Shown here: in pieces, positions 1-64,000 of the stretch | Layout of the letters: the number at the start of each line of letters is the position of its first letter | Position numbering within the stretch: the first letter of the stretch is position 1 | Assembly (NCBI RefSeq): GCF_900113085.1 | Contig: NZ_FOOC01000007.1 | Coordinates: 62,001-126,000, forward strand | Source: Fontimonas thermophila | GTDB lineage: Bacteria > Pseudomonadota > Gammaproteobacteria > Nevskiales > Nevskiaceae | Length of the DNA stretch: 64,000 nucleotides | Reading direction: 5' to 3' | Translations under genes and position numbers: made by a program | Notes under the pieces: model-generated | What the model saw: only the letters and a program-made list of their open reading frames with translations | Told to the model about the DNA's origin: nothing | The model's database searches: none

Positions 1-1122
1 AAGCCGCTGTTCACGATCACCAAGGCGAACATGGCCCAGTACGCCGACAAGCTCAGCGAAGGGCAAAAGGCCATGTTCGAGAAGTTCCCGACCACCTACA
101 AGATGCACGTCTATCCGACGCGGCGCACGGCCGCGTACCCGGACTTCGTCTACGAGGCGACGTACAAAAACGCCCTCAACGCCGAGCTCGGCGGCGGGGG
201 TGAAGCCCTGATCAATGCGATCATGGGTGTTCCGTTCCCGATCCCGAAGACCGGCGTCGAGCCGGTGTGGAACCACAAGGTGCGCTACCGCGGCCAGAGC
301 GGCCGGCGCTGGAACAACCAGGCTGCGGTCACGACCACGGGGGATTTCAATCTGGTCACGCTGCGCGAGGACGTGATGTTTCCGTACACGCAGCCCGGTG
401 CAACGCCGGAATCGCTGAACAATGTCATCATCTACTTCCTGCAGGTGGTGACGCAGCCGCCGCGTCTGGCCGGTACGATCACGCTGGTCCACGAGACGAT
501 GGATCAGGTCAAGGAGCCGCGCCGCGCCTGGCAGTACAATCCCGGTCAGCGGCGCCTGCGCCGTGCCCCCAACGTCGCCTATGACAACCCGGGCACCGGC
601 GCCGACGGCCTGCGCACCAACGACCAGACCGACACCTTCAACGGCGCCACCGACCGTTACACCTGGAAGATCGTCGGCAAGAAAGAGGTTTACATCCCGT
701 ATAACGCGTACAAGATCCACAGCGACCAGTACAAGTACCGCGACATCATCCAGAAAGGCCACATCAACCAGGATCTGGCGCGCTACGAGCTGCATCGCGT
801 CTGGATCGTCGAGGGCGAGGTCAAGCCGACGACGACGCACATGTACGCCAAGCGCCGCTTCTATATCGACGAGGACACCTGGCAGATCGCACTGGTGGAC
901 ATCTACGATCGCCGTGGCGCGCTGTGGCGCTGGCAGGAGGCGCACCAGTTCCAGGCCTACGACCAGCCGTTCCCCGGCATCGCCATCGAAACGATCTACG
1001 ATTTGCAGAACAACCGTTATCTCGCCCAGGCGATGAACAACGAGGATCCGGAGACGCAGGAAATGCCGTTCCCGCCGTCGTACTTCGATCCGGCCAACGT
1101 GCAGAAGCAGGCCACGAAGTAA
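1..1122 (+). CDS. DUF1329 domain-containing protein, 3' part (5' end outside window)
   Basis: The reading frame is open from base 1, with ten codons before the first ATG at 31, so the gene starts upstream and only its C-terminal ~373 residues are present. The sequence matches my recollection of the DUF1329 family, which are exported proteins of about 450 residues with a LolA/LolB-like fold, often found beside DUF1302 genes in lipid- and steroid-degrading proteobacteria. Recognisable stretches are GVEPVWNHKVRYRG and the tyrosine/arginine-rich C-terminal half (KKEVYIPYNAYK, RFYIDEDTW). The signal peptide would be upstream and cannot be seen. Molecular function is not established; an envelope lipid-related role is inference from context. 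A 32-base perfect palindrome follows the stop codon. Confidence 0.85.
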   Translation, partial: KPLFTITKANMAQYADKLSEGQKAMFEKFPTTYKMHVYPTRRTAAYPDFVYEATYKNALNAELGGGGEALINAIMGVPFPIPKTGVEPVWNHKVRYRGQSGRRWNNQAAVTTTGDFNLVTLREDVMFPYTQPGATPESLNNVIIYFLQVVTQPPRLAGTITLVHETMDQVKEPRRAWQYNPGQRRLRRAPNVAYDNPGTGADGLRTNDQTDTFNGATDRYTWKIVGKKEVYIPYNAYKIHSDQYKYRDIIQKGHINQDLARYELHRVWIVEGEVKPTTTHMYAKRRFYIDEDTWQIALVDIYDRRGALWRWQEAHQFQAYDQPFPGIAIETIYDLQNNRYLAQAMNNEDPETQEMPFPPSYFDPANVQKQATK

Positions 1123-1135
1123 TCGCCGGTTCTGA

Positions 1136-1167
1136 TCGACAAGGGCGCCGATCGGCGCCCTTGTCGA
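1136..1167. terminator. Perfect 32-base palindrome after the DUF1329 gene
   Basis: TCGACAAGGGCGCC, then GATC, then its exact reverse complement: a 14 bp GC-rich stem 13 bases after the stop codon. There is no T-tract on either side, so Rho-independent termination is not proven. It lies between two convergent genes (DUF1329 on +, P450 on -) and could act on both strands. Confidence 0.55.
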
Positions 1168-1370
1168 TTCAACAACGGCTCAAAAAAGTGGAAATGGGTA
1201 TTGGGCCGCGCAATGGCGGCGACGGACGCGCCGGTCGATGGGCGAGGTGCCAGGCAGACGCAAGAGGCCGTTGAGGCCGCCCACCGGCGGATGTGCCGGA
1301 CGGCTCCGCCGCGCACACAAAACCACTGCGCGGTGAAAGCGGCTTGCGCGGACCTGGCCGCCGGCCGAGG

Positions 1371-2744
1371 TCAGTGGCGGTAACCCTTGACGCGGACCTT
1401 GAAATTCATCGCCGGTCCGGGCGTGGGCGCGGTCTTGGTCTTGAGCGTGTAATGGGGCGAGACGAGTTCCAATTCGAGCTTGTAGAACACGCGCGCCATC
1501 GTCAGCGCGATCTGGATTTCGGCCAGGCTCTTGCCCAGACAGGTATGCGGACCGCGGCCGAACGGTGAATAGGCGCCGGGCTGCATGTGTTCAGCGCGCG
1601 GTTTGCTGTAGCGGTCGATGTCGAAGCGCTTGGCGTCGGGGAAGTACTCGTCCATGAAATGCGGCACCGAGGTGCCGATGTAGATCATCTCGCCCTTGCG
1701 GATCAGATGCCCTTCGAACACGAAGTCGCGGGTGGCCGTGCGCATCTGCGCCACCGCGATCGGATACAGGCGCATGGTTTCCATGATCGCGCCCTGCAGC
1801 GCCGGAATGCGCTTGAGCAAGTCCTCCTCTTCGATGGCGCCGTTCGCGAACAAGGCATCGACTTCTGCGAGCACGCGGGCCTTGACCTCCGGGTGCTTGA
1901 GCACCGTGTAAACGACCGCCGCCGTGGTGTTGGCGACGGTATCGAGTCCGGCAACGTAAGGTCCGGTCAGCGAGACGATCAGGTCGGAGGCCGGCATCAC
2001 CGTCGGGGTTTCGACGTGCGCGGCGTAGATGTCGTCGATCAGGTTTCTCTGGTCTTCCGGCACCTTGCCGTAACGCGCCTTGGCCTGTTCGATCATCTTG
2101 TAGCCGAGTTCGAACACACGCGCCTTGGCTTTTCTGTACTTCGGGCGTTTGAGCAGGATCTTGGGCCGCTGGCGCGTGACCAGCACGTTGAGGATGTAAA
2201 GAATCATCGTGCGGATGTCCTTGACATACTCCAGCGGTGCTGCGCCAGTGAGAATCGTGCCGAGCTGGTCGACGACCATGTACTGCATCGCCTGGACGAC
2301 CGGGACTTTCTGGCCCGGCTTCCAGTCGCGCAGGATGGCGCGGTCGGTGATCTCGACGAGCTCGTTGTAGCGGCCCTTGATCGACTCCTTGGAGTAGCCG
2401 CGGCGCATGATGTCGCGCAACTGCTTGTGCGATTCGCCGTCTTCTCCGGTGAGCACGCGCGTGGCGCCGTACTCTTCGACCAGCCCCTGCCAGAATTCCT
2501 TGGAGCGCAGGCACTCCTTGCCCTCGCGCGTGCCGAGGAAGTTCGCCGCTTCCACGCCGGCGATCAGCACGTAGCGCTGGCCGAGGACGCTCAAGCGGCA
2601 TACCGGCCCGTATTTGCGATAGCAGTCGACGAAGAACTGGGCCGGGTCTTTGGCCATGGCCGGCAGACTGCCGATGATCGGCCAGCCCGGAACATGCGGG
2701 GTTTCGCGCAGCGGCAGGGGTTGTGTCGCAGAAGTCACGCGCAT
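1371..2744 (-). CDS. Cytochrome P450
   Basis: Heme-thiolate monooxygenase, soluble, needing a ferredoxin/reductase partner (family knowledge). All hallmarks are visible: proline-rich entry (PHVPGWPIIG), I-helix oxygen-activation motif AGLDTVANTT, K-helix ExxR (ETMR, followed by LYP), and heme-ligand loop FGRGPHTCLGKSLAE with the axial Cys. From the ATG at 2744 the protein is 457 residues, normal for bacterial P450s. The frame stays open to ATGs at 2849 and 2912, but codons between 2744 and 2849 are AT-rich at third positions (ATT, GAA, CAA, AAT), unlike the gene body, so I prefer 2744; its GGAG is only two bases from the ATG, so the start is uncertain. Divergent from the DUF3014 gene. Substrate unknown; lipid genes elsewhere in the window suggest a hydrophobic one (inference). 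Confidence 0.93.
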   Translation of the reverse strand: MRVTSATQPLPLRETPHVPGWPIIGSLPAMAKDPAQFFVDCYRKYGPVCRLSVLGQRYVLIAGVEAANFLGTREGKECLRSKEFWQGLVEEYGATRVLTGEDGESHKQLRDIMRRGYSKESIKGRYNELVEITDRAILRDWKPGQKVPVVQAMQYMVVDQLGTILTGAAPLEYVKDIRTMILYILNVLVTRQRPKILLKRPKYRKAKARVFELGYKMIEQAKARYGKVPEDQRNLIDDIYAAHVETPTVMPASDLIVSLTGPYVAGLDTVANTTAAVVYTVLKHPEVKARVLAEVDALFANGAIEEEDLLKRIPALQGAIMETMRLYPIAVAQMRTATRDFVFEGHLIRKGEMIYIGTSVPHFMDEYFPDAKRFDIDRYSKPRAEHMQPGAYSPFGRGPHTCLGKSLAEIQIALTMARVFYKLELELVSPHYTLKTKTAPTPGPAMNFKVRVKGYRH

Positions 2745-2937
2745 CTCTCCAGTGGCCTTCGGATTTTGAGAAGCCCATTCGATAATGGCCGCAGGCGTTT
2801 TAGCAGACGGCTGCGCGGCCTGAGTCCTCCAATCGGATGAGTTCAGCATGAGGGCTTCCGTGCCCGAAGCCTGCCGGGTCTGTGTCAAACTGGCCTTCGA
2901 GCGTGCTTGCAACGAGCCAACTTGGAATCATGCGCCG

Positions 2938-3753
2938 ATGAACAGGGGAACGTGGACGAGTCTGTTTCTTGCGCTGGTGCTGGTGACGGTCGGTGCAGGG
3001 TATTACCTGTATCGGGAACGGTCACCACACGCGCCGGAACCGGAACCGACGCTCGCGCAACCGGTGCCTGACGCGGAGCCGGAAGAGGCAACGCCACACC
3101 TCGACGATGCGCTGCCAGTGCAAGACCGTGTGCCGGACGAACCGATGCTGCCGGCGCTCGATGACAGCGACGCCGCCATGCGCGAGGCGCTGGTCCGGAT
3201 CTTCGGCGCAACGGCAGTCGCCTCCTGGCTCGTGCCGGAGCGGCTGATCCGCAATGCCGTTGCCACGATCGACAGCCTCGATCGCGATCCGGTGCGGCTG
3301 CGTCTGCGGCCGCTCAAGCCGGTCCCGGGCCGCCTCTTGGTCATCCAGGATGGGCCGCGTCTGCTGCTCGGCCCGGAAAACGCGCAGCGCTATCAGCCTT
3401 ACGTCGATGCGCTGCGAGCGGTCGATACGCAGGCCTTGGTGGCGCTGTATCGGCGCTGGTATCCGCGCCTGCAGCAGGCGTATGCGGAACTGGGCTATCC
3501 AGACCGGTCCTTCAACGACCGCCTGATCGAGATCATCGACCATCTGCGCGCCACACCCGAGGTCCGCGGGCCGCTCGTACTACTGCCGGCGCGCGGCGGG
3601 TATGCGTATGCCGACGAGACGCTGGAGTCGTGGTCCTCCGGCCGTAAAATCCTGCTGCGCTTGGGGTCGACGCAGGCGGCGGTGGTCAAGGCCAAACTGG
3701 GCGAGATCCGCGCCGAGCTGGTCGGGGGTCGCCGCGCACAACCGGCGCCATAG
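2938..3753 (+). CDS. DUF3014 domain-containing membrane-anchored protein
   Basis: 271 residues. The start is set at ATG 2938 because it is followed at once by a membrane anchor (residues 7-25, TSLFLALVLVTVGAGYYLY); the 30 codons upstream in frame lack protein character. After the anchor comes an acidic, proline-rich linker (EPEPTLAQPVPDAEPEE), then a globular domain with LDDSDAAMREALVRIFG and the RWYPRLQQAYAELGYPD stretch that I associate with DUF3014. Probably one N-terminal helix with a periplasmic body. Function unknown. It lies 48 bases before bcsB on the same strand, so it may be co-transcribed with the cellulose genes, though DUF3014 proteins are not known cellulose components. Confidence 0.8.
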   Translation: MNRGTWTSLFLALVLVTVGAGYYLYRERSPHAPEPEPTLAQPVPDAEPEEATPHLDDALPVQDRVPDEPMLPALDDSDAAMREALVRIFGATAVASWLVPERLIRNAVATIDSLDRDPVRLRLRPLKPVPGRLLVIQDGPRLLLGPENAQRYQPYVDALRAVDTQALVALYRRWYPRLQQAYAELGYPDRSFNDRLIEIIDHLRATPEVRGPLVLLPARGGYAYADETLESWSSGRKILLRLGSTQAAVVKAKLGEIRAELVGGRRAQPAP

Positions 3754-3801
3754 TGGCGTGGCGACTGCAGTTTCTCATCGGTTTTGTCCAGGGGAGACAT
3801 C

Positions 3802-6060
3802 GTGAATCCCGTGCCCGTCGTGGTGACCGGCCTGCGTGTTCTGGCACTTCTCGCCATCGTCTTGGGGTGTGTGCATCAACCGGTCTGGGCTGCGTCCGTG
3901 TCCGATACCGGCCAGGGGTCTTCGACGGCGGTCGAGACACGCACGCTGCGCATAGCGTTTTCTGATCTGGGGGTACGCGGGTCGGCGTCGCTGCGTGGTG
4001 TCGATGGCCGGCTGTGGCTGCCGTTCGGTATCCGGCTCGACGAAGTGGTCACCGCGGCTCGACTGGACCTGCGGTACACCTACTCGCCGTCCTTGCTGCC
4101 GGAGCTGTCGCATCTGCGCGTGGCGATCAACGATCAGGTCATCGCGGCGCTGCCACTGCCGCAGGAGCAGGCCGGCACCGAAGTGCATCGCACGCTGGAC
4201 CTCGATCCGGCCTATTTCACCGACTACAACCAGCTACGCCTGGATTTCATCGGTCATTACACGCGTGACTGCGAAGATCCGGCGCATACCAGCCTATGGG
4301 CCGCGATCAGCGACCGCAGCGTGCTCGAGCTTAAGCTCGCGCCGCTGCCGGCGGCGCCGGATCTGGCGCAGTTGCCCGCGCCGTTCTTCGACCGCCGCGA
4401 CAACCGGCGTCTGGAGTTGCCGGTGCTGCTGCCGCCGCAGGCCGAAACCGAGATCCTGCGCAGCGCCGGCATCGTCGCCTCATGGTTCGGGGCGCTCGCG
4501 GACTATCGCAGCGCGCGTTTCCCCGTCCTGACCGAGGGCCTGCCGGATCGTCCGGCGCTGGTGTTCGCGACCAACGCCCGGCAGCCGACGGCTCTGCGTC
4601 TCGATCCGGTCGAAACCCCGACCCTGCGCTTTTTGCGCCATCCCGCTCCCGACGATCCACGACAGCGGGTGCCGCTGCTGGTGTTCCAGGGACGTGACGC
4701 GGCGCAGCTCGAGCAGGCCGCGCTGGCCCTGGTGCTGGGCCAGGCGGTGATGACCGGTGATACCGTGCGCGTGACCGCCGTCGATCCGGGCGAGCCACGG
4801 CCGGCGTACGACGCCCCGCGTTGGGTGCGCACCGACCGGCCGGTGCGACTGGCGGATCTGGTGGACGATCCATCCGAACTCCAGGTACAGGGGCGCGCGC
4901 CGCGGCCGATCAACATCAACCTGCGACTGCCGCCGGATCTGCTGACTTGGAACCGCAGCGGAGTGCCGGTCGATCTGAAATACCGCTACACACCGCCGGC
5001 GACGGCGGACGGCTCCGTGCTGACGGCGAGCATCAACGGCCAGTTGATCCGGGCGTTCGCCCTGCGTCCGCAGGGCGGCCCCGGCGGCAGTGAACGCCTG
5101 CTCGTGCCGGTGCTCGGCGAGCCGCTCGCCCAGGAGGCGAGAGAGTTGCTGATCCCGGCGTTCCAGCTCGGCGCCGACAACCGCCTGCAGTTCCAGTTTT
5201 CGTTCGAAGAAGAGCGCAGCGGGCAGTGCCGCAGCGTGTTCGACGACCCGGTGCGTGCGGCGATCGACGCCGATTCGACGATCGATCTGACCGGTTTCCC
5301 GCATTATGCAGCCATGCCGGATCTCGCGCTGTTCGCCAATGCCGGTTACCCGTACACGCGCTATGCGGATCTGGCACAGACCACGTTCGTGCTCCCGGCC
5401 TCTCCGCAGCCCAGTGATGTGGAGACCCTGCTGTTCCTGCTCGGGCGCATGGGACGCGTCACCGGCGTGCCGGCGACACGGTTCGGGGTGCACGTCGGTG
5501 AGGATGCCCCGCCTGCGGATCGTGATCTGCTGCTGATCGGCGACGGTTTGCTCAAGCGCTGGTATGCCGAGCGCAAGCTCAAGCTCGCCGATCCGGCGCG
5601 GGAATTCCTGGCACCACCGCCCGCACGCAGTGCGCGCGAGAATCCATTGCAGGCAACGCTGGTTGCGGCATCCGACCGGCGTGTCGCGATCGAGGCGCGA
5701 GGCACCATTGCCGCGCTGCTCGGCTTCGAATCGCCGCTCGCCCGAGGACGGAGCGTCGTGGCCTTTTCTGCCAATGACGCGGAAGGACTGCGCGCCCTGG
5801 TCGATGTCCTCGAGGATCCGGGCCGTGTCGGCCGCATCCGCGGCGATCTTGCAATCGTGCGCGGGGGCGAGATCGCCAGCTATCGCGGCGAGCCGACCTA
5901 CTATGTCGGTACGCTGAGCATATGGCGCAAGCTGTGGTTCCACCTCGCGCAGCATCCACTGCTGTTGCTGCTGCTGTCGGTGGCCGCGGGCGTTTCCCTG
6001 GCTCTCGTGCTTTATGCCTACCTGCGCCGCGTTGCCGAACGCCGGCTGGGCGAGGAATGA
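3802..6060 (+). CDS. bcsB: Cellulose synthase periplasmic/regulatory subunit BcsB
   Basis: 752 residues. BcsB is the periplasmic partner of BcsA; its C-terminal helix and amphipathic segment are needed for synthase activity, and it guides the nascent glucan through the periplasm. Visible here: a signal peptide (VVVTGLRVLALLAIVLGC... ending about VWAA), two jelly-roll/ferredoxin-like repeats with family motifs (ARLDLRYTYSPSLLPELS, INDQVIAALPLP, then PVDLKYRYTPP and LTASINGQLIRAF), and a C-terminal membrane helix (LLLLLLSVAAGVSLALVLYAY). I chose GTG 3802, which has AGGGGAGA five bases upstream, over the in-frame TTG at 3784, which precedes that ribosome site. First gene of bcsB-Z-C; overlaps bcsZ by ATGA. 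bcsA is on the opposite arm of the locus. Confidence 0.95.
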   Translation: MNPVPVVVTGLRVLALLAIVLGCVHQPVWAASVSDTGQGSSTAVETRTLRIAFSDLGVRGSASLRGVDGRLWLPFGIRLDEVVTAARLDLRYTYSPSLLPELSHLRVAINDQVIAALPLPQEQAGTEVHRTLDLDPAYFTDYNQLRLDFIGHYTRDCEDPAHTSLWAAISDRSVLELKLAPLPAAPDLAQLPAPFFDRRDNRRLELPVLLPPQAETEILRSAGIVASWFGALADYRSARFPVLTEGLPDRPALVFATNARQPTALRLDPVETPTLRFLRHPAPDDPRQRVPLLVFQGRDAAQLEQAALALVLGQAVMTGDTVRVTAVDPGEPRPAYDAPRWVRTDRPVRLADLVDDPSELQVQGRAPRPININLRLPPDLLTWNRSGVPVDLKYRYTPPATADGSVLTASINGQLIRAFALRPQGGPGGSERLLVPVLGEPLAQEARELLIPAFQLGADNRLQFQFSFEEERSGQCRSVFDDPVRAAIDADSTIDLTGFPHYAAMPDLALFANAGYPYTRYADLAQTTFVLPASPQPSDVETLLFLLGRMGRVTGVPATRFGVHVGEDAPPADRDLLLIGDGLLKRWYAERKLKLADPAREFLAPPPARSARENPLQATLVAASDRRVAIEARGTIAALLGFESPLARGRSVVAFSANDAEGLRALVDVLEDPGRVGRIRGDLAIVRGGEIASYRGEPTYYVGTLSIWRKLWFHLAQHPLLLLLLSVAAGVSLALVLYAYLRRVAERRLGEE

Positions 6061-7199
6061 ATCGGCTGCATGCGGCGTGCGCCGCGGCGGTGCTGCTGTG
6101 CGCCGGATTCGCGGCGCAGGCCGATGCGCACTGTGGCACGTGGCCGGAGTGGGAACAGTACGCACGCACGTTCATGAGCACGGACGGCCGCATCATCGAT
6201 CCACACAGTCCCCGGCAGCACACGGTGTCCGAGGCCCAGGCCTATGCGATGTTCTTCGCGCTGGTCGGCAACGATCGCCGGCGTTTCGAGACCCTGCTGC
6301 AGTGGACCGAAAACAACCTCGCGCAGGGCGATCTGACCGCGCACTTGCCGGCCTGGCAGTGGGGGCGGCGTGACGATGGCAGCTGGGGCGTACTCGATGC
6401 CAATCCCGCCTCCGATGCCGATCTGTGGATGGCCTATGTACTCGCCGAAGCCGGCCAGTTGTGGCAGCAGCGGCGTTACCGCGTGCTGTCGGCAGTGCTG
6501 GCGCAGCGCATCCTCGATCAGGAAGTCGCCGACCTGCCGGGCCTGGGTCAGACCCTATTGCCGGCGCCCACCGGGTTTGTCAGTGACGCCGGCTGGCGGC
6601 TGAACCCGAGCTACGTGCCGATGATGCTGCTGCGCCGCTTGCATGCGCTACGGCCGCAGCAGGGCTGGGACCGCCTGCTTGAATCTACGCGGCGTCTGAT
6701 CACTGAGTCGGCTGTACACGGCTATGCGCCGGACTGGGTGCTGTGGCGGCACAGCGGCGGATTTGCGCCAGACGCACAGACCGAAGCCCGCGGCAGCTAT
6801 GACGCGATCCGTGTCTATCTGTGGGCCGGCATGCTCAACGCCGCCGATCCGGCGCATGCCACGCTGGTGGAGCGCTTGACACCGATGCTCGCGGCCACGC
6901 GTGCCCGTGGCGCGCCGCCGGAGCGCATCGACACCCGCGATGGGACAGCTACCGGCGACGGCAATTTCGGTTTCGCGGCGGCCTTGCTGCCGTTGAGCGT
7001 GAGCGCCGGCGACACGACGCTCGCCGCACGGCTCGCCGAGCGGGTTCGCCGCGAGGCTGCGCAGGCGCCAGACTGGTATTACAGCCAGTCGCTGCGTCTG
7101 TTTGGCGAAGGCTGGTATCGGGGCTGGTACCGCTTTGCGGCCGATGGCCGTCTGCTCCCTGCATGGGAGAACCGTTGCACGGTCGGAGGTTCGCGATGA
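6057..7199 (+). CDS. bcsZ: Periplasmic endo-1,4-beta-glucanase BcsZ (GH8)
   Basis: 380 residues. Glycoside hydrolase family 8 cellulase that trims or edits cellulose in the periplasm during secretion. The signal peptide is residues 1-24 (AACAAAVLLCAGFAAQADA). Next comes HCGTWPEWEQYARTFM, then the GH8 acid region TVSEAQAYAMFFALVGND with Glu59 as the likely general acid, and NPASDADLWMAYVLAEAG carrying the conserved Asp motif. Length and order match E. coli BcsZ. The ATG at 6057 overlaps the bcsB stop codon (ATGA), and the 3' end overlaps bcsC in the same way, so translation of the three genes is probably coupled. Confidence 0.95.
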   Translation: MNRLHAACAAAVLLCAGFAAQADAHCGTWPEWEQYARTFMSTDGRIIDPHSPRQHTVSEAQAYAMFFALVGNDRRRFETLLQWTENNLAQGDLTAHLPAWQWGRRDDGSWGVLDANPASDADLWMAYVLAEAGQLWQQRRYRVLSAVLAQRILDQEVADLPGLGQTLLPAPTGFVSDAGWRLNPSYVPMMLLRRLHALRPQQGWDRLLESTRRLITESAVHGYAPDWVLWRHSGGFAPDAQTEARGSYDAIRVYLWAGMLNAADPAHATLVERLTPMLAATRARGAPPERIDTRDGTATGDGNFGFAAALLPLSVSAGDTTLAARLAERVRREAAQAPDWYYSQSLRLFGEGWYRGWYRFAADGRLLPAWENRCTVGGSR

Positions 7200-10100
7200 G
7201 GTGCATCGCCAGTCTGTTGATGGTCATCGCGTTGGGGTCGCTTGCGTGGGGTGCGGCGGCCGCATCCGACCAAGACCAGCCCCTCGCCCAGGAGATGTCT
7301 GCAGCCGAGCGTGAGGTCTGGCGCAGTGCCTGGACCTGGGAGGCCCGTGGCCGCGGGGATCTTGCGCGCGCCGCCCTCGACAAACTGCTGCGCACGCGGC
7401 CGCAGGACGTGAACCTGATGCTGGAGATGGCCTTGATCGAGCTGCGCGCGAACCGCATCGAGGCCGCGCAGGACCTGCGCGCGCGCATCGCATCCCTGGC
7501 ACCGGGCAGCGCGGCGCTCGCCGAGCTCGACACCGCGATCCGCGTGCTTGGCCGCGAGCGCATCCGCCTGGCCTCGATCCGCCGGCTGCTCGAGGTCGGC
7601 CGGCCGGAGGAGGCGCTCGCCGAACTGCGTGCGCTCTTCCCGGAGGGGCCGCCGGGACACACGCTCGGACTCGAGTACTGGCGCATCGTCGCCGATACCC
7701 CCGGCGGCTGGACGGCGGCGCGGGATGGATTCGCTGCCTTGGTCGCCGCATGTCCGACCGATCCGCGCTATCGATTGGCGCTCGCCCGTCACCTCACGCG
7801 CCAGGCGGCGACGCGACGCGAGGGTTTACAAATGTTGATGGCGCTGAGTGCGCGCGAGGATTTGAATCGCGATGAGCTCATCGCAGCCTGGCGCGCGGCG
7901 CTCGACCGTGCCGCTCCGCAAGAGGTCAGCGCCGCGATGCTGCGGCAGTTCGCGGCCCTGGTGCCCGACGATGCCGAGGCCCAGGCCTGGGCGCGGGCCG
8001 GGCGCTTGCCGGCGCGTGCGACCGCCTACGCCTCTGGAGAAGAAGTCATCGACTGGGCATTGCGGCGGGCGCAAACGGCGCTTGCCCTGGGAAAGCCCGA
8101 TCTTGCGCTGATGGAGCTGGAGGCTGCCGATGCGCATTCCAATCCGTTGGCGGTTGCCCGCCTTCGCGTCGAGGCGCTGCTCGCGCTGGAGCGGTTCAAC
8201 GCGGCGATGGCGGTGATCGATGTGCTGCGCCCGGCCGACGCCGATGCCCGCGCCGAGCAGGCACGATTGCGTGCGCAGGTGCTCGCCGCCCGGGCCCGCG
8301 CGCAGCTCGCACGCGGCGAGCGCGCCGCCGCACTGCGCGATCTGGAACAGGCCGTCGACTTGCAGCCGGCAGATCCGTGGCTGCGCTATACACTGGCCAG
8401 GCAGTACGCCGCGCTCGGTGTCGCCGACGAGGGCGAGCGCTTGCTGCGGGAGCTGGTGCAGCGCCGTCCGCGGGATGCCGATGCGCGCTTCGCGCTCGGG
8501 CTGTATCTCGAACATATCGACCGTCTGCGCGAGGTACCGGCCGTGCTCGCGCCAATCGCGCCGCAGGCACGCAGCGACGGGATGCGCGCGCTGGAGGGCC
8601 GTGCGCGCATCGCCATCGCGCGCGAGCAAGCCCGCGCCGCACTAGATGCCGGACGGTACGATGCCGCTGTCGAGATTCTGGCGGCAGCGGAGCCGTATGC
8701 GACCGACGCCGGGCGGGTGCAGGCACTTGCCTACGGCTGGATCGATATCGACCGCGCCGATCGCGCACGCGCGCTGGTCGAGCGTGCGCTCGCCCAGACG
8801 CCGGATGACATCGATCTGTTGCTGGTTTACGTGCGCGTGCTTGCCGCCGCCGATGCGCCGGATGCCTATGCGGCGGCGTTGCAGCAGCTCCGCGCGCGCA
8901 CCGATCTGCCGGAAGCGGCGCAGATCGAACTGGACCGCCGTCTGCGTGAGGTTCGGCGTGCGCACATCGCCGATCTGCGCCGCAGTGGGGATGCCGCGGC
9001 AGCGCTCGCCGCTGCCGATGCCGAACTCGCCGCCGACCCGGACCCGCAGATGCGTGACATGTTGCTGCGCGAGCGTGCGGCCGCTCTAGTGGCCTTGGAG
9101 CGGCCGGCGGCGGCGCTTGCCGACTATGCCGAACTCCTCGAGCGTGCCCCGGACGATGCCGCGCTGCGGCTCGATCAGGCCGAGGCACTGGAGGCGGCTG
9201 GCCGCCGTGCGCAGGCCAAAGCCGCGGTGCGCGCGGCGCTGGCACATATTCCGGTCGATCGGATCGATCTGCGCCTGCGCAGCGCCCGGCGGCTACGGGC
9301 ACTGGGTGCGTACGACGAGGCGGCGGAGTTACTCGCCGCGCTGCGCGCCCAAGTGCCCGACGATGCCGGCGTGCTCGAGGAATCGGGCTGGCTTGCCCGT
9401 GCGCGCAGAGATTACGCCGCGGCGCGCTCGTTCTTCCTGGCCGCGCAGTCGCGCCTGCCTGACAAGCCGGTGCTCGCCGAGGCCATCGCTGCGATCGACG
9501 CGCGCCGCCAGCGCTGGATCAGCGCCGGCTTTGATATCGAGACCAAGCCCGGGGAGCCCGGCATTTCCGATGTGCGCACGGCGCAGTTGCCGGTCGAGTG
9601 GCGCTGGGCGCGCGGATATGACGGCCACTGGTTCGGGCAGATCGACTCCGTGGATCTTGATGTGGGTCGCCTGCCGGCCGATTACGACAGCGCGGCGCTC
9701 TACGGCACCGTACAGGCGAACGGCCCCGCCGCGCTGGCGAGCTTCCCGGATGGTTTTGTACCGCGTGCGCGCGGTACGGCCGTAGGTGTCGGTTACGAAA
9801 ACGACGACTTCCGCGTCGATCTGGGGACGACGCCGCTGGGATTCACGATCGAGGATTGGGTCGGCGGCGTGCGGCTGTTCGCGCAGACTGGTGCGATCGA
9901 TTGGTCCTTTGATGTTGCACGCCGGCCGATGACGAGCAGCCTGGTCGCCTATGCCGGCGCACGCGATCCGGTCTCGCCGCGCGTCTGGGGCGGCGTGCGG
10001 CGCAACGCTGCCGCCGTGCGCGCGGCGTATTACGGACCGCGCCATAGCGCGACGCTGACCCTCGATGCCGCGCGCCTGACCGGACGCGATGTCCCGGACA

Positions 10101-10657
10101 ACGATTATTTTGGTCTGCGCGCGAGCTATGACTGGCGCATCGTCGATCGGCCGTCCGACCGCGTTTTCATCGGCCTGACTGCGACGTTCTGGGACTATGC
10201 CTTGAACCAGCGTTTCTATACCTATGGCCACGGCGGCTATTACAGTCCGCAGACGTATCTAAACATCGGCTTGCCGGTCCTCTGGCAGGGCGCACGCGGA
10301 CGCTGGACTTACGAGTTCGGCGCGACACTGGCGCATTCCCGCAGCCAAGAGGACGCCGCACCGTTTTATCCGACCGATCCTGTGCTGCAGGCCCAGGCGC
10401 AAGGCGCACCGTTGCCGGCCGGGTTCGATGCCCCGGTTTACGACGGTGGCCGCGGTGCTGGCTGGGGATATGGACTGCGCCTGGCCGTCGAGCGGCAGCT
10501 CGATGCGCGCTGGGCGCTGGGGTTGCGCGCAGCGCTCGACCGCTCGGATTTCTACGAACCGGAGTTCGCCACGCTGTATCTACGCCGCGTCTTCGACGAG
10601 GCCGGCGGCGTGTTGCGCGATCCGCCGCGACCGCCGCGGCGCTATGCCGATTACTGA
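7196..10657 (+). CDS. bcsC: Cellulose export protein BcsC (TPR scaffold plus outer-membrane barrel)
   Basis: 1153 residues. BcsC carries cellulose through the periplasm and outer membrane. A signal peptide (CIASLLMVIALGSLAWGAAAA) is followed by about 750 residues of degenerate TPR repeats, full of Ala/Leu/Arg helices such as DLEQAVDLQPADPWLRYTLA and LLRELVQRRPRDADARFALG. From about residue 780 there is a beta-rich BcsC C-terminal porin domain, with aromatic-alternating strands, ending in RRYADY. ATG 7196 sits in an ATGA overlap with bcsZ, preceded by GGAGG. Its stop (10655-10657) directly abuts the bcsG stop on the other strand, leaving no room for a terminator. The TPR segment is somewhat Ala-rich, as is usual in high-GC homologues. 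Confidence 0.95.
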   Translation: MRCIASLLMVIALGSLAWGAAAASDQDQPLAQEMSAAEREVWRSAWTWEARGRGDLARAALDKLLRTRPQDVNLMLEMALIELRANRIEAAQDLRARIASLAPGSAALAELDTAIRVLGRERIRLASIRRLLEVGRPEEALAELRALFPEGPPGHTLGLEYWRIVADTPGGWTAARDGFAALVAACPTDPRYRLALARHLTRQAATRREGLQMLMALSAREDLNRDELIAAWRAALDRAAPQEVSAAMLRQFAALVPDDAEAQAWARAGRLPARATAYASGEEVIDWALRRAQTALALGKPDLALMELEAADAHSNPLAVARLRVEALLALERFNAAMAVIDVLRPADADARAEQARLRAQVLAARARAQLARGERAAALRDLEQAVDLQPADPWLRYTLARQYAALGVADEGERLLRELVQRRPRDADARFALGLYLEHIDRLREVPAVLAPIAPQARSDGMRALEGRARIAIAREQARAALDAGRYDAAVEILAAAEPYATDAGRVQALAYGWIDIDRADRARALVERALAQTPDDIDLLLVYVRVLAAADAPDAYAAALQQLRARTDLPEAAQIELDRRLREVRRAHIADLRRSGDAAAALAAADAELAADPDPQMRDMLLRERAAALVALERPAAALADYAELLERAPDDAALRLDQAEALEAAGRRAQAKAAVRAALAHIPVDRIDLRLRSARRLRALGAYDEAAELLAALRAQVPDDAGVLEESGWLARARRDYAAARSFFLAAQSRLPDKPVLAEAIAAIDARRQRWISAGFDIETKPGEPGISDVRTAQLPVEWRWARGYDGHWFGQIDSVDLDVGRLPADYDSAALYGTVQANGPAALASFPDGFVPRARGTAVGVGYENDDFRVDLGTTPLGFTIEDWVGGVRLFAQTGAIDWSFDVARRPMTSSLVAYAGARDPVSPRVWGGVRRNAAAVRAAYYGPRHSATLTLDAARLTGRDVPDNDYFGLRASYDWRIVDRPSDRVFIGLTATFWDYALNQRFYTYGHGGYYSPQTYLNIGLPVLWQGARGRWTYEFGATLAHSRSQEDAAPFYPTDPVLQAQAQGAPLPAGFDAPVYDGGRGAGWGYGLRLAVERQLDARWALGLRAALDRSDFYEPEFATLYLRRVFDEAGGVLRDPPRPPRRYADY

Positions 10658-12196
10658 TCAGTCGAGCGGCGTCCAGCTACCATCCGGTGTGCGCATCTGG
10701 AAGCGGTTGCCGACGCGCATGACGACGGTGCCCTCGTTTTCCGCAACCGGCTCGGTCGTCGGCAGGCCGGCGAGCTGCGGCCCCAGCCGGCCGCCACTGG
10801 CATAAGGATTGTCGGCGAGCAGGCGGGACAGCAGCTCGAACAGGCCCAGATAACTCATCGGCTGATCGACGATTTGCTGGGGTGCGGGCGCATCCGAGCC
10901 GCCGAGCAGCGCAAGGCCGGCCGGCACATGCGTGATCGCCCAGGTCGGGATCTCGCGCAGGCCGGACATCTGACGGCGGTCGCCGCGCAGCGCAGCGCCG
11001 TGCTCGGGGATGAACACGATGACGACACGGCGGCCGGACTGCGCGACCAGGTCGAAGAAGCGGTTGAGATCGTCGAGCAGGCTCCGCAGCCGCCGGGCGT
11101 AGCTGTCGTTGACGTCGCGGGGGCGGTAGCCCTCGATGCGGTTGCCGTCGTGCAGACTGGCGCCGTTGTAGAACAGGGCGACGCGTTCGGCCGGCATACG
11201 CAGGCGTTTCTCCCACCAGTGCGCAAGCACATCGAAGTCGCTCAGAATCGGCAAGCCGTCGAAGGCGCGCTGCGTCACCTGCGCCGCCGGATCGAGCTGT
11301 ATGGTCGCAGCGACGCCGAGATTGCGCGCGACATCGCCGCGGAAGTCGCCGAAGACGCCGTTGTGGTTCATCTCCCAGTGGATTGCAAAGCCGAGCCGTT
11401 CGAGCTGCCGGAACACCTGGCATTCCGGCTGCGGCGGGTCATACAGCGCCGCGTGACGGGGCTGGCCACAGGCCCCACGCAACACGCGGATCGCCGCCGG
11501 GCCGCTGTAACTCGCCGCGGTGTTGAACTCCGTCATCAGCACGTTCAAGCGCTGAATCAGCCGGTCATCGGTCATGCCGACGAGCTTCATGTCATCCCAG
11601 GCCAAGGAGCACAGGTGTAGCACCACGATGTCGAACGCCGGGCCGCTGACGGTGCCCGGAAAGACCACGCGGCGATTCGCCTCGCTGGCGAAGAAGGTAT
11701 TGAGGCGCGCGGTCAAGGTCTCGCGCGTGAGCGTCTGTACGGGTTCCGCAGCGGTTCCGGCGACGACGGTGGGAGGGTGGAGCAGGGCCTGCGCCAGTGG
11801 CACCAGTGGCGTGGTCAGCATCCCGATCAGCGCAATGGTGCTCATGCGCAGCCGGTGGGCGAGCAACAGCCACAGCAGCACGACAACGGCCGTGCCACCG
11901 AGTATGGCCGGATTGATCAGACGCACGACCAGTTCGAGCAGGTAGTCCCAGGAAAACGCAGCCAGATTTCTGCTGCTTTCGAGCAGGCGCGTAAACGGCG
12001 GGAAATGGCTCTGGCGGTAGAGCAGGGCGATGGCTGCCGGTACGGCGATGCACAGCCGGGCGATCCGCAACACGCGCATCTGCAGCGGCCAGGCTACGAG
12101 CGCGAACAGCACGAGATTCGGCCACAGTTCGAAACGGATGCTGCCGCTGTAGAACAGGAACAGCGCAATCAGGAAATAGCAGCTCCAGAATCCCAT
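10658..12196 (-). CDS. bcsG: Cellulose phosphoethanolamine transferase BcsG
   Basis: 512 residues. BcsG transfers phosphoethanolamine from phosphatidylethanolamine to cellulose on the periplasmic face of the inner membrane. Four or five N-terminal membrane segments (about residues 5-130) precede a periplasmic alkaline-phosphatase-fold domain. The catalytic set known from E. coli (Cys243, Ser278, His396, Glu442-His443, from memory) can be matched by spacing: Cys196 (LHLCSLAW), nucleophile Ser231 (YSGPAAIR, 35 residues on, as in E. coli), His349 (153 residues on, also as in E. coli) and Glu398-His399 (FIPEHGAALRGDR). The enzyme therefore looks active, so the product is probably pEtN-cellulose. 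Last gene of the bcsR-E-F-Q-A-G arm, 12 bases after bcsA. Confidence 0.95.
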   Translation of the reverse strand: MGFWSCYFLIALFLFYSGSIRFELWPNLVLFALVAWPLQMRVLRIARLCIAVPAAIALLYRQSHFPPFTRLLESSRNLAAFSWDYLLELVVRLINPAILGGTAVVVLLWLLLAHRLRMSTIALIGMLTTPLVPLAQALLHPPTVVAGTAAEPVQTLTRETLTARLNTFFASEANRRVVFPGTVSGPAFDIVVLHLCSLAWDDMKLVGMTDDRLIQRLNVLMTEFNTAASYSGPAAIRVLRGACGQPRHAALYDPPQPECQVFRQLERLGFAIHWEMNHNGVFGDFRGDVARNLGVAATIQLDPAAQVTQRAFDGLPILSDFDVLAHWWEKRLRMPAERVALFYNGASLHDGNRIEGYRPRDVNDSYARRLRSLLDDLNRFFDLVAQSGRRVVIVFIPEHGAALRGDRRQMSGLREIPTWAITHVPAGLALLGGSDAPAPQQIVDQPMSYLGLFELLSRLLADNPYASGGRLGPQLAGLPTTEPVAENEGTVVMRVGNRFQMRTPDGSWTPLD

Positions 12197-12208
12197 GGCG
12201 CGTAGTGC

Positions 12209-14746
12209 TCAGACGGTAGTGGGGCGGAAGAGGAAGCGCAGGGGCGGTAGCAGATCGATCAACACGCCGGCGCCATTGCGCAGCAGCCGCGTGTATGCCC
12301 CCGCGCCGAAGCGCAGCACCTCGATCAGGCTGGCCAATGGGCGGTCGTCGGGCGTGGCGTCGTTCCAGCCGAGCCAAGCGTCGGCGCGGCCGAAGGTGCA
12401 GGCGATCAACGTGCGCTCCTGATCGAGGGTGAGCGGCGCAAAACGCAGGCCGATCCGACGGCCGCGCTGGGCGGCGATCCGCGCCGGGAACACGTGCTCG
12501 CGCGTCCCGTCGTTCAGCCCAACCCCCAGATCCTGATCGCGCGGAATCGGAATGTTTTCCGCAAGCGCGAGTCCCAGACCTTTGATCGCGTAGTCTTCGG
12601 TGCGGCAGGCGAGGGCGCGGCCGTCGGGCAGGTACAGCGTGGCCGGAATGCGCAGTGGCACGCGATGGGCGGTGCGCACCTGGCGGGTTTCCGCCGCCAC
12701 GCCGAGGGCCGCGCCGAGCATGATCAGGTTGTACACGGCCCAGGCGAGGTTCATCAGCACGGTGCCGGGCTCATCGGTGTTCCACCAGAACAGGCGCACG
12801 ATGCCGAGTGCAAGACCGATCAGGTTGGCGGTCGCGAGCAGCGTATAAGGCAGGGCGATGCGCCAGTCGAAGTAGTCGCGCTCGACCAGCCCGCCCTTGG
12901 CGGTGACGTTGAACGTGCCGGCGCGCGGATTGATCAGGGCGAGCGTCGTCGGCCAGGCGATGTACCAGGCCAGCACCGTCTCGTAGGCCTCGGCCCAGAA
13001 CGAGTGCCGGTAGCGGCCCTGCATGCGCGAGTTGGCGATGCCGGCCTGGAACAGGTGCGGCAGAACGTAGACCGCAATCGTCGTCGCGGCCGCGTTGATC
13101 ACGTGCAGCTCGGCATACAGATAGGCCAGCGGTGCGGTCAGGAACACCAGCCGCGGCAGGCCATGGAAGAAATGCAGCATCGCGTTGGCATAGCACAGTC
13201 GTTGCAGCAGGCTCAGCCCGCGGCCAAACAGCGGATTGTCGAGTCTGAAGATCTGCGCCATGCCGCGTGCCCAGCGGATGCGTTGGCCGATGTGCCCGGA
13301 CAGGCTCTCGGTGGCCAGCCCCGCCGCCTGGGTGAGCTTGAGGTAGGCGGTGTTCCAGCCGCGCCGGTGCAGCTTGAGTGCGGTATGCGCATCTTCGGTC
13401 ACGGTTTCGACGGCGATGCCACCGATCTCCATCAGCGGTGCGCGCCGCAGCACCGCGCAGGAACCACAGAAAAAGGTCGCATTCCACAGGTCGTTGCCGT
13501 CCTGGACCAGACCGTAGAACAGGCTGCCCTCGTTCGGTACCCGGCGGAAAGTGCCGAGGTTGCGCTCGAACGGATCCGGTGAGAAGAAGTGGTGCGGTGT
13601 CTGCACCATCGCCAGCTTGGGGTCCTGGAGAAACCAGCCGACCGTGGCTTGCAGAAACGAGCGCACCGGCATGTGGTCGCAGTCGAAGATCGCGACCAGC
13701 TCACCGTCGGTCTTGCCCAGCGCGTGGTTGAGATTGCCAGCCTTGGCGTGTGCATTGTCGGGCCGGGTCATGTAGCGCGCGCCGCAGGCCTGTGCGAATT
13801 CGCGCATTGCTTCGCGCCGGCCATCGTCGAGGATGTAGACGCGCAGCTTGTCCGCCGGCCAGTCCATGTTCAGCGCGGCCAGCACGGTCGGTCGCACGAC
13901 ATGCAGAGGTTCGTTGTAGGTCGGGATGAATACATCCACGGTCGGCCACAGTCTGGGGTCGGCCGGTAGCGGCGCAGGCTTGCGGCCGAGCGGCCAGGCA
14001 TTCTGGATATAGCCGAGCACGAGGATCAGCCAGGTATAGCATTCCGCGGCGATCAGCCCCATGCCGAAGAACCATTCCAAACCGGGCTCCAGATCCAGCG
14101 TGGAGGTCAGCCGCCACCAGATGTAGCGGCTCGATGCGGCGAGCGAGAAGCAGACGAGGATCAGGGTCGCGGCATTGCCGGGCAGGCGGCGGATCACCAG
14201 TGCGCTGATCCACATCAGCAGAAACAGGGCGAGCTGCTCGTGCGGAGCAAGAGGCGTGGTTGCACACAGGGCGAGCAGCACGGCCGTGATCACGGCCACA
14301 GTGATGCCGACCGGCCGCGGCATTTTGCGGAGGCGTTCGGCCGCCGCGGTCAGCACTGCATCGGCGCGCCGGAAATCTTGACGGTCGAGCCAGCGCTCGA
14401 ACCACCACAGTGGCAGCAGTAGTGTGCGTAGGAGGGTCGCGCCGGCTTTGGCGACAACCATCAGCACCCGCAGCAGATAAATGCGCGCGGCCAGACCGTC
14501 TGCGGCAGGCAGCGGCGCCTGTTTGAGCAGCAGCGCGCGCACCCAGTTGCGCAGCGTCCACGGCATCTGCACGCCGAGTGCCTGCGCAAGCCAGTGCAGC
14601 GGGGGCGTCAGCACCGCCTGGAGCCATGCGGGTAGCGGGCGCGCCTGCGTCGGCGGCAGCAGGAACAAGGCCCGCAACCACGTGCGCCAGCCAGCGCCAG
14701 GCTCGATGCCGAGCGCATCTGCGCAACGCCGCAGGACGGAGTTCAT
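12209..14746 (-). CDS. bcsA: Cellulose synthase catalytic subunit BcsA (UDP-forming, PilZ domain)
   Basis: 845 residues. Inner-membrane GT2 enzyme that polymerises glucose from UDP-glucose and extrudes the chain, activated by c-di-GMP. Visible: N-terminal extension and membrane helices; GT core with FIPTYNEP, LDDGRREAM, FDCDHMP (DxD), FFCGSCAVLRR, TVTEDAHTALKLHRRGW (TED) and QRIRWARG (QxxRW); gating loop FNVTAKG; further helices; then a PilZ domain from roughly residue 690. The PilZ RxxxR (RTAHR) is present, but the second motif reads DYAIKG, with Ala where DxSxxG has Ser. The start at 14746 is fixed by the ATGA overlap with the bcsQ stop; an upstream in-frame ATG at 14785 lies within bcsQ. 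About 870 residues is usual for E. coli-type BcsA. Confidence 0.97.
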   Translation of the reverse strand: MNSVLRRCADALGIEPGAGWRTWLRALFLLPPTQARPLPAWLQAVLTPPLHWLAQALGVQMPWTLRNWVRALLLKQAPLPAADGLAARIYLLRVLMVVAKAGATLLRTLLLPLWWFERWLDRQDFRRADAVLTAAAERLRKMPRPVGITVAVITAVLLALCATTPLAPHEQLALFLLMWISALVIRRLPGNAATLILVCFSLAASSRYIWWRLTSTLDLEPGLEWFFGMGLIAAECYTWLILVLGYIQNAWPLGRKPAPLPADPRLWPTVDVFIPTYNEPLHVVRPTVLAALNMDWPADKLRVYILDDGRREAMREFAQACGARYMTRPDNAHAKAGNLNHALGKTDGELVAIFDCDHMPVRSFLQATVGWFLQDPKLAMVQTPHHFFSPDPFERNLGTFRRVPNEGSLFYGLVQDGNDLWNATFFCGSCAVLRRAPLMEIGGIAVETVTEDAHTALKLHRRGWNTAYLKLTQAAGLATESLSGHIGQRIRWARGMAQIFRLDNPLFGRGLSLLQRLCYANAMLHFFHGLPRLVFLTAPLAYLYAELHVINAAATTIAVYVLPHLFQAGIANSRMQGRYRHSFWAEAYETVLAWYIAWPTTLALINPRAGTFNVTAKGGLVERDYFDWRIALPYTLLATANLIGLALGIVRLFWWNTDEPGTVLMNLAWAVYNLIMLGAALGVAAETRQVRTAHRVPLRIPATLYLPDGRALACRTEDYAIKGLGLALAENIPIPRDQDLGVGLNDGTREHVFPARIAAQRGRRIGLRFAPLTLDQERTLIACTFGRADAWLGWNDATPDDRPLASLIEVLRFGAGAYTRLLRNGAGVLIDLLPPLRFLFRPTTV

Positions 14747-15474
14747 GGGTGCGCCTCGTCGATCGTGCGCAGCAGCCAGCTGCACAGATACTGCAAATCC
14801 TCCGCCGCCTGGCTGTAGGGTGCATCGTCGAGCAACGCGCGGTTACGCGCCAAGGCCTCGGCCACCGCGGCATCGCGGTGCACGACGCTGCGCACAAGGC
14901 CGACGCCCAGCCGTTCGCGCAACAGCAGCAGTACGTCCTGTTGCACGGTGCGCTGCGGCTCGAAGGCGTTGACTACATAGTGCGCGCGTGCGGCGCCAGG
15001 TGTGGGCAAGCGGTCGAGCGCGGCATAGGCCACCGGTTCGGCCACGAGCACGGTCAAGACGTGATCGGCCGTGGCCGCTGCGTGCCAGGCGAGCGGCGAC
15101 GGCAGGCGGGGGGTATCGACCAGCACGACCGTATCGTCGGCCAGCGCGGCCTCGTCCAGGCGGCTGCGCAGCCAGTTCGCATGTGTGACGAGCTGCTGTT
15201 CGAAGTGCAGCAGTGCCGATGGATCGAGGATCCCGAACGGTACGACGCGCACCCCTTCGGAATTGGCCAGTGCGGTGCGCGTCCAGTCGTCGGTGGTGGC
15301 GATACCGTGCGCCGGCTGCGTTTCGGCGCCGAGCTGCTGGGCGAGCAGATTCGCCGGATCGAAATCGACGGCGAGCACGGGCCGGCCGCGCCGGTGCAGG
15401 GCATCGGCCAGACCGGCGACCAGCGTGCTGCGGCCGCAGCCGCCGCTGGTGGAGACGAGGCTTACGACGACGAT
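14743..15474 (-). CDS. bcsQ: BcsQ, MinD/ParA-like ATPase of the cellulose secretion complex (probable ATC start)
   Basis: About 243 residues from the proposed start. In E. coli, BcsQ forms a complex with BcsR that supports BcsA and polar localisation of synthesis. Visible: beta1-P-loop (VVVSLVSTSGGCGRSTL), VLAVDFDPANLLAQQLG (switch region), VVLVDTPRLPSPLAW (Walker B-like) and VVHRDAAVAEALARN near the end. The P-loop is deviant: the MinD-type signature Lys is Ser and the core Lys is Arg. No ATG, GTG or TTG occurs in frame between BcsE and the P-loop. An ATC at 15474 has GGGAG seven bases upstream and lines up with Met1 of E. coli BcsQ (recalled from memory), so it is my choice. The gene overlaps bcsF by 13 bases and bcsA by ATGA. 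Confidence 0.85.
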   Translation of the reverse strand: MVVVSLVSTSGGCGRSTLVAGLADALHRRGRPVLAVDFDPANLLAQQLGAETQPAHGIATTDDWTRTALANSEGVRVVPFGILDPSALLHFEQQLVTHANWLRSRLDEAALADDTVVLVDTPRLPSPLAWHAAATADHVLTVLVAEPVAYAALDRLPTPGAARAHYVVNAFEPQRTVQQDVLLLLRERLGVGLVRSVVHRDAAVAEALARNRALLDDAPYSQAAEDLQYLCSWLLRTIDEAHP

Positions 15475-15698
15475 GGCGGTGCTCCCGGAGGATGGGGATG
15501 GTCGGATGGCGGTGCCGGTTTGCGCTCGGTGGGCACATAGGGTGCCAGAAGCACCGGTCGCCAGGCCCGTCCGAGCAGGTAGCGTCGCAACCGGCGCAAG
15601 CGCGGGTGCCAGCGTCTGGGCCGCACCACGGCATGCACGGCAAGGCCGCCGGCGAGGCCGCAGAGCAGACCGAGCAGGGCCAGCAGTGCCGGGCTCAT
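15462..15698 (-). CDS. bcsF: BcsF-like small membrane protein of the cellulose complex
   Basis: 78 residues. Position (directly after bcsE) and architecture match E. coli BcsF (63 residues), which anchors BcsE at the inner membrane. One N-terminal helix (ALLALLGLLCGLAGGLAVHAV) is followed by a basic stretch (RPRRWHPRLRRLRRYLL) and a proline-rich cytoplasmic tail with APYVPTERKPAPP. Sequence identity to E. coli BcsF looks low, so the call rests mainly on synteny and topology. The ATG overlaps the bcsE stop (ATGA). The tail is longer than in E. coli, and its last codons overlap the start of bcsQ, which suggests translational coupling. Confidence 0.75.
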   Translation of the reverse strand: MSPALLALLGLLCGLAGGLAVHAVVRPRRWHPRLRRLRRYLLGRAWRPVLLAPYVPTERKPAPPSDHPHPPGAPPSSS

Positions 15699-17263
15699 GC
15701 GGATGCCGTCTTGCGCGGCAGCGGGGCCGGCTGCACGGCACGGATCGCCGGTGAAACCGGTGCCGCAGCGGTAGCGGTGTCGATGGGCGGCGGTTGTGCT
15801 GCGCGGGCGACGAGGGTATCGAGTGCGGCGAGGATTGCCGCCGGCTCGGTGTAGCGGATCTCGTCGTCGAACAGGGTTTCGATGGGGCAGGACAAGACAT
15901 GCGCCAGCGCCTCATCGACGTGTTCCGGCCAGCAGGCGTACAAGAACAGGTGCAAGGCGTCAGGCTCGACACAGAACAGGTCGCCGTTGCGCACTGGGCG
16001 GCAGCACGCGCGGGCCTCGTCGGGACCGGTGCCGGGGGCGAAGCGCAAACTGATCAGCGCGCAGGCCAGCCCGGCCGCCTCGGCCTGTTGCGTCAGCGCG
16101 CACACTTGTTCGGCGAACGCCACGACACGCCGTTCCCCGCCGACGGCTGGCGGCAGCGCGCTGCGCAGCGCATTTTCGAAATCCACATCCAGGGGGCGCG
16201 TGAACGGCTGTTCGCGATGGGCAGCGACGACGTCGGGCGCGTGCTCGTCGGCGCCGATGATGGCATTGGCACCCAGGGTCAGCAGCATTTGCGCCTGGCC
16301 GATGCGCAGACGGTAGCCGCATTCACGCACGAACAGCCGTACCCCGCGACCGCAGCGCTGACGCAGGCGGTGGAGGCGCCGCGCCAGCGGTCGCAGTGCC
16401 TGGGCATCGTCGATTGCGAAAATGCAGCTCGCGGCGATTGCGTTTGCGGCAGCGTCCTCGACCGCGGCCGCGTCGACGAGCACCTGCCAGTGCGGTGCGG
16501 CACCGTACGCCGCGCGCGCATCGACGTAGACGTGCTCGCGGTCTGGCGCTTCGCGGATGCGCCGGCGCCAGTGCTCGGTTTCGGCCACTGGATCCGGCGG
16601 GCAGATGAGCCGGCCCGGACCGACGGTCTGCATGCGCAGCAGATGCGATCCGCGGGCGGCGTCAAAGCCGGCCCAATGCCGGGTTTCCCAGCCGGCGTCG
16701 CGGCGGTCGCCGTGGATCAGGGCGAGTCCGGCGAGTGCCGGGGCATGTGCCGCGAGCCGCTGCGCATGCGCCTCACCATCCGTATGCTCGCCCAGCACCA
16801 GCACCAGGCAGGAACGGCACATGCGCGCCCAGCCGTGGTAGAGCCGGACGAAACCGGCCAGCGCCCTTGGCGGATCCCAGCGCAGCGCATCGTTGGCGGG
16901 TGACAGCCAGACCATCGTATCGCTGGCGCAGCCAAAGGCGTCGAGCTCATCGAGCAGCTGCGCCGGCCCCAACCGTGCGGCGCGTGCGCTCTGCGCCGTC
17001 CAGCCGAACAGGCACAGACTCCCGCGGCGGTGGGCGCGTACTGCGTCGATGCCGCCGCGGGTCAGCGCCGCCGCCGTCGCCGCCGGGTCGCGGGTCACCA
17101 GGGCGATCCGGCGCTTTTCCGCCAGCGCCGAGCGGGCGGCGCACACGGCGAGATCCTGGGCCAGATCTGCGTCGGCGACGGACAGGGCATAAAGCTTGCC
17201 GGTCTGCAGCACGCCGAGCGGATCCGGCAGGCCGTCGATATCGATCCGGCACAGCCGCGTCAT
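15695..17263 (-). CDS. bcsE: c-di-GMP-binding cellulose biosynthesis protein BcsE
   Basis: 522 residues. BcsE is a cytoplasmic c-di-GMP receptor (GIL domain) that boosts cellulose output by binding BcsF and the BcsRQ complex. The N-terminal half resembles a degenerate RecA/P-loop fold (KLYALSVADADLAQDLAVCAA, RRIALVTRDPAATAAAL). The c-di-GMP motif RxGD is intact as Arg425-Asn-Gly-Asp428 (RPVRNGDLFC), close to the E. coli positions 415-418. The C-terminal ~40 residues are a low-complexity Ala/Pro tail. The start at ATG 17263 lies in an ATGA overlap with the bcsR stop; an in-frame upstream start at 17323 would run into bcsR. Followed by bcsF with another ATGA overlap. Confidence 0.92.
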   Translation of the reverse strand: MTRLCRIDIDGLPDPLGVLQTGKLYALSVADADLAQDLAVCAARSALAEKRRIALVTRDPAATAAALTRGGIDAVRAHRRGSLCLFGWTAQSARAARLGPAQLLDELDAFGCASDTMVWLSPANDALRWDPPRALAGFVRLYHGWARMCRSCLVLVLGEHTDGEAHAQRLAAHAPALAGLALIHGDRRDAGWETRHWAGFDAARGSHLLRMQTVGPGRLICPPDPVAETEHWRRRIREAPDREHVYVDARAAYGAAPHWQVLVDAAAVEDAAANAIAASCIFAIDDAQALRPLARRLHRLRQRCGRGVRLFVRECGYRLRIGQAQMLLTLGANAIIGADEHAPDVVAAHREQPFTRPLDVDFENALRSALPPAVGGERRVVAFAEQVCALTQQAEAAGLACALISLRFAPGTGPDEARACCRPVRNGDLFCVEPDALHLFLYACWPEHVDEALAHVLSCPIETLFDDEIRYTEPAAILAALDTLVARAAQPPPIDTATAAAPVSPAIRAVQPAPLPRKTASA

Positions 17264-17508
17264 GTGCGCCCGCCCTGATCGAGGCTGGCGGGGTGATGGC
17301 GCTGGTGCAACGCCCGCAACCACGGCCAGCGGGCCAGGGCGTCGCGAAGGGCGGCACGTCGGCGCAGGTCAAGGTAACGCAAAGGATCGCGGCGCGCGAT
17401 GTAACGCTCCAGCGCGGCTATGTCATCAGCGACCATTCGATCTGGCTGCATCGGAGTGGCCTTGCCCAAGCCGGGATCCGTGTACGAGCGTGCAGACTCT
17501 TTGTGCAT
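17260..17508 (-). CDS. bcsR: BcsR-like small cellulose biosynthesis protein
   Basis: Up to 82 residues. It resembles E. coli BcsR (62 residues, recalled), which binds BcsQ and stabilises it. The pattern DDIAALERYIARRDPLRYLD followed by LRDALARWPWLRAL mirrors the BcsR pattern NDIVALKQAF...YADI...LAAALKRWPLL. Candidate ATGs at 17508, 17451 and 17436 all lack a strong ribosome site; the conserved part begins just after 17436, so the true protein may be shorter. It is the first gene of the bcsR-E-F-Q-A-G arm and overlaps bcsE by ATGA. In E. coli bcsR sits beside bcsQ; here bcsE and bcsF lie between them. The promoter should be in the 112-base gap to the divergent lipoprotein gene. Confidence 0.78.
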   Translation of the reverse strand: MHKESARSYTDPGLGKATPMQPDRMVADDIAALERYIARRDPLRYLDLRRRAALRDALARWPWLRALHQRHHPASLDQGGRT

Positions 17509-17620
17509 CCGTGTACCGTTCGCATCGGTACTTTAAGCGATCACGCGGGCTTGCCTGCCCGTCATGCTCGGCATGCCATGCGGCATCGCCGCCGAATACA
17601 CGCACAGATGGAGTACCGGA

Positions 17621-18142
17621 ATGATCTTATTTAGATCCTTTCTTCCCGTCACGCTTCTAGCCGTCGCGCTGCTCGCCGGCTGCGCAACCGCCACGCCGTA
17701 TCAGCCGATGACGAATGGCTACGGTTATACCGAGCAGCGCCTGGAGGCGGACCGCTTCCGGGTCAGTTTTCACGGCAATGACCGTACCACCTATGACGTC
17801 GTGGCGGATTACGTGCTCTACCGGGCTGCCGAGATCACGCTCGCCAACGGCTACGATCATTTCGTTGTGATCGACCGCTCGACCGAAGGCCGGCAGCAGC
17901 CCGGCGGCGGGCCGAGCGTGGGCGTCGGGCTCGGCGGCTTTCGTATCGGCGGCAGCGGTGGTTTTGGCATCAACATCGGTACGAGTGTGCCGGTCGGGAG
18001 TGGCGGCGATGCATACCGGGCCACGATCGAGATCCAGTTGCGCAAGGGCGACAAACCGGCGGACGATGCGCAGGCCTTTGATGCGCGTGCGCTGAAAGCC
18101 AGCCTCGAGCCGCGTATTCGCCGGGCCGGCTCCTGGCTCTAG
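17621..18142 (+). CDS. CC0125/CC1285-type lipoprotein
   Basis: 173 residues. Start ATG 17621 is preceded by GGAG with a seven-base gap. The N-terminus is a lipoprotein signal (LPVTLLAVALLAGC), so the mature protein would begin at the Cys and be anchored in the envelope. The mature part has TPYQPMTNGYGYTEQRL, FRVSFHGNDRTTYD and LYRAAEITLANGYDHFVV, a pattern I recall from the CC0125/CC1285 lipoprotein family. A glycine-rich stretch in the middle (GVGLGGFRIGGSGGFGINIG) is probably a flexible loop. No biochemical function is established. Divergent from bcsR. The stop codon overlaps that of the NTF2-like gene on the other strand by four bases (CTAG). Confidence 0.85.
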   Translation: MILFRSFLPVTLLAVALLAGCATATPYQPMTNGYGYTEQRLEADRFRVSFHGNDRTTYDVVADYVLYRAAEITLANGYDHFVVIDRSTEGRQQPGGGPSVGVGLGGFRIGGSGGFGINIGTSVPVGSGGDAYRATIEIQLRKGDKPADDAQAFDARALKASLEPRIRRAGSWL

Positions 18143-18666
18143 TCTGGCAGCTTGCGCTGGAGCATCGCGATGAGCCTGCGCTTCATCGGCACCACCCAGT
18201 TGGCCTTGAGTGTGGGCGACAGCAGCCCGGCATCTTCGAGTTCGTCGCACAGATGCATCTGGTGGGCGAGGTCGAAGAGGTCGAGCTGGTAGGTGAACAG
18301 CCCGTCGTCGCCGACGGTGATGAAGGACACGCCCGGGGTCTGGAAGTAGCTGCCGTCGGCACGCCGGCCGGGACCGCGGTTCCACCAGTGGGTGATGATG
18401 CGGTTGCCGCAGATGGCGTAGCGCTCGATCGGAAAGCTCCAGCCTTCCCAGCCGACTTTCATGTCGCGGCCGTAGTGTGTCGCGCGGATTTCATCGCGCG
18501 AGGTTGCGCGCACCCGCATCGCGCCGCCGTACTCGCAGACGTATTCGCAGTGTTCCGCATAAAACGCATCGGCGATCCATTCCCATTCGTTGCGGGCGGC
18601 GGCTTGCTCGAATGCTCGGGTCAGCGCGGCGGCGCGTGCTTCGACCTGCGCGGGGGTGAGGGCCAT
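18139..18666 (-). CDS. NTF2-like (SnoaL-type fold) protein
   Basis: 175 residues. A helical N-terminus (TPAQVEARAAALTRAFEQAA) is followed by WEWIADAFYAEHCEYV, IRATHYGRDMKVGWEGW and FITVGDDGLFTYQLDLFD, the layout of NTF2-like folds that serve as isomerases, hydrolases, polyketide cyclases or small binding proteins. AGGAG lies eight bases before ATG 18666. It follows the WS/DGAT gene on the same strand after 98 bases, so both may be in one transcript; a role in hydrophobic-substrate metabolism is inference only. Length and single-domain nature fit SnoaL-like family members. The catalytic residues cannot be assigned. Confidence 0.75.
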   Translation of the reverse strand: MALTPAQVEARAAALTRAFEQAAARNEWEWIADAFYAEHCEYVCEYGGAMRVRATSRDEIRATHYGRDMKVGWEGWSFPIERYAICGNRIITHWWNRGPGRRADGSYFQTPGVSFITVGDDGLFTYQLDLFDLAHQMHLCDELEDAGLLSPTLKANWVVPMKRRLIAMLQRKLPD

Positions 18667-18764
18667 GGGCGTGCTCCTGGTGCGGTGCCGATGGCATCGT
18701 TGTGCAGGCGCGGCGATCCGGCCTCGTCCATGTGCAGGATGGAGGGTGAGATCCGGCCCCCGCG

Positions 18765-20138
18765 TCAGGACTGCGCCGTCAGTTCTGCGAGCGCATCGCG
18801 GCTGTAAACCGCCAGGCGTTGCAGGTGCGGCACGGTGTCGCGGCAGCCGGTGAAGCCGAAGTTGAGCGTATCGACGTAGCTGACCACGGTGATGTTGAGG
18901 CCGTAGCCATGGAAGGGGATCGACAGCGGGTAGTAGGCATCCATGCGAAAACCGCGGAAATACAGCGGCGTGGTCGGCCCCGGTACGTTGGAGATGACGA
19001 GGTTGAAGGCCGGGCGCACGCGGCCGACCGCGCCCGGGATCTGCGATAGCAACATCGGTGCCATCAGCAGCGCGCTGTATTGCAGGATGCCGGCGCGGGT
19101 CATGCCGGCGAGCTGGGCCTTGGCTTCGCGCGTCGAAGCGATGATGCGGCGGAGGCGTTCGACCGGGTCCGCCACGTCGGTGGCCAGGGACGCGAGAATC
19201 GCGCCGACGGCATTGCCGCCGCCGGGATCACCCTTGGGGCGGATGTTGACCGGCAGCATCGCGGTCAGCGGCCGCTGCGGTAGCGCGTCCAGCTCCAGCA
19301 GCAACCGGCGCAACGCGCTCGCGCACAGGGCCAGCACGATGTCGTTGAGCGTGCCGTCGTACTGCTTGGCCACCGCCTTGAGACGGTCCACCGGGAATTG
19401 CTGGGTGGCAAAGCGGCGGTTGCGGCTGATGCGGCGGTTGAGCAGCGAGCGCGGCGCCTGCATCGGTGCGACCAGATCTTTGTTTTTCTTGCCCAGCGTA
19501 TGGGCCAGCGCTTTGGCGACGTTGCGCGTCGTGCCCAGTTGCTCGCGCACGAGCGCAAGCAGCGCCTCCAGCGTCGGTGGCGGGTTGGTGTCGCGAGACT
19601 CGCGCGAGGGTGGTTTGCGCGCGAAAAACATCGGGGTGTCGCGTTCGCCGGGATCGTGCGAGAGGCTGCGCGACAGCAGCTGGATGCCGGTATAGCCATC
19701 GACCAGGGCATGGTGCACCTTGAAGTACATTGCAAAGCGCCCGCCCTCGAGTCCTTCGATCAGGTGCACTTCCCACGGCGGCCGGTGGAAGTCGATGGCG
19801 TGGCTGTGCAGGCGCGACACCAGGATGCCGAGTTCGCGTTCGTCCCCGGGCGCCGGCAATGCCGACCGGCGGATGTGGTATTCGACGTCGAAGGCCTCGT
19901 CCTCGATCCAGGCCTGCAGCGGATGGGCGATGAAGTTCGGGTGACGCAGCTTCAGGTTCCACGGCGGATACGCCCGCGCCTGCGCGCGGATCTCGTCCAT
20001 CAGGCCACGCAGCCAGTGCGCCGGTGCATCGGCAGGCGCAGAGAACGACATCAGCGCGCCGACGTGCATCATCGATTCGCGCGTCTCCGCCGCGAGGAAG
20101 GTCCAGTCCAGCGGGTTCAGACGTTTGGTCGTTCCCAT
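18765..20138 (-). CDS. Wax ester synthase / diacylglycerol acyltransferase (WS/DGAT family)
   Basis: 457 residues. WS/DGAT enzymes esterify acyl-CoA to fatty alcohols or diacylglycerol, making storage wax esters or triacylglycerol at the membrane or lipid bodies. The N-terminal consensus LNPLDWTFLAAETRESMMHVG is present. The acyltransferase motif HHxxxDG appears as VHHALVDG. Later family blocks are LALCASALRRLLLELD, LTAMLPVNIRPKGDPGGGN and FNLVISNVPGP (the NxxxSNVPG motif). Start ATG 20138 has GGAG with a six-base gap; an in-frame ATG at 20180 has none. Length is typical. The active motif looks complete, so I expect a working enzyme. Confidence 0.95.
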   Translation of the reverse strand: MGTTKRLNPLDWTFLAAETRESMMHVGALMSFSAPADAPAHWLRGLMDEIRAQARAYPPWNLKLRHPNFIAHPLQAWIEDEAFDVEYHIRRSALPAPGDERELGILVSRLHSHAIDFHRPPWEVHLIEGLEGGRFAMYFKVHHALVDGYTGIQLLSRSLSHDPGERDTPMFFARKPPSRESRDTNPPPTLEALLALVREQLGTTRNVAKALAHTLGKKNKDLVAPMQAPRSLLNRRISRNRRFATQQFPVDRLKAVAKQYDGTLNDIVLALCASALRRLLLELDALPQRPLTAMLPVNIRPKGDPGGGNAVGAILASLATDVADPVERLRRIIASTREAKAQLAGMTRAGILQYSALLMAPMLLSQIPGAVGRVRPAFNLVISNVPGPTTPLYFRGFRMDAYYPLSIPFHGYGLNITVVSYVDTLNFGFTGCRDTVPHLQRLAVYSRDALAELTAQS

Positions 20139-20263
20139 GAGATTCTCCGTTGTGGCGCAGGCGGGGTTCGTCGGGGCCATCTTAATCTGACCTGAGCGAC
20201 CCGGTTGGCAGCGCCGGTTTGGCGCGCTAAGGTCGCCGGCCTTTGTCGACTGCCGCCGTTTTC

Positions 20264-22552
20264 ATGTCTGCCGACCGTATCGTCCGCACACTGTCTGCCG
20301 AGCTCGCCGCCCACCCCCAGCAGATCGAGGCCGCCATCGCCCTGCTCGATGGCGGCGCCACCGTGCCTTTCATCGCGCGCTACCGCAAAGAGGCGACCGG
20401 CGGGCTCGACGATACCCAGTTGCGCCGGCTCGAGGAGCGCCTGGCGTATCTGCGCGAGCTGGAGGAGCGGCGCCAGGCCGTGATCGCCTCGATCCGCAGC
20501 CAGGACAAGCTCACCGCCGAGCTGGAAGCGCGGCTACTCGCGGCCGCGACCAAGGCCGAGCTGGAGGATCTCTACCTGCCGTTCAAGCCCAAGCGCCGCA
20601 CCCGCGCCGAGATCGCGCGCGAAAAAGGCCTAGGTCCTCTCGCCGAAGCCTTGCTTGCCGACCGCAGCCTGGTTCCGCTCGCCTGCGCTGCCGCCTTCGT
20701 GAACGAACAGGTGCCGGATGCGAAAAGCGCGCTCGAAGGCGCTCGCGACATCCTCACCGAGCAGTTCGCCGAGAATGCCGATCTGCTCGCATCCCTGCGC
20801 GAGTATCTGCGCGCGCACGCCGTGCTGCGCGCACGGGTGGTCGAGGGCAAGGAGCAGATCGGCGCCAAGTTTGCCGACTACTTCGACCATCGCGAGCCTT
20901 GGGCGCGCGTGCCAAGCCACCGTGCGCTGGCGATGATGCGCGGGCGCAACGAGGGCATCCTGACGCTGGAGCTGGAAATCGATGCCGACGATCCGGCGCC
21001 GGTGAAACCGGTCGAACGGCTGATCGCCCGTGCCTATGACATCGCCATCGGCAGTGGCAGTGACTGCGATGCCTGGTTGCTCGAGGTGGTGCGCTGGGCG
21101 TGGCGGGTGAAGCTGTCACTGGGTCTGTCGGTGGATTTGATGATCGAGCTGCGCGAGCGTGCCGAAGCCGAGGCGATCCGCGTGTTCGCGCGCAATCTCA
21201 AGGATTTGCTGCTGGCCGCACCGGCGGGCTCGCGTGTGACGATGGGGCTGGATCCGGGCATTCGCACCGGTGTGAAAGTGGCCGTCGTCGATGGCACCGG
21301 CAAGCTGCTGGCGGCGACGACGGTGTATCCGTTTGCGCCGCGCAACGATGTGCGCGCTGCCCAGGCCGAGCTGGCGCGGCTGATCCGGGTGCATGGCGTC
21401 GAGCTGATCGCGATCGGCAACGGCACGGCCAGCCGCGAGACCGATCGGTTCGTCGCCGAGCTGCTCGCGGCGCTGCCGTCGCCGAAGCCGATCAAGGTCA
21501 CGGTCAGCGAGGCCGGCGCTTCGGTGTATTCAGCCTCGGCGATCGCTGCAGCGGAGTTCCCGGATCTGGACGTCTCGCTGCGCGGTGCGGTGTCGATCGC
21601 CCGGCGCTTGCAGGATCCGCTCGCGGAGCTGGTCAAGATCGAGCCGCGCTCGATCGGCGTCGGACAGTACCAGCACGATGTCGATCAGCAGCATCTGGCG
21701 CGTGCGCTCGATGCCGTCGTCGAAGATGCGGTCAATGCCGTTGGCGTCGATCTCAACACCGCCTCGGCACCGCTGCTGGCCCGGGTTTCCGGTTTGGGCA
21801 CGGCACTGGCCGAGGCCATCGTCGCGCACCGCAATACCGCAGGTCCGTTCCGCAGCCGCCGCGATCTGCTCCAGGTTCCCCGTCTGGGGCCGAAGACGTT
21901 CGAGCAATGCGCCGGATTTCTACGCATCCGCGACGGCGACGAGCCGCTCGATGCATCGGCGGTGCATCCGGAAGCCTATGGACTTGCCCGGCGGATCGCC
22001 GACGCATGCGGACGCGACGTGCGCAGCCTGATCGGGGACAGCGCGCGTCTGCGCAAGCTCGATCCACATGTTTTCGTCGATGCGCAGTTCGGTTTGCCGA
22101 CGGTGCGCGACATCCTCGCCGAGCTGGAAAAACCGGGACGCGATCCGCGGCCGGAGTTCCGTACCGCGCGATTCGACGACAGCGTCCACGATCTCGCCGA
22201 TCTGCGTCCGGGCATGGTGCTCGAGGGCACGGTGACCAATGTCGCGGCGTTTGGCGCTTTCGTCGACATCGGCGTTCACCAGGACGGTCTGGTGCACATC
22301 TCGGAGCTCGCCGACCGTTTCGTCCGCGATCCGCATCAGGTGGTCAAGGCGGGCGACGTCGTCCGGGTGCGCGTCATCGACGTCGATCATCAGCGCCGGC
22401 GCATCGCGTTGTCGATGCGCAAGGGCGGTGCCGACGCACGGTCAGCCACCGGTGCCGCTGCGCGCGGCGGGCACGGGCGCGCCGCATCCGGTACCCCAAC
22501 GCCGGGCACGCTGGGTGCGGCGCTCGCCGAAGCGCTGCGCAAGCGCAGCTGA
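20264..22552 (+). CDS. tex: Tex family RNA-binding S1-domain protein
   Basis: 762 residues. Tex is a broadly conserved cytoplasmic nucleic-acid-binding protein, homologous to the core of eukaryotic Spt6, linked to transcription and virulence gene expression. N-terminal helical part: [18 protein letters not shown] and [20 protein letters not shown]. Central YqgF/RNase H-like domain: [19 protein letters not shown] and [13 protein letters not shown]. Helix-hairpin-helix pair: [20 protein letters not shown] and [21 protein letters not shown]1 domain near the C-terminus: [23 protein letters not shown] 20264 is chosen over TTG 20243. It ends with a low-complexity Gly/Ala/Arg tail. Monocistronic in appearance. 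Confidence 0.96.
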
Positions 22553-22574
22553 CGGAGCCCGGCGGCCGCCGTCA
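22550..22574 (+). terminator. Possible hairpin after tex
   Basis: TGACGG and CCGTCA pair around a GC-rich 13-base centre, overlapping the tex stop codon. There is no T-tract. It lies between tex and a convergent gene, so a weak bidirectional terminator is possible. Confidence 0.3.
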
Positions 22575-22586
22575 GGGAGCAGGCAT

Positions 22587-23156
22587 TCACGCATCGGGCT
22601 GCGGATCGCGCACGAACCCGAGCACCTGTGGCGCCGCATCAAAATCGAGCCGGAATAGCGGCAGCGTCGTGGCGCCGATCCGCAGCGACAGCGGGGTCTG
22701 CGTTCCCGACGGCTGCGCCAGCGCAGCGGCGAGCGCCGCTTCATCGACGTTGGCGTCCGCGCAGGACAGGTGGTCGAGCAGCCAGTCGAAGTCGTGGTCG
22801 TCGAGTGCGCCGGGGCCATGCTCGGTGGCGAGCAGCAGTGTGCCGTCGGCATCCAGATACGCGGCCTGGGGACGGGTCACGGCCAGGCCGGTGTGCGTGA
22901 TCAGCCCTGCGCCGTCGCTGCGCAAGACCAGTGGCGCGTGATCGAGGCTCACGTAACCGCGCTGGGGACCGTTCTGGAAAAACCAGCGGCCGCGAGCATC
23001 GGCGGCGTAATTACGGTTGATCGTGTCGATGATCTGCGGGCGCGTGATGATTTCGCCGCGGATGCGCCAGCGGCCGCGCCGGTCCAGCCGCAGCCAGCCG
23101 TACAGCGCCGGCACGTTCGGCCACTTCTGCAGGGCGCGTCGGACCCAGTCTTCCAT
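22587..23156 (-). CDS. Conserved protein of unknown function (189 aa)
   Basis: Starts at ATG 23156 with MEDWVRRALQKWPNVPALYGWLRLD; the longer in-frame extension upstream has no protein character. It continues with IITRPQIIDTINRNYAAD, GRWFFQNGPQRGYVSLDHAP and PQAAYLDADGTLLLATEHGPG. This reads as a compact soluble protein with mixed alpha/beta content, with no signal peptide and no membrane segment. I recall similar hypothetical proteins in beta- and gammaproteobacteria but cannot name the family safely. Convergent with tex and divergent from the 94-residue gene. No cofactor or catalytic motif is recognisable. Confidence 0.75.
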   Translation of the reverse strand: MEDWVRRALQKWPNVPALYGWLRLDRRGRWRIRGEIITRPQIIDTINRNYAADARGRWFFQNGPQRGYVSLDHAPLVLRSDGAGLITHTGLAVTRPQAAYLDADGTLLLATEHGPGALDDHDFDWLLDHLSCADANVDEAALAAALAQPSGTQTPLSLRIGATTLPLFRLDFDAAPQVLGFVRDPQPDA

Positions 23157-23317
23157 GCTCCGATTTTCGCATGCTGGTGACGGAAGTCTGGCAATCCCCG
23201 GGCAATCCCTGTGTGCTTTGTCAGCGAATGCTGACAGCGCCGCTCGGTGCGAACACGGACCCCGGCGCGAATCCGCCGGTGGACAATGATCGCAGGTCCA
23301 TCGAGGAGGAAACGATC

Positions 23318-23602
23318 GTGTCGGTCCCGATGCCTGCCGCCGTCCCCGCACGTCCGGAGAGCCAGTGGCCGATCGGTATCCGCCTGCGCTTTCGCATGGA
23401 TGCCGAGCTCAATCCGCAGTACGAGCGCCTGCGTGGCAAGCCGGTGCTGGTGCTGTCCGGTCTGCGGTTGCTGGGGCCCAGCCCCGACGGACGCTACTCG
23501 TGGCGCCAGCAGGTATTGGCCTTGACCACCGGCACGATCGGCTGGGCGCGCCCCGACCAGCTCGGCCTGCCGCTCGACGGTGAGGCTCCAGAGGCATTCT
23601 AA
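23318..23602 (+). CDS. Small protein of unknown function (94 aa), GTG start
   Basis: GTG 23318 is preceded by GAGGAGGA with a seven-base gap, an excellent ribosome site that fixes the start; codons upstream in the open frame are not protein-like. The product has PESQWPIGIRLRFRMDAELN, then LRGKPVLVLSGLRLLGPSPDG and RYSWRQQVLALTTGTIGW. It looks like a small beta-rich soluble protein. No signal peptide, metal motif or known domain is seen. Alone between divergent and same-strand neighbours; function not inferable. Confidence 0.65.
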   Translation: MSVPMPAAVPARPESQWPIGIRLRFRMDAELNPQYERLRGKPVLVLSGLRLLGPSPDGRYSWRQQVLALTTGTIGWARPDQLGLPLDGEAPEAF

Positions 23603-23765
23603 AGGGCTGCGTCGGCGGCAAGAGGCGGTTGCCGGGCGCACGGCCGTTCGCAGGCCGGCGTCTTGGGTGGACCGCGCGGGCGCGGCTTCCCGTGCCGTGC
23701 GCGTGCCACCTGTCACGGGGATGGGTTACGCTGCGGTCCGGTCATTGCATCCGCCGGAGCCGTCC

Positions 23766-25553
23766 ATGCCCCGCTACATCCCGCCGCTGCGCGACATGAA
23801 ATTCGTTCTGCACGAGATGCTCGAGGTGGAAAAGCATCTCGCCAAGCTGCCGCAGCACGCCGACATCGACGCGGCGACCATCGACAGCGTGCTCGAGGAG
23901 GGCGGCCGGTTCTGCGCTGAGGTGCTGTTTCCGCTGAATCAGGTCGGTGACCGCGAGGGTTGCACTTATCACGGCGACGGTGTCGTCACCACGCCCACCG
24001 GCTTCAAAGACGCATACCGCCAGTTCGTGGAGGCCGGCTGGCCGTCGCTGGGCGCCGATCCGGAGTACGGCGGGCAGGGTTTGCCGCACGTCGTGCACAG
24101 CGCCTTCATGGAGATGATGAACTCCGCGAACCAGGCGTGGAGCATGTATCCGGGGCTGTCGCACGGAGCGTACAACGCGCTCAAGGCCTTTGGCACGCCG
24201 GAGCAGAAATCGGTCTATCTGCCCAAACTCGTGTCCGGGCACTGGACCGGCACGATGTGCCTGACCGAAGCCCATTGCGGTACCGATCTGGGTCTTCTGC
24301 GCACGCGGGCCGAGCCGCAGAGCGATGGCAGCTATGCGATCACCGGCACCAAGATCTTCATTTCCGCCGGCGAACACGATCTGGCGGAGAACATCGTCCA
24401 CCTGGTGCTCGCGCGTCTGCCGGACGCACCGGCCGGCACCAAGGGCATTTCACTGTTCATCGTGCCGAAGTTCCTCCCCGACGGACATGGCGGCATCGGC
24501 GCGCGCAACCGCGTCAAGTGCGGATCCATCGAACACAAGATGGGGATTCATGGCAACGCCACCTGCGTCATGAACTTCGACCAGGCCAAGGGCTGGATGG
24601 TTGGCGCACCGAACAAGGGCCTGAACGCGATGTTCGTGATGATGAACAGCGCGCGTCTGGGTGTGGGCATGCAGTCGCTGGGGCTTGCCGAATTCGCCTA
24701 CCAGAACTCGCTCGCCTACGCCAAGGAACGCTTGCAGTCACGTTCGCTCAGCGGTCCCAAGTACAAGGACAAGCCGGCCGATCCGATCATCGTCCATCCC
24801 GACGTGCGCCGCATGCTGCTGACGCAGAAGGCCTACGTCGAGGCGGCACGCGCGTTCACCTACTGGGCGGGCCTGGCGATCGACCGCGAGCACAAGCACC
24901 CGGACGAGGCCGTGCGCAAGGACAATGCCGATCTGGTCGCGCTGCTCACACCGGTGGTCAAGGGCTTCATCACCGACAATGGCTACGAATCGACGACGCT
25001 GGCGATGCAGGTGCTCGGCGGCCACGGGTACATCACCGAGCACGGTCTCGAACAATGCGTGCGCGATGCGCGCATCAACATGATCTACGAGGGCACCAAC
25101 ACGATCCAGGCGCTCGACCTGCTCGGCCGCAAGGTGCTCGGCGACATGGGCGCCAAGCTGATGAAGTTTGGCAAGGTGATCCAGGATTTGGTGAAGTCAC
25201 ATGCCGGCGATCCCGCGATGAAGGAATTCACCGATCCGCTCGCCGCGCTCGCCACCGAAGTGCAGGCGCTCACCGCCGAGATCGGCCAGAAGGCGATGAA
25301 AAATCCGGACGAAGTGGGTGCGGCGGCAGTGCCCTATCTGCGCATCATCGGTCATCTGGTGTTTTCGTTCGCATGGTGCTACGCCGCCGGAGTGGCGATG
25401 AAAAAGCTGGACAGCGGTGATCCGTTCTACAAGGCCAAGATCACCACGGCACGGTTTTATTTCGCCAAGCTCTATCCGGAGACCGCCGGCTTGATCCGGC
25501 AGGTGCGTGCCGGTGCGGCGCCGCTGATGGAGCTGGAAGAGGCATTGTTCTGA
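23766..25553 (+). CDS. Acyl-CoA dehydrogenase (long type, about 595 aa)
   Basis: FAD enzyme that introduces the alpha-beta double bond in acyl-CoA, the first step of beta-oxidation. It has the long architecture with a C-terminal extension typical of ~600-residue bacterial ACADs. Visible: MPRYIPPLRDMKFVLHEML at the N-terminus; middle-domain flavin motifs GTMCLTEAHCGTDL and ITGTKIFISAGEHDL; HKMGIHGNATCVMNFD; MQSLGLAEFAYQNSLAYAKERLQSR; and MQVLGGHGYITEHGLEQCVRDARINMIYEGTNTIQALDLLGR (given here only as landmarks), containing the EGTN loop with the catalytic-base region. ATG 23766 has GGAG with a six-base gap. The stop codon lies in a 13-base tandem duplication. The next gene starts 29 bases later. 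Confidence 0.95.
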   Translation: MPRYIPPLRDMKFVLHEMLEVEKHLAKLPQHADIDAATIDSVLEEGGRFCAEVLFPLNQVGDREGCTYHGDGVVTTPTGFKDAYRQFVEAGWPSLGADPEYGGQGLPHVVHSAFMEMMNSANQAWSMYPGLSHGAYNALKAFGTPEQKSVYLPKLVSGHWTGTMCLTEAHCGTDLGLLRTRAEPQSDGSYAITGTKIFISAGEHDLAENIVHLVLARLPDAPAGTKGISLFIVPKFLPDGHGGIGARNRVKCGSIEHKMGIHGNATCVMNFDQAKGWMVGAPNKGLNAMFVMMNSARLGVGMQSLGLAEFAYQNSLAYAKERLQSRSLSGPKYKDKPADPIIVHPDVRRMLLTQKAYVEAARAFTYWAGLAIDREHKHPDEAVRKDNADLVALLTPVVKGFITDNGYESTTLAMQVLGGHGYITEHGLEQCVRDARINMIYEGTNTIQALDLLGRKVLGDMGAKLMKFGKVIQDLVKSHAGDPAMKEFTDPLAALATEVQALTAEIGQKAMKNPDEVGAAAVPYLRIIGHLVFSFAWCYAAGVAMKKLDSGDPFYKAKITTARFYFAKLYPETAGLIRQVRAGAAPLMELEEALF

Positions 25554-25573
25554 TCCGACGTTCTGATCCGACG
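25548..25573. repeat. 13-base tandem duplication over a stop codon
   Basis: TTCTGATCCGACG occurs twice in direct tandem. The first copy contains the last sense codon and TGA stop of the acyl-CoA dehydrogenase gene; the second lies in the gap before the MBL-fold gene. The unit is not a multiple of three, so the second TGA is in another frame. Confidence 0.95.
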
Positions 25574-25582
25574 GGGTGTGGC

Positions 25583-26659
25583 ATGAGCATCATCCGCCGT
25601 ATCACGCATTTCGATGGCACTCGCGCCGCGCGCCGGCCGCGCGACCGCGTGGAGAACGTGCGCGCGGCCGCGCAGGATTTCCGGCGCGAAATGCTCGCCG
25701 GCAAGCCGGTGCCGTATTACCGCTCGATGGAACTGGTGCGGGTGCCGTATCCGGCGCGATACGGATATCTCAACGGGTTTGGCCGGCTCGCACCCTACAT
25801 CCACTTGTGCAACCGGCTGTTCGTCGTGCAGTTCCGCAGCGCGGAAGGACTCAAGACGCTGTTGGTGTCGCCGTCGGACTGGGAGCACCAGCGGGCGACG
25901 CCGTTTTTCAAGCGGCTGACCGATTCGATGGGGCCTTTCGCCGGTGTGGGCGAGGCGCTCGTATTCAAGAAAACCAGCACGGTGTTGCAGCGTCTGGCCG
26001 AGATCGGGCTTGCGCCCGAAGATGTCGATTACATCACCTACGATCACCTGCACACGCAAAATCTCACGCGCTGGCTCGGCGGCAACGGGCACAAAGCGAT
26101 TTTCCCCAATGCCAAGCTGCTGGTCATGCGCGAGGAATGGGAGAGCGCGCATGCGCTGATCCCCTGGCAAAACCAGTGGTATTGTCCCGGCGGCCTCGAC
26201 GGCATACCGCAAGACCGCGTCATCCTGCTCGATCACGACGTCATGCTCGGCGAGGGCGTGGCCTTGATCCGCACCAAGGGGCATACCGAGGGCAACCACT
26301 CCATCGTCGTGCACACCCCGGAGGGGCTCAAGGTCACGAGCGAGAACGGCGTGAGCCTGGACGCCTACGCGCCGCAGCATTCGAGCATCCCCGGCCTGGC
26401 CGAGTATGCACGCGCAACCGGCGCCGAGGTCGTGCTCAATGGCAACACCCTCGAATACGGGGTCGATCAGTACATCTCGATGGTGCAGGAAAAGGCCATC
26501 GCCGGGCCCTGGCCGCGCGACGAGCGCTTGCCGAACATCGCGCCCTCGTCGGAGTCCGCGGGTTACTGGCTGTTCCCGCGCACCGCGCCGACCTTCACCG
26601 TGGGCGATCTGCATTTCGGCAGGCTGCAGACGCCGGTGCGGCACCAGGCCGCAGCCTGA
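25583..26659 (+). CDS. Metallo-beta-lactamase-fold protein with altered metal motif
   Basis: 358 residues. The MBL core appears in the middle: YDHLHTQNL where hydrolases have HxHxDH, then LLVMREEWESA, LGEGVALIRTKGHTEGNHS (the HTxGH-like strand), and later metal-site regions ENGVSLDAY and VVLNGNTLEYGVD. The first motif keeps two His but has Gln and Asn in place of Asp and His, so the second metal site is probably weakened or absent. N-terminal ~130 residues (RRITHFDGTRA, YRSMELVRVPYPARYGYLNG) form an unfamiliar extension. No signal peptide. Same strand as, and close to, the acyl-CoA dehydrogenase, which suggests a lipid or thioester substrate (inference). Confidence 0.8.
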   Translation: MSIIRRITHFDGTRAARRPRDRVENVRAAAQDFRREMLAGKPVPYYRSMELVRVPYPARYGYLNGFGRLAPYIHLCNRLFVVQFRSAEGLKTLLVSPSDWEHQRATPFFKRLTDSMGPFAGVGEALVFKKTSTVLQRLAEIGLAPEDVDYITYDHLHTQNLTRWLGGNGHKAIFPNAKLLVMREEWESAHALIPWQNQWYCPGGLDGIPQDRVILLDHDVMLGEGVALIRTKGHTEGNHSIVVHTPEGLKVTSENGVSLDAYAPQHSSIPGLAEYARATGAEVVLNGNTLEYGVDQYISMVQEKAIAGPWPRDERLPNIAPSSESAGYWLFPRTAPTFTVGDLHFGRLQTPVRHQAAA

Positions 26660-26751
26660 AGCGCCGGTGCGTCATGCGCGTCGGCGGTAATCCAAAAATC
26701 CGTTGACGCTGCCAGTGCGAGTGCGGATAGTGGATGGCGAGGAGATAGCCG

Positions 26752-27804
26752 ATGTTCTTTTCGCACCCTCGCCGTATCACCTTGCCGCGGCCGGCTGGAT
26801 CCGCCCGTCGCTGGGCCACGCCCGCTGCCATCACTGCGCGCGGCGTGCGCGTGACCGACATCCGGCGCGAAACCGACGATGCGGTGACACTCACACTCGC
26901 GACCGAAGACGGCCGGCCGTTGCCATTTCGTGCCGGGCAGTATCTCACGCACTGTTTCAACATCGACGGCGCCGAGGTACGGCGCGCCTACAGCCTGAGC
27001 GTCGCCGAAGGCGAACCGCCGGCCTGCACAGTGAAGCTATTGCCGGGCGGTCTGGTTTCGCAGTACGTCGTAACCAGGCTCAAGATTGGCGCGCGTTACC
27101 GCGTACTCGGCCCGAGTGGCGATTTCGTGCTGACGCCCGGCGAACGTGGGCCGCTGGTCATGCTCGCGGCTGGCAGTGGCATCACGCCGATCATCAGCCT
27201 GATCGAGACCGCGCTGCGCGCCGATCCGCAGCGGCGGGTGCGCTTGCTCTACATCAACCGCGATCCGGCCCGCACACTGTTCGATGCGCGTTTGCGCGCA
27301 GCGCAGGCGCGCTACCCGCGTTTTGAGTGGACGCCCTGGTACACCGCGAGCGCAGGGCGTCCCGATGCCGCGCGCCTGGCCGAACTGCTGCAGCCCGAGA
27401 TCGATGCGCAGATCTATCTGTGCGGCCCACAGCCGCTGATGGACGCAGCTACGGCAGGTTTGCGCGCGGCTGGCGTCGCGGCGGCGCGCATCCGGCGCGA
27501 ACGCTTCATCCCCGCGCCGCGCCACCAGCAGCGGCCGACGGCGCCGGTGGAAATCCGCTTCCTGCGCTCCGGCAGGACCATCGTGCAACGGCCGGGTGAG
27601 TCGATCCTCGAAGCCGGGCTGCGTGCCGGGCTCGCGCTCCCGTTCAGTTGCACCGTCGGCGGATGCGGCCATTGCCGTGTACGGATCCGCGACGGCGAGG
27701 TGTGCCTCGACGAGCCCAACTGCCTGTCTGCCGACGAGCGCGCAGCCGGCTGGACGCTGGCCTGCTCGGCCTGTGCCCTGACACCACTGACCGTCGACGC
27801 CTGA
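26752..27804 (+). CDS. Flavin/2Fe-2S oxidoreductase (ferredoxin reductase plus C-terminal ferredoxin)
   Basis: 350 residues. NAD(P)H-dependent electron-transfer protein of the PaaE/KshB/hybrid-cluster-reductase type. Domain order: FAD-binding barrel with RAYSLSVAEG (RxYS motif), NAD-binding domain with LAAGSGITPIISLIE and LCGPQPLMDAA, then a plant-type ferredoxin with Cys300, Cys305 and Cys308 (CTVGGCGHC) and Cys338. All four iron-sulfur ligands are present. GAGGAG precedes ATG 26752 by about seven bases. The diiron protein starts 14 bases downstream behind a perfect Shine-Dalgarno, so this is very probably its dedicated reductase. Confidence 0.93.
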   Translation: MFFSHPRRITLPRPAGSARRWATPAAITARGVRVTDIRRETDDAVTLTLATEDGRPLPFRAGQYLTHCFNIDGAEVRRAYSLSVAEGEPPACTVKLLPGGLVSQYVVTRLKIGARYRVLGPSGDFVLTPGERGPLVMLAAGSGITPIISLIETALRADPQRRVRLLYINRDPARTLFDARLRAAQARYPRFEWTPWYTASAGRPDAARLAELLQPEIDAQIYLCGPQPLMDAATAGLRAAGVAAARIRRERFIPAPRHQQRPTAPVEIRFLRSGRTIVQRPGESILEAGLRAGLALPFSCTVGGCGHCRVRIRDGEVCLDEPNCLSADERAAGWTLACSACALTPLTVDA

Positions 27805-27818
27805 AAGGAGGTGTTGCC

Positions 27819-29027
27819 ATGACCACCCTCGATCGCATGCTCCAAGGCCTGCCACGCAAGGCGCAGAACACGATCTACAGCAGTTTCGATACCCTGCGCA
27901 TGATGGGCTCCGTTGGCAATCTCAAGGTTGCCGCCTCGATGGCGCCATCGGCATTCCGCGGACTGGTGCTCGGCACGGCGCGCGAGGGTGATGCCGTGCA
28001 GATGCCGGGTCACCATGCAGCGCATTACACGCTCACTTATGGCGATGAGTTTCCCGAGATGTACGACTTGTACCGCCGCGCCGTCGCCAACCAGTGGAAT
28101 GGCGATCGCGATCTCGACTGGTCCATCGACGTCGATCCGGAGAATCCGGAAACGGCGGTGATGCCGCTCGACTACCCGCCGTTCGAAGGGCTCGAGGCCA
28201 AGGGCATCAGACTCAATGCCAAGGAAAAGCTGCGTTTTGCCAACGACGTCGCGGCATGGACGCTGTCGCAGTTCATGCATGGCGAGCAAGGCGCGCTGTA
28301 TGCGGCGGCGCAGGTCACCGAGTCGGTGCAGTGGCTGGACGGCAAGTTTTATGGTGCCACCCAGGTCATGGACGAAGGCCGCCATCTCGAGGTGTTCCTG
28401 CGTTATCTCGACACCAAGCTGCAGAAGGTTTACACGATCAACGACAACCTGTTCGTGATCCTCGACGACCTGCTCACCGACGGCCGCTGGGACGTCAAAT
28501 TCCTCGGCATGCAGATCATGGTCGAAGGTCTGGCGCTGGGGGCATTCGGCACCATGTACAACTTCACCCGGGAGCCGTTGCTCAAGCAATTGCTCAAATA
28601 TGTGATCCAGGACGAGGCGCGGCACGTGCACTACGGCGTGCTCGCCCTGCGCGAGCACATCAGCAAGGCGCTGTCACCGGCCGAGGTGCGCGAGCGCGAA
28701 GACTGGGCCTACGAGGTCGCGCTGCTCATGCGCAACCGCTTTCTCTCACACGAGATTTACTACGAGTGGTTCGAAGGCCGGCTGTCGCTCAAGGACTGGG
28801 ACGAGATCATCCTCAATGCGCGGTCGATGTCGGCCTTCCGCCATCTCATGTTCATGCGCCTGATCCCCAACCTGGAATACATCGGACTGATGAGCGAGCG
28901 CATCAAGGCGCACTATGCCAAAGCCGGGCTGACCAGCTTTCTGGGCGGCAAGAACGCCACGCAGCTTTCGGCCGAGGATTTACTCCGGGATATTTCAGAC
29001 TACAAAGCGCCGCCAGCGGTGCATTGA
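27819..29027 (+). CDS. Ferritin-like diiron protein, putative oxygenase or desaturase
   Basis: 402 residues. Two E-x-x-H motifs in helical context, Glu186-His189 (DEGRH) and Glu266-His269 (DEARH), with further candidate ligands Glu156 (MHGEQGALY) and Glu236 (MVEGLALG), make a carboxylate-bridged diiron site of the ribonucleotide-reductase/desaturase type. The rest is helical, soluble, without signal peptide. AAGGAGGTG lies six bases before ATG 27819, a very strong ribosome site. Paired with the upstream 2Fe-2S reductase, it probably activates O2 to hydroxylate or desaturate a lipid-like substrate; the substrate is unknown. It is not a bacterial multicomponent monooxygenase alpha subunit by length or neighbours. 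Confidence 0.85.
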   Translation: MTTLDRMLQGLPRKAQNTIYSSFDTLRMMGSVGNLKVAASMAPSAFRGLVLGTAREGDAVQMPGHHAAHYTLTYGDEFPEMYDLYRRAVANQWNGDRDLDWSIDVDPENPETAVMPLDYPPFEGLEAKGIRLNAKEKLRFANDVAAWTLSQFMHGEQGALYAAAQVTESVQWLDGKFYGATQVMDEGRHLEVFLRYLDTKLQKVYTINDNLFVILDDLLTDGRWDVKFLGMQIMVEGLALGAFGTMYNFTREPLLKQLLKYVIQDEARHVHYGVLALREHISKALSPAEVREREDWAYEVALLMRNRFLSHEIYYEWFEGRLSLKDWDEIILNARSMSAFRHLMFMRLIPNLEYIGLMSERIKAHYAKAGLTSFLGGKNATQLSAEDLLRDISDYKAPPAVH

Positions 29028-29065
29028 AGATGAGCCCGTGCGGCCTCTATGGCATTGGCAACGGA

Positions 29066-30523
29066 CTATTCGAGCCATAAGCGTCCGTCGGAGTACACGC
29101 GGCCATTGGCGGCCAGTCCGGTATCGCCGTTACGAATCTCGCGGTGCACGTGACGTGGCGGCGAGAGCACCACGTCGCGCCCTTTTTCAAAACGTTGAGC
29201 TCGAACCAGCACCAGATAAGCTTTGTTAAGCGCAATCGCCCGTTCCCGGCTGGGGGCCAGCAGCCAGTGTAGATCGCGGTCACCACCGATTGCGGCACGG
29301 CGCACGGCGGCTCGATTGAGTCGGCCGCCGATGAAAAAGCGCTCGAGCATCTCTGTGTTGCTGCGGAATTCATCCCCGCCGCCGGCCCGCTCGAGCCAGG
29401 TCAGCACCTCGCCTTGGCGATGACCGGCTTGAGGGCGATCCTGCTGTCCGCGCAGGGTTTGCAGAGCGAAGCCAGCATCGCCCGGTAGTTTGCGGGGAAA
29501 AGCGAAGCTTGAATCGACCGTGACACCGATGCCGCCGTGGCAGCCCATGCACCAGGTGGTTTCCTCCCGGGTTTGGGGTCGCAGCGCACCCGCCTTGTCC
29601 TCGATCCAGCCCTGGTAAACCCAGCCAAACGCATTCATCAGGCCACGCTCGGCATCGCCGTGGAACGCTGGCACCCAGCCGAGGATTTTTTCCTCGCGGT
29701 CGTGCTGATAGGCAATCGCAATTTGTGTCGTGTCGGGATTCTGTAGCTTGCGGCTGTAGCGCAGCTCCTTTAGGCGCGCGCTGCGCAGATCCTGCGCATC
29801 GACGTCGATATAGCGCACGCTATGCAAAAACTCGGTGCCGAGCGGGTAGCGCCAGCGATGAACGGGGATGTTGCGTGCTGCGCCCTCGTAGTATGCGGGC
29901 AGAGCGACTTCCCGGGTATCAGGCACGTTCATTGCCTGCTCCAAGATGGCGTAATTGCGTTTGAGCACGGCACGCGAAGCGCGGCCCTTCTCATCCTGAC
30001 CGAAGAGTGCTGGCAAGCGGATGAACACGTCATCGGTATTGCCATTGGTCGGCCAGAACACGCCGGGGAAAGGTTGATAACGCAGTGCCCGCCAGCCAGA
30101 GCCGTCGCGGGCGAAGCCGTCTTCGTCAAAGCCTTTGGAAAAATCCAGATCGGGTCGATAACCAGGTCCCGGAGAGGAATTCCTCAACAGATGGGTGTAA
30201 TTGTCTTGACGGATCCAGGAAATAATTTCTTCGTCACTGATCGCTGCAATTGCGTTGCGAAGATCACGGAACAGATTGTCCCAGTGGTTATGGCTACCCG
30301 CGGGAGAAAAGGCGTAGGCACGCTGGAGTACCCAGTCGCCTTTGTGATTGAGGCCATTGCGGCTGGTGTGACAGGCCCAGCAGGGGTTGTGGAGACCATC
30401 GGTCGCGGTATAACACTGCGCCGGGATGGTGGGTTCTGGGTTATGAAAATCTTCTGTTCCGACCGGTTGCTGGGCTGGCAGACACAGTGGCCAGAGCAGC
30501 AACCCCGCGAGTGTATGTCTCAT
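29066..30523 (-). CDS. Exported diheme c-type cytochrome of unknown role
   Basis: 485 residues. The signal peptide is residues 1-18 (HTLAGLLLWPLCLPAQ). There are two c-type heme sites: CWACH (Cys48-His52) in the first 60 residues and CMGCH near residue 310. Between them is a long unfamiliar domain with YTHLLRNSSPGPGYRPDLDF, FPGVFWPTNGNTDDVFIRLP and HRWRYPLGTEFLHSVRYIDV. The spacing is unlike CcmH, cbb3 or SoxAX cytochromes. Last gene of a three-gene overlapping operon: its ATG is in an ATGA overlap with the preceding stop. Base composition is visibly more AT-rich than the flanks. A periplasmic redox enzyme is the best guess. Confidence 0.82.
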   Translation of the reverse strand: MRHTLAGLLLWPLCLPAQQPVGTEDFHNPEPTIPAQCYTATDGLHNPCWACHTSRNGLNHKGDWVLQRAYAFSPAGSHNHWDNLFRDLRNAIAAISDEEIISWIRQDNYTHLLRNSSPGPGYRPDLDFSKGFDEDGFARDGSGWRALRYQPFPGVFWPTNGNTDDVFIRLPALFGQDEKGRASRAVLKRNYAILEQAMNVPDTREVALPAYYEGAARNIPVHRWRYPLGTEFLHSVRYIDVDAQDLRSARLKELRYSRKLQNPDTTQIAIAYQHDREEKILGWVPAFHGDAERGLMNAFGWVYQGWIEDKAGALRPQTREETTWCMGCHGGIGVTVDSSFAFPRKLPGDAGFALQTLRGQQDRPQAGHRQGEVLTWLERAGGGDEFRSNTEMLERFFIGGRLNRAAVRRAAIGGDRDLHWLLAPSRERAIALNKAYLVLVRAQRFEKGRDVVLSPPRHVHREIRNGDTGLAANGRVYSDGRLWLE

Positions 30524-31023
30524 TGGGCCCTGAGAGATTCCAGCGCGTGGCGCCAGACGGCGCGCTTGGCTTCGAATCGAGCAGGGCTGGAAAGCGCCGA
30601 TGCGGTCAACATATGACTGCCCGCATCAAGAATCAGCACATGACCCATGAGCTCGCGCGGACCCTCGGTGTACCGGACGGTGAATAAGCCAGCGGGCCGG
30701 CCACCCAGTGTGAGCTCTTCATACCCGAGCTTGGCAAAACGCTCGCTGTGATAAGCAAGCTGTTCCAGTTTGCGGTAACTAAAACCTTCCAGACAGGTGC
30801 GTTGCAGATTGATCGCTTCGCGGGTGACGGTCAAAAGATCCATACCCCAGCCTTCTGCATCCACTGTCCGGTCCGGTCTGGCGATCAACGCCACCCCCAT
30901 GCGGTCGCGTTGATAAGTCCAGTCAGCTGGCAGATCGATGCGGAAACCATCGCCCAGCACGGTCGAAGCTTGTGCAAGCGGACTGAGCAAGGCGAGTACG
31001 ATCGCAAATCGCCACACGCTCAT
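30520..31023 (-). CDS. Exported PsbP/DcrB-like small protein
   Basis: 167 residues. A signal peptide (WRFAIVLALLSPLAQA) precedes VLGDGFRIDLPADWTYQRD, the opening typical of PsbP/DcrB (DUF1795-like) folds, then GMDLLTVTREAINLQRTCLE and AGLFTVRYTEGPRELMGHVL, ending in an amphipathic helix (AKRAVWRHALESL). The fold assignment is by pattern and is tentative. It is translationally coupled on both sides (ATGA overlaps with the phosphatase-like gene upstream and the cytochrome downstream), so the three products probably act together in the periplasm. Confidence 0.7.
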   Translation of the reverse strand: MSVWRFAIVLALLSPLAQASTVLGDGFRIDLPADWTYQRDRMGVALIARPDRTVDAEGWGMDLLTVTREAINLQRTCLEGFSYRKLEQLAYHSERFAKLGYEELTLGGRPAGLFTVRYTEGPRELMGHVLILDAGSHMLTASALSSPARFEAKRAVWRHALESLRAQ

Positions 31024-32174
31024 GGCTGACGCGCGAACGTTCGTTCGAAGTCGGCTCTCGGACTGCCGTCAGGATGAGTCTCGAGCTTGAGCGTATTCGA
31101 ATCGACGATGTAGGCGGCTCCTGTCATCTCCTCTTCGCGGAATTCGAACCAGAAGAACGCCAGGACATTTGCTTTCTGGTAGTAAACCGGGTTGCGGTTG
31201 GCGTCACCGAAACCACGCGGCTGTTCGGCAGTGCCTGAGATGATGAACTGCGTTTTGTCGTTGCAGCTCGCCGTGGGGGTGAGCCATTCAATATGGTGGT
31301 CATGCCCCGCCATGAAGAAATCAAGTCCCATTGCGCATGCGGAATCTTCGAGAAATTCCTTCCACGGTCTGCCATTGCTGGTTCCCGGCAGATTGGGATC
31401 GACGCCGTCATAGTTGCCGGCATTGCCATGCAGACCATTGCTGATGTAGGGGTGATGGGCAAAGGCAATTTTCCAGCGCGCCCGGCTGTTCATCAGCCCC
31501 TGCTGGAACCACTGCAACTGCGTCGGTCCATAGGTGAGATGACTCCAGCGCGGATCGGGATCGGCCACGATCGAGGTGAGTGGGCTGGAATCCAGGCTGA
31601 AGAATTCCACGAGCGGCTCGCCGGCGACAGGCGGAAGCGCCGGATAGCCCGCCGGGATATTGATGACAAAGTCATTGCCCTGGCTCGACAGCGGTGCTGT
31701 GAAGCGGTAGTAGCGCGCCGGCATGTTCCATTTTTTGCTGACATTCTCGGCGGCACTGTGATAGGCGACCTGCACATTACCGCGACTGTTTGCCGAACCC
31801 TCTCCAGGGCCCTGACTATTGTCATGGTTGCCCAGTGTCGCAAACACCGGGATCTTGAGGGCAGCATACGGCTGTTCGAACTTGGTCTGCCACTGAGAAT
31901 CAGCCGTACTGGTCACCCCCGAAAGATAGAAGTTGTCACCGAGTTCTAGTGCAAAGTCACAGCCGCGGGCGGCGCACACCTCGGCCATGGCCTCTCCCAC
32001 AGCGGTTTGCACCGTCGGGCCGCCTTGTGTGGCCTGTCCGGCGTCGCCAAACGCGACGAAGCGAACCACCCGGGATTGTCCATGAGTCGCCGAAGCAAGA
32101 CTCAGCGGCGCGCTATCTCCGCATGCCGTCACGGTGAGGACCGCTGGCAAAGACAAAAGCAATACAGAACGCAT
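31020..32174 (-). CDS. Purple-acid-phosphatase-like metallophosphoesterase, lipoprotein
   Basis: 384 residues. The signal ends in a lipobox (TVTAC, Cys18), so the protein is probably membrane-anchored outside the cytoplasm. The calcineurin-like metal motifs are in order: Asp44 (FGDAG), Asp80 with the purple-phosphatase Tyr83 (GDNFY), Asn116-His117 (GNHD), HHPYIS and GHDHH. The GDxxFY spacing and GHDHH resemble small tartrate-resistant acid phosphatases rather than cyclic-nucleotide phosphodiesterases. Substrate is probably a phosphomonoester. First gene of the operon with the PsbP-like protein and diheme cytochrome. The start has no strong ribosome site. Confidence 0.88.
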   Translation of the reverse strand: MRSVLLLSLPAVLTVTACGDSAPLSLASATHGQSRVVRFVAFGDAGQATQGGPTVQTAVGEAMAEVCAARGCDFALELGDNFYLSGVTSTADSQWQTKFEQPYAALKIPVFATLGNHDNSQGPGEGSANSRGNVQVAYHSAAENVSKKWNMPARYYRFTAPLSSQGNDFVINIPAGYPALPPVAGEPLVEFFSLDSSPLTSIVADPDPRWSHLTYGPTQLQWFQQGLMNSRARWKIAFAHHPYISNGLHGNAGNYDGVDPNLPGTSNGRPWKEFLEDSACAMGLDFFMAGHDHHIEWLTPTASCNDKTQFIISGTAEQPRGFGDANRNPVYYQKANVLAFFWFEFREEEMTGAAYIVDSNTLKLETHPDGSPRADFERTFARQP

Positions 32175-32278
32175 GGTTAAGCCCAGACCGGCCGGAACTC
32201 AATACACCAGCGAAAATTTGCGCCATGAAAATGACGTTTCCATGAAACGCGACTCAATTCGGCTACTCTATGGGATCA

Positions 32279-34340
<2,062 letters not shown>

Positions 34341-34680
34341 AGCAATCCCGCGCATGATGCGGGCGGTGAGCAAACCTTGGGGGGAAACCCTTGAGGAAAA
34401 TCTCTTATTGCCGCCCGCATAGAAAAATCCCTACATTGGGAAAGCAAACTCTTACACGAGTCTCGATGTCACCGGTCTGTGCGTAGGAGCCGTTTGCTGA
34501 GGCTGATCGGGTGGGAAGCCTCATGGCGTGATGGGCGTGGCAGGTGTCGCCGACCCCATCGGGGACATTGCGGGCCAGGCGTGACTCATACCCCCAGCAG
34601 CTGCTGGTGAGGGCAGGGTCGTTCGGGCCGAGGCGGTGAGCCATTGCCAGGTTTGCCTGGATGGCTATTCGGAGGGGGAT
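34341..34680 (+). ncRNA. Intergenic leader dense in inverted repeats, candidate structured RNA
   Basis: No gene is seen in these 340 bases, but several stems follow one another. They are ATGCGGGCGG/CCGCCCGCAT (34357-34366 with 34411-34420) enclosing a GGG/CCC hairpin with a GGAAA loop; AGCAAAC/GTTTGCT (34443-34449 with 34492-34498); TGAGGCT/AGCCTCA (34498-34504 with 34517-34523); CCCC-ATC-GGGG (34554-34564); and the palindrome CCAGCAGCTGCTGG (34594-34607). The last is CCAT-tg-CCAGG with CCTGGATGG (34641-34664), just before the ribosome site of the protease gene. The first stem could be a thiC 3' end instead. It matches no riboswitch class I know. Confidence 0.4.
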
Positions 34681-37600
34681 ATGATGACAAGTCGGAACCG
34701 TGGTGGCGCCTACTGGCGTCGCGGGATGGGTTGGGTGGCGATGGCCACGCTGGGGGTGCTGGCCGGTGCCGCTGGGTTGTCGGCGCAGGCCGGGGTCGGT
34801 GTGCGCACGGCCGTGGTCGGGACCAAGGCGTGGAATAGCCCGGCACAGGGTGGCAACGGCGACTATGTCTTCATCGATGCGCCGGCGGCGCAGACCCACG
34901 TCAGCGGCATCACCACGGTCAGTGGTCGCGCCGGGCGCAGCGACGGCGATCCGAATGGCGGCACGGCTGCGGGTTATGACCGTAAGCCGCAAGTCGTCAT
35001 CGCGATGATCGATACCGGGGCCAACCCGTATCACGTCGATTTCCGCGACCCGGAACGCCTGGTGTCGCCGGCGACTTATCTGACCGGCTTTCCGTCCACT
35101 GCCAAGGCCGCGCCGCTGTGCTTCATCGACGATCTCGGCGGTGGTCGCTACCGCTACCGCGACGACTGCAGCGGATCCTGGCAGGCCAATGTGGTGGCCG
35201 ACGGTGCGGTCGTCAATGCCATCGCCGAAGGCGATCTGGTGTGGTATCCGGGCACGCGGATCATGACCAAGAGCTTCGCGCACACGGATACGAATTCGCC
35301 GGTTGGATTCGATCAAGGCGGCGGCGACAGCGGCACCAGTCACGGGAGCTGGGTGTCCAGTGCCGCAGTCGGCAATACGTTTGGGACTTGTCCGGACTGT
35401 CTGCTGATCGCTCTCGAGGCCGATACCGTCGATGCCATCGAGGCGGCCTACCAATGGGCGGCACAGCAGCCGTGGATCGACGTCATCACCTCGAGCATCT
35501 CGATCGGCATTCTCGGTGTGGGCGTCAACACCGGTTTGTTCCCGGCGCAGCATGACGGTGCAGTGGCCGCCAGCCGCAACGGCAAGCTGTTTCTGAGCGC
35601 TGCCGGTAACGGTGCGGCCAACTTCGGACTGGTGCCGACCTCGACCTTCCTGCTCGACAGCGGCAGTCCTGCGGTGATCCCTGTGGGTGCTTCCTTCGAC
35701 GACGGTTTGGCGACCCACTGGAGCGACTTCCCGGCCGAGATCATGGCCAACGGTTCGAGCCGCAGGGTCGCCGACACGGCCAGCATGAGCGGTGAGATCA
35801 CCGTCAGCGGGACCAGTTTCAGTTCGCCGGCCGCCGCCGGCGTGCTCGCGCACAGCCTGCTTGAGGCGCGCCGTGCGTGCAACGACACCGAGGAAGGCGC
35901 ATCGGTCGCGGCCGGCGATGCCCTGACCCTGCTGCGCAATCGGGGTTGCACCGTCACCGCAGGCCCCTTTGCCGACGGCATCCTCACGCGCGACGAGCTG
36001 CACGAGGCTTTCGTCAAGAACGCGGTACCGCCGTATGCGCAACTGTCGCCGGTGCCGGGTCCGGTGGGGTGGGTCAAGAATGCTTATGGCTATGTGGATC
36101 TCGGCAATGGATTGCGCAATGGCGGTGCGACGATCCAACCCTTCGTCACGGCCAGCATCCTGGGGACACGTCCCGTGCCGGTGCGTTCGCTCGAACAGTT
36201 CTGGTACGACGGCGTCGTGCGCGAGGCGCAGAGCGCGATCTGGGGACCGCGCCCGACCGTGGACGGCGACGGTGACGGCTTTCCACGCGACGATGGCGCC
36301 TGCATGCCGGTGTGCGCGCCGGCAGAGTTGCAGCGCTATGCCGGCGGCCTGCTGGGGCTGGACGAGACATCCAGCTTCCAGAGTCTGCTCGATTTGCTCG
36401 GGGTGAATGCCGCGACCTTCATGGCAGCGGGGACTTCCGATTTCAACCGCTTTGCCGAACGTGGCGAGCGGGTGGCCGGAGTCGCCGGCGAAGTCGGTGC
36501 GATCCGCCTCTCCAATGACGCCACGCATCTGACGGTGAGGCTGGCGCTGTCCGGCATGCTCGATGGTCTGGTGCCTACCGTACGCAGCAACCCGATTTCC
36601 TACGAAGTCACATTCACGACCGCACACAACGGAACGCAGAACTACCGCCTGGCCTACGAATTCGAGGCGGCCGACGTGCTCGCCCTGCTCGAAGGACGGA
36701 TACCAACCCCGCTGACCGACAAGTTCCAGATCTTCGTCGATTCAGCGCCGAATGCGCAGGGGTTGTCGTCGATTTGTCCGATCGATACGGATCTGTCGGC
36801 CAGTACCTTCGATGTCGATACGAATGAGGCGGTCTGGGTGATCCCGTTATCGGCGTTCAATCATGACAACCGCCCGACCGACTGTGCGGCTTTCACGCGC
36901 GGCGGCCGTGCCTTGGCCGGCGGCGACATCGTGCGCGACATCCAGGCATCGGCCGTGCTCACGGTGGGCATTATCAACTTCGGAGACGGGCTGGGCTTTT
37001 TTGGAACCAGTGAGGCCGATGACTACATGTTGACCTCATCCGGTCCGGGCGATGCCGATGGCGACGGTGTCCCCGACGCGTCGGATCGCTGCCCGGCAAC
37101 GCCGCCCGGAACGCCGGTCGATGCCGAGGGCTGCCCGCTGGGCTCGGGGAGCAGCGTCAGTCTGCGCGTCAACGGTGTCGATGCCGGGCAGGCCGGTGTG
37201 ATCGATGGACACTGGAGCCGCGACATCGATTTCTCGCAGTTCACGCCGGTCAACGGCGAATACGTCGTCGAGGCGCGCTTTGGGACCGCAACCGATACCG
37301 TGGTTTTGCGTGACGCATCGGCCCCGGGCGCGCTGCGCGTGACGCTGACGGCGTCGTATTCGAAGGCGGCGAACGCGGACGGGACGTACACGGTCAGTGA
37401 GTCTGATCCGCTGGAGGTGACGCTGAGCGCGGTGGCGTCTGGAGGTCCCGGGTCTGGCTATCGCTACACGTTTTATTTTGGGGACAACAGCTACGCGGGA
37501 CCGCAGGCGGAAGCGACGGCGACGCATCTTTACCGATACGGGAACGTGGATGGTTACCGCGTGAAGGTGGTGGTGACGGATGCGGACGCGACGCAGAGCG

Positions 37601-38349
37601 CGGTATCGGAGGAGATTGTGATTCGCACGGTGTCGCCGGTGGTGGTGAACGGTGGCACGGTGATGGACCTGGTGGTGACGCCGACGAGCGGGACGGCGCC
37701 GTTGACGGTGACGGTGGATGCGAACGGCCCGGACGCATCACACGACGTGGCGACGGCGAGCACGGTGTACCGGTTTGATTTTGGCGACGGCACGGTGGTG
37801 GAGAACACGACTGGCCGTACGAGCCACGTGTACACACGTCCGGAGCAATCCGTTTACACGATCACGGCGACGATGACGGACCTGGATGCGTCGGGGAACG
37901 AGCTGGGGACATCGACGGCGACGGCGATGGTGGCGGTGAACTCTGGCAACACGCTGACGGCGCTTTTGGCGGTGCGGCCGACGCTGGTGCGGATTGGGGA
38001 TCCGGTGACGTTTGATGGGTGTGCATCGTTTGCCCCGGACGGTGAGACGATCGTGCGTTATGTCTTCGATCCGGATGGGGCGGGTCCGTTGCCCGCGGTG
38101 GACCGTGGCGGTGAGTGCACGTTCGAGTACGCCTATACGGCTGCGGGGACATACACGCCGACGCTGACGGTGACGGACAGTGCGGGTGCGACGGCCAAGG
38201 CGGCGGCGCGCGGTGTGGAAGTACGTCCTGGTGTGGAGAGTGGCAGCCGTCGCAAGGGCGGCGGCGCATTGGGCCTGATGGCGGCGATGACGCTGTTGCT
38301 GTTCGCGGCGGCCCGCCGACGCCATGCCGGTGGGCAAGGGCCATTCTGA
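34681..38349 (+). CDS. Exported subtilisin-like (S8) protease with PKD-like domains and GlyGly-CTERM-like tail
   Basis: About 1222 residues. Signal helix (GWVAMATLGVLAGAAGLSAQA), then an S8 domain with Asp111 (VVIAMIDTGANPYHVDF), His221 (GTSHGSWV), oxyanion Asn310 (SAAGN) and Ser379 (GTSFSSPAAAG). Next is a beta-rich region, one thrombospondin type-3-like calcium repeat (DADGDGVPDASDRCP), and three PKD-like repeats (YTFYFGDNSYAG, YRFDFGDGTVVEN, VRYVFDPDGAG). The C-terminus is Gly-rich, then a hydrophobic helix and Arg cluster (GGGALGLMAAMTLLLFAAARRR), like rhombosortase-processed GlyGly-CTERM signals. GGAGGGGG precedes ATG 34681; ATG 34684 is also possible. From about 37320 on, codon use shifts strongly to ACG/GTG/GCG. 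The stop lies in a tandem duplication. Confidence 0.92.
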   Translation: MMTSRNRGGAYWRRGMGWVAMATLGVLAGAAGLSAQAGVGVRTAVVGTKAWNSPAQGGNGDYVFIDAPAAQTHVSGITTVSGRAGRSDGDPNGGTAAGYDRKPQVVIAMIDTGANPYHVDFRDPERLVSPATYLTGFPSTAKAAPLCFIDDLGGGRYRYRDDCSGSWQANVVADGAVVNAIAEGDLVWYPGTRIMTKSFAHTDTNSPVGFDQGGGDSGTSHGSWVSSAAVGNTFGTCPDCLLIALEADTVDAIEAAYQWAAQQPWIDVITSSISIGILGVGVNTGLFPAQHDGAVAASRNGKLFLSAAGNGAANFGLVPTSTFLLDSGSPAVIPVGASFDDGLATHWSDFPAEIMANGSSRRVADTASMSGEITVSGTSFSSPAAAGVLAHSLLEARRACNDTEEGASVAAGDALTLLRNRGCTVTAGPFADGILTRDELHEAFVKNAVPPYAQLSPVPGPVGWVKNAYGYVDLGNGLRNGGATIQPFVTASILGTRPVPVRSLEQFWYDGVVREAQSAIWGPRPTVDGDGDGFPRDDGACMPVCAPAELQRYAGGLLGLDETSSFQSLLDLLGVNAATFMAAGTSDFNRFAERGERVAGVAGEVGAIRLSNDATHLTVRLALSGMLDGLVPTVRSNPISYEVTFTTAHNGTQNYRLAYEFEAADVLALLEGRIPTPLTDKFQIFVDSAPNAQGLSSICPIDTDLSASTFDVDTNEAVWVIPLSAFNHDNRPTDCAAFTRGGRALAGGDIVRDIQASAVLTVGIINFGDGLGFFGTSEADDYMLTSSGPGDADGDGVPDASDRCPATPPGTPVDAEGCPLGSGSSVSLRVNGVDAGQAGVIDGHWSRDIDFSQFTPVNGEYVVEARFGTATDTVVLRDASAPGALRVTLTASYSKAANADGTYTVSESDPLEVTLSAVASGGPGSGYRYTFYFGDNSYAGPQAEATATHLYRYGNVDGYRVKVVVTDADATQSAVSEEIVIRTVSPVVVNGGTVMDLVVTPTSGTAPLTVTVDANGPDASHDVATASTVYRFDFGDGTVVENTTGRTSHVYTRPEQSVYTITATMTDLDASGNELGTSTATAMVAVNSGNTLTALLAVRPTLVRIGDPVTFDGCASFAPDGETIVRYVFDPDGAGPLPAVDRGGECTFEYAYTAAGTYTPTLTVTDSAGATAKAAARGVEVRPGVESGSRRKGGGALGLMAAMTLLLFAAARRRHAGGQGPF

Positions 38350-38373
38350 AGGCACATCATTCTGAAGACACAT
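38342..38373. repeat. 16-base tandem duplication over the protease stop codon
   Basis: CATTCTGAAGGCACAT is followed directly by CATTCTGAAGACACAT (15 of 16 identical). The first copy contains the TGA stop of the S8 protease gene. This is the second such stop-codon duplication in the window; the other is at 25548-25573. Confidence 0.93.
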
Positions 38374-38394
38374 CGATCGGGGTGTTAGTCGACG

Positions 38395-38428
38395 GAAACT
38401 CCGCCGGACGCAAGTCCGGCGGAGTTTC
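38395..38428 (+). terminator. Strong hairpin terminator after the S8 protease gene
   Basis: GAAACTCCGCCGGAC pairs perfectly with GTCCGGCGGAGTTTC (15 bp) around a GCAA tetraloop of the stable GNRA class, 45 bases after the stop codon. The 3' side ends in TTTC, without a long T-run. The A/T ends of the stem make it work in either direction. Confidence 0.8.
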
Positions 38429-38443
38429 TCGCGGAGCTTGGCT

Positions 38444-38647
38444 ATGAAGGCCTTCGACGAACGTCGTGTTCCAGGACTCGTGCACGTGCCGGCACGCACA
38501 CGTCGCCGCTCACGGCTGACGGTGCTCATCGCCATCCTCGCCCTCGCGCTGATGGCCGTTGTCGTGCTGCGAGACGACGCAGCCGTATGGCGTGATTCCG
38601 CCACACACGCGCGCAGTGATCCGATCGTCGACCGCGGCTCTCCCTAA
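38444..38647 (+). CDS. Possible small single-pass membrane protein (67 aa)
   Basis: ATG 38444 has GGAG with a seven-base gap. The product has a basic N-terminus (MKAFDERRVPGLVHVPARTRRRSR), one clear membrane helix (LTVLIAILALALMAVVVL) and a short polar tail with charged residues, an N-in topology. No family is recognised. It sits just after the protease terminator and 102 bases before mscS. The hydrophobic block flanked by arginines argues for a real gene, but its small size and lack of homologues known to me keep it tentative. Confidence 0.45.
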   Translation: MKAFDERRVPGLVHVPARTRRRSRLTVLIAILALALMAVVVLRDDAAVWRDSATHARSDPIVDRGSP

Positions 38648-38749
38648 AGCCGTATTCCATCGCTCATTCTGGATTCATCCAGTGTGTGCTGTACTGTCAT
38701 GTTGTGTGCCGCGACGATTCGCGAGCACTTCAGACATGGAGAGCACGTG

Positions 38750-39820
38750 ATGGACTGGAACCTAATGATCTTAGGTAATCCGCTGGGTAGCTGGCTGACT
38801 GCGCTGACTGTTGCGCTGGGTATCAATCTCGGCGTTGGGTTGGTGAAGCGAGTGATCGTTGCGCATTTGGCGGCGCGCGCCGAACAAACCGATACTGCGC
38901 TCGATGATGCGTTGATCGCCGCGGTGCGGCGTACGAAACAGGGGCTGATCTTGCTGGTCAGCCTTTACATCGGTGCACGCAATTTCGATCTGCCGGCGAG
39001 AGTGGACACGATACTGCAGTCAGTCGCAACCGTGGCCATCTTCATGCAGATCGGGTTGTGGGGTAGTGCCGCCCTCAATTCCTGGGCTGAGCGTTACCAC
39101 AGAAAAGCCATGGCCAAAGACCCGGGTGTGGTGACTAGCTTTGGCGCGATCACCTTCGTCGGACGTCTCGTGCTATGGGCAGTCGTACTGCTCGTCGCTC
39201 TCGATAATCTTGGCGTCAATGTAACGGCTTTGATTGCCGGGCTCGGTGTTGGCGGTATCGCTGTGGCGCTGGCCGTGCAGAACATTCTCGGCGATTTGTT
39301 CGCCAGCTTTTCGATTGTTATCGATAAACCCTTTGTCGTCGGCGACTTCATCATCGTCGATTCCTACATGGGCACGGTTGAGCATGTGGGCCTGAAGACC
39401 ACGCGTCTGCGCAGCTTAAGCGGCGAGCAGATCGTGTTTCCCAATAGCGACCTGCTGAAAGCACGGGTACGCAACTACAAGCGTATGTATGAGCGGCGTG
39501 TTGTCTTCACGTTCGGAGTTACCTATGAGACCCCGCCTGATCGACTCGAACGGGTCGTATCCCTGGTGCGCGAGATTGTCGAACGACACGACATCGTGCG
39601 CTTCGATCGCGCACACTTCTTCAGATTCGGCGAATCTTCGCTGGATTTCGAGGTGGTTTACTGGATGAAGGACCCGGATTACAAGCGCTACATGGACGTG
39701 CAGCAGGCGATCAATCTGGAGATCCTGCGCAGACTCGCACGCGAGGGCGTGAGCATGGCGTTTCCGACGCGCACGATCAAAGTCGATGGCCCAGTTGTCT
39801 TGGAGCGTGCCGCCTCGTAG
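38750..39820 (+). CDS. MscS family mechanosensitive channel
   Basis: 356 residues. Small-conductance mechanosensitive channel, relieving turgor in osmotic downshock. N-terminal membrane helices (LTALTVALGINLGVGLV, GLILLVSLYIGARNF, FVGRLVLWAVVLLVALD), then the pore helix block VTALIAGLGVGGIAVALAVQ with its Gly/Ala packing, NILGDLFASFSIVIDKPFVVGD and the beta domain (MGTVEHVGLKTTRLRSLSGE, IVFPNSDLLKARVRNY). The C-terminal alpha/beta part ends in PTRTIKVDG. ATG 38750 has GGAG with an eight-base gap; upstream in-frame ATGs are unlikely. Codon use is less GC-biased than the flanks. Confidence 0.95.
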   Translation: MDWNLMILGNPLGSWLTALTVALGINLGVGLVKRVIVAHLAARAEQTDTALDDALIAAVRRTKQGLILLVSLYIGARNFDLPARVDTILQSVATVAIFMQIGLWGSAALNSWAERYHRKAMAKDPGVVTSFGAITFVGRLVLWAVVLLVALDNLGVNVTALIAGLGVGGIAVALAVQNILGDLFASFSIVIDKPFVVGDFIIVDSYMGTVEHVGLKTTRLRSLSGEQIVFPNSDLLKARVRNYKRMYERRVVFTFGVTYETPPDRLERVVSLVREIVERHDIVRFDRAHFFRFGESSLDFEVVYWMKDPDYKRYMDVQQAINLEILRRLAREGVSMAFPTRTIKVDGPVVLERAAS

Positions 39821-39869
39821 GGCATGGGTGCGATCGTGCAGTCTCCTACAGCGGGCTGACGCCGTTCGC

Positions 39870-42800
39870 TCAATGGGGCGGTCGTGGCAGGCGAGGCGTG
39901 CCCGGTGTGTGCAGCCGTCCAGGCGCAGGGGGATTGTTCGGCGGCGGTGCACCGGGGCCGCGCAACAGCCGGTTGTGCCACTGCCACTGCGTGCCTGCGT
40001 CTGCAGGGACGAGATGATGTGTCTCCCCGCCGACCAGCCGTGCGACCGGCATGCCGCCGCGCAGCAGGACGCGGTGCCCCGGCAGCGCCGGCACGCGCTC
40101 ACCTGCGAGCACTGTCCCGGTGAGATTGAGCGGATCGCAGCCGGCCACCACGATGAGCGTTTCGTCCGCATTGTCGCGGTGCCGGCGCAGCGCCGCCGCC
40201 GCTTCGGGGAGAGCGAACTGCTCGCCGGCAAAGCCGCTGACGAAGCGGCCGCCGCGGATCTCGCCGCGCGCTTCCAGGCGGCGCAGCACATAGAGCAGAT
40301 CGCGCCATGGCGGCAGTCGGGGCTCGCGCTCGATCAGTCGGCGAAAGATCACGCCGTAACGGCGCAGCAGCACGCGCACTGCATGCTCGCCGTCCGCGTC
40401 GGGCGCCTCGGTCTGTGCGGTGGCGCGCCGGGGCCGCACCAGCGACCAGCGCCCGGCGCTTTCGAGGCTCGCGAAGGCCGCGCGCACGCCGCCGCGGCGC
40501 AGGCGCCGCGCCTTGATCTCTGCAGGCGCGATCAAGGCGCGCAGCCCGGCAAAACCATCGGAGGTGACGAGTCCGTGGCCGACCAGCTCGCCGAGGGCGG
40601 TTTCGACCTGGCTGCGCAGCAGGCCGCTGTCGGCAACCAGGTCGACGAAAAACGAGGCGCCCTGTGCGCGCAGTACATCGAGCACGGCCTGCGCTCCGGG
40701 TGACAACGGCGGCGTGTCCTGGGCTTCGGTTTGCCAGTATGCGGCGTGCTCGCGCAGCAGCAGGACGATGGGAGTGGTGCGCACTGGTGCCGAGCGGGAT
40801 CCATCGCTTGTGCCGCCCAGCCGCTGCCACAACACGCGGCCGCTCGCGCAGAGCTGGTCCAGCCAGGTGGGGTCATAACCCGGCAGTCGCGCCGGCAGCA
40901 CCTCGGTTTCCCAGGCTGCGGCCGCGACGGCGAATCCCTCCAGCTGCGCCAGTACAGTCTCCAGTGCGACCGGCCCCTCGCGCTGTGTGCCGGGGAGCAT
41001 GCCGTGCCATTCGAGCAAAAAGCGCATGAAGGCCACGGGCGGCACCGGTTCGAACTCGGCGCGGCGCTTGTCGCGGGTGTAGCGATGGATCCGCGCCAGG
41101 CGTCGGCGTTCGCACCATTGGATGTGACCATTGCCGGTGAAGTCACCGCGCATGATCGCACCCTGGCGCTCCAGCGCGATCAGGGCCGTCTCGATCTCGG
41201 ATCCGGAAAGGCCGAGCGGCGCGCCGAGTTCGTGCGCGGTCACCGGTCCGTGCACATCCATGCGGCTGCGCAGCAACTCGCGCAGCGCATCGTCGCGGTG
41301 GACCAGTGGCTTTAGCATCGGTGCATCGCCGTAGATCTCGGCATCGGGCAGCACCGCGCGCAGCTCGTGCAGGCGCTCGGGCGCGCCCCACACCGATCCG
41401 ATGCGCACGATGCGCCGTGCAGCGAGCAGCGGATCGCACCAGTGCGCCCACGGGCGGATCTCCGCGTCGGTCAGAAAGCCGTGCACGACCAGCACCTCGT
41501 GCAACTCGTCGGCTGAAGCCGGATCGGGGTAGAGCTCGCTTTGAACCCGAGCGATGGCTTCTGCGTCGAGACGGCCGAGATCGCGGGCGTCCTGCAGTGC
41601 GTCGATGCCGCGTGTTCTCACCGCCAGCGCGCGGCGTTCCTCGGCAGCGCCGTCGTCGAGGAAGGCATAGGGCCGGGCGTGGATGATCGATTCGGCAAGC
41701 ACAGAGGGCGCAGTCAGATCGCGGCAGACGATGCGCGCGGTCCCGGCCTCGATGCGGCGTAGCAGCGCAAGCAGGCCGGCTTCGTCCATGACGTCGTGTA
41801 GGCAGTCGTCGAGGGCTTGCCGGATCAGTGGATGATCGGGAATTTCGCGGTCACCGGGCTGATTGTCCTGACAGGCGACGGCATCGGGAAAGGCGTGCGT
41901 GAGCAAGTCCTCGGCGTCGCTGCGCTGGAATTGCGGCGGCACGCGTTTGCCGTTGCGGTTGCGCGCAACCGCAAGCGCAACGGAGGCGACCCAGCGCCAG
42001 CGTGTCGGAAACATCGGTGCCTGCAGGACCGCCTGAACGAGCAGATCGTGCACGCTGTGCGAGTGCAGGTAGCGGGCGACCTCGTCCAGCGCAAAGCTGT
42101 GCGTCGGGCCGAGCGACAGCAGCAAGCTGTCGTCCAGCGCGGCGGCCTGTAGTTCGAAATCGAATTGCCGGCAGAAGCGCTTGCGCAGCGCCAGCCCCCA
42201 GGCGCGCATGATTCGCGAGCCCAGCGGCGCGTGGATCACCAGGTGGGTGTCGCCGACTTCGTCAAAGAAGCGTTCGAAGTAGATCATTTCCTGCGTGGGC
42301 AGGCCGCCGAGCGCGGCATACGCAGCGTTGAAATAGCGCGCGAGTTGATCGGCCGCCTCGGGTGCGAGGGCGTAGTCGGTCTGCAGCCATTGCGTGCAGG
42401 CCTCGATGCCGGTGGCGAGTGTCCGCTGCGCCCCTGCGCGCAGGCGCGACACGGTGGCGGAGAGCGCATCGCTGCGTCCCGGCGCTTCGCCGAACCAGAA
42501 GGGCATGTTCGGCGGCTGGCCTTTGGCGTCCTCGACGATGACGCGACCGGTTTCGACCTTGAGGATGCGGTAGGAGGTGTTGCCGAGCTGGACGATGTCT
42601 CCCGGCAGCGATTCGAAAGCAAAATCCTCGTTGAGCGTGCCGATGCGCAGTTCTTCTGGGGCGAGCACGACGTCGTAATCGAACTGGTCGGGAATCGTGC
42701 CGGCATTGGTCACCGCGACCAGCTTGGCGCCGCGGCGCGCGCGCAAACGCCGGTTCACGGCGTCGTAATGCAACAGCGCGCCGCGCCGGCCGCGCCGCGT

Positions 42801-44222
42801 GCTGTACCCGTCGGCGAGCATGTGCACGAGCCACTCGAAGCGTTCGAGCGTGAGCGTGCGGTAGGGCAGCGCGCGCACGATACGCGCATAAAGATCTTCC
42901 AGTCGCCATTCGCGGCAGGCGACTTCGGCGACGACCTGCTGGGCGAGCACGTCCAGGGGCCCTGCGGGGACGTGCAGGTGGTCGAGTTCACCGCGCCGGA
43001 CACAGTCGAGCAGAGCCGTGCACTCGGCGAGGTCGTCCAGCGACAGCGGGAACAGGCGGCCTTTCGGCGTTGCGCCCACGGCATGGCCGGCGCGGCCGAT
43101 GCGTTGTACGAACGCATTGATCGAGCGCGGCGAGCCGAGCTGCACGACGAGATCGACCTCGCCGATGTCGATGCCCAGCTCCAGCGAGGCAGTGGCGACC
43201 AGCGCCTTGAGCGCTCCGCTTTTGAGTCGTTGCTCGGCGCGCAGGCGGTGTTCGCGGGCGAGGCTGCCGTGGTGCGCGGTCACGTATTCTTCGCCGATGC
43301 GCTCGGCGAGATGGCGCGCCACACGCTCGGCAAGGCGCCGCTGATTGACGAAGATCAGCGTCGTGCGATGGGCATTCACCAGCTCGGCGAGGCGGTCGTA
43401 GATTTCGTTCCAGACCTCGGTCGCCATCACCGCAGTCAGCGGTGAGCGCGGCAGCTCCAGGGCGATGTCGCACTCGCGCCGGTGTCCCACATCGACGATC
43501 GTGCACTGGCGCTCATGCGCGCCAGTGAGCAGTTGCGCCATCGTCTCGATCGGTTTTTGCGTTGCCGACAGACCGATGCGCACGGGTGGGCGCGTGCAGT
43601 GCGCGTCGAGCCGTTCCAGGCTCAGCATCAGGTGCGCACCGCGCTTGTTGCCGGCGAGCGCGTGCAGCTCGTCGATGATCACGCTGCGCGTGGTTTTGAG
43701 CATGGCGCGCCCGGCATCGGAGGTGAGCAGGATGAACAGCGACTCCGGTGTGGTGACCAGGATGTGCGGGGCCGCGCGGCGCATACGCGCGCGCTCGCGG
43801 GCATCGGTATCGCCGGTGCGCACGGCGGTGCGGATCGGCAGATCGCCCAGGCCCATCGCGCGCACGCGCTCGCGGATGCCTGCGAGTGGCATCTGCAGGT
43901 TCTTCTGGATGTCATGGGACAGCGCCCTGAGCGGCGAGACGTAAACGACGTGCACTGTATCGTCGAGCCCGCGCGTGAGTCCCTCGACGACCAGATCGTT
44001 GATGGCGGCCAGAAAGGCGGCGAGGGTCTTGCCGGAGCCTGTTGGTGCGGCGATCAGGACATCGCGATGGTGATGGGCGGTGACCGCCCAGGTCTGCCGC
44101 TGCACTGCCGTCGGCGCCCCGAACGTGTCGGTGAACCAGCCGGCGACCGCCGGATGGAACAGACCGGCGAGCGGGCGATCCGCGAGCCGCTGCGGTGCAA
44201 CGGAAGGGAGCGGTGGCTGCAT
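39870..44222 (-). CDS. lhr: Lhr-type large ATP-dependent helicase
   Basis: 1450 residues. Lhr is a superfamily 2 3'-5' helicase acting in DNA repair, with a conserved core and a long C-terminal extension. Visible: Q-like region (FTDTFGAPTAVQRQTW), Walker A (APTGSGKT, Lys65), motif Ia (YVSPLRALSHDI), Walker B as DELH (VIIDELHALAGNKRG), motif III-like GLSATQKP, and C-terminal helicase motifs (HHGSLAREHRLRAEQRLK, LVATASLELGIDIG, QRIGRAGHAVGAT). The remaining ~900 residues form the Lhr winged-helix/barrel extension. The full length of the bacterial family (about 1400-1550) is present. Convergent with mscS. No clear ribosome site at 44222. Confidence 0.94.
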   Translation of the reverse strand: MQPPLPSVAPQRLADRPLAGLFHPAVAGWFTDTFGAPTAVQRQTWAVTAHHHRDVLIAAPTGSGKTLAAFLAAINDLVVEGLTRGLDDTVHVVYVSPLRALSHDIQKNLQMPLAGIRERVRAMGLGDLPIRTAVRTGDTDARERARMRRAAPHILVTTPESLFILLTSDAGRAMLKTTRSVIIDELHALAGNKRGAHLMLSLERLDAHCTRPPVRIGLSATQKPIETMAQLLTGAHERQCTIVDVGHRRECDIALELPRSPLTAVMATEVWNEIYDRLAELVNAHRTTLIFVNQRRLAERVARHLAERIGEEYVTAHHGSLAREHRLRAEQRLKSGALKALVATASLELGIDIGEVDLVVQLGSPRSINAFVQRIGRAGHAVGATPKGRLFPLSLDDLAECTALLDCVRRGELDHLHVPAGPLDVLAQQVVAEVACREWRLEDLYARIVRALPYRTLTLERFEWLVHMLADGYSTRRGRRGALLHYDAVNRRLRARRGAKLVAVTNAGTIPDQFDYDVVLAPEELRIGTLNEDFAFESLPGDIVQLGNTSYRILKVETGRVIVEDAKGQPPNMPFWFGEAPGRSDALSATVSRLRAGAQRTLATGIEACTQWLQTDYALAPEAADQLARYFNAAYAALGGLPTQEMIYFERFFDEVGDTHLVIHAPLGSRIMRAWGLALRKRFCRQFDFELQAAALDDSLLLSLGPTHSFALDEVARYLHSHSVHDLLVQAVLQAPMFPTRWRWVASVALAVARNRNGKRVPPQFQRSDAEDLLTHAFPDAVACQDNQPGDREIPDHPLIRQALDDCLHDVMDEAGLLALLRRIEAGTARIVCRDLTAPSVLAESIIHARPYAFLDDGAAEERRALAVRTRGIDALQDARDLGRLDAEAIARVQSELYPDPASADELHEVLVVHGFLTDAEIRPWAHWCDPLLAARRIVRIGSVWGAPERLHELRAVLPDAEIYGDAPMLKPLVHRDDALRELLRSRMDVHGPVTAHELGAPLGLSGSEIETALIALERQGAIMRGDFTGNGHIQWCERRRLARIHRYTRDKRRAEFEPVPPVAFMRFLLEWHGMLPGTQREGPVALETVLAQLEGFAVAAAAWETEVLPARLPGYDPTWLDQLCASGRVLWQRLGGTSDGSRSAPVRTTPIVLLLREHAAYWQTEAQDTPPLSPGAQAVLDVLRAQGASFFVDLVADSGLLRSQVETALGELVGHGLVTSDGFAGLRALIAPAEIKARRLRRGGVRAAFASLESAGRWSLVRPRRATAQTEAPDADGEHAVRVLLRRYGVIFRRLIEREPRLPPWRDLLYVLRRLEARGEIRGGRFVSGFAGEQFALPEAAAALRRHRDNADETLIVVAGCDPLNLTGTVLAGERVPALPGHRVLLRGGMPVARLVGGETHHLVPADAGTQWQWHNRLLRGPGAPPPNNPPAPGRLHTPGTPRLPRPPH

Positions 44223-44283
44223 CGCGATACTTTACGCGGGGCAGGGGATCCGCGGATCGCGCGTCCTGCCGCCGTGGGTGGTC

Positions 44284-45372
44284 TCAAGTCGTGGCTGGTG
44301 CGAAGGCACGGCGCCGGCGTTCGCGCAGCAGTTCCACCGCGGCGGTGGCAGTCAGCGCAAACAGGCTTTTGAGACGCAGCCATTCCAGATACAACGGGCG
44401 TTTTTCCGGAATGCTGAGCCACAGACGCAGCAAGTGCCGCCGCCGTTCCGGTTCCGGGTGGTCCTCGAAGGCCGTGCGCGCATGCAGAATCGTGTGGTTG
44501 GAGATCAACTGGATGTCGCCGGGTTCGAGATCCATGTCGAGGTAAAGGCGCGGGTCCTCGCTGATGGCGTCGTAGGTATCCAGCGTTTCGAGATCCGTCG
44601 CCGACAGCGGTGGTACTCCGGGCAGCCCCTGTACACTGCGGAAGTAGTCGGCCTGCCAGAACGTGCGCAGCTCGCCGCCGGCATAACGGCACGGTGCCAC
44701 CGGGAACGCGCGGATCCCGCCCTCGCCCTTGGTATCGAACCAGAACGGTTCGAACAGGCGCGGTACCAAATGCGGCGCCCGGCGCATGAATTCGTTGAAC
44801 ACGGCGACCGAGCTTGCGATGCGCGACAGCCCGCCGCTACGCGCTTTTTTCAGGCACAACAGACCGACGATGTCCGCGGTGTCGGTGTGGGGCAGCAACG
44901 CCTTGTTGGTGCGGTAATAGCGCACGTCACCGCCGATGCGCTGGTCGCGCACGTGGCCGAGCAGATCGCCTTGCGGATTCTGTGCGCCCGGGATGCCGAG
45001 ATGATGGCCGAGGCCCCAGTAGAAGATTTCGGTATCCGCCTCATGCCAGTGCCCGACCGGCATGCCGCGAATCAGCACGAAACCGCGGCCGTGGCGGATT
45101 TCGTGGCGCCATTGCGCGATACGCGGTGCGAGTGTCGGTAGCGGTAGATCGTGCCGGGTGAGTTGGTGCATGGGCTTGCCGGTTGCGCGCGCATGGCGCA
45201 CGGCGGCGAGGCATTCCTGGATCTCGGCGGGACTGAGGCGGTATTGCCAGTCGGTGCGTTGGCGCATGTCCTCGCCGCGCCAGGCGGCCGGGCTGTCGAT
45301 CGGCGCCGTCGGCACGCGTTCGTGCGGCCGGGCGAGATAGTGCAGGGTCTGTGCGCGCAGCGATTTGTACAT
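44284..45372 (-). CDS. TauD/TfdA-family Fe(II)/2-oxoglutarate dioxygenase
   Basis: 362 residues. Non-heme iron oxygenase coupling 2-oxoglutarate decarboxylation to hydroxylation. The facial triad is visible: HxD as His-Thr-Asp (LLPHTDTADIVGLLC) and the distal His in HTILHARTAFEDH, followed by the oxoglutarate-binding Arg in HLLRLWLS. The N-terminal region (FVLIRGMPVGHW, WGLGHHLGIPGAQNPQGDLL) is typical of TauD-like enzymes. AGGAG lies eight bases before ATG 45372. Between the SNF2 helicase and lhr on the same strand; association with helicases looks positional. Substrate unknown. Confidence 0.92.
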   Translation of the reverse strand: MYKSLRAQTLHYLARPHERVPTAPIDSPAAWRGEDMRQRTDWQYRLSPAEIQECLAAVRHARATGKPMHQLTRHDLPLPTLAPRIAQWRHEIRHGRGFVLIRGMPVGHWHEADTEIFYWGLGHHLGIPGAQNPQGDLLGHVRDQRIGGDVRYYRTNKALLPHTDTADIVGLLCLKKARSGGLSRIASSVAVFNEFMRRAPHLVPRLFEPFWFDTKGEGGIRAFPVAPCRYAGGELRTFWQADYFRSVQGLPGVPPLSATDLETLDTYDAISEDPRLYLDMDLEPGDIQLISNHTILHARTAFEDHPEPERRRHLLRLWLSIPEKRPLYLEWLRLKSLFALTATAAVELLRERRRRAFAPATT

Positions 45373-45422
45373 GGATCCGGCTCCTGCGGCGGATATCCGA
45401 CCGGATTATGCGCCGGATGGGC

Positions 45423-48068
45423 TCAAATTGCCGACAGCAGCGCGTCGAGCTCGGCTTCGTCAAGGCCGGCGTGCTGGCGCGTTCCCTCCGTGAGCACCGA
45501 GTGCGCCAGTGCCGCTTTGCGCGCCTGCATCGCCTGGATTTTTTCTTCGACGGTGCCGCTGCATATCAGCTTGTAGACGAACACCGGCTTGTCCTGCCCG
45601 ATGCGGTGGGCACGGTCGGCAGCCTGCGCCTCGACGGCCGGGTTCCACCAGGGGTCGTAGTGGATCACGGTATCGGCGGCGGTGAGGTTGAGGCCGACGC
45701 CGCCGGCCTTGAGGCTGATCAGGAATACGGGCACATCGCCGCGCTGGAAACGTTCGACCAGGGCGCCGCGATCACGCGTTTGGCCGGTCAGTTCGAGAAA
45801 GCGGATGTCGCGCGCACGCAGGGCCTGCGCGATCAGCGCCAGCATCGCGGTGAACTGCGAGAACACCAGCACGCGGCGGTTTTCGGCGATCAGTTCGTCG
45901 AGCAGTTCGAGCAGATGTTCGAGTTTGGCGGATTCCCGGACGGCACCGGCGCCCTCGAGCTTGACCAGGCGCGGATCGCAGCAGACCTGGCGCAGTTTGA
46001 GCAGCGCATCGAGTACGACGATGCCGGATTGCGCCAGGCCATGCTCGGCGATGGCCGCGCGCACGCGCCGTTCCTGGATGATGCGCAGGGATTCGTAGAG
46101 GTCGCGCTGGCGGCCGTCGAGGTCGATGCGGCGCAGGATTTCGGTGCGCGGTGGCAGCTCGGGAGCGACGTCCTCCTTGCGTCGGCGCAGGATCAGCGGG
46201 GCGATGCGCCGGTTGAGCCGCTGCTGGCGGGCTTGATTGGCGTGCTTTTCGATCGGGATGCGGTAGAGCAGGTTGAACTGGCGCTCGGAGCCGAGCAGTC
46301 CGGGTTCGACGGCGTCGAGCTGGGCCCACAGTTCGCCCAGATGATTCTCCAGCGGCGTGCCGGTGACGGCGAGCCGGCGTTTGACGCGCAGCCTGCGTAC
46401 GATCTGCGCCGTTTGCGTGCGGGCGTTCTTGATCGTCTGCGCCTCGTCCAGCACGAGCAGGTCGAAGCTGTGCGCACGCAGACGCTCATGGTCGCGCGCG
46501 AGCAACGGATAGGTCGTGATGACGAGGTCGTGATGCGCGATTTGTGCGTATAGCTCGCGGCGGTCGGGTCCGTGCAGGACCAGCATGCGCAGTTCCGGCG
46601 CAAAACGCCGCACTTCCTCGCGCCAGTTCGCGACCAGGCTGGTCGGCACGACGATGAGCACCGGTCCGCGCAGACGGTTGTGTGCGCGCTCGGTCCAGAC
46701 GTGGGCGAGAATCTGCAACGTTTTGCCGAGTCCCATGTCGTCGGCGAGGATGCCGCCGAGTCCGGCCTCGGCCAGCGCGCCGAGCCAGGCCAGACCCTGC
46801 TGCTGGTAGGGGCGCAAGTGGGCACGGAATCCGGGCGCCGGCGGTTGCGGCGGACGCGGCGTGGCGAACGCCTGCAGACGTGCGCGCAAGGCTTCCCCGC
46901 CGCGCGGATCCAGCGGCAACTCATCGAGGATCGCGGTCTGTGGCAGGCGCAGGCGCAGGCTGGACTCGGCGGGATGGGGGCGGTGTTCCGGAGAGTGCGT
47001 CAGCCACTCGGCGAGCGGCTCGATCAGCGCGCGCAGGCGCCGGAGCGGCAGCGGCACGCGGCGGCGCTCGTCGAGCGCGGCCAGCCAGACCGCATCCTCG
47101 GGCTCATTGGGCGCCGGTGTCCGTGGAAAAGCAGGGTCCGCGAGCAGATGGCGCAGCACGGGCAGCAGGTCGATGCGTTCACCGGCGATCTCGATCCCCA
47201 GCGCCACGTCGAACCAGGCATCGCCATGATCCCGCACGTCGAGATGCCAGGCCTCCGGCGCCGGCAAGAGTTCCACCGGAAAGCCGTCGTCGAACTCCAG
47301 TGCGAAGCCGGCGGCGGCAAGACGCGGCAGCACGTTGCCGAGATGCTGTGGCGAGGCGGCGCGCCCTGCGCCGCGTTCGAGGACGTAATCGCTGATGCTA
47401 AAGCGCGCAAGCTCGGCATCGTCCAGATAAAGCCCCAGGAGGTGATCGGCACGCACCAGGTTGAAGTGGCGCAGGCGTTCGGCGATCTCACCTTCGGCGA
47501 CGCGCAGGCGCTCGATGCGCGGCGACTCGGCGCCAGTCAGCGGAGCCCGGGCGTGTTCGTCGGCCGGTACGCGGTGGCCGTCGTAATCGAAGTACAGCCG
47601 TGCGACGCCGATACGGGGTGCCAGCGCCCGGTGTGTGCGGACGGCGAGGTGCTCGCTGCGCAACCTGAGTACGGGTTTGGGCAGATGGTGCAGAGGGGAG
47701 TCCGCGTCCGTCGGCGTCGCGAGTTGCGGTTCTTCGAGGATCAGCGGTACCGGTTCGCGCAGACGCGCGACCGCGGTGAGCAACGCCGCCGCGCAATGCC
47801 CGCACTGCTGGCCATCGGCACAGTCACAGCGCATGCCGATGCATAGCGGCGCCATCGCCTGCTGCTGTACGTCGATCCGGCAATGGTGGGCGGTGTCGCC
47901 GTCGCGCACCTGCGCGGTGATGCACAGCTGTTCGCCGTGGCTGTCGAATTCCATCTGCGTGACCGCATTCCGGCGCGCATAGTCGCTGCCCTGGCGGAGC
48001 GCGCGGCGCTCGAACAGTCGCGGCCAGTTCGAGCCGGCGAGCAGGGCGAGCAGGGCGGGAGCGGGCAT
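45423..48068 (-). CDS. SWIM zinc-finger plus SNF2-family helicase
   Basis: 881 residues. N-terminal SWIM motif CxCx5CxH as Cys81, Cys83, Cys89 and His91 (CDCADGQQCGHC). A middle region of unknown fold follows. Then the SNF2 ATPase: LRPYQQQGLAWLGALAEAG, ILADDMGLGKTLQILAH (Walker A), LIVVPTSLVANWREE, LLVLDEAQTIKNARTQ (DEAQ box), LAVTGTPLENHLGELWAQ, and helicase C motifs (RVLVFSQFTAML, LSLKAGGVGLNL type, DRAHRIGQDKPV). Bacterial HepA/SWIM proteins of this type are probably nucleoprotein remodellers; role unproven. Start ATG 48068 lacks a strong ribosome site. 50 bases upstream of the TauD-like gene. Confidence 0.94.
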   Translation of the reverse strand: MPAPALLALLAGSNWPRLFERRALRQGSDYARRNAVTQMEFDSHGEQLCITAQVRDGDTAHHCRIDVQQQAMAPLCIGMRCDCADGQQCGHCAAALLTAVARLREPVPLILEEPQLATPTDADSPLHHLPKPVLRLRSEHLAVRTHRALAPRIGVARLYFDYDGHRVPADEHARAPLTGAESPRIERLRVAEGEIAERLRHFNLVRADHLLGLYLDDAELARFSISDYVLERGAGRAASPQHLGNVLPRLAAAGFALEFDDGFPVELLPAPEAWHLDVRDHGDAWFDVALGIEIAGERIDLLPVLRHLLADPAFPRTPAPNEPEDAVWLAALDERRRVPLPLRRLRALIEPLAEWLTHSPEHRPHPAESSLRLRLPQTAILDELPLDPRGGEALRARLQAFATPRPPQPPAPGFRAHLRPYQQQGLAWLGALAEAGLGGILADDMGLGKTLQILAHVWTERAHNRLRGPVLIVVPTSLVANWREEVRRFAPELRMLVLHGPDRRELYAQIAHHDLVITTYPLLARDHERLRAHSFDLLVLDEAQTIKNARTQTAQIVRRLRVKRRLAVTGTPLENHLGELWAQLDAVEPGLLGSERQFNLLYRIPIEKHANQARQQRLNRRIAPLILRRRKEDVAPELPPRTEILRRIDLDGRQRDLYESLRIIQERRVRAAIAEHGLAQSGIVVLDALLKLRQVCCDPRLVKLEGAGAVRESAKLEHLLELLDELIAENRRVLVFSQFTAMLALIAQALRARDIRFLELTGQTRDRGALVERFQRGDVPVFLISLKAGGVGLNLTAADTVIHYDPWWNPAVEAQAADRAHRIGQDKPVFVYKLICSGTVEEKIQAMQARKAALAHSVLTEGTRQHAGLDEAELDALLSAI

Positions 48069-48220
48069 GGCCGAATCGGAAAAGCAGTCATCGAACCCAT
48101 AAGGCTAGCAAACCCCGCGCTTGGCCTCGTGCGGTCGATGTTTGTCCGCCGCGTGGACTTCATCCTGGCGCCGGATACGCGACCGGTACGCTCTGACCGG
48201 CACTGCGCCCGGGCGGGCTT

Positions 48221-49987
48221 TCAGAGGCTGTCGCGCAGCGTGCAGGCCGGTGCCTCGCCGGCACTGCAGGCCGCATCGGCAGCGGCCCGGGCTTCGTCGG
48301 TGCGGCCGAGCGTCGCCAGCGTGCGCGCGAGATGAAAACGCCCGCTGCGATCGTCCGGACGCTGTTGCAGCACCAGTGTCCATAGCTGCAAAGCCTCCTC
48401 GTGGCGCGCACGACGGACCAGCACCTCGTCGAGAATCAGCGCGGCCTCGAGCTGTGCCGGCGCCAGCGCGAGCGCGGCGCGGGCGTCGGCTTCCCGTTGC
48501 TTTTCGAAGCTGCTGCCCAGACGTCCGTACAGCGCCGCCCGTGCGGCATGGGCCTGTGCGCGCAGGGTTGCCGGCGCGTTTTCGGCCTGCAGTGCGATGA
48601 TCGCCTCGTCGAGCAAGCGCAAGGCTTCTGTGAGCGCGCCGGCGCGTTCGTGGGCATGCGCCTGCGCCAGCAGGACGGCACCGGATGCGGCCCGTGTGGG
48701 CAGACTCGGCGCGAGCGCCAGGGTGCGCGGCGATGTCTGCGGAATGGCTGCGTGTGGTGCTTCGTCCGTCGCCGGCACCGGTGCCGGGGGTGGTGGTGCC
48801 GTGTGCGGCGGGTCGGTCAGCGGCCGCACGGCGGCCAGCCAGGCATGTCCGAGCCGCCCGGCGGCGATGTGCAGCTCGATGTGCGCACGGTCCAGCGGTG
48901 TCTGCTGCCAGACCGCTTCGGGAACCTCGGCGACGATCGGCCGTGGGCTGCCGAACAGACCGCGTGCCTGAAGCTGCGCGCTCAACCAGCGGTAACGCGG
49001 CGGCACCGTATCGGCGAGACGCTCGCGTCCGGTGACCTCGACGACGACGACATGCCGCGCCTGGGCTTCGCCGTGACCGTTGCGCAACAGGGCTGCGGCC
49101 ACCAGTGCTGGCGGGGTCGCGGCGATGACGGCGGCGACCAGGGGCGTAAGCAGTCGGCCGCTGGTCGGGTGCCCGCGCAGCAGCACCAGGCCCGGCAACA
49201 GTGCCGCCGGCAAGGCCAGTGGCAGCGCAGCGAGCGCATCGCGAACCAGGGCCGGCAGGTCCAGCGGCGGATAGGTCTCGTATCCGATCATGCACGCAGC
49301 GAGCGCGGCAATCGGTGCCAATGCACAGGTCACCAGCAACATCAGGCGCCGCGCCTTCCAGGCGGTGGTGACCGGCGTCAGCGCGCCGGTGAACGGCGGC
49401 AGCGCCGTGGCAAGCTCCGCCAGTGCGTGACCCCAGCGATGCAGCTTCGCCTCGGCCGTGTCGGCGGGGAGCAGTGCGGCGATGTCGAACTGTGCGCGCA
49501 ACTGTCCGCGCGCCAGCGTGATTGTGCGTGCCCCCAGATCGAACAAGGTCTGCATCGCTTCCCGCGCTGCCGGTGCGCGCAGCAGCGCACCGGCCAGCTC
49601 GCGGTAATCGCAGTCGATCAGATGGCGCCGGTCGAAGTCCCGGTTACCGCTCGGGACGATGGTGGCGAGATGGCAGCAGCGCGCGAGGCGGTCGAGTGCG
49701 CGCAGGCGCATGATCGACAGGCGTGGCAGTTCCGGGGCCGGTGTCGAGAGAAACAGATGGCGGCGGCCGTGGGCCTTCTGCTCCGCGACGCGCGCGATCA
49801 GGCGACGGCTGCCGTATTCAAAGCGGCGAGCAGTCGCATCCAGGCCGAGTGCCCTCAGCAGCACCGCTTGGGTATGCGCACGCCAGGCCCGTACCGCGAT
49901 CAAAGCCGCGGCAAGGCCGATCGCCAGGGCCCAAAGCCCGGCGTAAGACGCAATGCTTGCGGATTGAGCCCCCGGCACGTGTTCCAT
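48221..49987 (-). CDS. Multi-pass membrane protein with C-terminal TPR repeats
   Basis: 588 residues from ATG 49987. One N-terminal helix (YAGLWALAIGLAAALIAV) leads into a soluble part with ELPRLSIMRLRALDRLARC. A cluster of three membrane helices lies around residues 215-310 (LMLLVTCALAPIAALAACMI, ALPLALPAALLPGLVLL, LTPLVAAVIAATPPALVAAA). A proline-rich linker (PPHTAPPPPAPVPATDEAP) leads to three or four TPR units, including HEEALQLWTLVLQQRPDD and LARTLATLGRTDEARAAADAA. I recognise no named family; TPRs suggest a scaffold. 152 bases separate it from the SNF2 gene, with nothing else visible there. GGGGG sits directly at the start, so the start is uncertain. Confidence 0.75.
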   Translation of the reverse strand: MEHVPGAQSASIASYAGLWALAIGLAAALIAVRAWRAHTQAVLLRALGLDATARRFEYGSRRLIARVAEQKAHGRRHLFLSTPAPELPRLSIMRLRALDRLARCCHLATIVPSGNRDFDRRHLIDCDYRELAGALLRAPAAREAMQTLFDLGARTITLARGQLRAQFDIAALLPADTAEAKLHRWGHALAELATALPPFTGALTPVTTAWKARRLMLLVTCALAPIAALAACMIGYETYPPLDLPALVRDALAALPLALPAALLPGLVLLRGHPTSGRLLTPLVAAVIAATPPALVAAALLRNGHGEAQARHVVVVEVTGRERLADTVPPRYRWLSAQLQARGLFGSPRPIVAEVPEAVWQQTPLDRAHIELHIAAGRLGHAWLAAVRPLTDPPHTAPPPPAPVPATDEAPHAAIPQTSPRTLALAPSLPTRAASGAVLLAQAHAHERAGALTEALRLLDEAIIALQAENAPATLRAQAHAARAALYGRLGSSFEKQREADARAALALAPAQLEAALILDEVLVRRARHEEALQLWTLVLQQRPDDRSGRFHLARTLATLGRTDEARAAADAACSAGEAPACTLRDSL

Positions 49988-50057
49988 CCCCCGAGCGGAC
50001 ACCTTAGCCGGCCGGTGCGGCAAAGGCCAGTCAGGGCGTTGCCGGATGCGCCGTGCC

Positions 50058-50477
50058 TTATTCGCCGATGATTTTCACCAGCACGCGTTTGCGCCGCCGA
50101 CCGTCGAATTCGCCATAGAAGATTTGTTCCCACGGCCCGAAGTCGAGGGCGCCGGCGGTGACGGCGACGACAACCTCGCGGCCCATGAGCTGGCGCTTGA
50201 GATGGCTGTCGGCGTTGTCCTCGCCGGTGTCATTGTGGCGCCACTGCCCGATGGGCGCGTGCGGTGCGAGCTGTTCCAGCCAGCGGGCGAAATCCTGGTG
50301 CAGGCCTTGTTCGTCGTCGTTGATGAAGACGCTGGCCGAGATGTGCATCGCGTTGACCAGGCACAAACCCTCGCGGATGCCGCTTTCGGCGAGCGCCTGT
50401 TCGACCTGGGGCGTGATGTTGAGGAAGGCGATGCGCGTGGGCGTTTGAAACCACAGTTCCTTTCGATAGCTCTTCAT
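50058..50477 (-). CDS. YjbQ family protein (secondary thiamine-phosphate synthase fold)
   Basis: 139 residues. Family hallmarks: [53 protein letters not shown], and [16 protein letters not shown] at the C-terminus. UPF0047/YjbQ proteins have weak thiamine-phosphate-synthase activity in vitro; the true role is not settled. ATG 50477 gives the usual ~140-residue length; the open frame upstream is an artefact of high GC. Divergent from the GST gene with a 190-base gap that should hold both promoters. Confidence 0.93.
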
Positions 50478-50667
50478 GCGCGGTTTCCGAAGAAGCACGA
50501 ACCTCGCGACCGTCCACCCGCCGCCGGGTCGTAGCACCCGGCGCGGTTTTGCCGGCGATCGGCGGTGGGGTATGGGGCGCTCCCATCCCGGAAGTTCAAA
50601 GATGGCGCGCCGCTTGCTTGTCACATGCATGGTTTAGGGTACCGCCGTGCCACTCAAGGAGCGAGTG

Positions 50668-51525
50668 ATGATGCCGCCGCTGACGCTGTATACCTTTGCT
50701 GCCTCGCAATCGAGCGAGAAAATCCGCTGGGCGCTGGATGCCAGCGGCCTGCCCTATCGTGAGCGGCGCCTGACGCCTTTTTTGCATTATGGCGCGTATC
50801 CGCACCGATCCGCAGGTCTGGGGACCTCGCTGCCGGTGCTGGAAGCCGATGGCGAGATGATCGAGGACAGCACCCGGATTCTGGAATGGCTGGAGACGCA
50901 CCGTGCGCCGTTTCCATTGATCCCGCAGGATCCTGTGCTGCGCACCGCGGTGATGCGTAGCGAGGCGCGTTTCGATCACATTGGCCCGCATGTGGTGCGC
51001 TGCATGTATGCAACCCTGCTGGACGATGGGGATCTGGTGCAGCGCTTGTGGTCGGTCGATGCGGGTTTCATCCAGGCCGCGGTGCTGCGCGCTGCGTTTC
51101 CGGTGCTGAGCCGTCTGTTCCGCCGTGGCCTTGGCCTCGATGCGCCGGCGCTGCTCAAGCATTCACAGGGCGTCATCGTCCGCGCGCTCGATGAACTGGA
51201 TCGCATGGCCGAAGATGGGCGCCCTTATCTGGTCGGAGAAGCTTTGACGGTGGCCGACATCACTGCGGCGGCGCATCTGGCGCCGCTGGCATGTCCCGAC
51301 GAGCATCCGGTGTTTTCGGACATCGAGTATCGCGATGCAATCGCGCCGTTGGTGAGCCGCTGGCAGGCCCGGCCGGCCCTGGCCTGGGTGCGCGAGCTTT
51401 ATCGCCTGCACCGCCGTGTCCGGCCGCTGCGCGTGTTGACCCAGGCGCCGAGTGCCGCACAAGCCTTCCGGTCTTCGCGCCCGCGCCGTATCCGGCCGGC
51501 GGGACGATTCTTGGCGGGACGCTAG
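50668..51525 (+). CDS. Glutathione S-transferase family protein
   Basis: 285 residues. Thioredoxin-like N-terminal domain with LYTFAASQSSEKIRWALDAS (Ser in the active-site region, where GSTs activate glutathione), GTSLPVLEADGEMIEDST (cis-Pro and the ESxx-type DST motif). A helical C-terminal domain follows: LDELDRMAEDGRPYLVGEAL and LTVADITAAAHLAPL. It is longer than typical GSTs (~210) because of an insert around residues 110-160 and a basic C-terminal tail (RSSRPRRIRPAGRFLAGR). AAGGAG precedes ATG 50668 by six bases. Divergent from the yjbQ-like gene. Confidence 0.9.
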   Translation: MMPPLTLYTFAASQSSEKIRWALDASGLPYRERRLTPFLHYGAYPHRSAGLGTSLPVLEADGEMIEDSTRILEWLETHRAPFPLIPQDPVLRTAVMRSEARFDHIGPHVVRCMYATLLDDGDLVQRLWSVDAGFIQAAVLRAAFPVLSRLFRRGLGLDAPALLKHSQGVIVRALDELDRMAEDGRPYLVGEALTVADITAAAHLAPLACPDEHPVFSDIEYRDAIAPLVSRWQARPALAWVRELYRLHRRVRPLRVLTQAPSAAQAFRSSRPRRIRPAGRFLAGR

Positions 51526-51601
51526 CCGGTGCGCAGGCGGCGCAAGAAGGGTGCGTGGGCGCCCGTATACTCACAGCGGGTCATTACCGGGTGTCGTTGC
51601 C

Positions 51602-52030
51602 ATGACATTGCCGCGCATCGTTTCATTGCTGGGTTACGCGGGGTTGCTTCCGTTCATCGCCGGGCCGTTGTGGCTCACGCTGATGCCGCACACCGCGCCG
51701 GCCTGGCTCGACCACAGCTGGCTCGCCTATGTCGCGATGATCGCAGCCTTCATGGCCGGCAGTTTCTGGGGATTCGCGCTGCCGGCCTGTGAGGGGCCGG
51801 AAGGCACGATGGGTCTGGTCTTCGCGTCGGTGCTGATGATCGTCGCCTGGGGTGCGGTGACGCTGCCGTTCACCGTGGCGCTGGCCGCCTTGATCGTGGT
51901 CTTTCTGCTGCTGCTACTTGCGGATTTCTGGCGGGAGCGCACGCTCGGCTCGGTCGAAGGCTATTTCCGCCTGCGCACCGTGCTGACCGTGGGGGCGTGC
52001 GCCACCTTGATCTGGCGGCTGATGATCTGA
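51602..52030 (+). CDS. DUF3429 small integral membrane protein
   Basis: 142 residues with four or five membrane helices: IVSLLGYAGLLPFIAGPLWL, WLAYVAMIAAFMAGSFWGFAL, MGLVFASVLMIVAWGAV, LAALIVVFLLLLLADFW and VLTVGACATLIWRLM. The loop FMAGSFWGFALPACEGPEG resembles the conserved FLGxxxWG motif of DUF3429. Function unknown. ATG 51602 follows the GST gene by 76 bases. Convergent with the pirin gene after a 20-base gap. Confidence 0.85.
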   Translation: MTLPRIVSLLGYAGLLPFIAGPLWLTLMPHTAPAWLDHSWLAYVAMIAAFMAGSFWGFALPACEGPEGTMGLVFASVLMIVAWGAVTLPFTVALAALIVVFLLLLLADFWRERTLGSVEGYFRLRTVLTVGACATLIWRLMI

Positions 52031-52050
52031 TTTTTCCGATCAATACCGGC

Positions 52051-52911
52051 TCAGAGCGCCAGCCGGCCGCTGCGATAATCCGCGATCGCCTGCTCGATCT
52101 GTTCGCGTGTGTTCATCACGAACGGGCCGTACTGTACGACCGGCTCGCGCAGCGGTTTGCCGGCGATCAGCAGAAAACGCGCATCGTCCGCTCCGGCGTG
52201 AAGGGTGACGTGCGCGCCGTCGGAGAGCACACCGGCGGCAGAGCGCGGCAGCACCTTGGCGCCGATGCGCACACTGCCTTCATAGGCATAGACGAAGGCC
52301 TGGTGGCCCACGGGCAATGCGGTGCCGAATGTCGCCTGCGCCGGCAGTCCGACGTCCAGGTAGAGCGGATCGGTGGTGATTGTCCCGGGCGCGGGATTGA
52401 TCGGTCCTGCCACCCGACGGCCGTCGAGCATCGCGGTCCCGGCGATCACCTTCGCCCATCCGCCGCCGGATAGCGCGACCGTCGGGATGTGTTCGGCCGC
52501 AATGTCGCGATACGCCGGCGGCTGCATCTTCTCGCGCGCCGGCAGGTTGATCCACAACTGGAAGCCGCGCAGACGTCCGGACGTCTGTTGCGGCATCTCC
52601 GAATGGATCACGCCGCGACCGGCGATCATCCACTGCACGTCGCCGGCTTTCAGTTCGCCGACGTTGCCGAGATGATCCTCATGGCGCATGTGGCCGTCGA
52701 TCATGTAGGTCACGGTCGTAAAGCCGCGGTGTGGATGCATCGGGAAGCCGGCGATGTAGTCGTCCGGATGCTCGGTGCCGAACTCGTCGAACATCAGGAA
52801 CGGATCCAGGCGCAGCGCAGGCGTCGCGCCGAGGCTGCGCCGCAGCTTGACGCCGGCCCCATCGGAGGTTGTGACGCTGGGGATGATGTGGACGAGTTCG
52901 CGGGTATCCAT
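52051..52911 (-). CDS. Pirin family protein (cupin, quercetinase-like)
   Basis: 286 residues. Bicupin iron protein; E. coli YhhW has quercetin 2,3-dioxygenase activity. Visible: MFDEFGTEHPDDYIAGFPMHPHRGF with the metal His pair (HPHR), MIDGHMRHEDHLGNVGEL (His, Glu ligands), VQWMIAGRGVIHSEMPQ, FQLWINLPAREKMQPPAYRD. The last part is a short C-terminal cupin. ATG 52911 has GGAG with a six-base gap; an ATG at 52917 is too close to it. It follows azoR by 21 bases on the same strand, a pairing common beside LysR genes. Confidence 0.95.
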   Translation of the reverse strand: MDTRELVHIIPSVTTSDGAGVKLRRSLGATPALRLDPFLMFDEFGTEHPDDYIAGFPMHPHRGFTTVTYMIDGHMRHEDHLGNVGELKAGDVQWMIAGRGVIHSEMPQQTSGRLRGFQLWINLPAREKMQPPAYRDIAAEHIPTVALSGGGWAKVIAGTAMLDGRRVAGPINPAPGTITTDPLYLDVGLPAQATFGTALPVGHQAFVYAYEGSVRIGAKVLPRSAAGVLSDGAHVTLHAGADDARFLLIAGKPLREPVVQYGPFVMNTREQIEQAIADYRSGRLAL

Positions 52912-52932
52912 GAGCATCTCCGGTGGCGGCGG

Positions 52933-53535
52933 TCAGGCCGCCAGACGTTCGATCGTCTGGCGTGCCGCCTGCAAGGCCTGTTCGCGCTCGGTTTCGCCGA
53001 TGTTCAGGCCCTCGGCATAGACGAAGGTCAGATCGCGGATGCCGAGCAGGGCGAAGAAATCGCGGACATGGCCGGTTTGCGTGTCGCGCGCCGTGCCCTG
53101 GTGATACCCCCCGCGCGTGGCAAAGATATAGACCTTGCGATCGCCGATCAGCCCTTCCGGGCCTTGAGGGGTATAGCGGAAGCTGACCCCGGCGCGGGCG
53201 ATGTGGTCGAACCAGGCCTTGAGCGGCGAGGGGATACCGAAGTTGTACATCGGCAGTCCGAGCACGATGGTGTCGGCCGCTTTGAGTTCGGCGATCAGCG
53301 CATCGCTCTCGGCGACGATCGCTTGCTGCGCCGGCGTGCGTTCCTGCGGCGGTGTGAGAAATGCCTGGAAACGCTCCGCGGTCAGATGCGGCAACGGATG
53401 GGCCGCAAGATCCCGCACGATGACCCGGGTGTCCGGATGGCGGGCGCAATAGGCGGCGACGAATGCGCTGGCAAGCTGCGACGACTGGCCGTTTTCCAAA
53501 TAAAGACTGGTGTTGATCTGCAACAGCGTGCGCAT
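52933..53535 (-). CDS. azoR: FMN-dependent NADH:quinone/azo reductase AzoR
   Basis: 200 residues, the normal length. Flavodoxin-like quinone/azo reductase, detoxifying electrophilic quinones. Visible: LLQINTSLYLENGQSSQLAS (phosphate-binding loop), LGLPMYNFGIPSPLKAWFDHIARAGVSFRY with the MYNF/PSPLKAWFD flavin motifs, IFATRGGYHQG. GGAG lies nine bases before ATG 53535 (MRTLLQINT). Divergent from the LysR regulator across a 111-base AT-rich region with an inverted repeat; co-directional with pirin. Probably induced by quinones via that regulator (inference). Confidence 0.95.
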   Translation of the reverse strand: MRTLLQINTSLYLENGQSSQLASAFVAAYCARHPDTRVIVRDLAAHPLPHLTAERFQAFLTPPQERTPAQQAIVAESDALIAELKAADTIVLGLPMYNFGIPSPLKAWFDHIARAGVSFRYTPQGPEGLIGDRKVYIFATRGGYHQGTARDTQTGHVRDFFALLGIRDLTFVYAEGLNIGETEREQALQAARQTIERLAA

Positions 53536-53590
53536 CTTCAAGACTCCAGAAAATCAGGGGAGCCGTATTAAACGTTTGCCGTTTTGAATA

Positions 53591-53614
53591 TAAAAGCGCA
53601 AAAATTCGCGCTTA
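53591..53614. promoter_or_regulatory. Probable LysR operator in the azoR-lysR intergenic region
   Basis: AAGCGC (53594-53599) and GCGCTT (53608-53613) form a perfect inverted repeat with an eight-base AT-rich spacer, inside the AT-rich gap between the divergent azoR and LysR genes. Outer bases TAA/TTA extend the symmetry, resembling the T-N11-A layout of LysR sites. Confidence 0.5.
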
Positions 53615-53646
53615 TCGATCGATTTATTCGATTCTTCGGGCGTGAT

Positions 53647-54576
53647 GTGACGAACACCCCTCGGATTTCCCTGGAACAGTGGCGCGCCCTGGTGGCCGTG
53701 GTGGAAGCCGGCGGTTACGCCCAGGCGGCGCAGCGTCTGCACAAGACCCAATCGACGATCACCTATGCGGTGCAGAAGCTGGAGCAGCGGCTCGGTGTCA
53801 AGGTGTTTGCGATCCAGGGGCGCAAGGCGGTGCTGACTGCCGCTGGACAGATGCTGTACCGCCGCGGCCGCCGCTTGATCGAGGAGGCGGCGCAGCTCGA
53901 GCAGGCCGCACGCGCGCTCGGCTCCGGCTGGGAGGCCGAGCTGCGTCTTGCGGTGGACGCGATTTTCCCGACCTGGCTTTTGCTCCAATGCTTTGCCGAA
54001 TTCTCGGCCGAGCATCCGGACACGCGCATCGAGCTGATCGAATCCGTGCTCGGCGGGACCACCGAGGCGCTGGTCGAGGGGCGGGTGCAGCTTGCGATCG
54101 CATCGGCCGTGCCGACGGGCTTTCTCGGCGAGGTGCTGATGGAGGTGCCATTCGTGCCGGTGGCTCATCCCGAGCATCCGCTGCACCAGCTCGGCCGGCC
54201 GCTGACGCTCGCCGATCTGCGCGCGCACCGCCATCTGGTGATCCGCGATTCCGGGACCCAGCGCGAGCACAATCCAGCCTGGCTGGGCGAACGCCGCTGG
54301 ACGGTTTCGCACAAGGCCACGTCCATCCGCGCCGCCTGCATGGGCCTGGGGTTTGCCTGGTACGCCGAGCCCATCATCCGCGATGAACTCACCGCCGGCA
54401 TGCTCAAGCCACTGCCAATGGCCGGCGACAGCGGCCGGCGCGCCACGCTATACCTGATCCACGCCGATCCCGATACGGCCGGCCCCGGTATCCGCAAGCT
54501 CGCCGGCATCATCCGCAGGCGCGTGCAGACCTGCATCGACGAGGGACACGCGCGCGCGCCGATCCCAGGCGGCTAG
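53647..54576 (+). CDS. LysR-family transcriptional regulator
   Basis: 309 residues from GTG 53647. N-terminal winged HTH: ISLEQWRALVAVVEAGGYAQ, AAQRLHKTQSTITYAVQKLE, QRLGVKVFAIQGRKAVLTAAG. C-terminal effector-binding domain: LRLAVDAIFPTWLLLQCFAE, LVEGRVQLAIASAVP, RHLVIRDSGTQ. An in-frame TTG at 53584 would add AT-rich residues covering the operator, so the GTG is preferred, though its ribosome site is weak. Divergent from azoR-pirin, which it probably regulates together with its own expression. Confidence 0.92.
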   Translation: MTNTPRISLEQWRALVAVVEAGGYAQAAQRLHKTQSTITYAVQKLEQRLGVKVFAIQGRKAVLTAAGQMLYRRGRRLIEEAAQLEQAARALGSGWEAELRLAVDAIFPTWLLLQCFAEFSAEHPDTRIELIESVLGGTTEALVEGRVQLAIASAVPTGFLGEVLMEVPFVPVAHPEHPLHQLGRPLTLADLRAHRHLVIRDSGTQREHNPAWLGERRWTVSHKATSIRAACMGLGFAWYAEPIIRDELTAGMLKPLPMAGDSGRRATLYLIHADPDTAGPGIRKLAGIIRRRVQTCIDEGHARAPIPGG

Positions 54577-54667
54577 GAGCACGCAGGGCGACAGCCGATC
54601 GGCCGGCGGCGGCGCGACGCCCGGCGGGATCCAGCGCGGCGCTCGCGCCGTGCCGATCATGGCGGCT

Positions 54668-55624
54668 TCATCGGTTCCAAGACGCGGCAGTGCCGGTAGC
54701 CCGTGCCTCGACGGCGATCGCGCAGAGTCCCTGCGCATAGCGCGTCACCGGAAAATCGGGGAAGCGGCGCTTGAATTTGTCCGAGACGAAAACGTGATCC
54801 ACCGCATAACGCGGCAGAAGTTCCGCGGCGTCGCGGATCTGCGCGTCGAACAGACCGGCGAGATGGAACTGCCAGCGCCGCACCACGGTGTAGCGCGGTG
54901 CAACCCCCAGCGCGGCGGCGGTGCGTTCGACGAACCCGCGGTAGGTGAGGCGCTCATCGTCGCAGGGCAGATGCCAGGTCTGGCCGTAGGTATCCGGTGC
55001 GTTGCCCAGCCAGGCCAGCGCGCGACTCGCATCCGGCGTGTAGATCAGGGTGCGCAGCGTATCGTCGCGCAGCGGCACCTTGGCAGGCCGCCCGCGTTTG
55101 AGGGGATCGATGACCATGCGCTGCGTGATGCTTTGCGTCAGCCCCGGACCGTAGAATTCCGGCGCGCGCCCGATCAGGGCGGTGATACGCCCTGCCGCCA
55201 TCGCTTCGAGCAGCATCGTGGCCACCGCAGCGCGTACCCGCCCCTTCTCTCCATGTGGTGCGAACGGCGTGTCCTCGGTCAGCGGCGCTGCGTGCTGCGG
55301 GTACATATAGGTATTGTCGAAGAACACTAGCCTGGCGCCATGGCGGATGCAGGCATCGATCACGTTGCGCATGATCACCGGCCACTGTGCGACCCACCGC
55401 TGCGTGTCCATCGGCAGCCCAGCGGTCAAATACACAACCGCTGCGCCGGCAACGGCCGTGCAGGTCTGGCTGGCATCGAGCAGATCGGCACGGTGCACCT
55501 GATCCGTGTCGTTGACCCTCTGCGGCTGGCGGCTGACCAGGCGGATCTCGCGCGTGAACTCGCGTGCGAGCACGCGGGCCAGTTCCCGACCGATCTGACC
55601 GTTTGCGCCGAGGATGGTGTGCAT
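54668..55624 (-). CDS. NAD-dependent epimerase/dehydratase family protein
   Basis: 318 residues. Atypical short-chain dehydrogenase: MHTILGANGQIGRELARVLA (Rossmann GxxGxxG variant), then ADLLDASQTCTAVAGAAVVY, VIDACIRHGARLVFFDNTYMY containing a Tyr near the catalytic region, ITALIGRAPEFYGPG. The classical YxxxK is not obvious, so activity may differ from true epimerases. Start ATG 55624 because the Rossmann strand begins right there; no clear ribosome site. A decayed gene fragment ends five bases upstream on the same strand. Confidence 0.87.
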   Translation of the reverse strand: MHTILGANGQIGRELARVLAREFTREIRLVSRQPQRVNDTDQVHRADLLDASQTCTAVAGAAVVYLTAGLPMDTQRWVAQWPVIMRNVIDACIRHGARLVFFDNTYMYPQHAAPLTEDTPFAPHGEKGRVRAAVATMLLEAMAAGRITALIGRAPEFYGPGLTQSITQRMVIDPLKRGRPAKVPLRDDTLRTLIYTPDASRALAWLGNAPDTYGQTWHLPCDDERLTYRGFVERTAAALGVAPRYTVVRRWQFHLAGLFDAQIRDAAELLPRYAVDHVFVSDKFKRRFPDFPVTRYAQGLCAIAVEARATGTAASWNR

Positions 55625-55629
55625 GCGCG

Positions 55630-55998
55630 TCACGATACCTGCATCGGCCCGCATCCAGGGAGGCGGGTGACGAGATCTGCGCCGCACAGCCTGGCCGGGG
55701 TGTATGCATCGCCCGCAGGTTTGTGGTGCATCAGGTGCTGGATCACGGTCAGTGCAGCGGTCACGGTCAAGCTGTAAACGTTCTCGGTGCGGATGCGCGC
55801 GGTTTTGATCGCGCCGCGGGCGTTGCGCGCTTCGCTCCAGACGTATGTGGGCTGCTTGGAACGGGTGGCTTCGTCGGGACCGTTCACGATCTTGCCGATG
55901 CGGGCTTTCAGGAAGACCTGCACGACGGGGATGGCCAGCAACGGGCGCAGGAATCGCGCGCGCCTTGTCTCATGTACCAAGGTGGGTTGACGCGCATA
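55630..55998 (-). pseudogene. C-terminal remnant of a saccharopine-dehydrogenase-like (trans-enoyl-reductase-like) gene
   Basis: An open frame without ATG (in-frame TAG near 56001) encodes only ~120 residues: RFLRPLLAIPVVQVFLKARI, YVWSEARNARGAIKTARIRT, AALTVIQHLMHHKPAGDAY, TPARLCGADLVTRLPG. This matches, from memory, the last quarter of the saccharopine dehydrogenase NADP-binding family (normally ~390 residues), whose N-terminal Rossmann domain is missing. The hydrolase gene stop lies just upstream at 56012, so the front was probably deleted. A TTG at 55980 could start a short protein, but a functional product is unlikely. Confidence 0.7.
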
Positions 55999-56011
55999 TC
56001 TGTGCTATCGA

Positions 56012-56923
56012 TCAGCGCGCCGGTACGTGCCGGCGCAAAAACGCAAGCTGATCGCGGATCACGCGTTCGAAGCCATCGCCGACGTAGATGTCGAAGTGAC
56101 CGTCGGCATAGCACTGGATCTCCCCGCGCGGTGCGCGCCTGGCGTGGCGCAAGCTGGTTTTGGCTGGCGCAACGCTGTCGGTGTTGCAAATGCAGAACAG
56201 CACTGGTGCCTTGATGCGCGAGGCCATGCGTCCCGGGGTGTAGCGGATGATGTCGAGCGCGATGCGCGCGGCGACTGTATCGGGAATCGTGGCCCCGGGC
56301 GGTACGAGTGCGCGATAGCCAGCCCAGACATCCGGTGCGTTCATCAGCGCCGTTTCGCCGGGACGGCCAGCCAGCGGCACCATGAGCGGCGCGGCGCCCA
56401 ATGCGGCACCGATGCGGTCGCGCAAGGCGCGCACGCTCACACGCAGCGCCGTGAGCGGCTGCATCGCCAGGCTCGATGCCAGGCCATCCGTGAATGGACA
56501 CTGCGAGATCACGGCGGCGATCCGCGCATCTTCGGCCGCGACGACGAGCACATGACCGCCAGAGAATGATGTGCCCCAGAGGATGACCTGATCTGGCTTG
56601 ACTTCGTCCAGGGTGCGGGCATATGCGACGGCGGCTTTCCAGTCCGCGAGCTGCTTGCCGATGTCGAGCAGTTGGCGCGGTTCACCCTCACTGTCGCCGA
56701 AATGTCGATAGTCGAAGACGAGGCAGGCATAGCCTGCGGCAGCGAAACGTTCGGCGTACGCAGGCAGACGCATGATTCGCGTGCCGCCGAGGCCATGTGC
56801 CATCACAATCACCGGGAAGGGACCCGATCCGGGTGGCCGATAGAAGCTGGCCACGCAGCGTTGGCCGCCGGAGACGAAGCTGACGGTAGTCGAATCAATC
56901 GGACTGTGTTCGTGACGGTTCAT
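56012..56923 (-). CDS. Alpha/beta hydrolase
   Basis: 303 residues. Serine hydrolase fold: VIVMAHGLGGTRIMRLPAYA (oxyanion HG), LVFDYRHFGDSEGEPRQLLD, nucleophile elbow GTSFSGGH (Ser), Asp in CICNTDSVAP and catalytic His in YADGHFDIYVGD. Cytoplasmic, no signal peptide. ATG 56923 starts the conserved region; upstream frame is not protein-like. It may be a dienelactone hydrolase or esterase type; substrate unknown. Divergent from the cytochrome gene. Confidence 0.9.
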   Translation of the reverse strand: MNRHEHSPIDSTTVSFVSGGQRCVASFYRPPGSGPFPVIVMAHGLGGTRIMRLPAYAERFAAAGYACLVFDYRHFGDSEGEPRQLLDIGKQLADWKAAVAYARTLDEVKPDQVILWGTSFSGGHVLVVAAEDARIAAVISQCPFTDGLASSLAMQPLTALRVSVRALRDRIGAALGAAPLMVPLAGRPGETALMNAPDVWAGYRALVPPGATIPDTVAARIALDIIRYTPGRMASRIKAPVLFCICNTDSVAPAKTSLRHARRAPRGEIQCYADGHFDIYVGDGFERVIRDQLAFLRRHVPAR

Positions 56924-56967
56924 GTTCCGATCCGAGGAGAGGATTGCCGGCGCCATCATGCACGATG

Positions 56968-57708
56968 CCACGGATCGCGTTCTCGACCTTTGCCGACATG
57001 ACGCTTGACACTTTACGCCATGGGGCGACCCTTGCACCGGCGCGTCGTAACGCGGGCGCAAACACGGCAGCGCTGGATATTTATCGGCTCCACCGGCATG
57101 TCCAGCAGGCAGCGGCGCAATACGAGGCCGAGCGCGGACCTTGGCCGCAGGTCTCCGATACGTGCATCGGCTGCCACGGTGTCAACGGTCGTCCACTCAA
57201 TCCGCATTATCCGCCGCTTGCGGCACAGCCGGCGGCTTATCTCGCCGCGCAACTGCGCGCCTATGCCGAGGGGCGTCGCGTGCATCCGATCATGAACGCG
57301 ATGGCGCGCGCGCTCGACGATCACGAGATCGAAACCCTGGCGGCGTTTTTTGCGCGTCAGCGTGCGGGCGATCCGCCGGTTTCCCGTCTCGATCCACTAT
57401 TGCTCGAGCGGGGGCAGCAAATTGTCGAGGCCGGTGCCTGTACTACCTGCCATGGCGAGAGTCTGTCGGGCCGCGATTCCATTCCGCGCATCGCCGGACT
57501 TGGATATGACTACGTACTCAAGCAGTTGGACGCTTATGCCGCTGGTACCCGGCGGGATCCGTCGCAGGCCATGAATACATTGGCTGCTTCATGGACGCCG
57601 CAGCAACGCCAGGCCATTGCAGCGTTTCTGGCGAGCCGCTCGGCCCGGGATTCGACCGCGCCAAGTGAGCGCGGAGAACCGCAGAAGTCGAGTTCTCCTC
57701 AAATCTAG
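56968..57708 (+). CDS. Diheme cytochrome c family protein without visible signal peptide
   Basis: About 246 residues from ATG 56968. Two c-type heme sites in a cytochrome c4-like tandem arrangement: CIGCH with HGVNGRPLNPHYPPLAAQPA, and CTTCH with HGESLSGRDSIPRIAGLGYD, each with a following Met-containing segment (HPIMNAMARALDD; PSQAMNTLAA). c-type cytochromes must be exported, but the N-terminus (FADMTLDTLRHGATLAPARR) is polar and has no Sec signal, and the frame upstream is closed by a stop. Start candidates are 56944, 56968 and 56998. It may be truncated or use an unrecognised signal. Divergent from the hydrolase. Confidence 0.78.
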   Translation, partial: PRIAFSTFADMTLDTLRHGATLAPARRNAGANTAALDIYRLHRHVQQAAAQYEAERGPWPQVSDTCIGCHGVNGRPLNPHYPPLAAQPAAYLAAQLRAYAEGRRVHPIMNAMARALDDHEIETLAAFFARQRAGDPPVSRLDPLLLERGQQIVEAGACTTCHGESLSGRDSIPRIAGLGYDYVLKQLDAYAAGTRRDPSQAMNTLAASWTPQQRQAIAAFLASRSARDSTAPSERGEPQKSSSPQI

Positions 57709-58060
57709 ACGTGTTTGTGTACCGGCGCTGCCGGTATGCCGGGCCGGGTGTACACATCAGTCGCCAGCAACCCCCCCAAGCGCGGAACAGGGGGAGCTCC
57801 TCATGACAGGGCTGGTCAGGACGGCTTGAATGAAGCCCGGTATTGCCCGGCGGCCGGCCGTGGGGGCCGGTCGTGCGCGGTGATGCCACACGCGCGGAAC
57901 GCTGGGGTTCCGGCGTGTCCCGGTTGAGCCGAGGCTGCCGCCATGTCGATCAAGATCCCCGACGCAGAGCTGACGCCAGCATCCGAGTGGTGGGCCGGAC
58001 GACGCACCACAACGCGCGGGCCTGTCCACGCGCAGCGGCGTTCCCGGCCGGAGTTCCGGC
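57709..58060. other. 352-base gap before hutH, with a possible 41-codon ORF
   Basis: GC-rich, with no clear promoter boxes, terminator or RNA. An ATG at 57943 with GAGG eight bases upstream opens a 41-codon frame ([20 protein letters not shown]...) that ends inside the hutH start (58064-58066), so it would be translationally linked to hutH. No family is recognised; it may be an upstream peptide or chance. Confidence 0.3.
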
Positions 58061-59608
58061 ATGGCTGAGTGGCATCTGCGTCCGGGGCATCTGACGCTCG
58101 GCGAGCTGCGTCATCTGCTCGGCGGGCGTGTGCGCCTGTCGATCGAGCCGGCGTTCTGGCCAGCAGTCGAGGATGCGGCGCGTGCGGTGGCGCGAATCGC
58201 GCTGCGCGGCGAGCCCGCTTACGGCATCAACACCGGCTTCGGCAAGCTTGCCAAGGTGCATATCCCCGATGCGCGGCTCGATGCGCTCCAGTGTCATCTG
58301 GTGCGGTCGCATGCCGTCGGTGTCGGCGCGCCGCTCGACGATGCCTGCGTGCGTCTGGTTCTGGTGCTCAAGGCCGCGAGCCTGGCGCGCGGAGTGTCGG
58401 GGGTACGCCGCGAGATCGTCGAGGCGCTGCTGACGCTCTACAACACCGGGGTGCTGCCGCTGATTCCGGCGCAGGGCTCGGTCGGAGCTTCCGGCGACCT
58501 GGCGCCGCTTGCGCATCTGACGCTGGTGCTGATGGGCGAGGGCGAGGTGCGTATCGACGGATGCGTGCTGCCGGCAAGAGAAGGTCTGGCCCGGGCTGGG
58601 CTTGCGCCGCTGCGTCTTGCGCCCAAGGAGGGGCTTGCGCTGCTCAATGGCACGCAGGTGTCGACGGCGCTGGCGATCCGCGCACTGTTCGAAACCGAAG
58701 ACCTGTTCGCCGCCGCGATCGTCGCCGGCGCGATGTCGGTGGATGCCGCGCGCGGTTCGGATACGCCCTTCGACGAACGCATCCAGGCGCTGCGCGGCCA
58801 GCCGGGGCAGATCGAGGTCGCCGCCGCTTACCGGCGGCTGCTCCAGGGCAGCGAGATCCGTGCCTCGCACCGCGTGCAGGATGACCGTGTGCAGGATCCG
58901 TACAGCCTGCGCTGCCAGCCGCAGGTGATGGGGGCCTGTCTCGATCTGATCCGCAACGCCGCGCGCACCCTGCTGATCGAAGCCAACGCGGTCACCGACA
59001 ATCCGCTGATTGTGGATGGCGGTGAAGTGCTCTCCGGCGGCAATTTCCACGCCGAGCCGGTGGCCTTTGCCGCCGATACGCTGGCCTTGGCGATCGCCGA
59101 GATCGGCGCGTTGTCGGAGCGACGCATCGCGCTGCTGATCGACGCGACGCTATCGGGCCTGCCGCCGTTTCTGGTGCGTCACGCCGGCCTCAATTCCGGG
59201 TTCATGATGGCGCATGCCACCGCTGCGGCGCTGGCGTCCGAGAACAAACTGCTCGCGCATCCGGCCAGCGTCGACAGCCTGCCGACCTCGGCCAACCAGG
59301 AAGACCACGTCAGCATGGCGACGTTTGCCGCGCGGCGCCTGCTCGGTATGTGCGAGAACACGCGCCGCATCATCGCCATCGAGCTGCTCGCCGCTGCCCA
59401 GGGCGTGGATTTCCATGCGCCGCTGCAGACCTCCGAGCCGCTGCAGGCAGTGCATCTGGCGCTGCGCGAGCGCGTTCCTTTTCTGGAAGAAGATCGTGTG
59501 CTCGCGCGCGACATCGAAACCGCAGCGGCGTTTCTCGCCAGCGAGGCGCTGACGCCGATGGTCGCGGAGCTGCTGCCGTCCTGGAAACCGGAGTGGCGTG
59601 CTCAGTAG
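58061..59608 (+). CDS. hutH: Histidine ammonia-lyase
   Basis: 515 residues. Converts L-histidine to urocanate and ammonia through an autocatalytic MIO cofactor formed from Ala143-Ser144-Gly145 ([12 protein letters not shown]). Further family signatures: [12 protein letters not shown] with the catalytic Tyr54, Ser83-His84 (VRSHAVGVG, the His-selective form rather than tyrosine or phenylalanine ammonia-lyase), and [23 protein letters not shown] precedes ATG 58061 by seven bases. No hutU, hutI or hutG in the window, so it is an orphan here. Its stop overlaps that of opgD by seven bases on the other strand. Confidence 0.96.
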
Positions 59609-61173
59609 ATGACGCGCTCGGCCTGCGGCGGCGGCTGCCACTGGTAGATCCAGGTTTCGCTCAGCGCATGCGCACCGCTGCGCAGGTACAGGCGCAGGTC
59701 GATCGGCTCGGTCGAGGTATCCGGCGGCACGATGTCGAACAGCGCGCGCCAGCCGCCGATCGGCGTCAGCGGACGGGCGGACACCAGCTCGATGCGTCCG
59801 CGCGAGGCGCTGACCACGGCCTCGATCCGGGCATCCGGTCCGTACAGGTCGAGCATGCCGCCCGCGAAGTCCACCGCAAAGCGCCATGAAAAATACGTGC
59901 GCTTGCGGCCGACGACGCCGCCCAGGCCGGTGCCGGTCGCGCGCACGGTGGCGAGCGGCGGGTGCACCGGCGGCTGTGCGCCCCAGTGCAGGCGGTAGGC
60001 GAACAGCAATTCCTCGCCGGGTTGGGTTTTGTGCTCGGGGTTCCAGAACGCGACGATGTTGTCGAAGGTTTCGTCCACGGTCGGGATCTCGACGAGCTGC
60101 ACCGCGCCCTTGCCCCAGCCGTGTCTGGGTTCGACCCACAGGCTCGGCCGCCGGTCGTACCAGACCCCGTCGTCCTGGTAATGGTCGAAGTTGCGGTCGC
60201 GCTGCAGCAGGCCGAAGCCGCGCGGGTTGTCGTCGAAGAACGAGTTCACGCGCACGTCGCGCGGGTTCACCAGGGGGCGCCAGATCCACTCGCCGGCGCC
60301 GGTCCACAGTGCAAGACCATCGGAATCGTGGATCTCCGGGCGGAAGTCGTAGGCGTAGCGGCGATCGTTTTCGCCAGTCTGGTACATGCTGGTCAGCGGC
60401 GCGATGCCCAGGCGCTCGATCGGTTTGCGCGGGTAGAGGGCGGCATCCACGTCCATGACCAGCGTTTCGCCAGGGCGGATGCCAAAGCGGTAGGCTCCGG
60501 TGATGCTCGGTGAATCGAGCAGCGCGTAGACGACGAGTTCGGTGGCATCCGGCCGCGGACGCTCGATCCAGAACACACTAAAGCGCGGAAATTCCTCCGG
60601 ACGCGGCAGGCCGGTGTCGATGGCCAGCCCGCGCGCCGACAGGCCGTACTGGCGCGAGGCGCCGACCGCGCGGAAATACGATGCACCGAGAAAGGCGGCG
60701 ATGTCGCGGGTCCAGTCCGATGCATGATGGATGCGAAAGCCCGCATACCCCAGATCCTTCGGCAGCCGTCCGAGCTTGAGTCCGCGCGTCTGGAATTGAC
60801 GCGGGTCGTAGTCGATGTGGCGCACCTGATCATCGGCGATCTCATAGATCTGCACCGGATGCTTGAAGAACAGACCGGGGTGGAACATCTCGATGCGAAA
60901 CGGCAGGTTCTCGCCGTACCACAGCCCCTTTTCGCGGATGAACGAGAGTTTCTGATAGTCGTCCCACGAGATCTTGTCGAGCGATTCGGGCAGCTCGTTG
61001 CGCGGTTCGACATAGGCTTGCGCGGCGAGCGCACGTGCGCGGCCTTTGAGCGCGGCGTAGTCGAAGGATCCGGATGATGCCGCGGCGGCGTCATCCAGGC
61101 GCAGGAAGGCGGCGGTCGGCAGGCCATAGACCGAAAGGGCCGCGGCGGCGCGCAGCAGTTCACGACGGTTCAT
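59602..61173 (-). CDS. opgD: Glucan biosynthesis protein OpgD (MdoD)
   Basis: 523 residues. Periplasmic OpgD/OpgG family protein that shapes osmoregulated periplasmic glucans. The N-terminus is a twin-arginine signal ([20 protein letters not shown]), which is characteristic of OpgD; OpgG uses Sec. Body motifs: [104 protein letters not shown]. Length matches E. coli OpgD (~550). GGA lies about five bases before ATG 61173. No opgH neighbour. Convergent with hutH. Confidence 0.95.
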
Positions 61174-61259
61174 CAGTGTCCGTATGGATTCCGGTGGGAA
61201 TGGCCACCATCTTAATACGGCGTGCCGATCGGTTCTGCGCGCCACGCCTGGGGGTGTGT

Positions 61260-64000
61260 TCAGGCGGTCTTGATCTCCAGCTCCGGAACCGCGACGCCGC
61301 TGCTGGCCTCCGGGTCGAGGTGGGGCGGGAGCAGCATGTACATCACCGGCGTGACCAGACGGCCGATCAGGGTCGAGGTGATCAGGCCGCCGATGATGAC
61401 CCAGGCCATCGGCGCATACAGGGCCGCGCCTTGCACGGCGAGCGGCAGCAGCCCGCCGATCGCCGTGGCCGAGGTCAGCAGGATCGGCAGGAAGCGGATT
61501 TCGCCGGCTTCGACGATCGCTTCCATCAGCGGGCGCCCCTGCTGGCGTAGCTGGTTGGTGAAATCGACGAGCAGGATCGAGTTTTTGATCTCGATGCCGG
61601 TGAGCGCGATGAACCCGATCATCGCGGTAAAGCTCAGCGAATTGCCGGTGAGCCACAACATCAGAATGCCGCCCATGACGCCCAGCGGCACGACGGTGGC
61701 GACGATCAGCGTCGATTTGAAGCTGCCGAATTCGAGCACCAGCACGGCGAGGATGCCAAACGCGGCGATGAGGATCGCGGTGCCAAAGCCGGCGAAAATG
61801 TGCTTGCGGCTTTCGACCTCGCCGGCGGCGACGAAGCGGTATCCGGACGGCCAGTCGCGGGCCGCGATGCGGTCGAGGATCTGCTGGGTCACGCGCTCGG
61901 TGTTGTAGCCGGATTCGGTATAAGCGGTGATGACGACGGCGCGCTCGCGGTCACGGCGGTAGATCAGCGGCGGTGTTTCGACCAGGTGCGGCGAGGTGAG
62001 CTGGGCTAGTGGCACCTGCGCGCCAGAGGCGGTGCCGACGTGCAGGCCGTCGAGCGCGGATAGCGTCGGCCGGCCCGACAGCGGTGCGCGCAGTACGATC
62101 GGATAGCTGTCGCCATCGGGTTCGCGGAACTCGCCGGCCTCGATGCCGGCGACGGCCAGGCGCACGGTTTGATCCAGTTCCAGCGGCGCGATGCCGAGCA
62201 TGCCGGCCTTGGTCGTGTCGATGCCCAGATCCAGATCCAGGCGCGCGCGGCGCTGGTTGTTGACGACGTCGCGCGTACCCGGCGTCGCACGCACCAGCGC
62301 TTCGACCTCGGCGGCCATTTTGCGCAGCACGTCGAGATCGCGACCGATGATGCGGATCGCGATCGGCGCCTCCATCGGTGGGCCGTTCTCGAATTCCTTG
62401 ACGATGATTTCGGCACCGGGAATCGCGTCGAGCTCGGTGCGCAGCTCGTCGAGCATGCGCCGTGTCTTTTTGCCTTCAAAGGCCTTGAGCTGCACGAACA
62501 CATCGGCGACGTGCGCGCCGTACTCGCGCTGGAACACGTTGTAATAAATCTGCGGGTTGCCACGCCCGAGATTGGCCATCGTATGCACGATCTCCGGACG
62601 CTTGTGCAGGATGTCCTCGACCTGGCGCAGCACGGCGTCGGTGCGCGTGATGCTGCTGCCATTGGGCAGGGTGATCTGGACGAGGAACTGCGGCGTATCG
62701 GCTTTGGGGAACATGCTCATGCCGATCAGCGGCACCAGCGCAAAGCTCGCGGCCACGGCCAGCGTGGACAGCGCGACCGTGGTCTTGGGGCGGGCCAGCG
62801 CCCGGCGCAGCAAAGGCGCATAGACGCGGTGAATCAGACGCAACAGGCCACGCAACAGGCGATTGTCCTCGTGCGTGGTCTGACGGGGCAGCACGCGCGA
62901 GGCGAGGAAGGGAATGATCGTCAGCGCCACGAACAGCGACGCAGCGACGGTGAACGCCACTGCCGCCGGCAGCGAGCGGATGAACTTGCCGGCGTTGCCC
63001 GGCAACATCAACAGCGGCAGGAAGGCGAACAGCAACGTCGCCGTGCAGCCGACGACGGCGAGCGAGATCTGGCGCGTTGCGAGCATCGCCGCCTGGTCGC
63101 GCGTGTAGCCCATGCGCAGGAAGCGGGCGATGTTCTCGGTGACGACGATGGAATCATCAACCAGCAGGCCGAGCGCGACGACGAAACCTGCGATCGATAG
63201 CTGGTTGAGGGAAAAACCGGTGAGATAGAGGGCGGCGATGCCGGTGAACAGCGACAGCGGAATCGACACCATGACGATGCCGGCGGCACGCAGGCCGAGC
63301 GGCAGCAGCGTCACCAAGACCAGCACGATGGCGATGATGAAATCGGTGGTGAGCCGGTTGAGGCGGTGCCGGACTTTTTGCGACTGGTCGAAGCCAACGG
63401 CCAGTTCGATGCCGGCCGGCAGCTCGGTCCGGAACTGATCGACGACCTCATTGATCGCGGCCTGGGTGACGAAGATGTTGTGCCCGGGCTTCTGGTTGGC
63501 CGTCACCCAGACCGCCCGCCGGCCATCGAAACGCGCCGTGTAATCGAGCGGTCCGTGGTCCCAGTCGACGCGGGCGACGTCGCGCACGCGCACGATGGCA
63601 TCGCCACTGCCGGCGATCACCGTGTCCCGTACCTCGTCGAGCGACTGGTAGCTGCCGGTCGTTTTCAGATTGAAGCGGCGTGGTCCGATTTCGACCGCTC
63701 CGCCGGGTACGTTGGTGTTGTCAGCAGTGATCGCCTGCAGCACCTGGGTCGCGCGCAGATTCAACTCGGCCAGACGCGCGAGATCGAGTTCGACGCGCAG
63801 CTCGCGTTGCGGGAGTGCCCAGGTCTCGGCTTCGCGCACGCCGGGGATGCGTTCGAGTCTGTCCTTCAGTTCCTCGGCGGTGTCTTCGAGCGCGTGCCAC
63901 GAGGCTGTCTCCGATACCAGTGCGAGTTGCACGATATTGACGTGCCCCGGATTGATCTTCATGACTTTGAGGCGGGCGAGCCCCTCCGGCAGCACAGGGC
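61260..64000 (-). CDS. RND-family efflux transporter permease, C-terminal part (gene runs off the window end)
   Basis: At least 913 residues; the N-terminus is beyond base 64000, so the start is not seen. Inner-membrane proton-driven RND pump. Visible: periplasmic porter segments (AETWALPQRELRVELDLAR), the TM4 proton-relay region with two Asp (VALGLLVDDSIVVTENIARF), repeated membrane blocks (IIAIVLVLVTLLPLGLRAA, STLIVATVVPLGVMGGILML), FGSFKSTLIVA, and SLSFTAMIGFIALTGIEIKN before the last helices. The Asp-Asp pair and Thr-Gly-Ile-Glu pattern suit the HAE1/multidrug type more than heavy-metal CusA. A membrane-fusion partner would lie outside the window. Confidence 0.93.
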   Translation of the reverse strand, partial: PVLPEGLARLKVMKINPGHVNIVQLALVSETASWHALEDTAEELKDRLERIPGVREAETWALPQRELRVELDLARLAELNLRATQVLQAITADNTNVPGGAVEIGPRRFNLKTTGSYQSLDEVRDTVIAGSGDAIVRVRDVARVDWDHGPLDYTARFDGRRAVWVTANQKPGHNIFVTQAAINEVVDQFRTELPAGIELAVGFDQSQKVRHRLNRLTTDFIIAIVLVLVTLLPLGLRAAGIVMVSIPLSLFTGIAALYLTGFSLNQLSIAGFVVALGLLVDDSIVVTENIARFLRMGYTRDQAAMLATRQISLAVVGCTATLLFAFLPLLMLPGNAGKFIRSLPAAVAFTVAASLFVALTIIPFLASRVLPRQTTHEDNRLLRGLLRLIHRVYAPLLRRALARPKTTVALSTLAVAASFALVPLIGMSMFPKADTPQFLVQITLPNGSSITRTDAVLRQVEDILHKRPEIVHTMANLGRGNPQIYYNVFQREYGAHVADVFVQLKAFEGKKTRRMLDELRTELDAIPGAEIIVKEFENGPPMEAPIAIRIIGRDLDVLRKMAAEVEALVRATPGTRDVVNNQRRARLDLDLGIDTTKAGMLGIAPLELDQTVRLAVAGIEAGEFREPDGDSYPIVLRAPLSGRPTLSALDGLHVGTASGAQVPLAQLTSPHLVETPPLIYRRDRERAVVITAYTESGYNTERVTQQILDRIAARDWPSGYRFVAAGEVESRKHIFAGFGTAILIAAFGILAVLVLEFGSFKSTLIVATVVPLGVMGGILMLWLTGNSLSFTAMIGFIALTGIEIKNSILLVDFTNQLRQQGRPLMEAIVEAGEIRFLPILLTSATAIGGLLPLAVQGAALYAPMAWVIIGGLITSTLIGRLVTPVMYMLLPPHLDPEASSGVAVPELEIKTA

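Follow-up and report, generated by a model that had tools for sequence, protein, structure and literature searches.

A diheme cytochrome of the P460/c'-beta type encoded beside exchangeable secreted phosphatases in Fontimonas thermophila and its relatives

What might a diheme cytochrome be doing in one operon with a secreted phosphatase? The question is raised by a 64,000-nucleotide stretch of the Fontimonas thermophila genome (the window), whose minus strand carries three exported genes in the order purple-acid-phosphatase (PAP)-like lipoprotein, PsbP/DcrB-like protein, diheme cytochrome. Gene 1 (31020..32174) encodes 384 aa with the lipobox TVTAC, gene 2 (30520..31023) an exported protein of 167 aa with a predicted PsbP/DcrB fold, and gene 3 (29066..30523) a cytochrome of 485 aa with two CxxCH motifs. 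Genes 1 and 2 and genes 2 and 3 are joined by 4-bp ATGA overlaps, at 31020..31023 and 30520..30523 respectively (minus strand). The initial annotation of this DNA had proposed these three exported reading frames with their overlaps, which were found exactly at the positions it gave, and had named their families, for which PAP matches, a PsbP/DcrB-like model and the two CxxCH motifs of the cytochrome now provide support. It had not recognized the combination, and no matching system was found in the libraries and papers that we searched.

The operon also has the lower GC content relative to its flanks that had been remarked on at the outset, at 0.595 compared with a window mean of 0.663, which places it in the bottom 2% among 3.1-kb windows. 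The GC3 of its three genes (0.625-0.67) is the lowest among the 37 genes compared, codon statistics being computed on window genes only. Several other features of the window deserve mention. On the plus strand, positions 26752-29027 encode an FAD/NAD/2Fe-2S reductase and, after it, a protein with weak similarity to the ribonucleotide reductase small chain; a second genome of the genus (G005) has homologues of both near thiC, with their order unchanged. Positions 34726-38349 (plus strand) encode a large S8 subtilase, exported and containing PKD domains (Pfam), the C-terminus of which (GGG, a hydrophobic stretch, RRR) resembles by eye a GlyGly-CTERM sorting tail. Further away, at 6057-17263, genes for a GH8 glycosidase and for a PilZ-domain glycosyltransferase of the cellulose-synthase type probably belong to a bacterial cellulose cluster.

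The product of gene 1 is expected to be an active binuclear phosphatase, because it has the metal-ligand motifs of that family, the GDNFY tyrosine among them, and their ligand positions are invariant across six relatives. It matches purple acid phosphatases/TRAP5 in the PDB (8e-16) and Metallophos in Pfam (3e-9), and its GDAG, GDNFY, GNHD, AHHP and GHDHH motifs together make up the PAP binuclear-site pattern (DxG, GDxxY, GNH(D/E), H, GHxH). PAP/TRAP proteins of known structure (PDB 1qhw, 1ute, 2bq8) have the same metal-ligand motifs, again including the GDNFY tyrosine. Unlike these, the product of gene 1 is a bacterial lipoprotein encoded in an operon with a cytochrome.

For gene 2, the AlphaFold model (pLDDT 87) indicates a PsbP/DcrB fold, in keeping with the first guess at its family: the best Foldseek matches are PsbP/CyanoP at about 1e-8, followed by DcrB at 7e-6, with a probability of 1.00. 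At the sequence level the Pfam DcrB model (PF08786) is matched at an E-value of 2e-4 and 21.9 bits, below its curated cut-off of 27.2. The protein differs from known members of this fold in being only 11-17% identical to them and in having no photosystem or phage context. Among the loci read, proteins of this type were seen only alongside PAP-type operons, and two genomes (G019 and G030) have two copies each, one behind each of two phosphatases.

The cytochrome is the least familiar of the three proteins, and it matched no family above a curated cut-off. Both of its CxxCH motifs, CWACH at residues 48-52 (30368..30382, minus strand) and CMGCH at residues 325-329 (29537..29551, minus strand), are invariant in 38 of 38 relatives. 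Outside these motifs the only invariant histidine is H234 (codon 29822..29824, minus strand) and the sole invariant cysteine is C37 (codon 30413..30415, minus strand), while no methionine beyond the start codon is kept in at least 34 of the 38 members. Since there is thus no invariant methionine and only one invariant non-proximal histidine, at least one of the hemes may, judging from these alignments, be without a conserved His/Met sixth ligand. A lipobox-like motif occurs in 35 of 47 relatives and is missing from the window protein, as is an EF-hand-like DxDxDG insertion that most relatives have before the YPLGT-type motif; this insertion accounts for the calmodulin matches of the family profile against the PDB, which were discarded. 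A diheme cytochrome c peroxidase/MauG identity was likewise rejected, since the Pfam matches of the 38 members at E <=0.5 do not include that family.

Several comparisons place the middle of the protein (residues 115-350; 29474..30181, minus strand) with the P460/c'-beta heme proteins. In the AlphaFold model (pLDDT 91, pTM 0.90) this region has, at moderate scores, the five-stranded antiparallel beta-sheet heme fold of that superfamily (PF16694; PDB 6hiu, 9hrk, 2je2, 7s5o, 7ead). All 11 entries listed by VIA-align were P460 or c'-beta proteins, with moderate Z-scores of 4.2-5.5 (the best, 5.5, covers 133 residues at an rmsd of 3.3). Foldseek ranked proteins of the same kind in its first four places, with weak E-values of 0.13 or more. 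PF16694 itself scores 16.2 bits on the window cytochrome, under its curated cut-off of 27, and weakly matches 29 of the 38 members at E <=0.5 (best 1.5e-5). An alignment of the cytochrome profile with 15 P460-family proteins by hhalign gave an E-value of 6e-5 (probability 65%), whereas family profile searches of the PDB returned P460 matches only weakly, at 0.2-1.1. The initial annotation had been correct about the length and the two CxxCH motifs; what it called an unfamiliar middle domain is resolved, together with the second CxxCH, as a heme domain of the P460/c'-beta type.

The profile-profile alignment sets YPLGT of the cytochrome opposite FPDGT of the P460 family, and an ungapped extension brings H234 of YPLGTEFLH onto the lysine of WPDGAILVK, which is K78 of Methylococcus capsulatus P460, the position of the residue that forms the heme cross-link in cytochrome P460 (PMC11928373). 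Because this position is histidine in all 38 members, in place of the cross-linking lysine of P460 or the Phe/Met of c'-beta, we do not file the protein as a strict cytochrome P460 and regard it instead as a branch with two hemes within the broader P460/c'-beta superfamily. It shares with that superfamily the C-terminal CxxCH, the YPxGT motif, and a GW before and a DxxF after the heme motif, and differs from it by an added N-terminal CxxCH region, a C-terminal extension of about 135 residues, and its linkage to phosphatases. The same genome also encodes, at a separate locus (L103, G000:C24:9936-10319), a small protein of the P460 family (113.6 bits) with a single heme, which by eye has Phe, not Lys, at the cross-link position.

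How regular is the association of this cytochrome with phosphatases? A peptide-pattern scan of genome contigs yielded three relatives, namely a PAP-DcrB-cytochrome arrangement in a Nevskiales MAG and PhoX-cytochrome pairs in Archangium and Paraliomyxa, and a genome-wide homologue search yielded many more. The cytochrome was found in 32 of the 146 genomes searched among relatives, several of which have more than one copy, and in eight of 398 genomes of an even phylum sample, the window's own genome counted; no phage record with it was found. We read 57 loci, in genomes that are mostly relatives of one family, of which 54 could be assessed once two at contig ends and one decayed copy were set aside. 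The decayed copy (L069, G014:C7, 6825-7495) consists of three fragments spanning residues 203-485, with an internal stop. A same-strand phosphatase lies directly upstream of the cytochrome in 38 of the 54 loci, against a base rate for phosphatases of about 0.2% of genes (a rough estimate from PhoX, PhoD, PF04185 and PhoA hit counts and genome sizes). The upstream partners are PhoX (20 loci), a small PF04185 lipoprotein (15) and PAP (5), with PF04185 and PAP together in two loci, and they represent three unrelated folds. PhoX (PF05787) and the PF04185 acid phosphatase/phospholipase C thus stand in the place that PAP has in the window operon, from which both are absent.

Seven further assessable loci have a convergent neighbour instead, PAP in one and a CehA/McbA-type metallohydrolase (NF038032) in six; no recognized phosphatase neighbour was seen in the remaining nine, among them L068, where the upstream gene matches Porin_O_P. 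The six metallohydrolase loci (L031, L032, L036, L039, L045, L054) have cytochromes that branch close together, and this enzyme may be a further functional partner. The co-occurrence that had been suggested as a check on the operon does exist, and the gene set is no chance grouping: four other genomes (G004, G019, G030, G042) also have PAP and DcrB-like genes ahead of the cytochrome, which accompanies other phosphatases in dozens of loci. PhoX-cytochrome pairs are found in other families as well and in Pseudoalteromonas, where the pair of P. xiamenensis is annotated as 'alkaline phosphatase PhoX' and 'hypothetical protein' (WP_308363490.1).

The pairing is selective with respect to both the kind of phosphatase and the copy. 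Zn-type PhoA adjoins the cytochrome in none of the 12 cases in which these genomes encode it, and for PhoD, with about 100 genes, a single locus shows such adjacency. Across the same genomes, PhoX, PAP and PF04185 genes mostly have no cytochrome neighbour, and the PhoX copies that do belong mostly to a low-scoring subclass, as do the linked small PF04185 lipoproteins. At one locus (L056, G029:C119) two PhoD genes directly follow a PF04185-cytochrome pair. We found no description of a phosphatase-cytochrome pairing in the open-access literature searched.

A quick maximum-likelihood tree of 56 cytochromes, to be read with its midpoint root, SH-aLRT support only and over-representation of one family in mind, shows that partners follow the descent of the cytochrome: the partner labels require 10 changes, compared with 32 when shuffled. 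The PhoX-linked cytochromes occupy deeper branches, and the PAP-linked ones, including that of the window, form one group of six (support 99). The simplest reading is that PhoX and the cytochrome were paired early on and that PAP or PF04185 later took the place of PhoX.

Upstream of the operon, 74 bp ahead of the PAP start, is a Pho-box-like direct repeat, GTTTCATGGAAACGTCAT (32231..32248, minus strand), and the orthologous operon of G042 has ATTTCATGGGACTGTCAT at the same distance (-74). Across 46 operons, the best coding-strand Pho-box-like site scored higher with an E. coli-like matrix than in 202 control promoters (Mann-Whitney p 9e-5), and coding-strand sites of these operons scored above those of the opposite strand (p 0.01), an excess that the controls do not show. 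Some of the top-scoring control promoters themselves belong to phosphatase genes (PhoD in L056, PAP in L038); one PhoD gene of L056 is preceded by the highest-scoring site among all controls. The genome also encodes PhoB (338.6 bits against a curated cut-off of 296.2).

Our preferred reading, to which we give about an even chance, is that the operon is a phosphate-starvation (PhoB-controlled) module of the cell envelope, in which the cytochrome carries out a redox step alongside an interchangeable phosphatase. Low phosphate would induce the operon through PhoB, the exported phosphatase would release phosphate from organic esters, and the N-terminal heme of the cytochrome would relay electrons to or from a reactive P460-type heme. 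The redox step would belong to the same scavenging pathway, with the pool of substrates a more probable target than the phosphatase itself. Since it is the cytochrome that is retained and the phosphatase fold that varies, a step in a common pathway is likelier than service to one phosphatase; a step directed at the substrate would let lineages exchange the fold (PhoX, PAP, PF04185) and keep the cytochrome. Against this reading count the nine assessable loci in which no phosphatase neighbour was recognized, the moderate scores of the fold match, the statistical nature of the Pho-box evidence with its E. coli-like matrix, and a genome sample drawn mostly from relatives of one family. A candidate reaction is the reductive release of iron-bound organophosphate; phosphate-limited bacteria have been reported to secrete iron chelators, by hypothesis freeing phosphate from iron minerals (PMC5348524). 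More speculatively, the cytochrome might oxidize a reduced phosphorus compound. Any contact between the proteins of the operon is likewise putative, and the broader proposal that these cytochromes constitute a family of redox enzymes dedicated to acquiring phosphorus, in which a diheme enzyme of the P460 type is functionally coupled to an exchangeable secreted phosphatase, is advanced only tentatively.

Could the cytochrome instead serve its partner, by maintaining the phosphatase's iron centre at the active valence or by aiding its assembly? The metal centre of PAP is Fe(III)-M(II), the cofactor of PhoX contains iron and calcium, and PhoD is also an Fe/Ca enzyme. The tight coupling of the genes, the intact metal ligands of the PAP, the lack of any cytochrome beside Zn-type PhoA and the iron requirement of PhoX (PMC5454538, PMC8812569) would all fit such a helper; however, a single heme protein would then need to serve three unrelated folds, the PhoX, PAP and PF04185 genes of these genomes mostly do without it, and PhoD, an iron enzyme too, has it as a neighbour just once in about 100 genes. 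A common denominator of iron phosphatases was considered and retained only as part of this alternative, as it fits PAP and PhoX but neither the near-absence of PhoD from these loci nor the PF04185 enzymes, which are not established as iron enzymes and whose plant relative NPC4 was unaffected by EDTA (PMC9837106). We consider this role rather unlikely. Mere co-regulation, with a respiratory, gas-binding or peroxide-handling cytochrome that has its promoter in common with the phosphatase and acts in a separate pathway, is unlikely: it would accommodate the loci that have no phosphatase neighbour and the properties of c'-beta relatives, which bind NO and CO and one of which has peroxidase-like activity (PMC11928373), but the neighbour is specifically a phosphatase, mostly of three kinds and repeatedly so after replacement, instead of assorted Pho genes, and PhoD and PhoA, though abundant, are almost never adjacent.

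The base composition had led the initial annotation to suggest acquisition by transfer, which the comparison with other genomes does not support. The PAP gene is divergent from thiC (32418..34340, plus strand), a flanking gene that lies outside the system and marks a common genomic site. The same arrangement is found in the window's genome (G000) and in G019, G030 and G042, all of one family, in G058, which belongs to a different family of the order, and probably in G061, where a contig break intervenes; in G021 a PF04185 gene takes the place of PAP beside thiC. Because this arrangement recurs across the order, the thiC-PAP site is old, and the orthologous PAP operons are not GC-poor (GC delta -0.01 to +0.03). 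That the three genes are a recently transferred cassette joined by chance is therefore very improbable, in spite of the lowest GC3 among the window genes compared and the other genes that same-genus G005 has between homologous flanks, since the common thiC site and the native GC of orthologues speak against a recent transfer having brought the genes together, and the closest group of the window cytochrome on the tree consists of PAP-linked proteins from its own family. An allele of lower GC may have replaced the original one at this site, or loss may have occurred, given the different gene content of G005 between these flanks; transfer is not needed to account for the combination of genes.

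What is new here is a branch of the P460/c'-beta superfamily that has two hemes and is linked to phosphatases. A group familiar from nitrogen chemistry and from the binding of gases is thereby extended to a diheme form in which a histidine takes the cross-link position. The label 'hypothetical protein' in public records makes the pairing of phosphatase and cytochrome easy to overlook. The usual picture of phosphate scavenging contains no heme redox proteins, and the retention of this cytochrome beside secreted phosphatases through replacement of their fold suggests that a redox step has been missed in how organic phosphorus is used.
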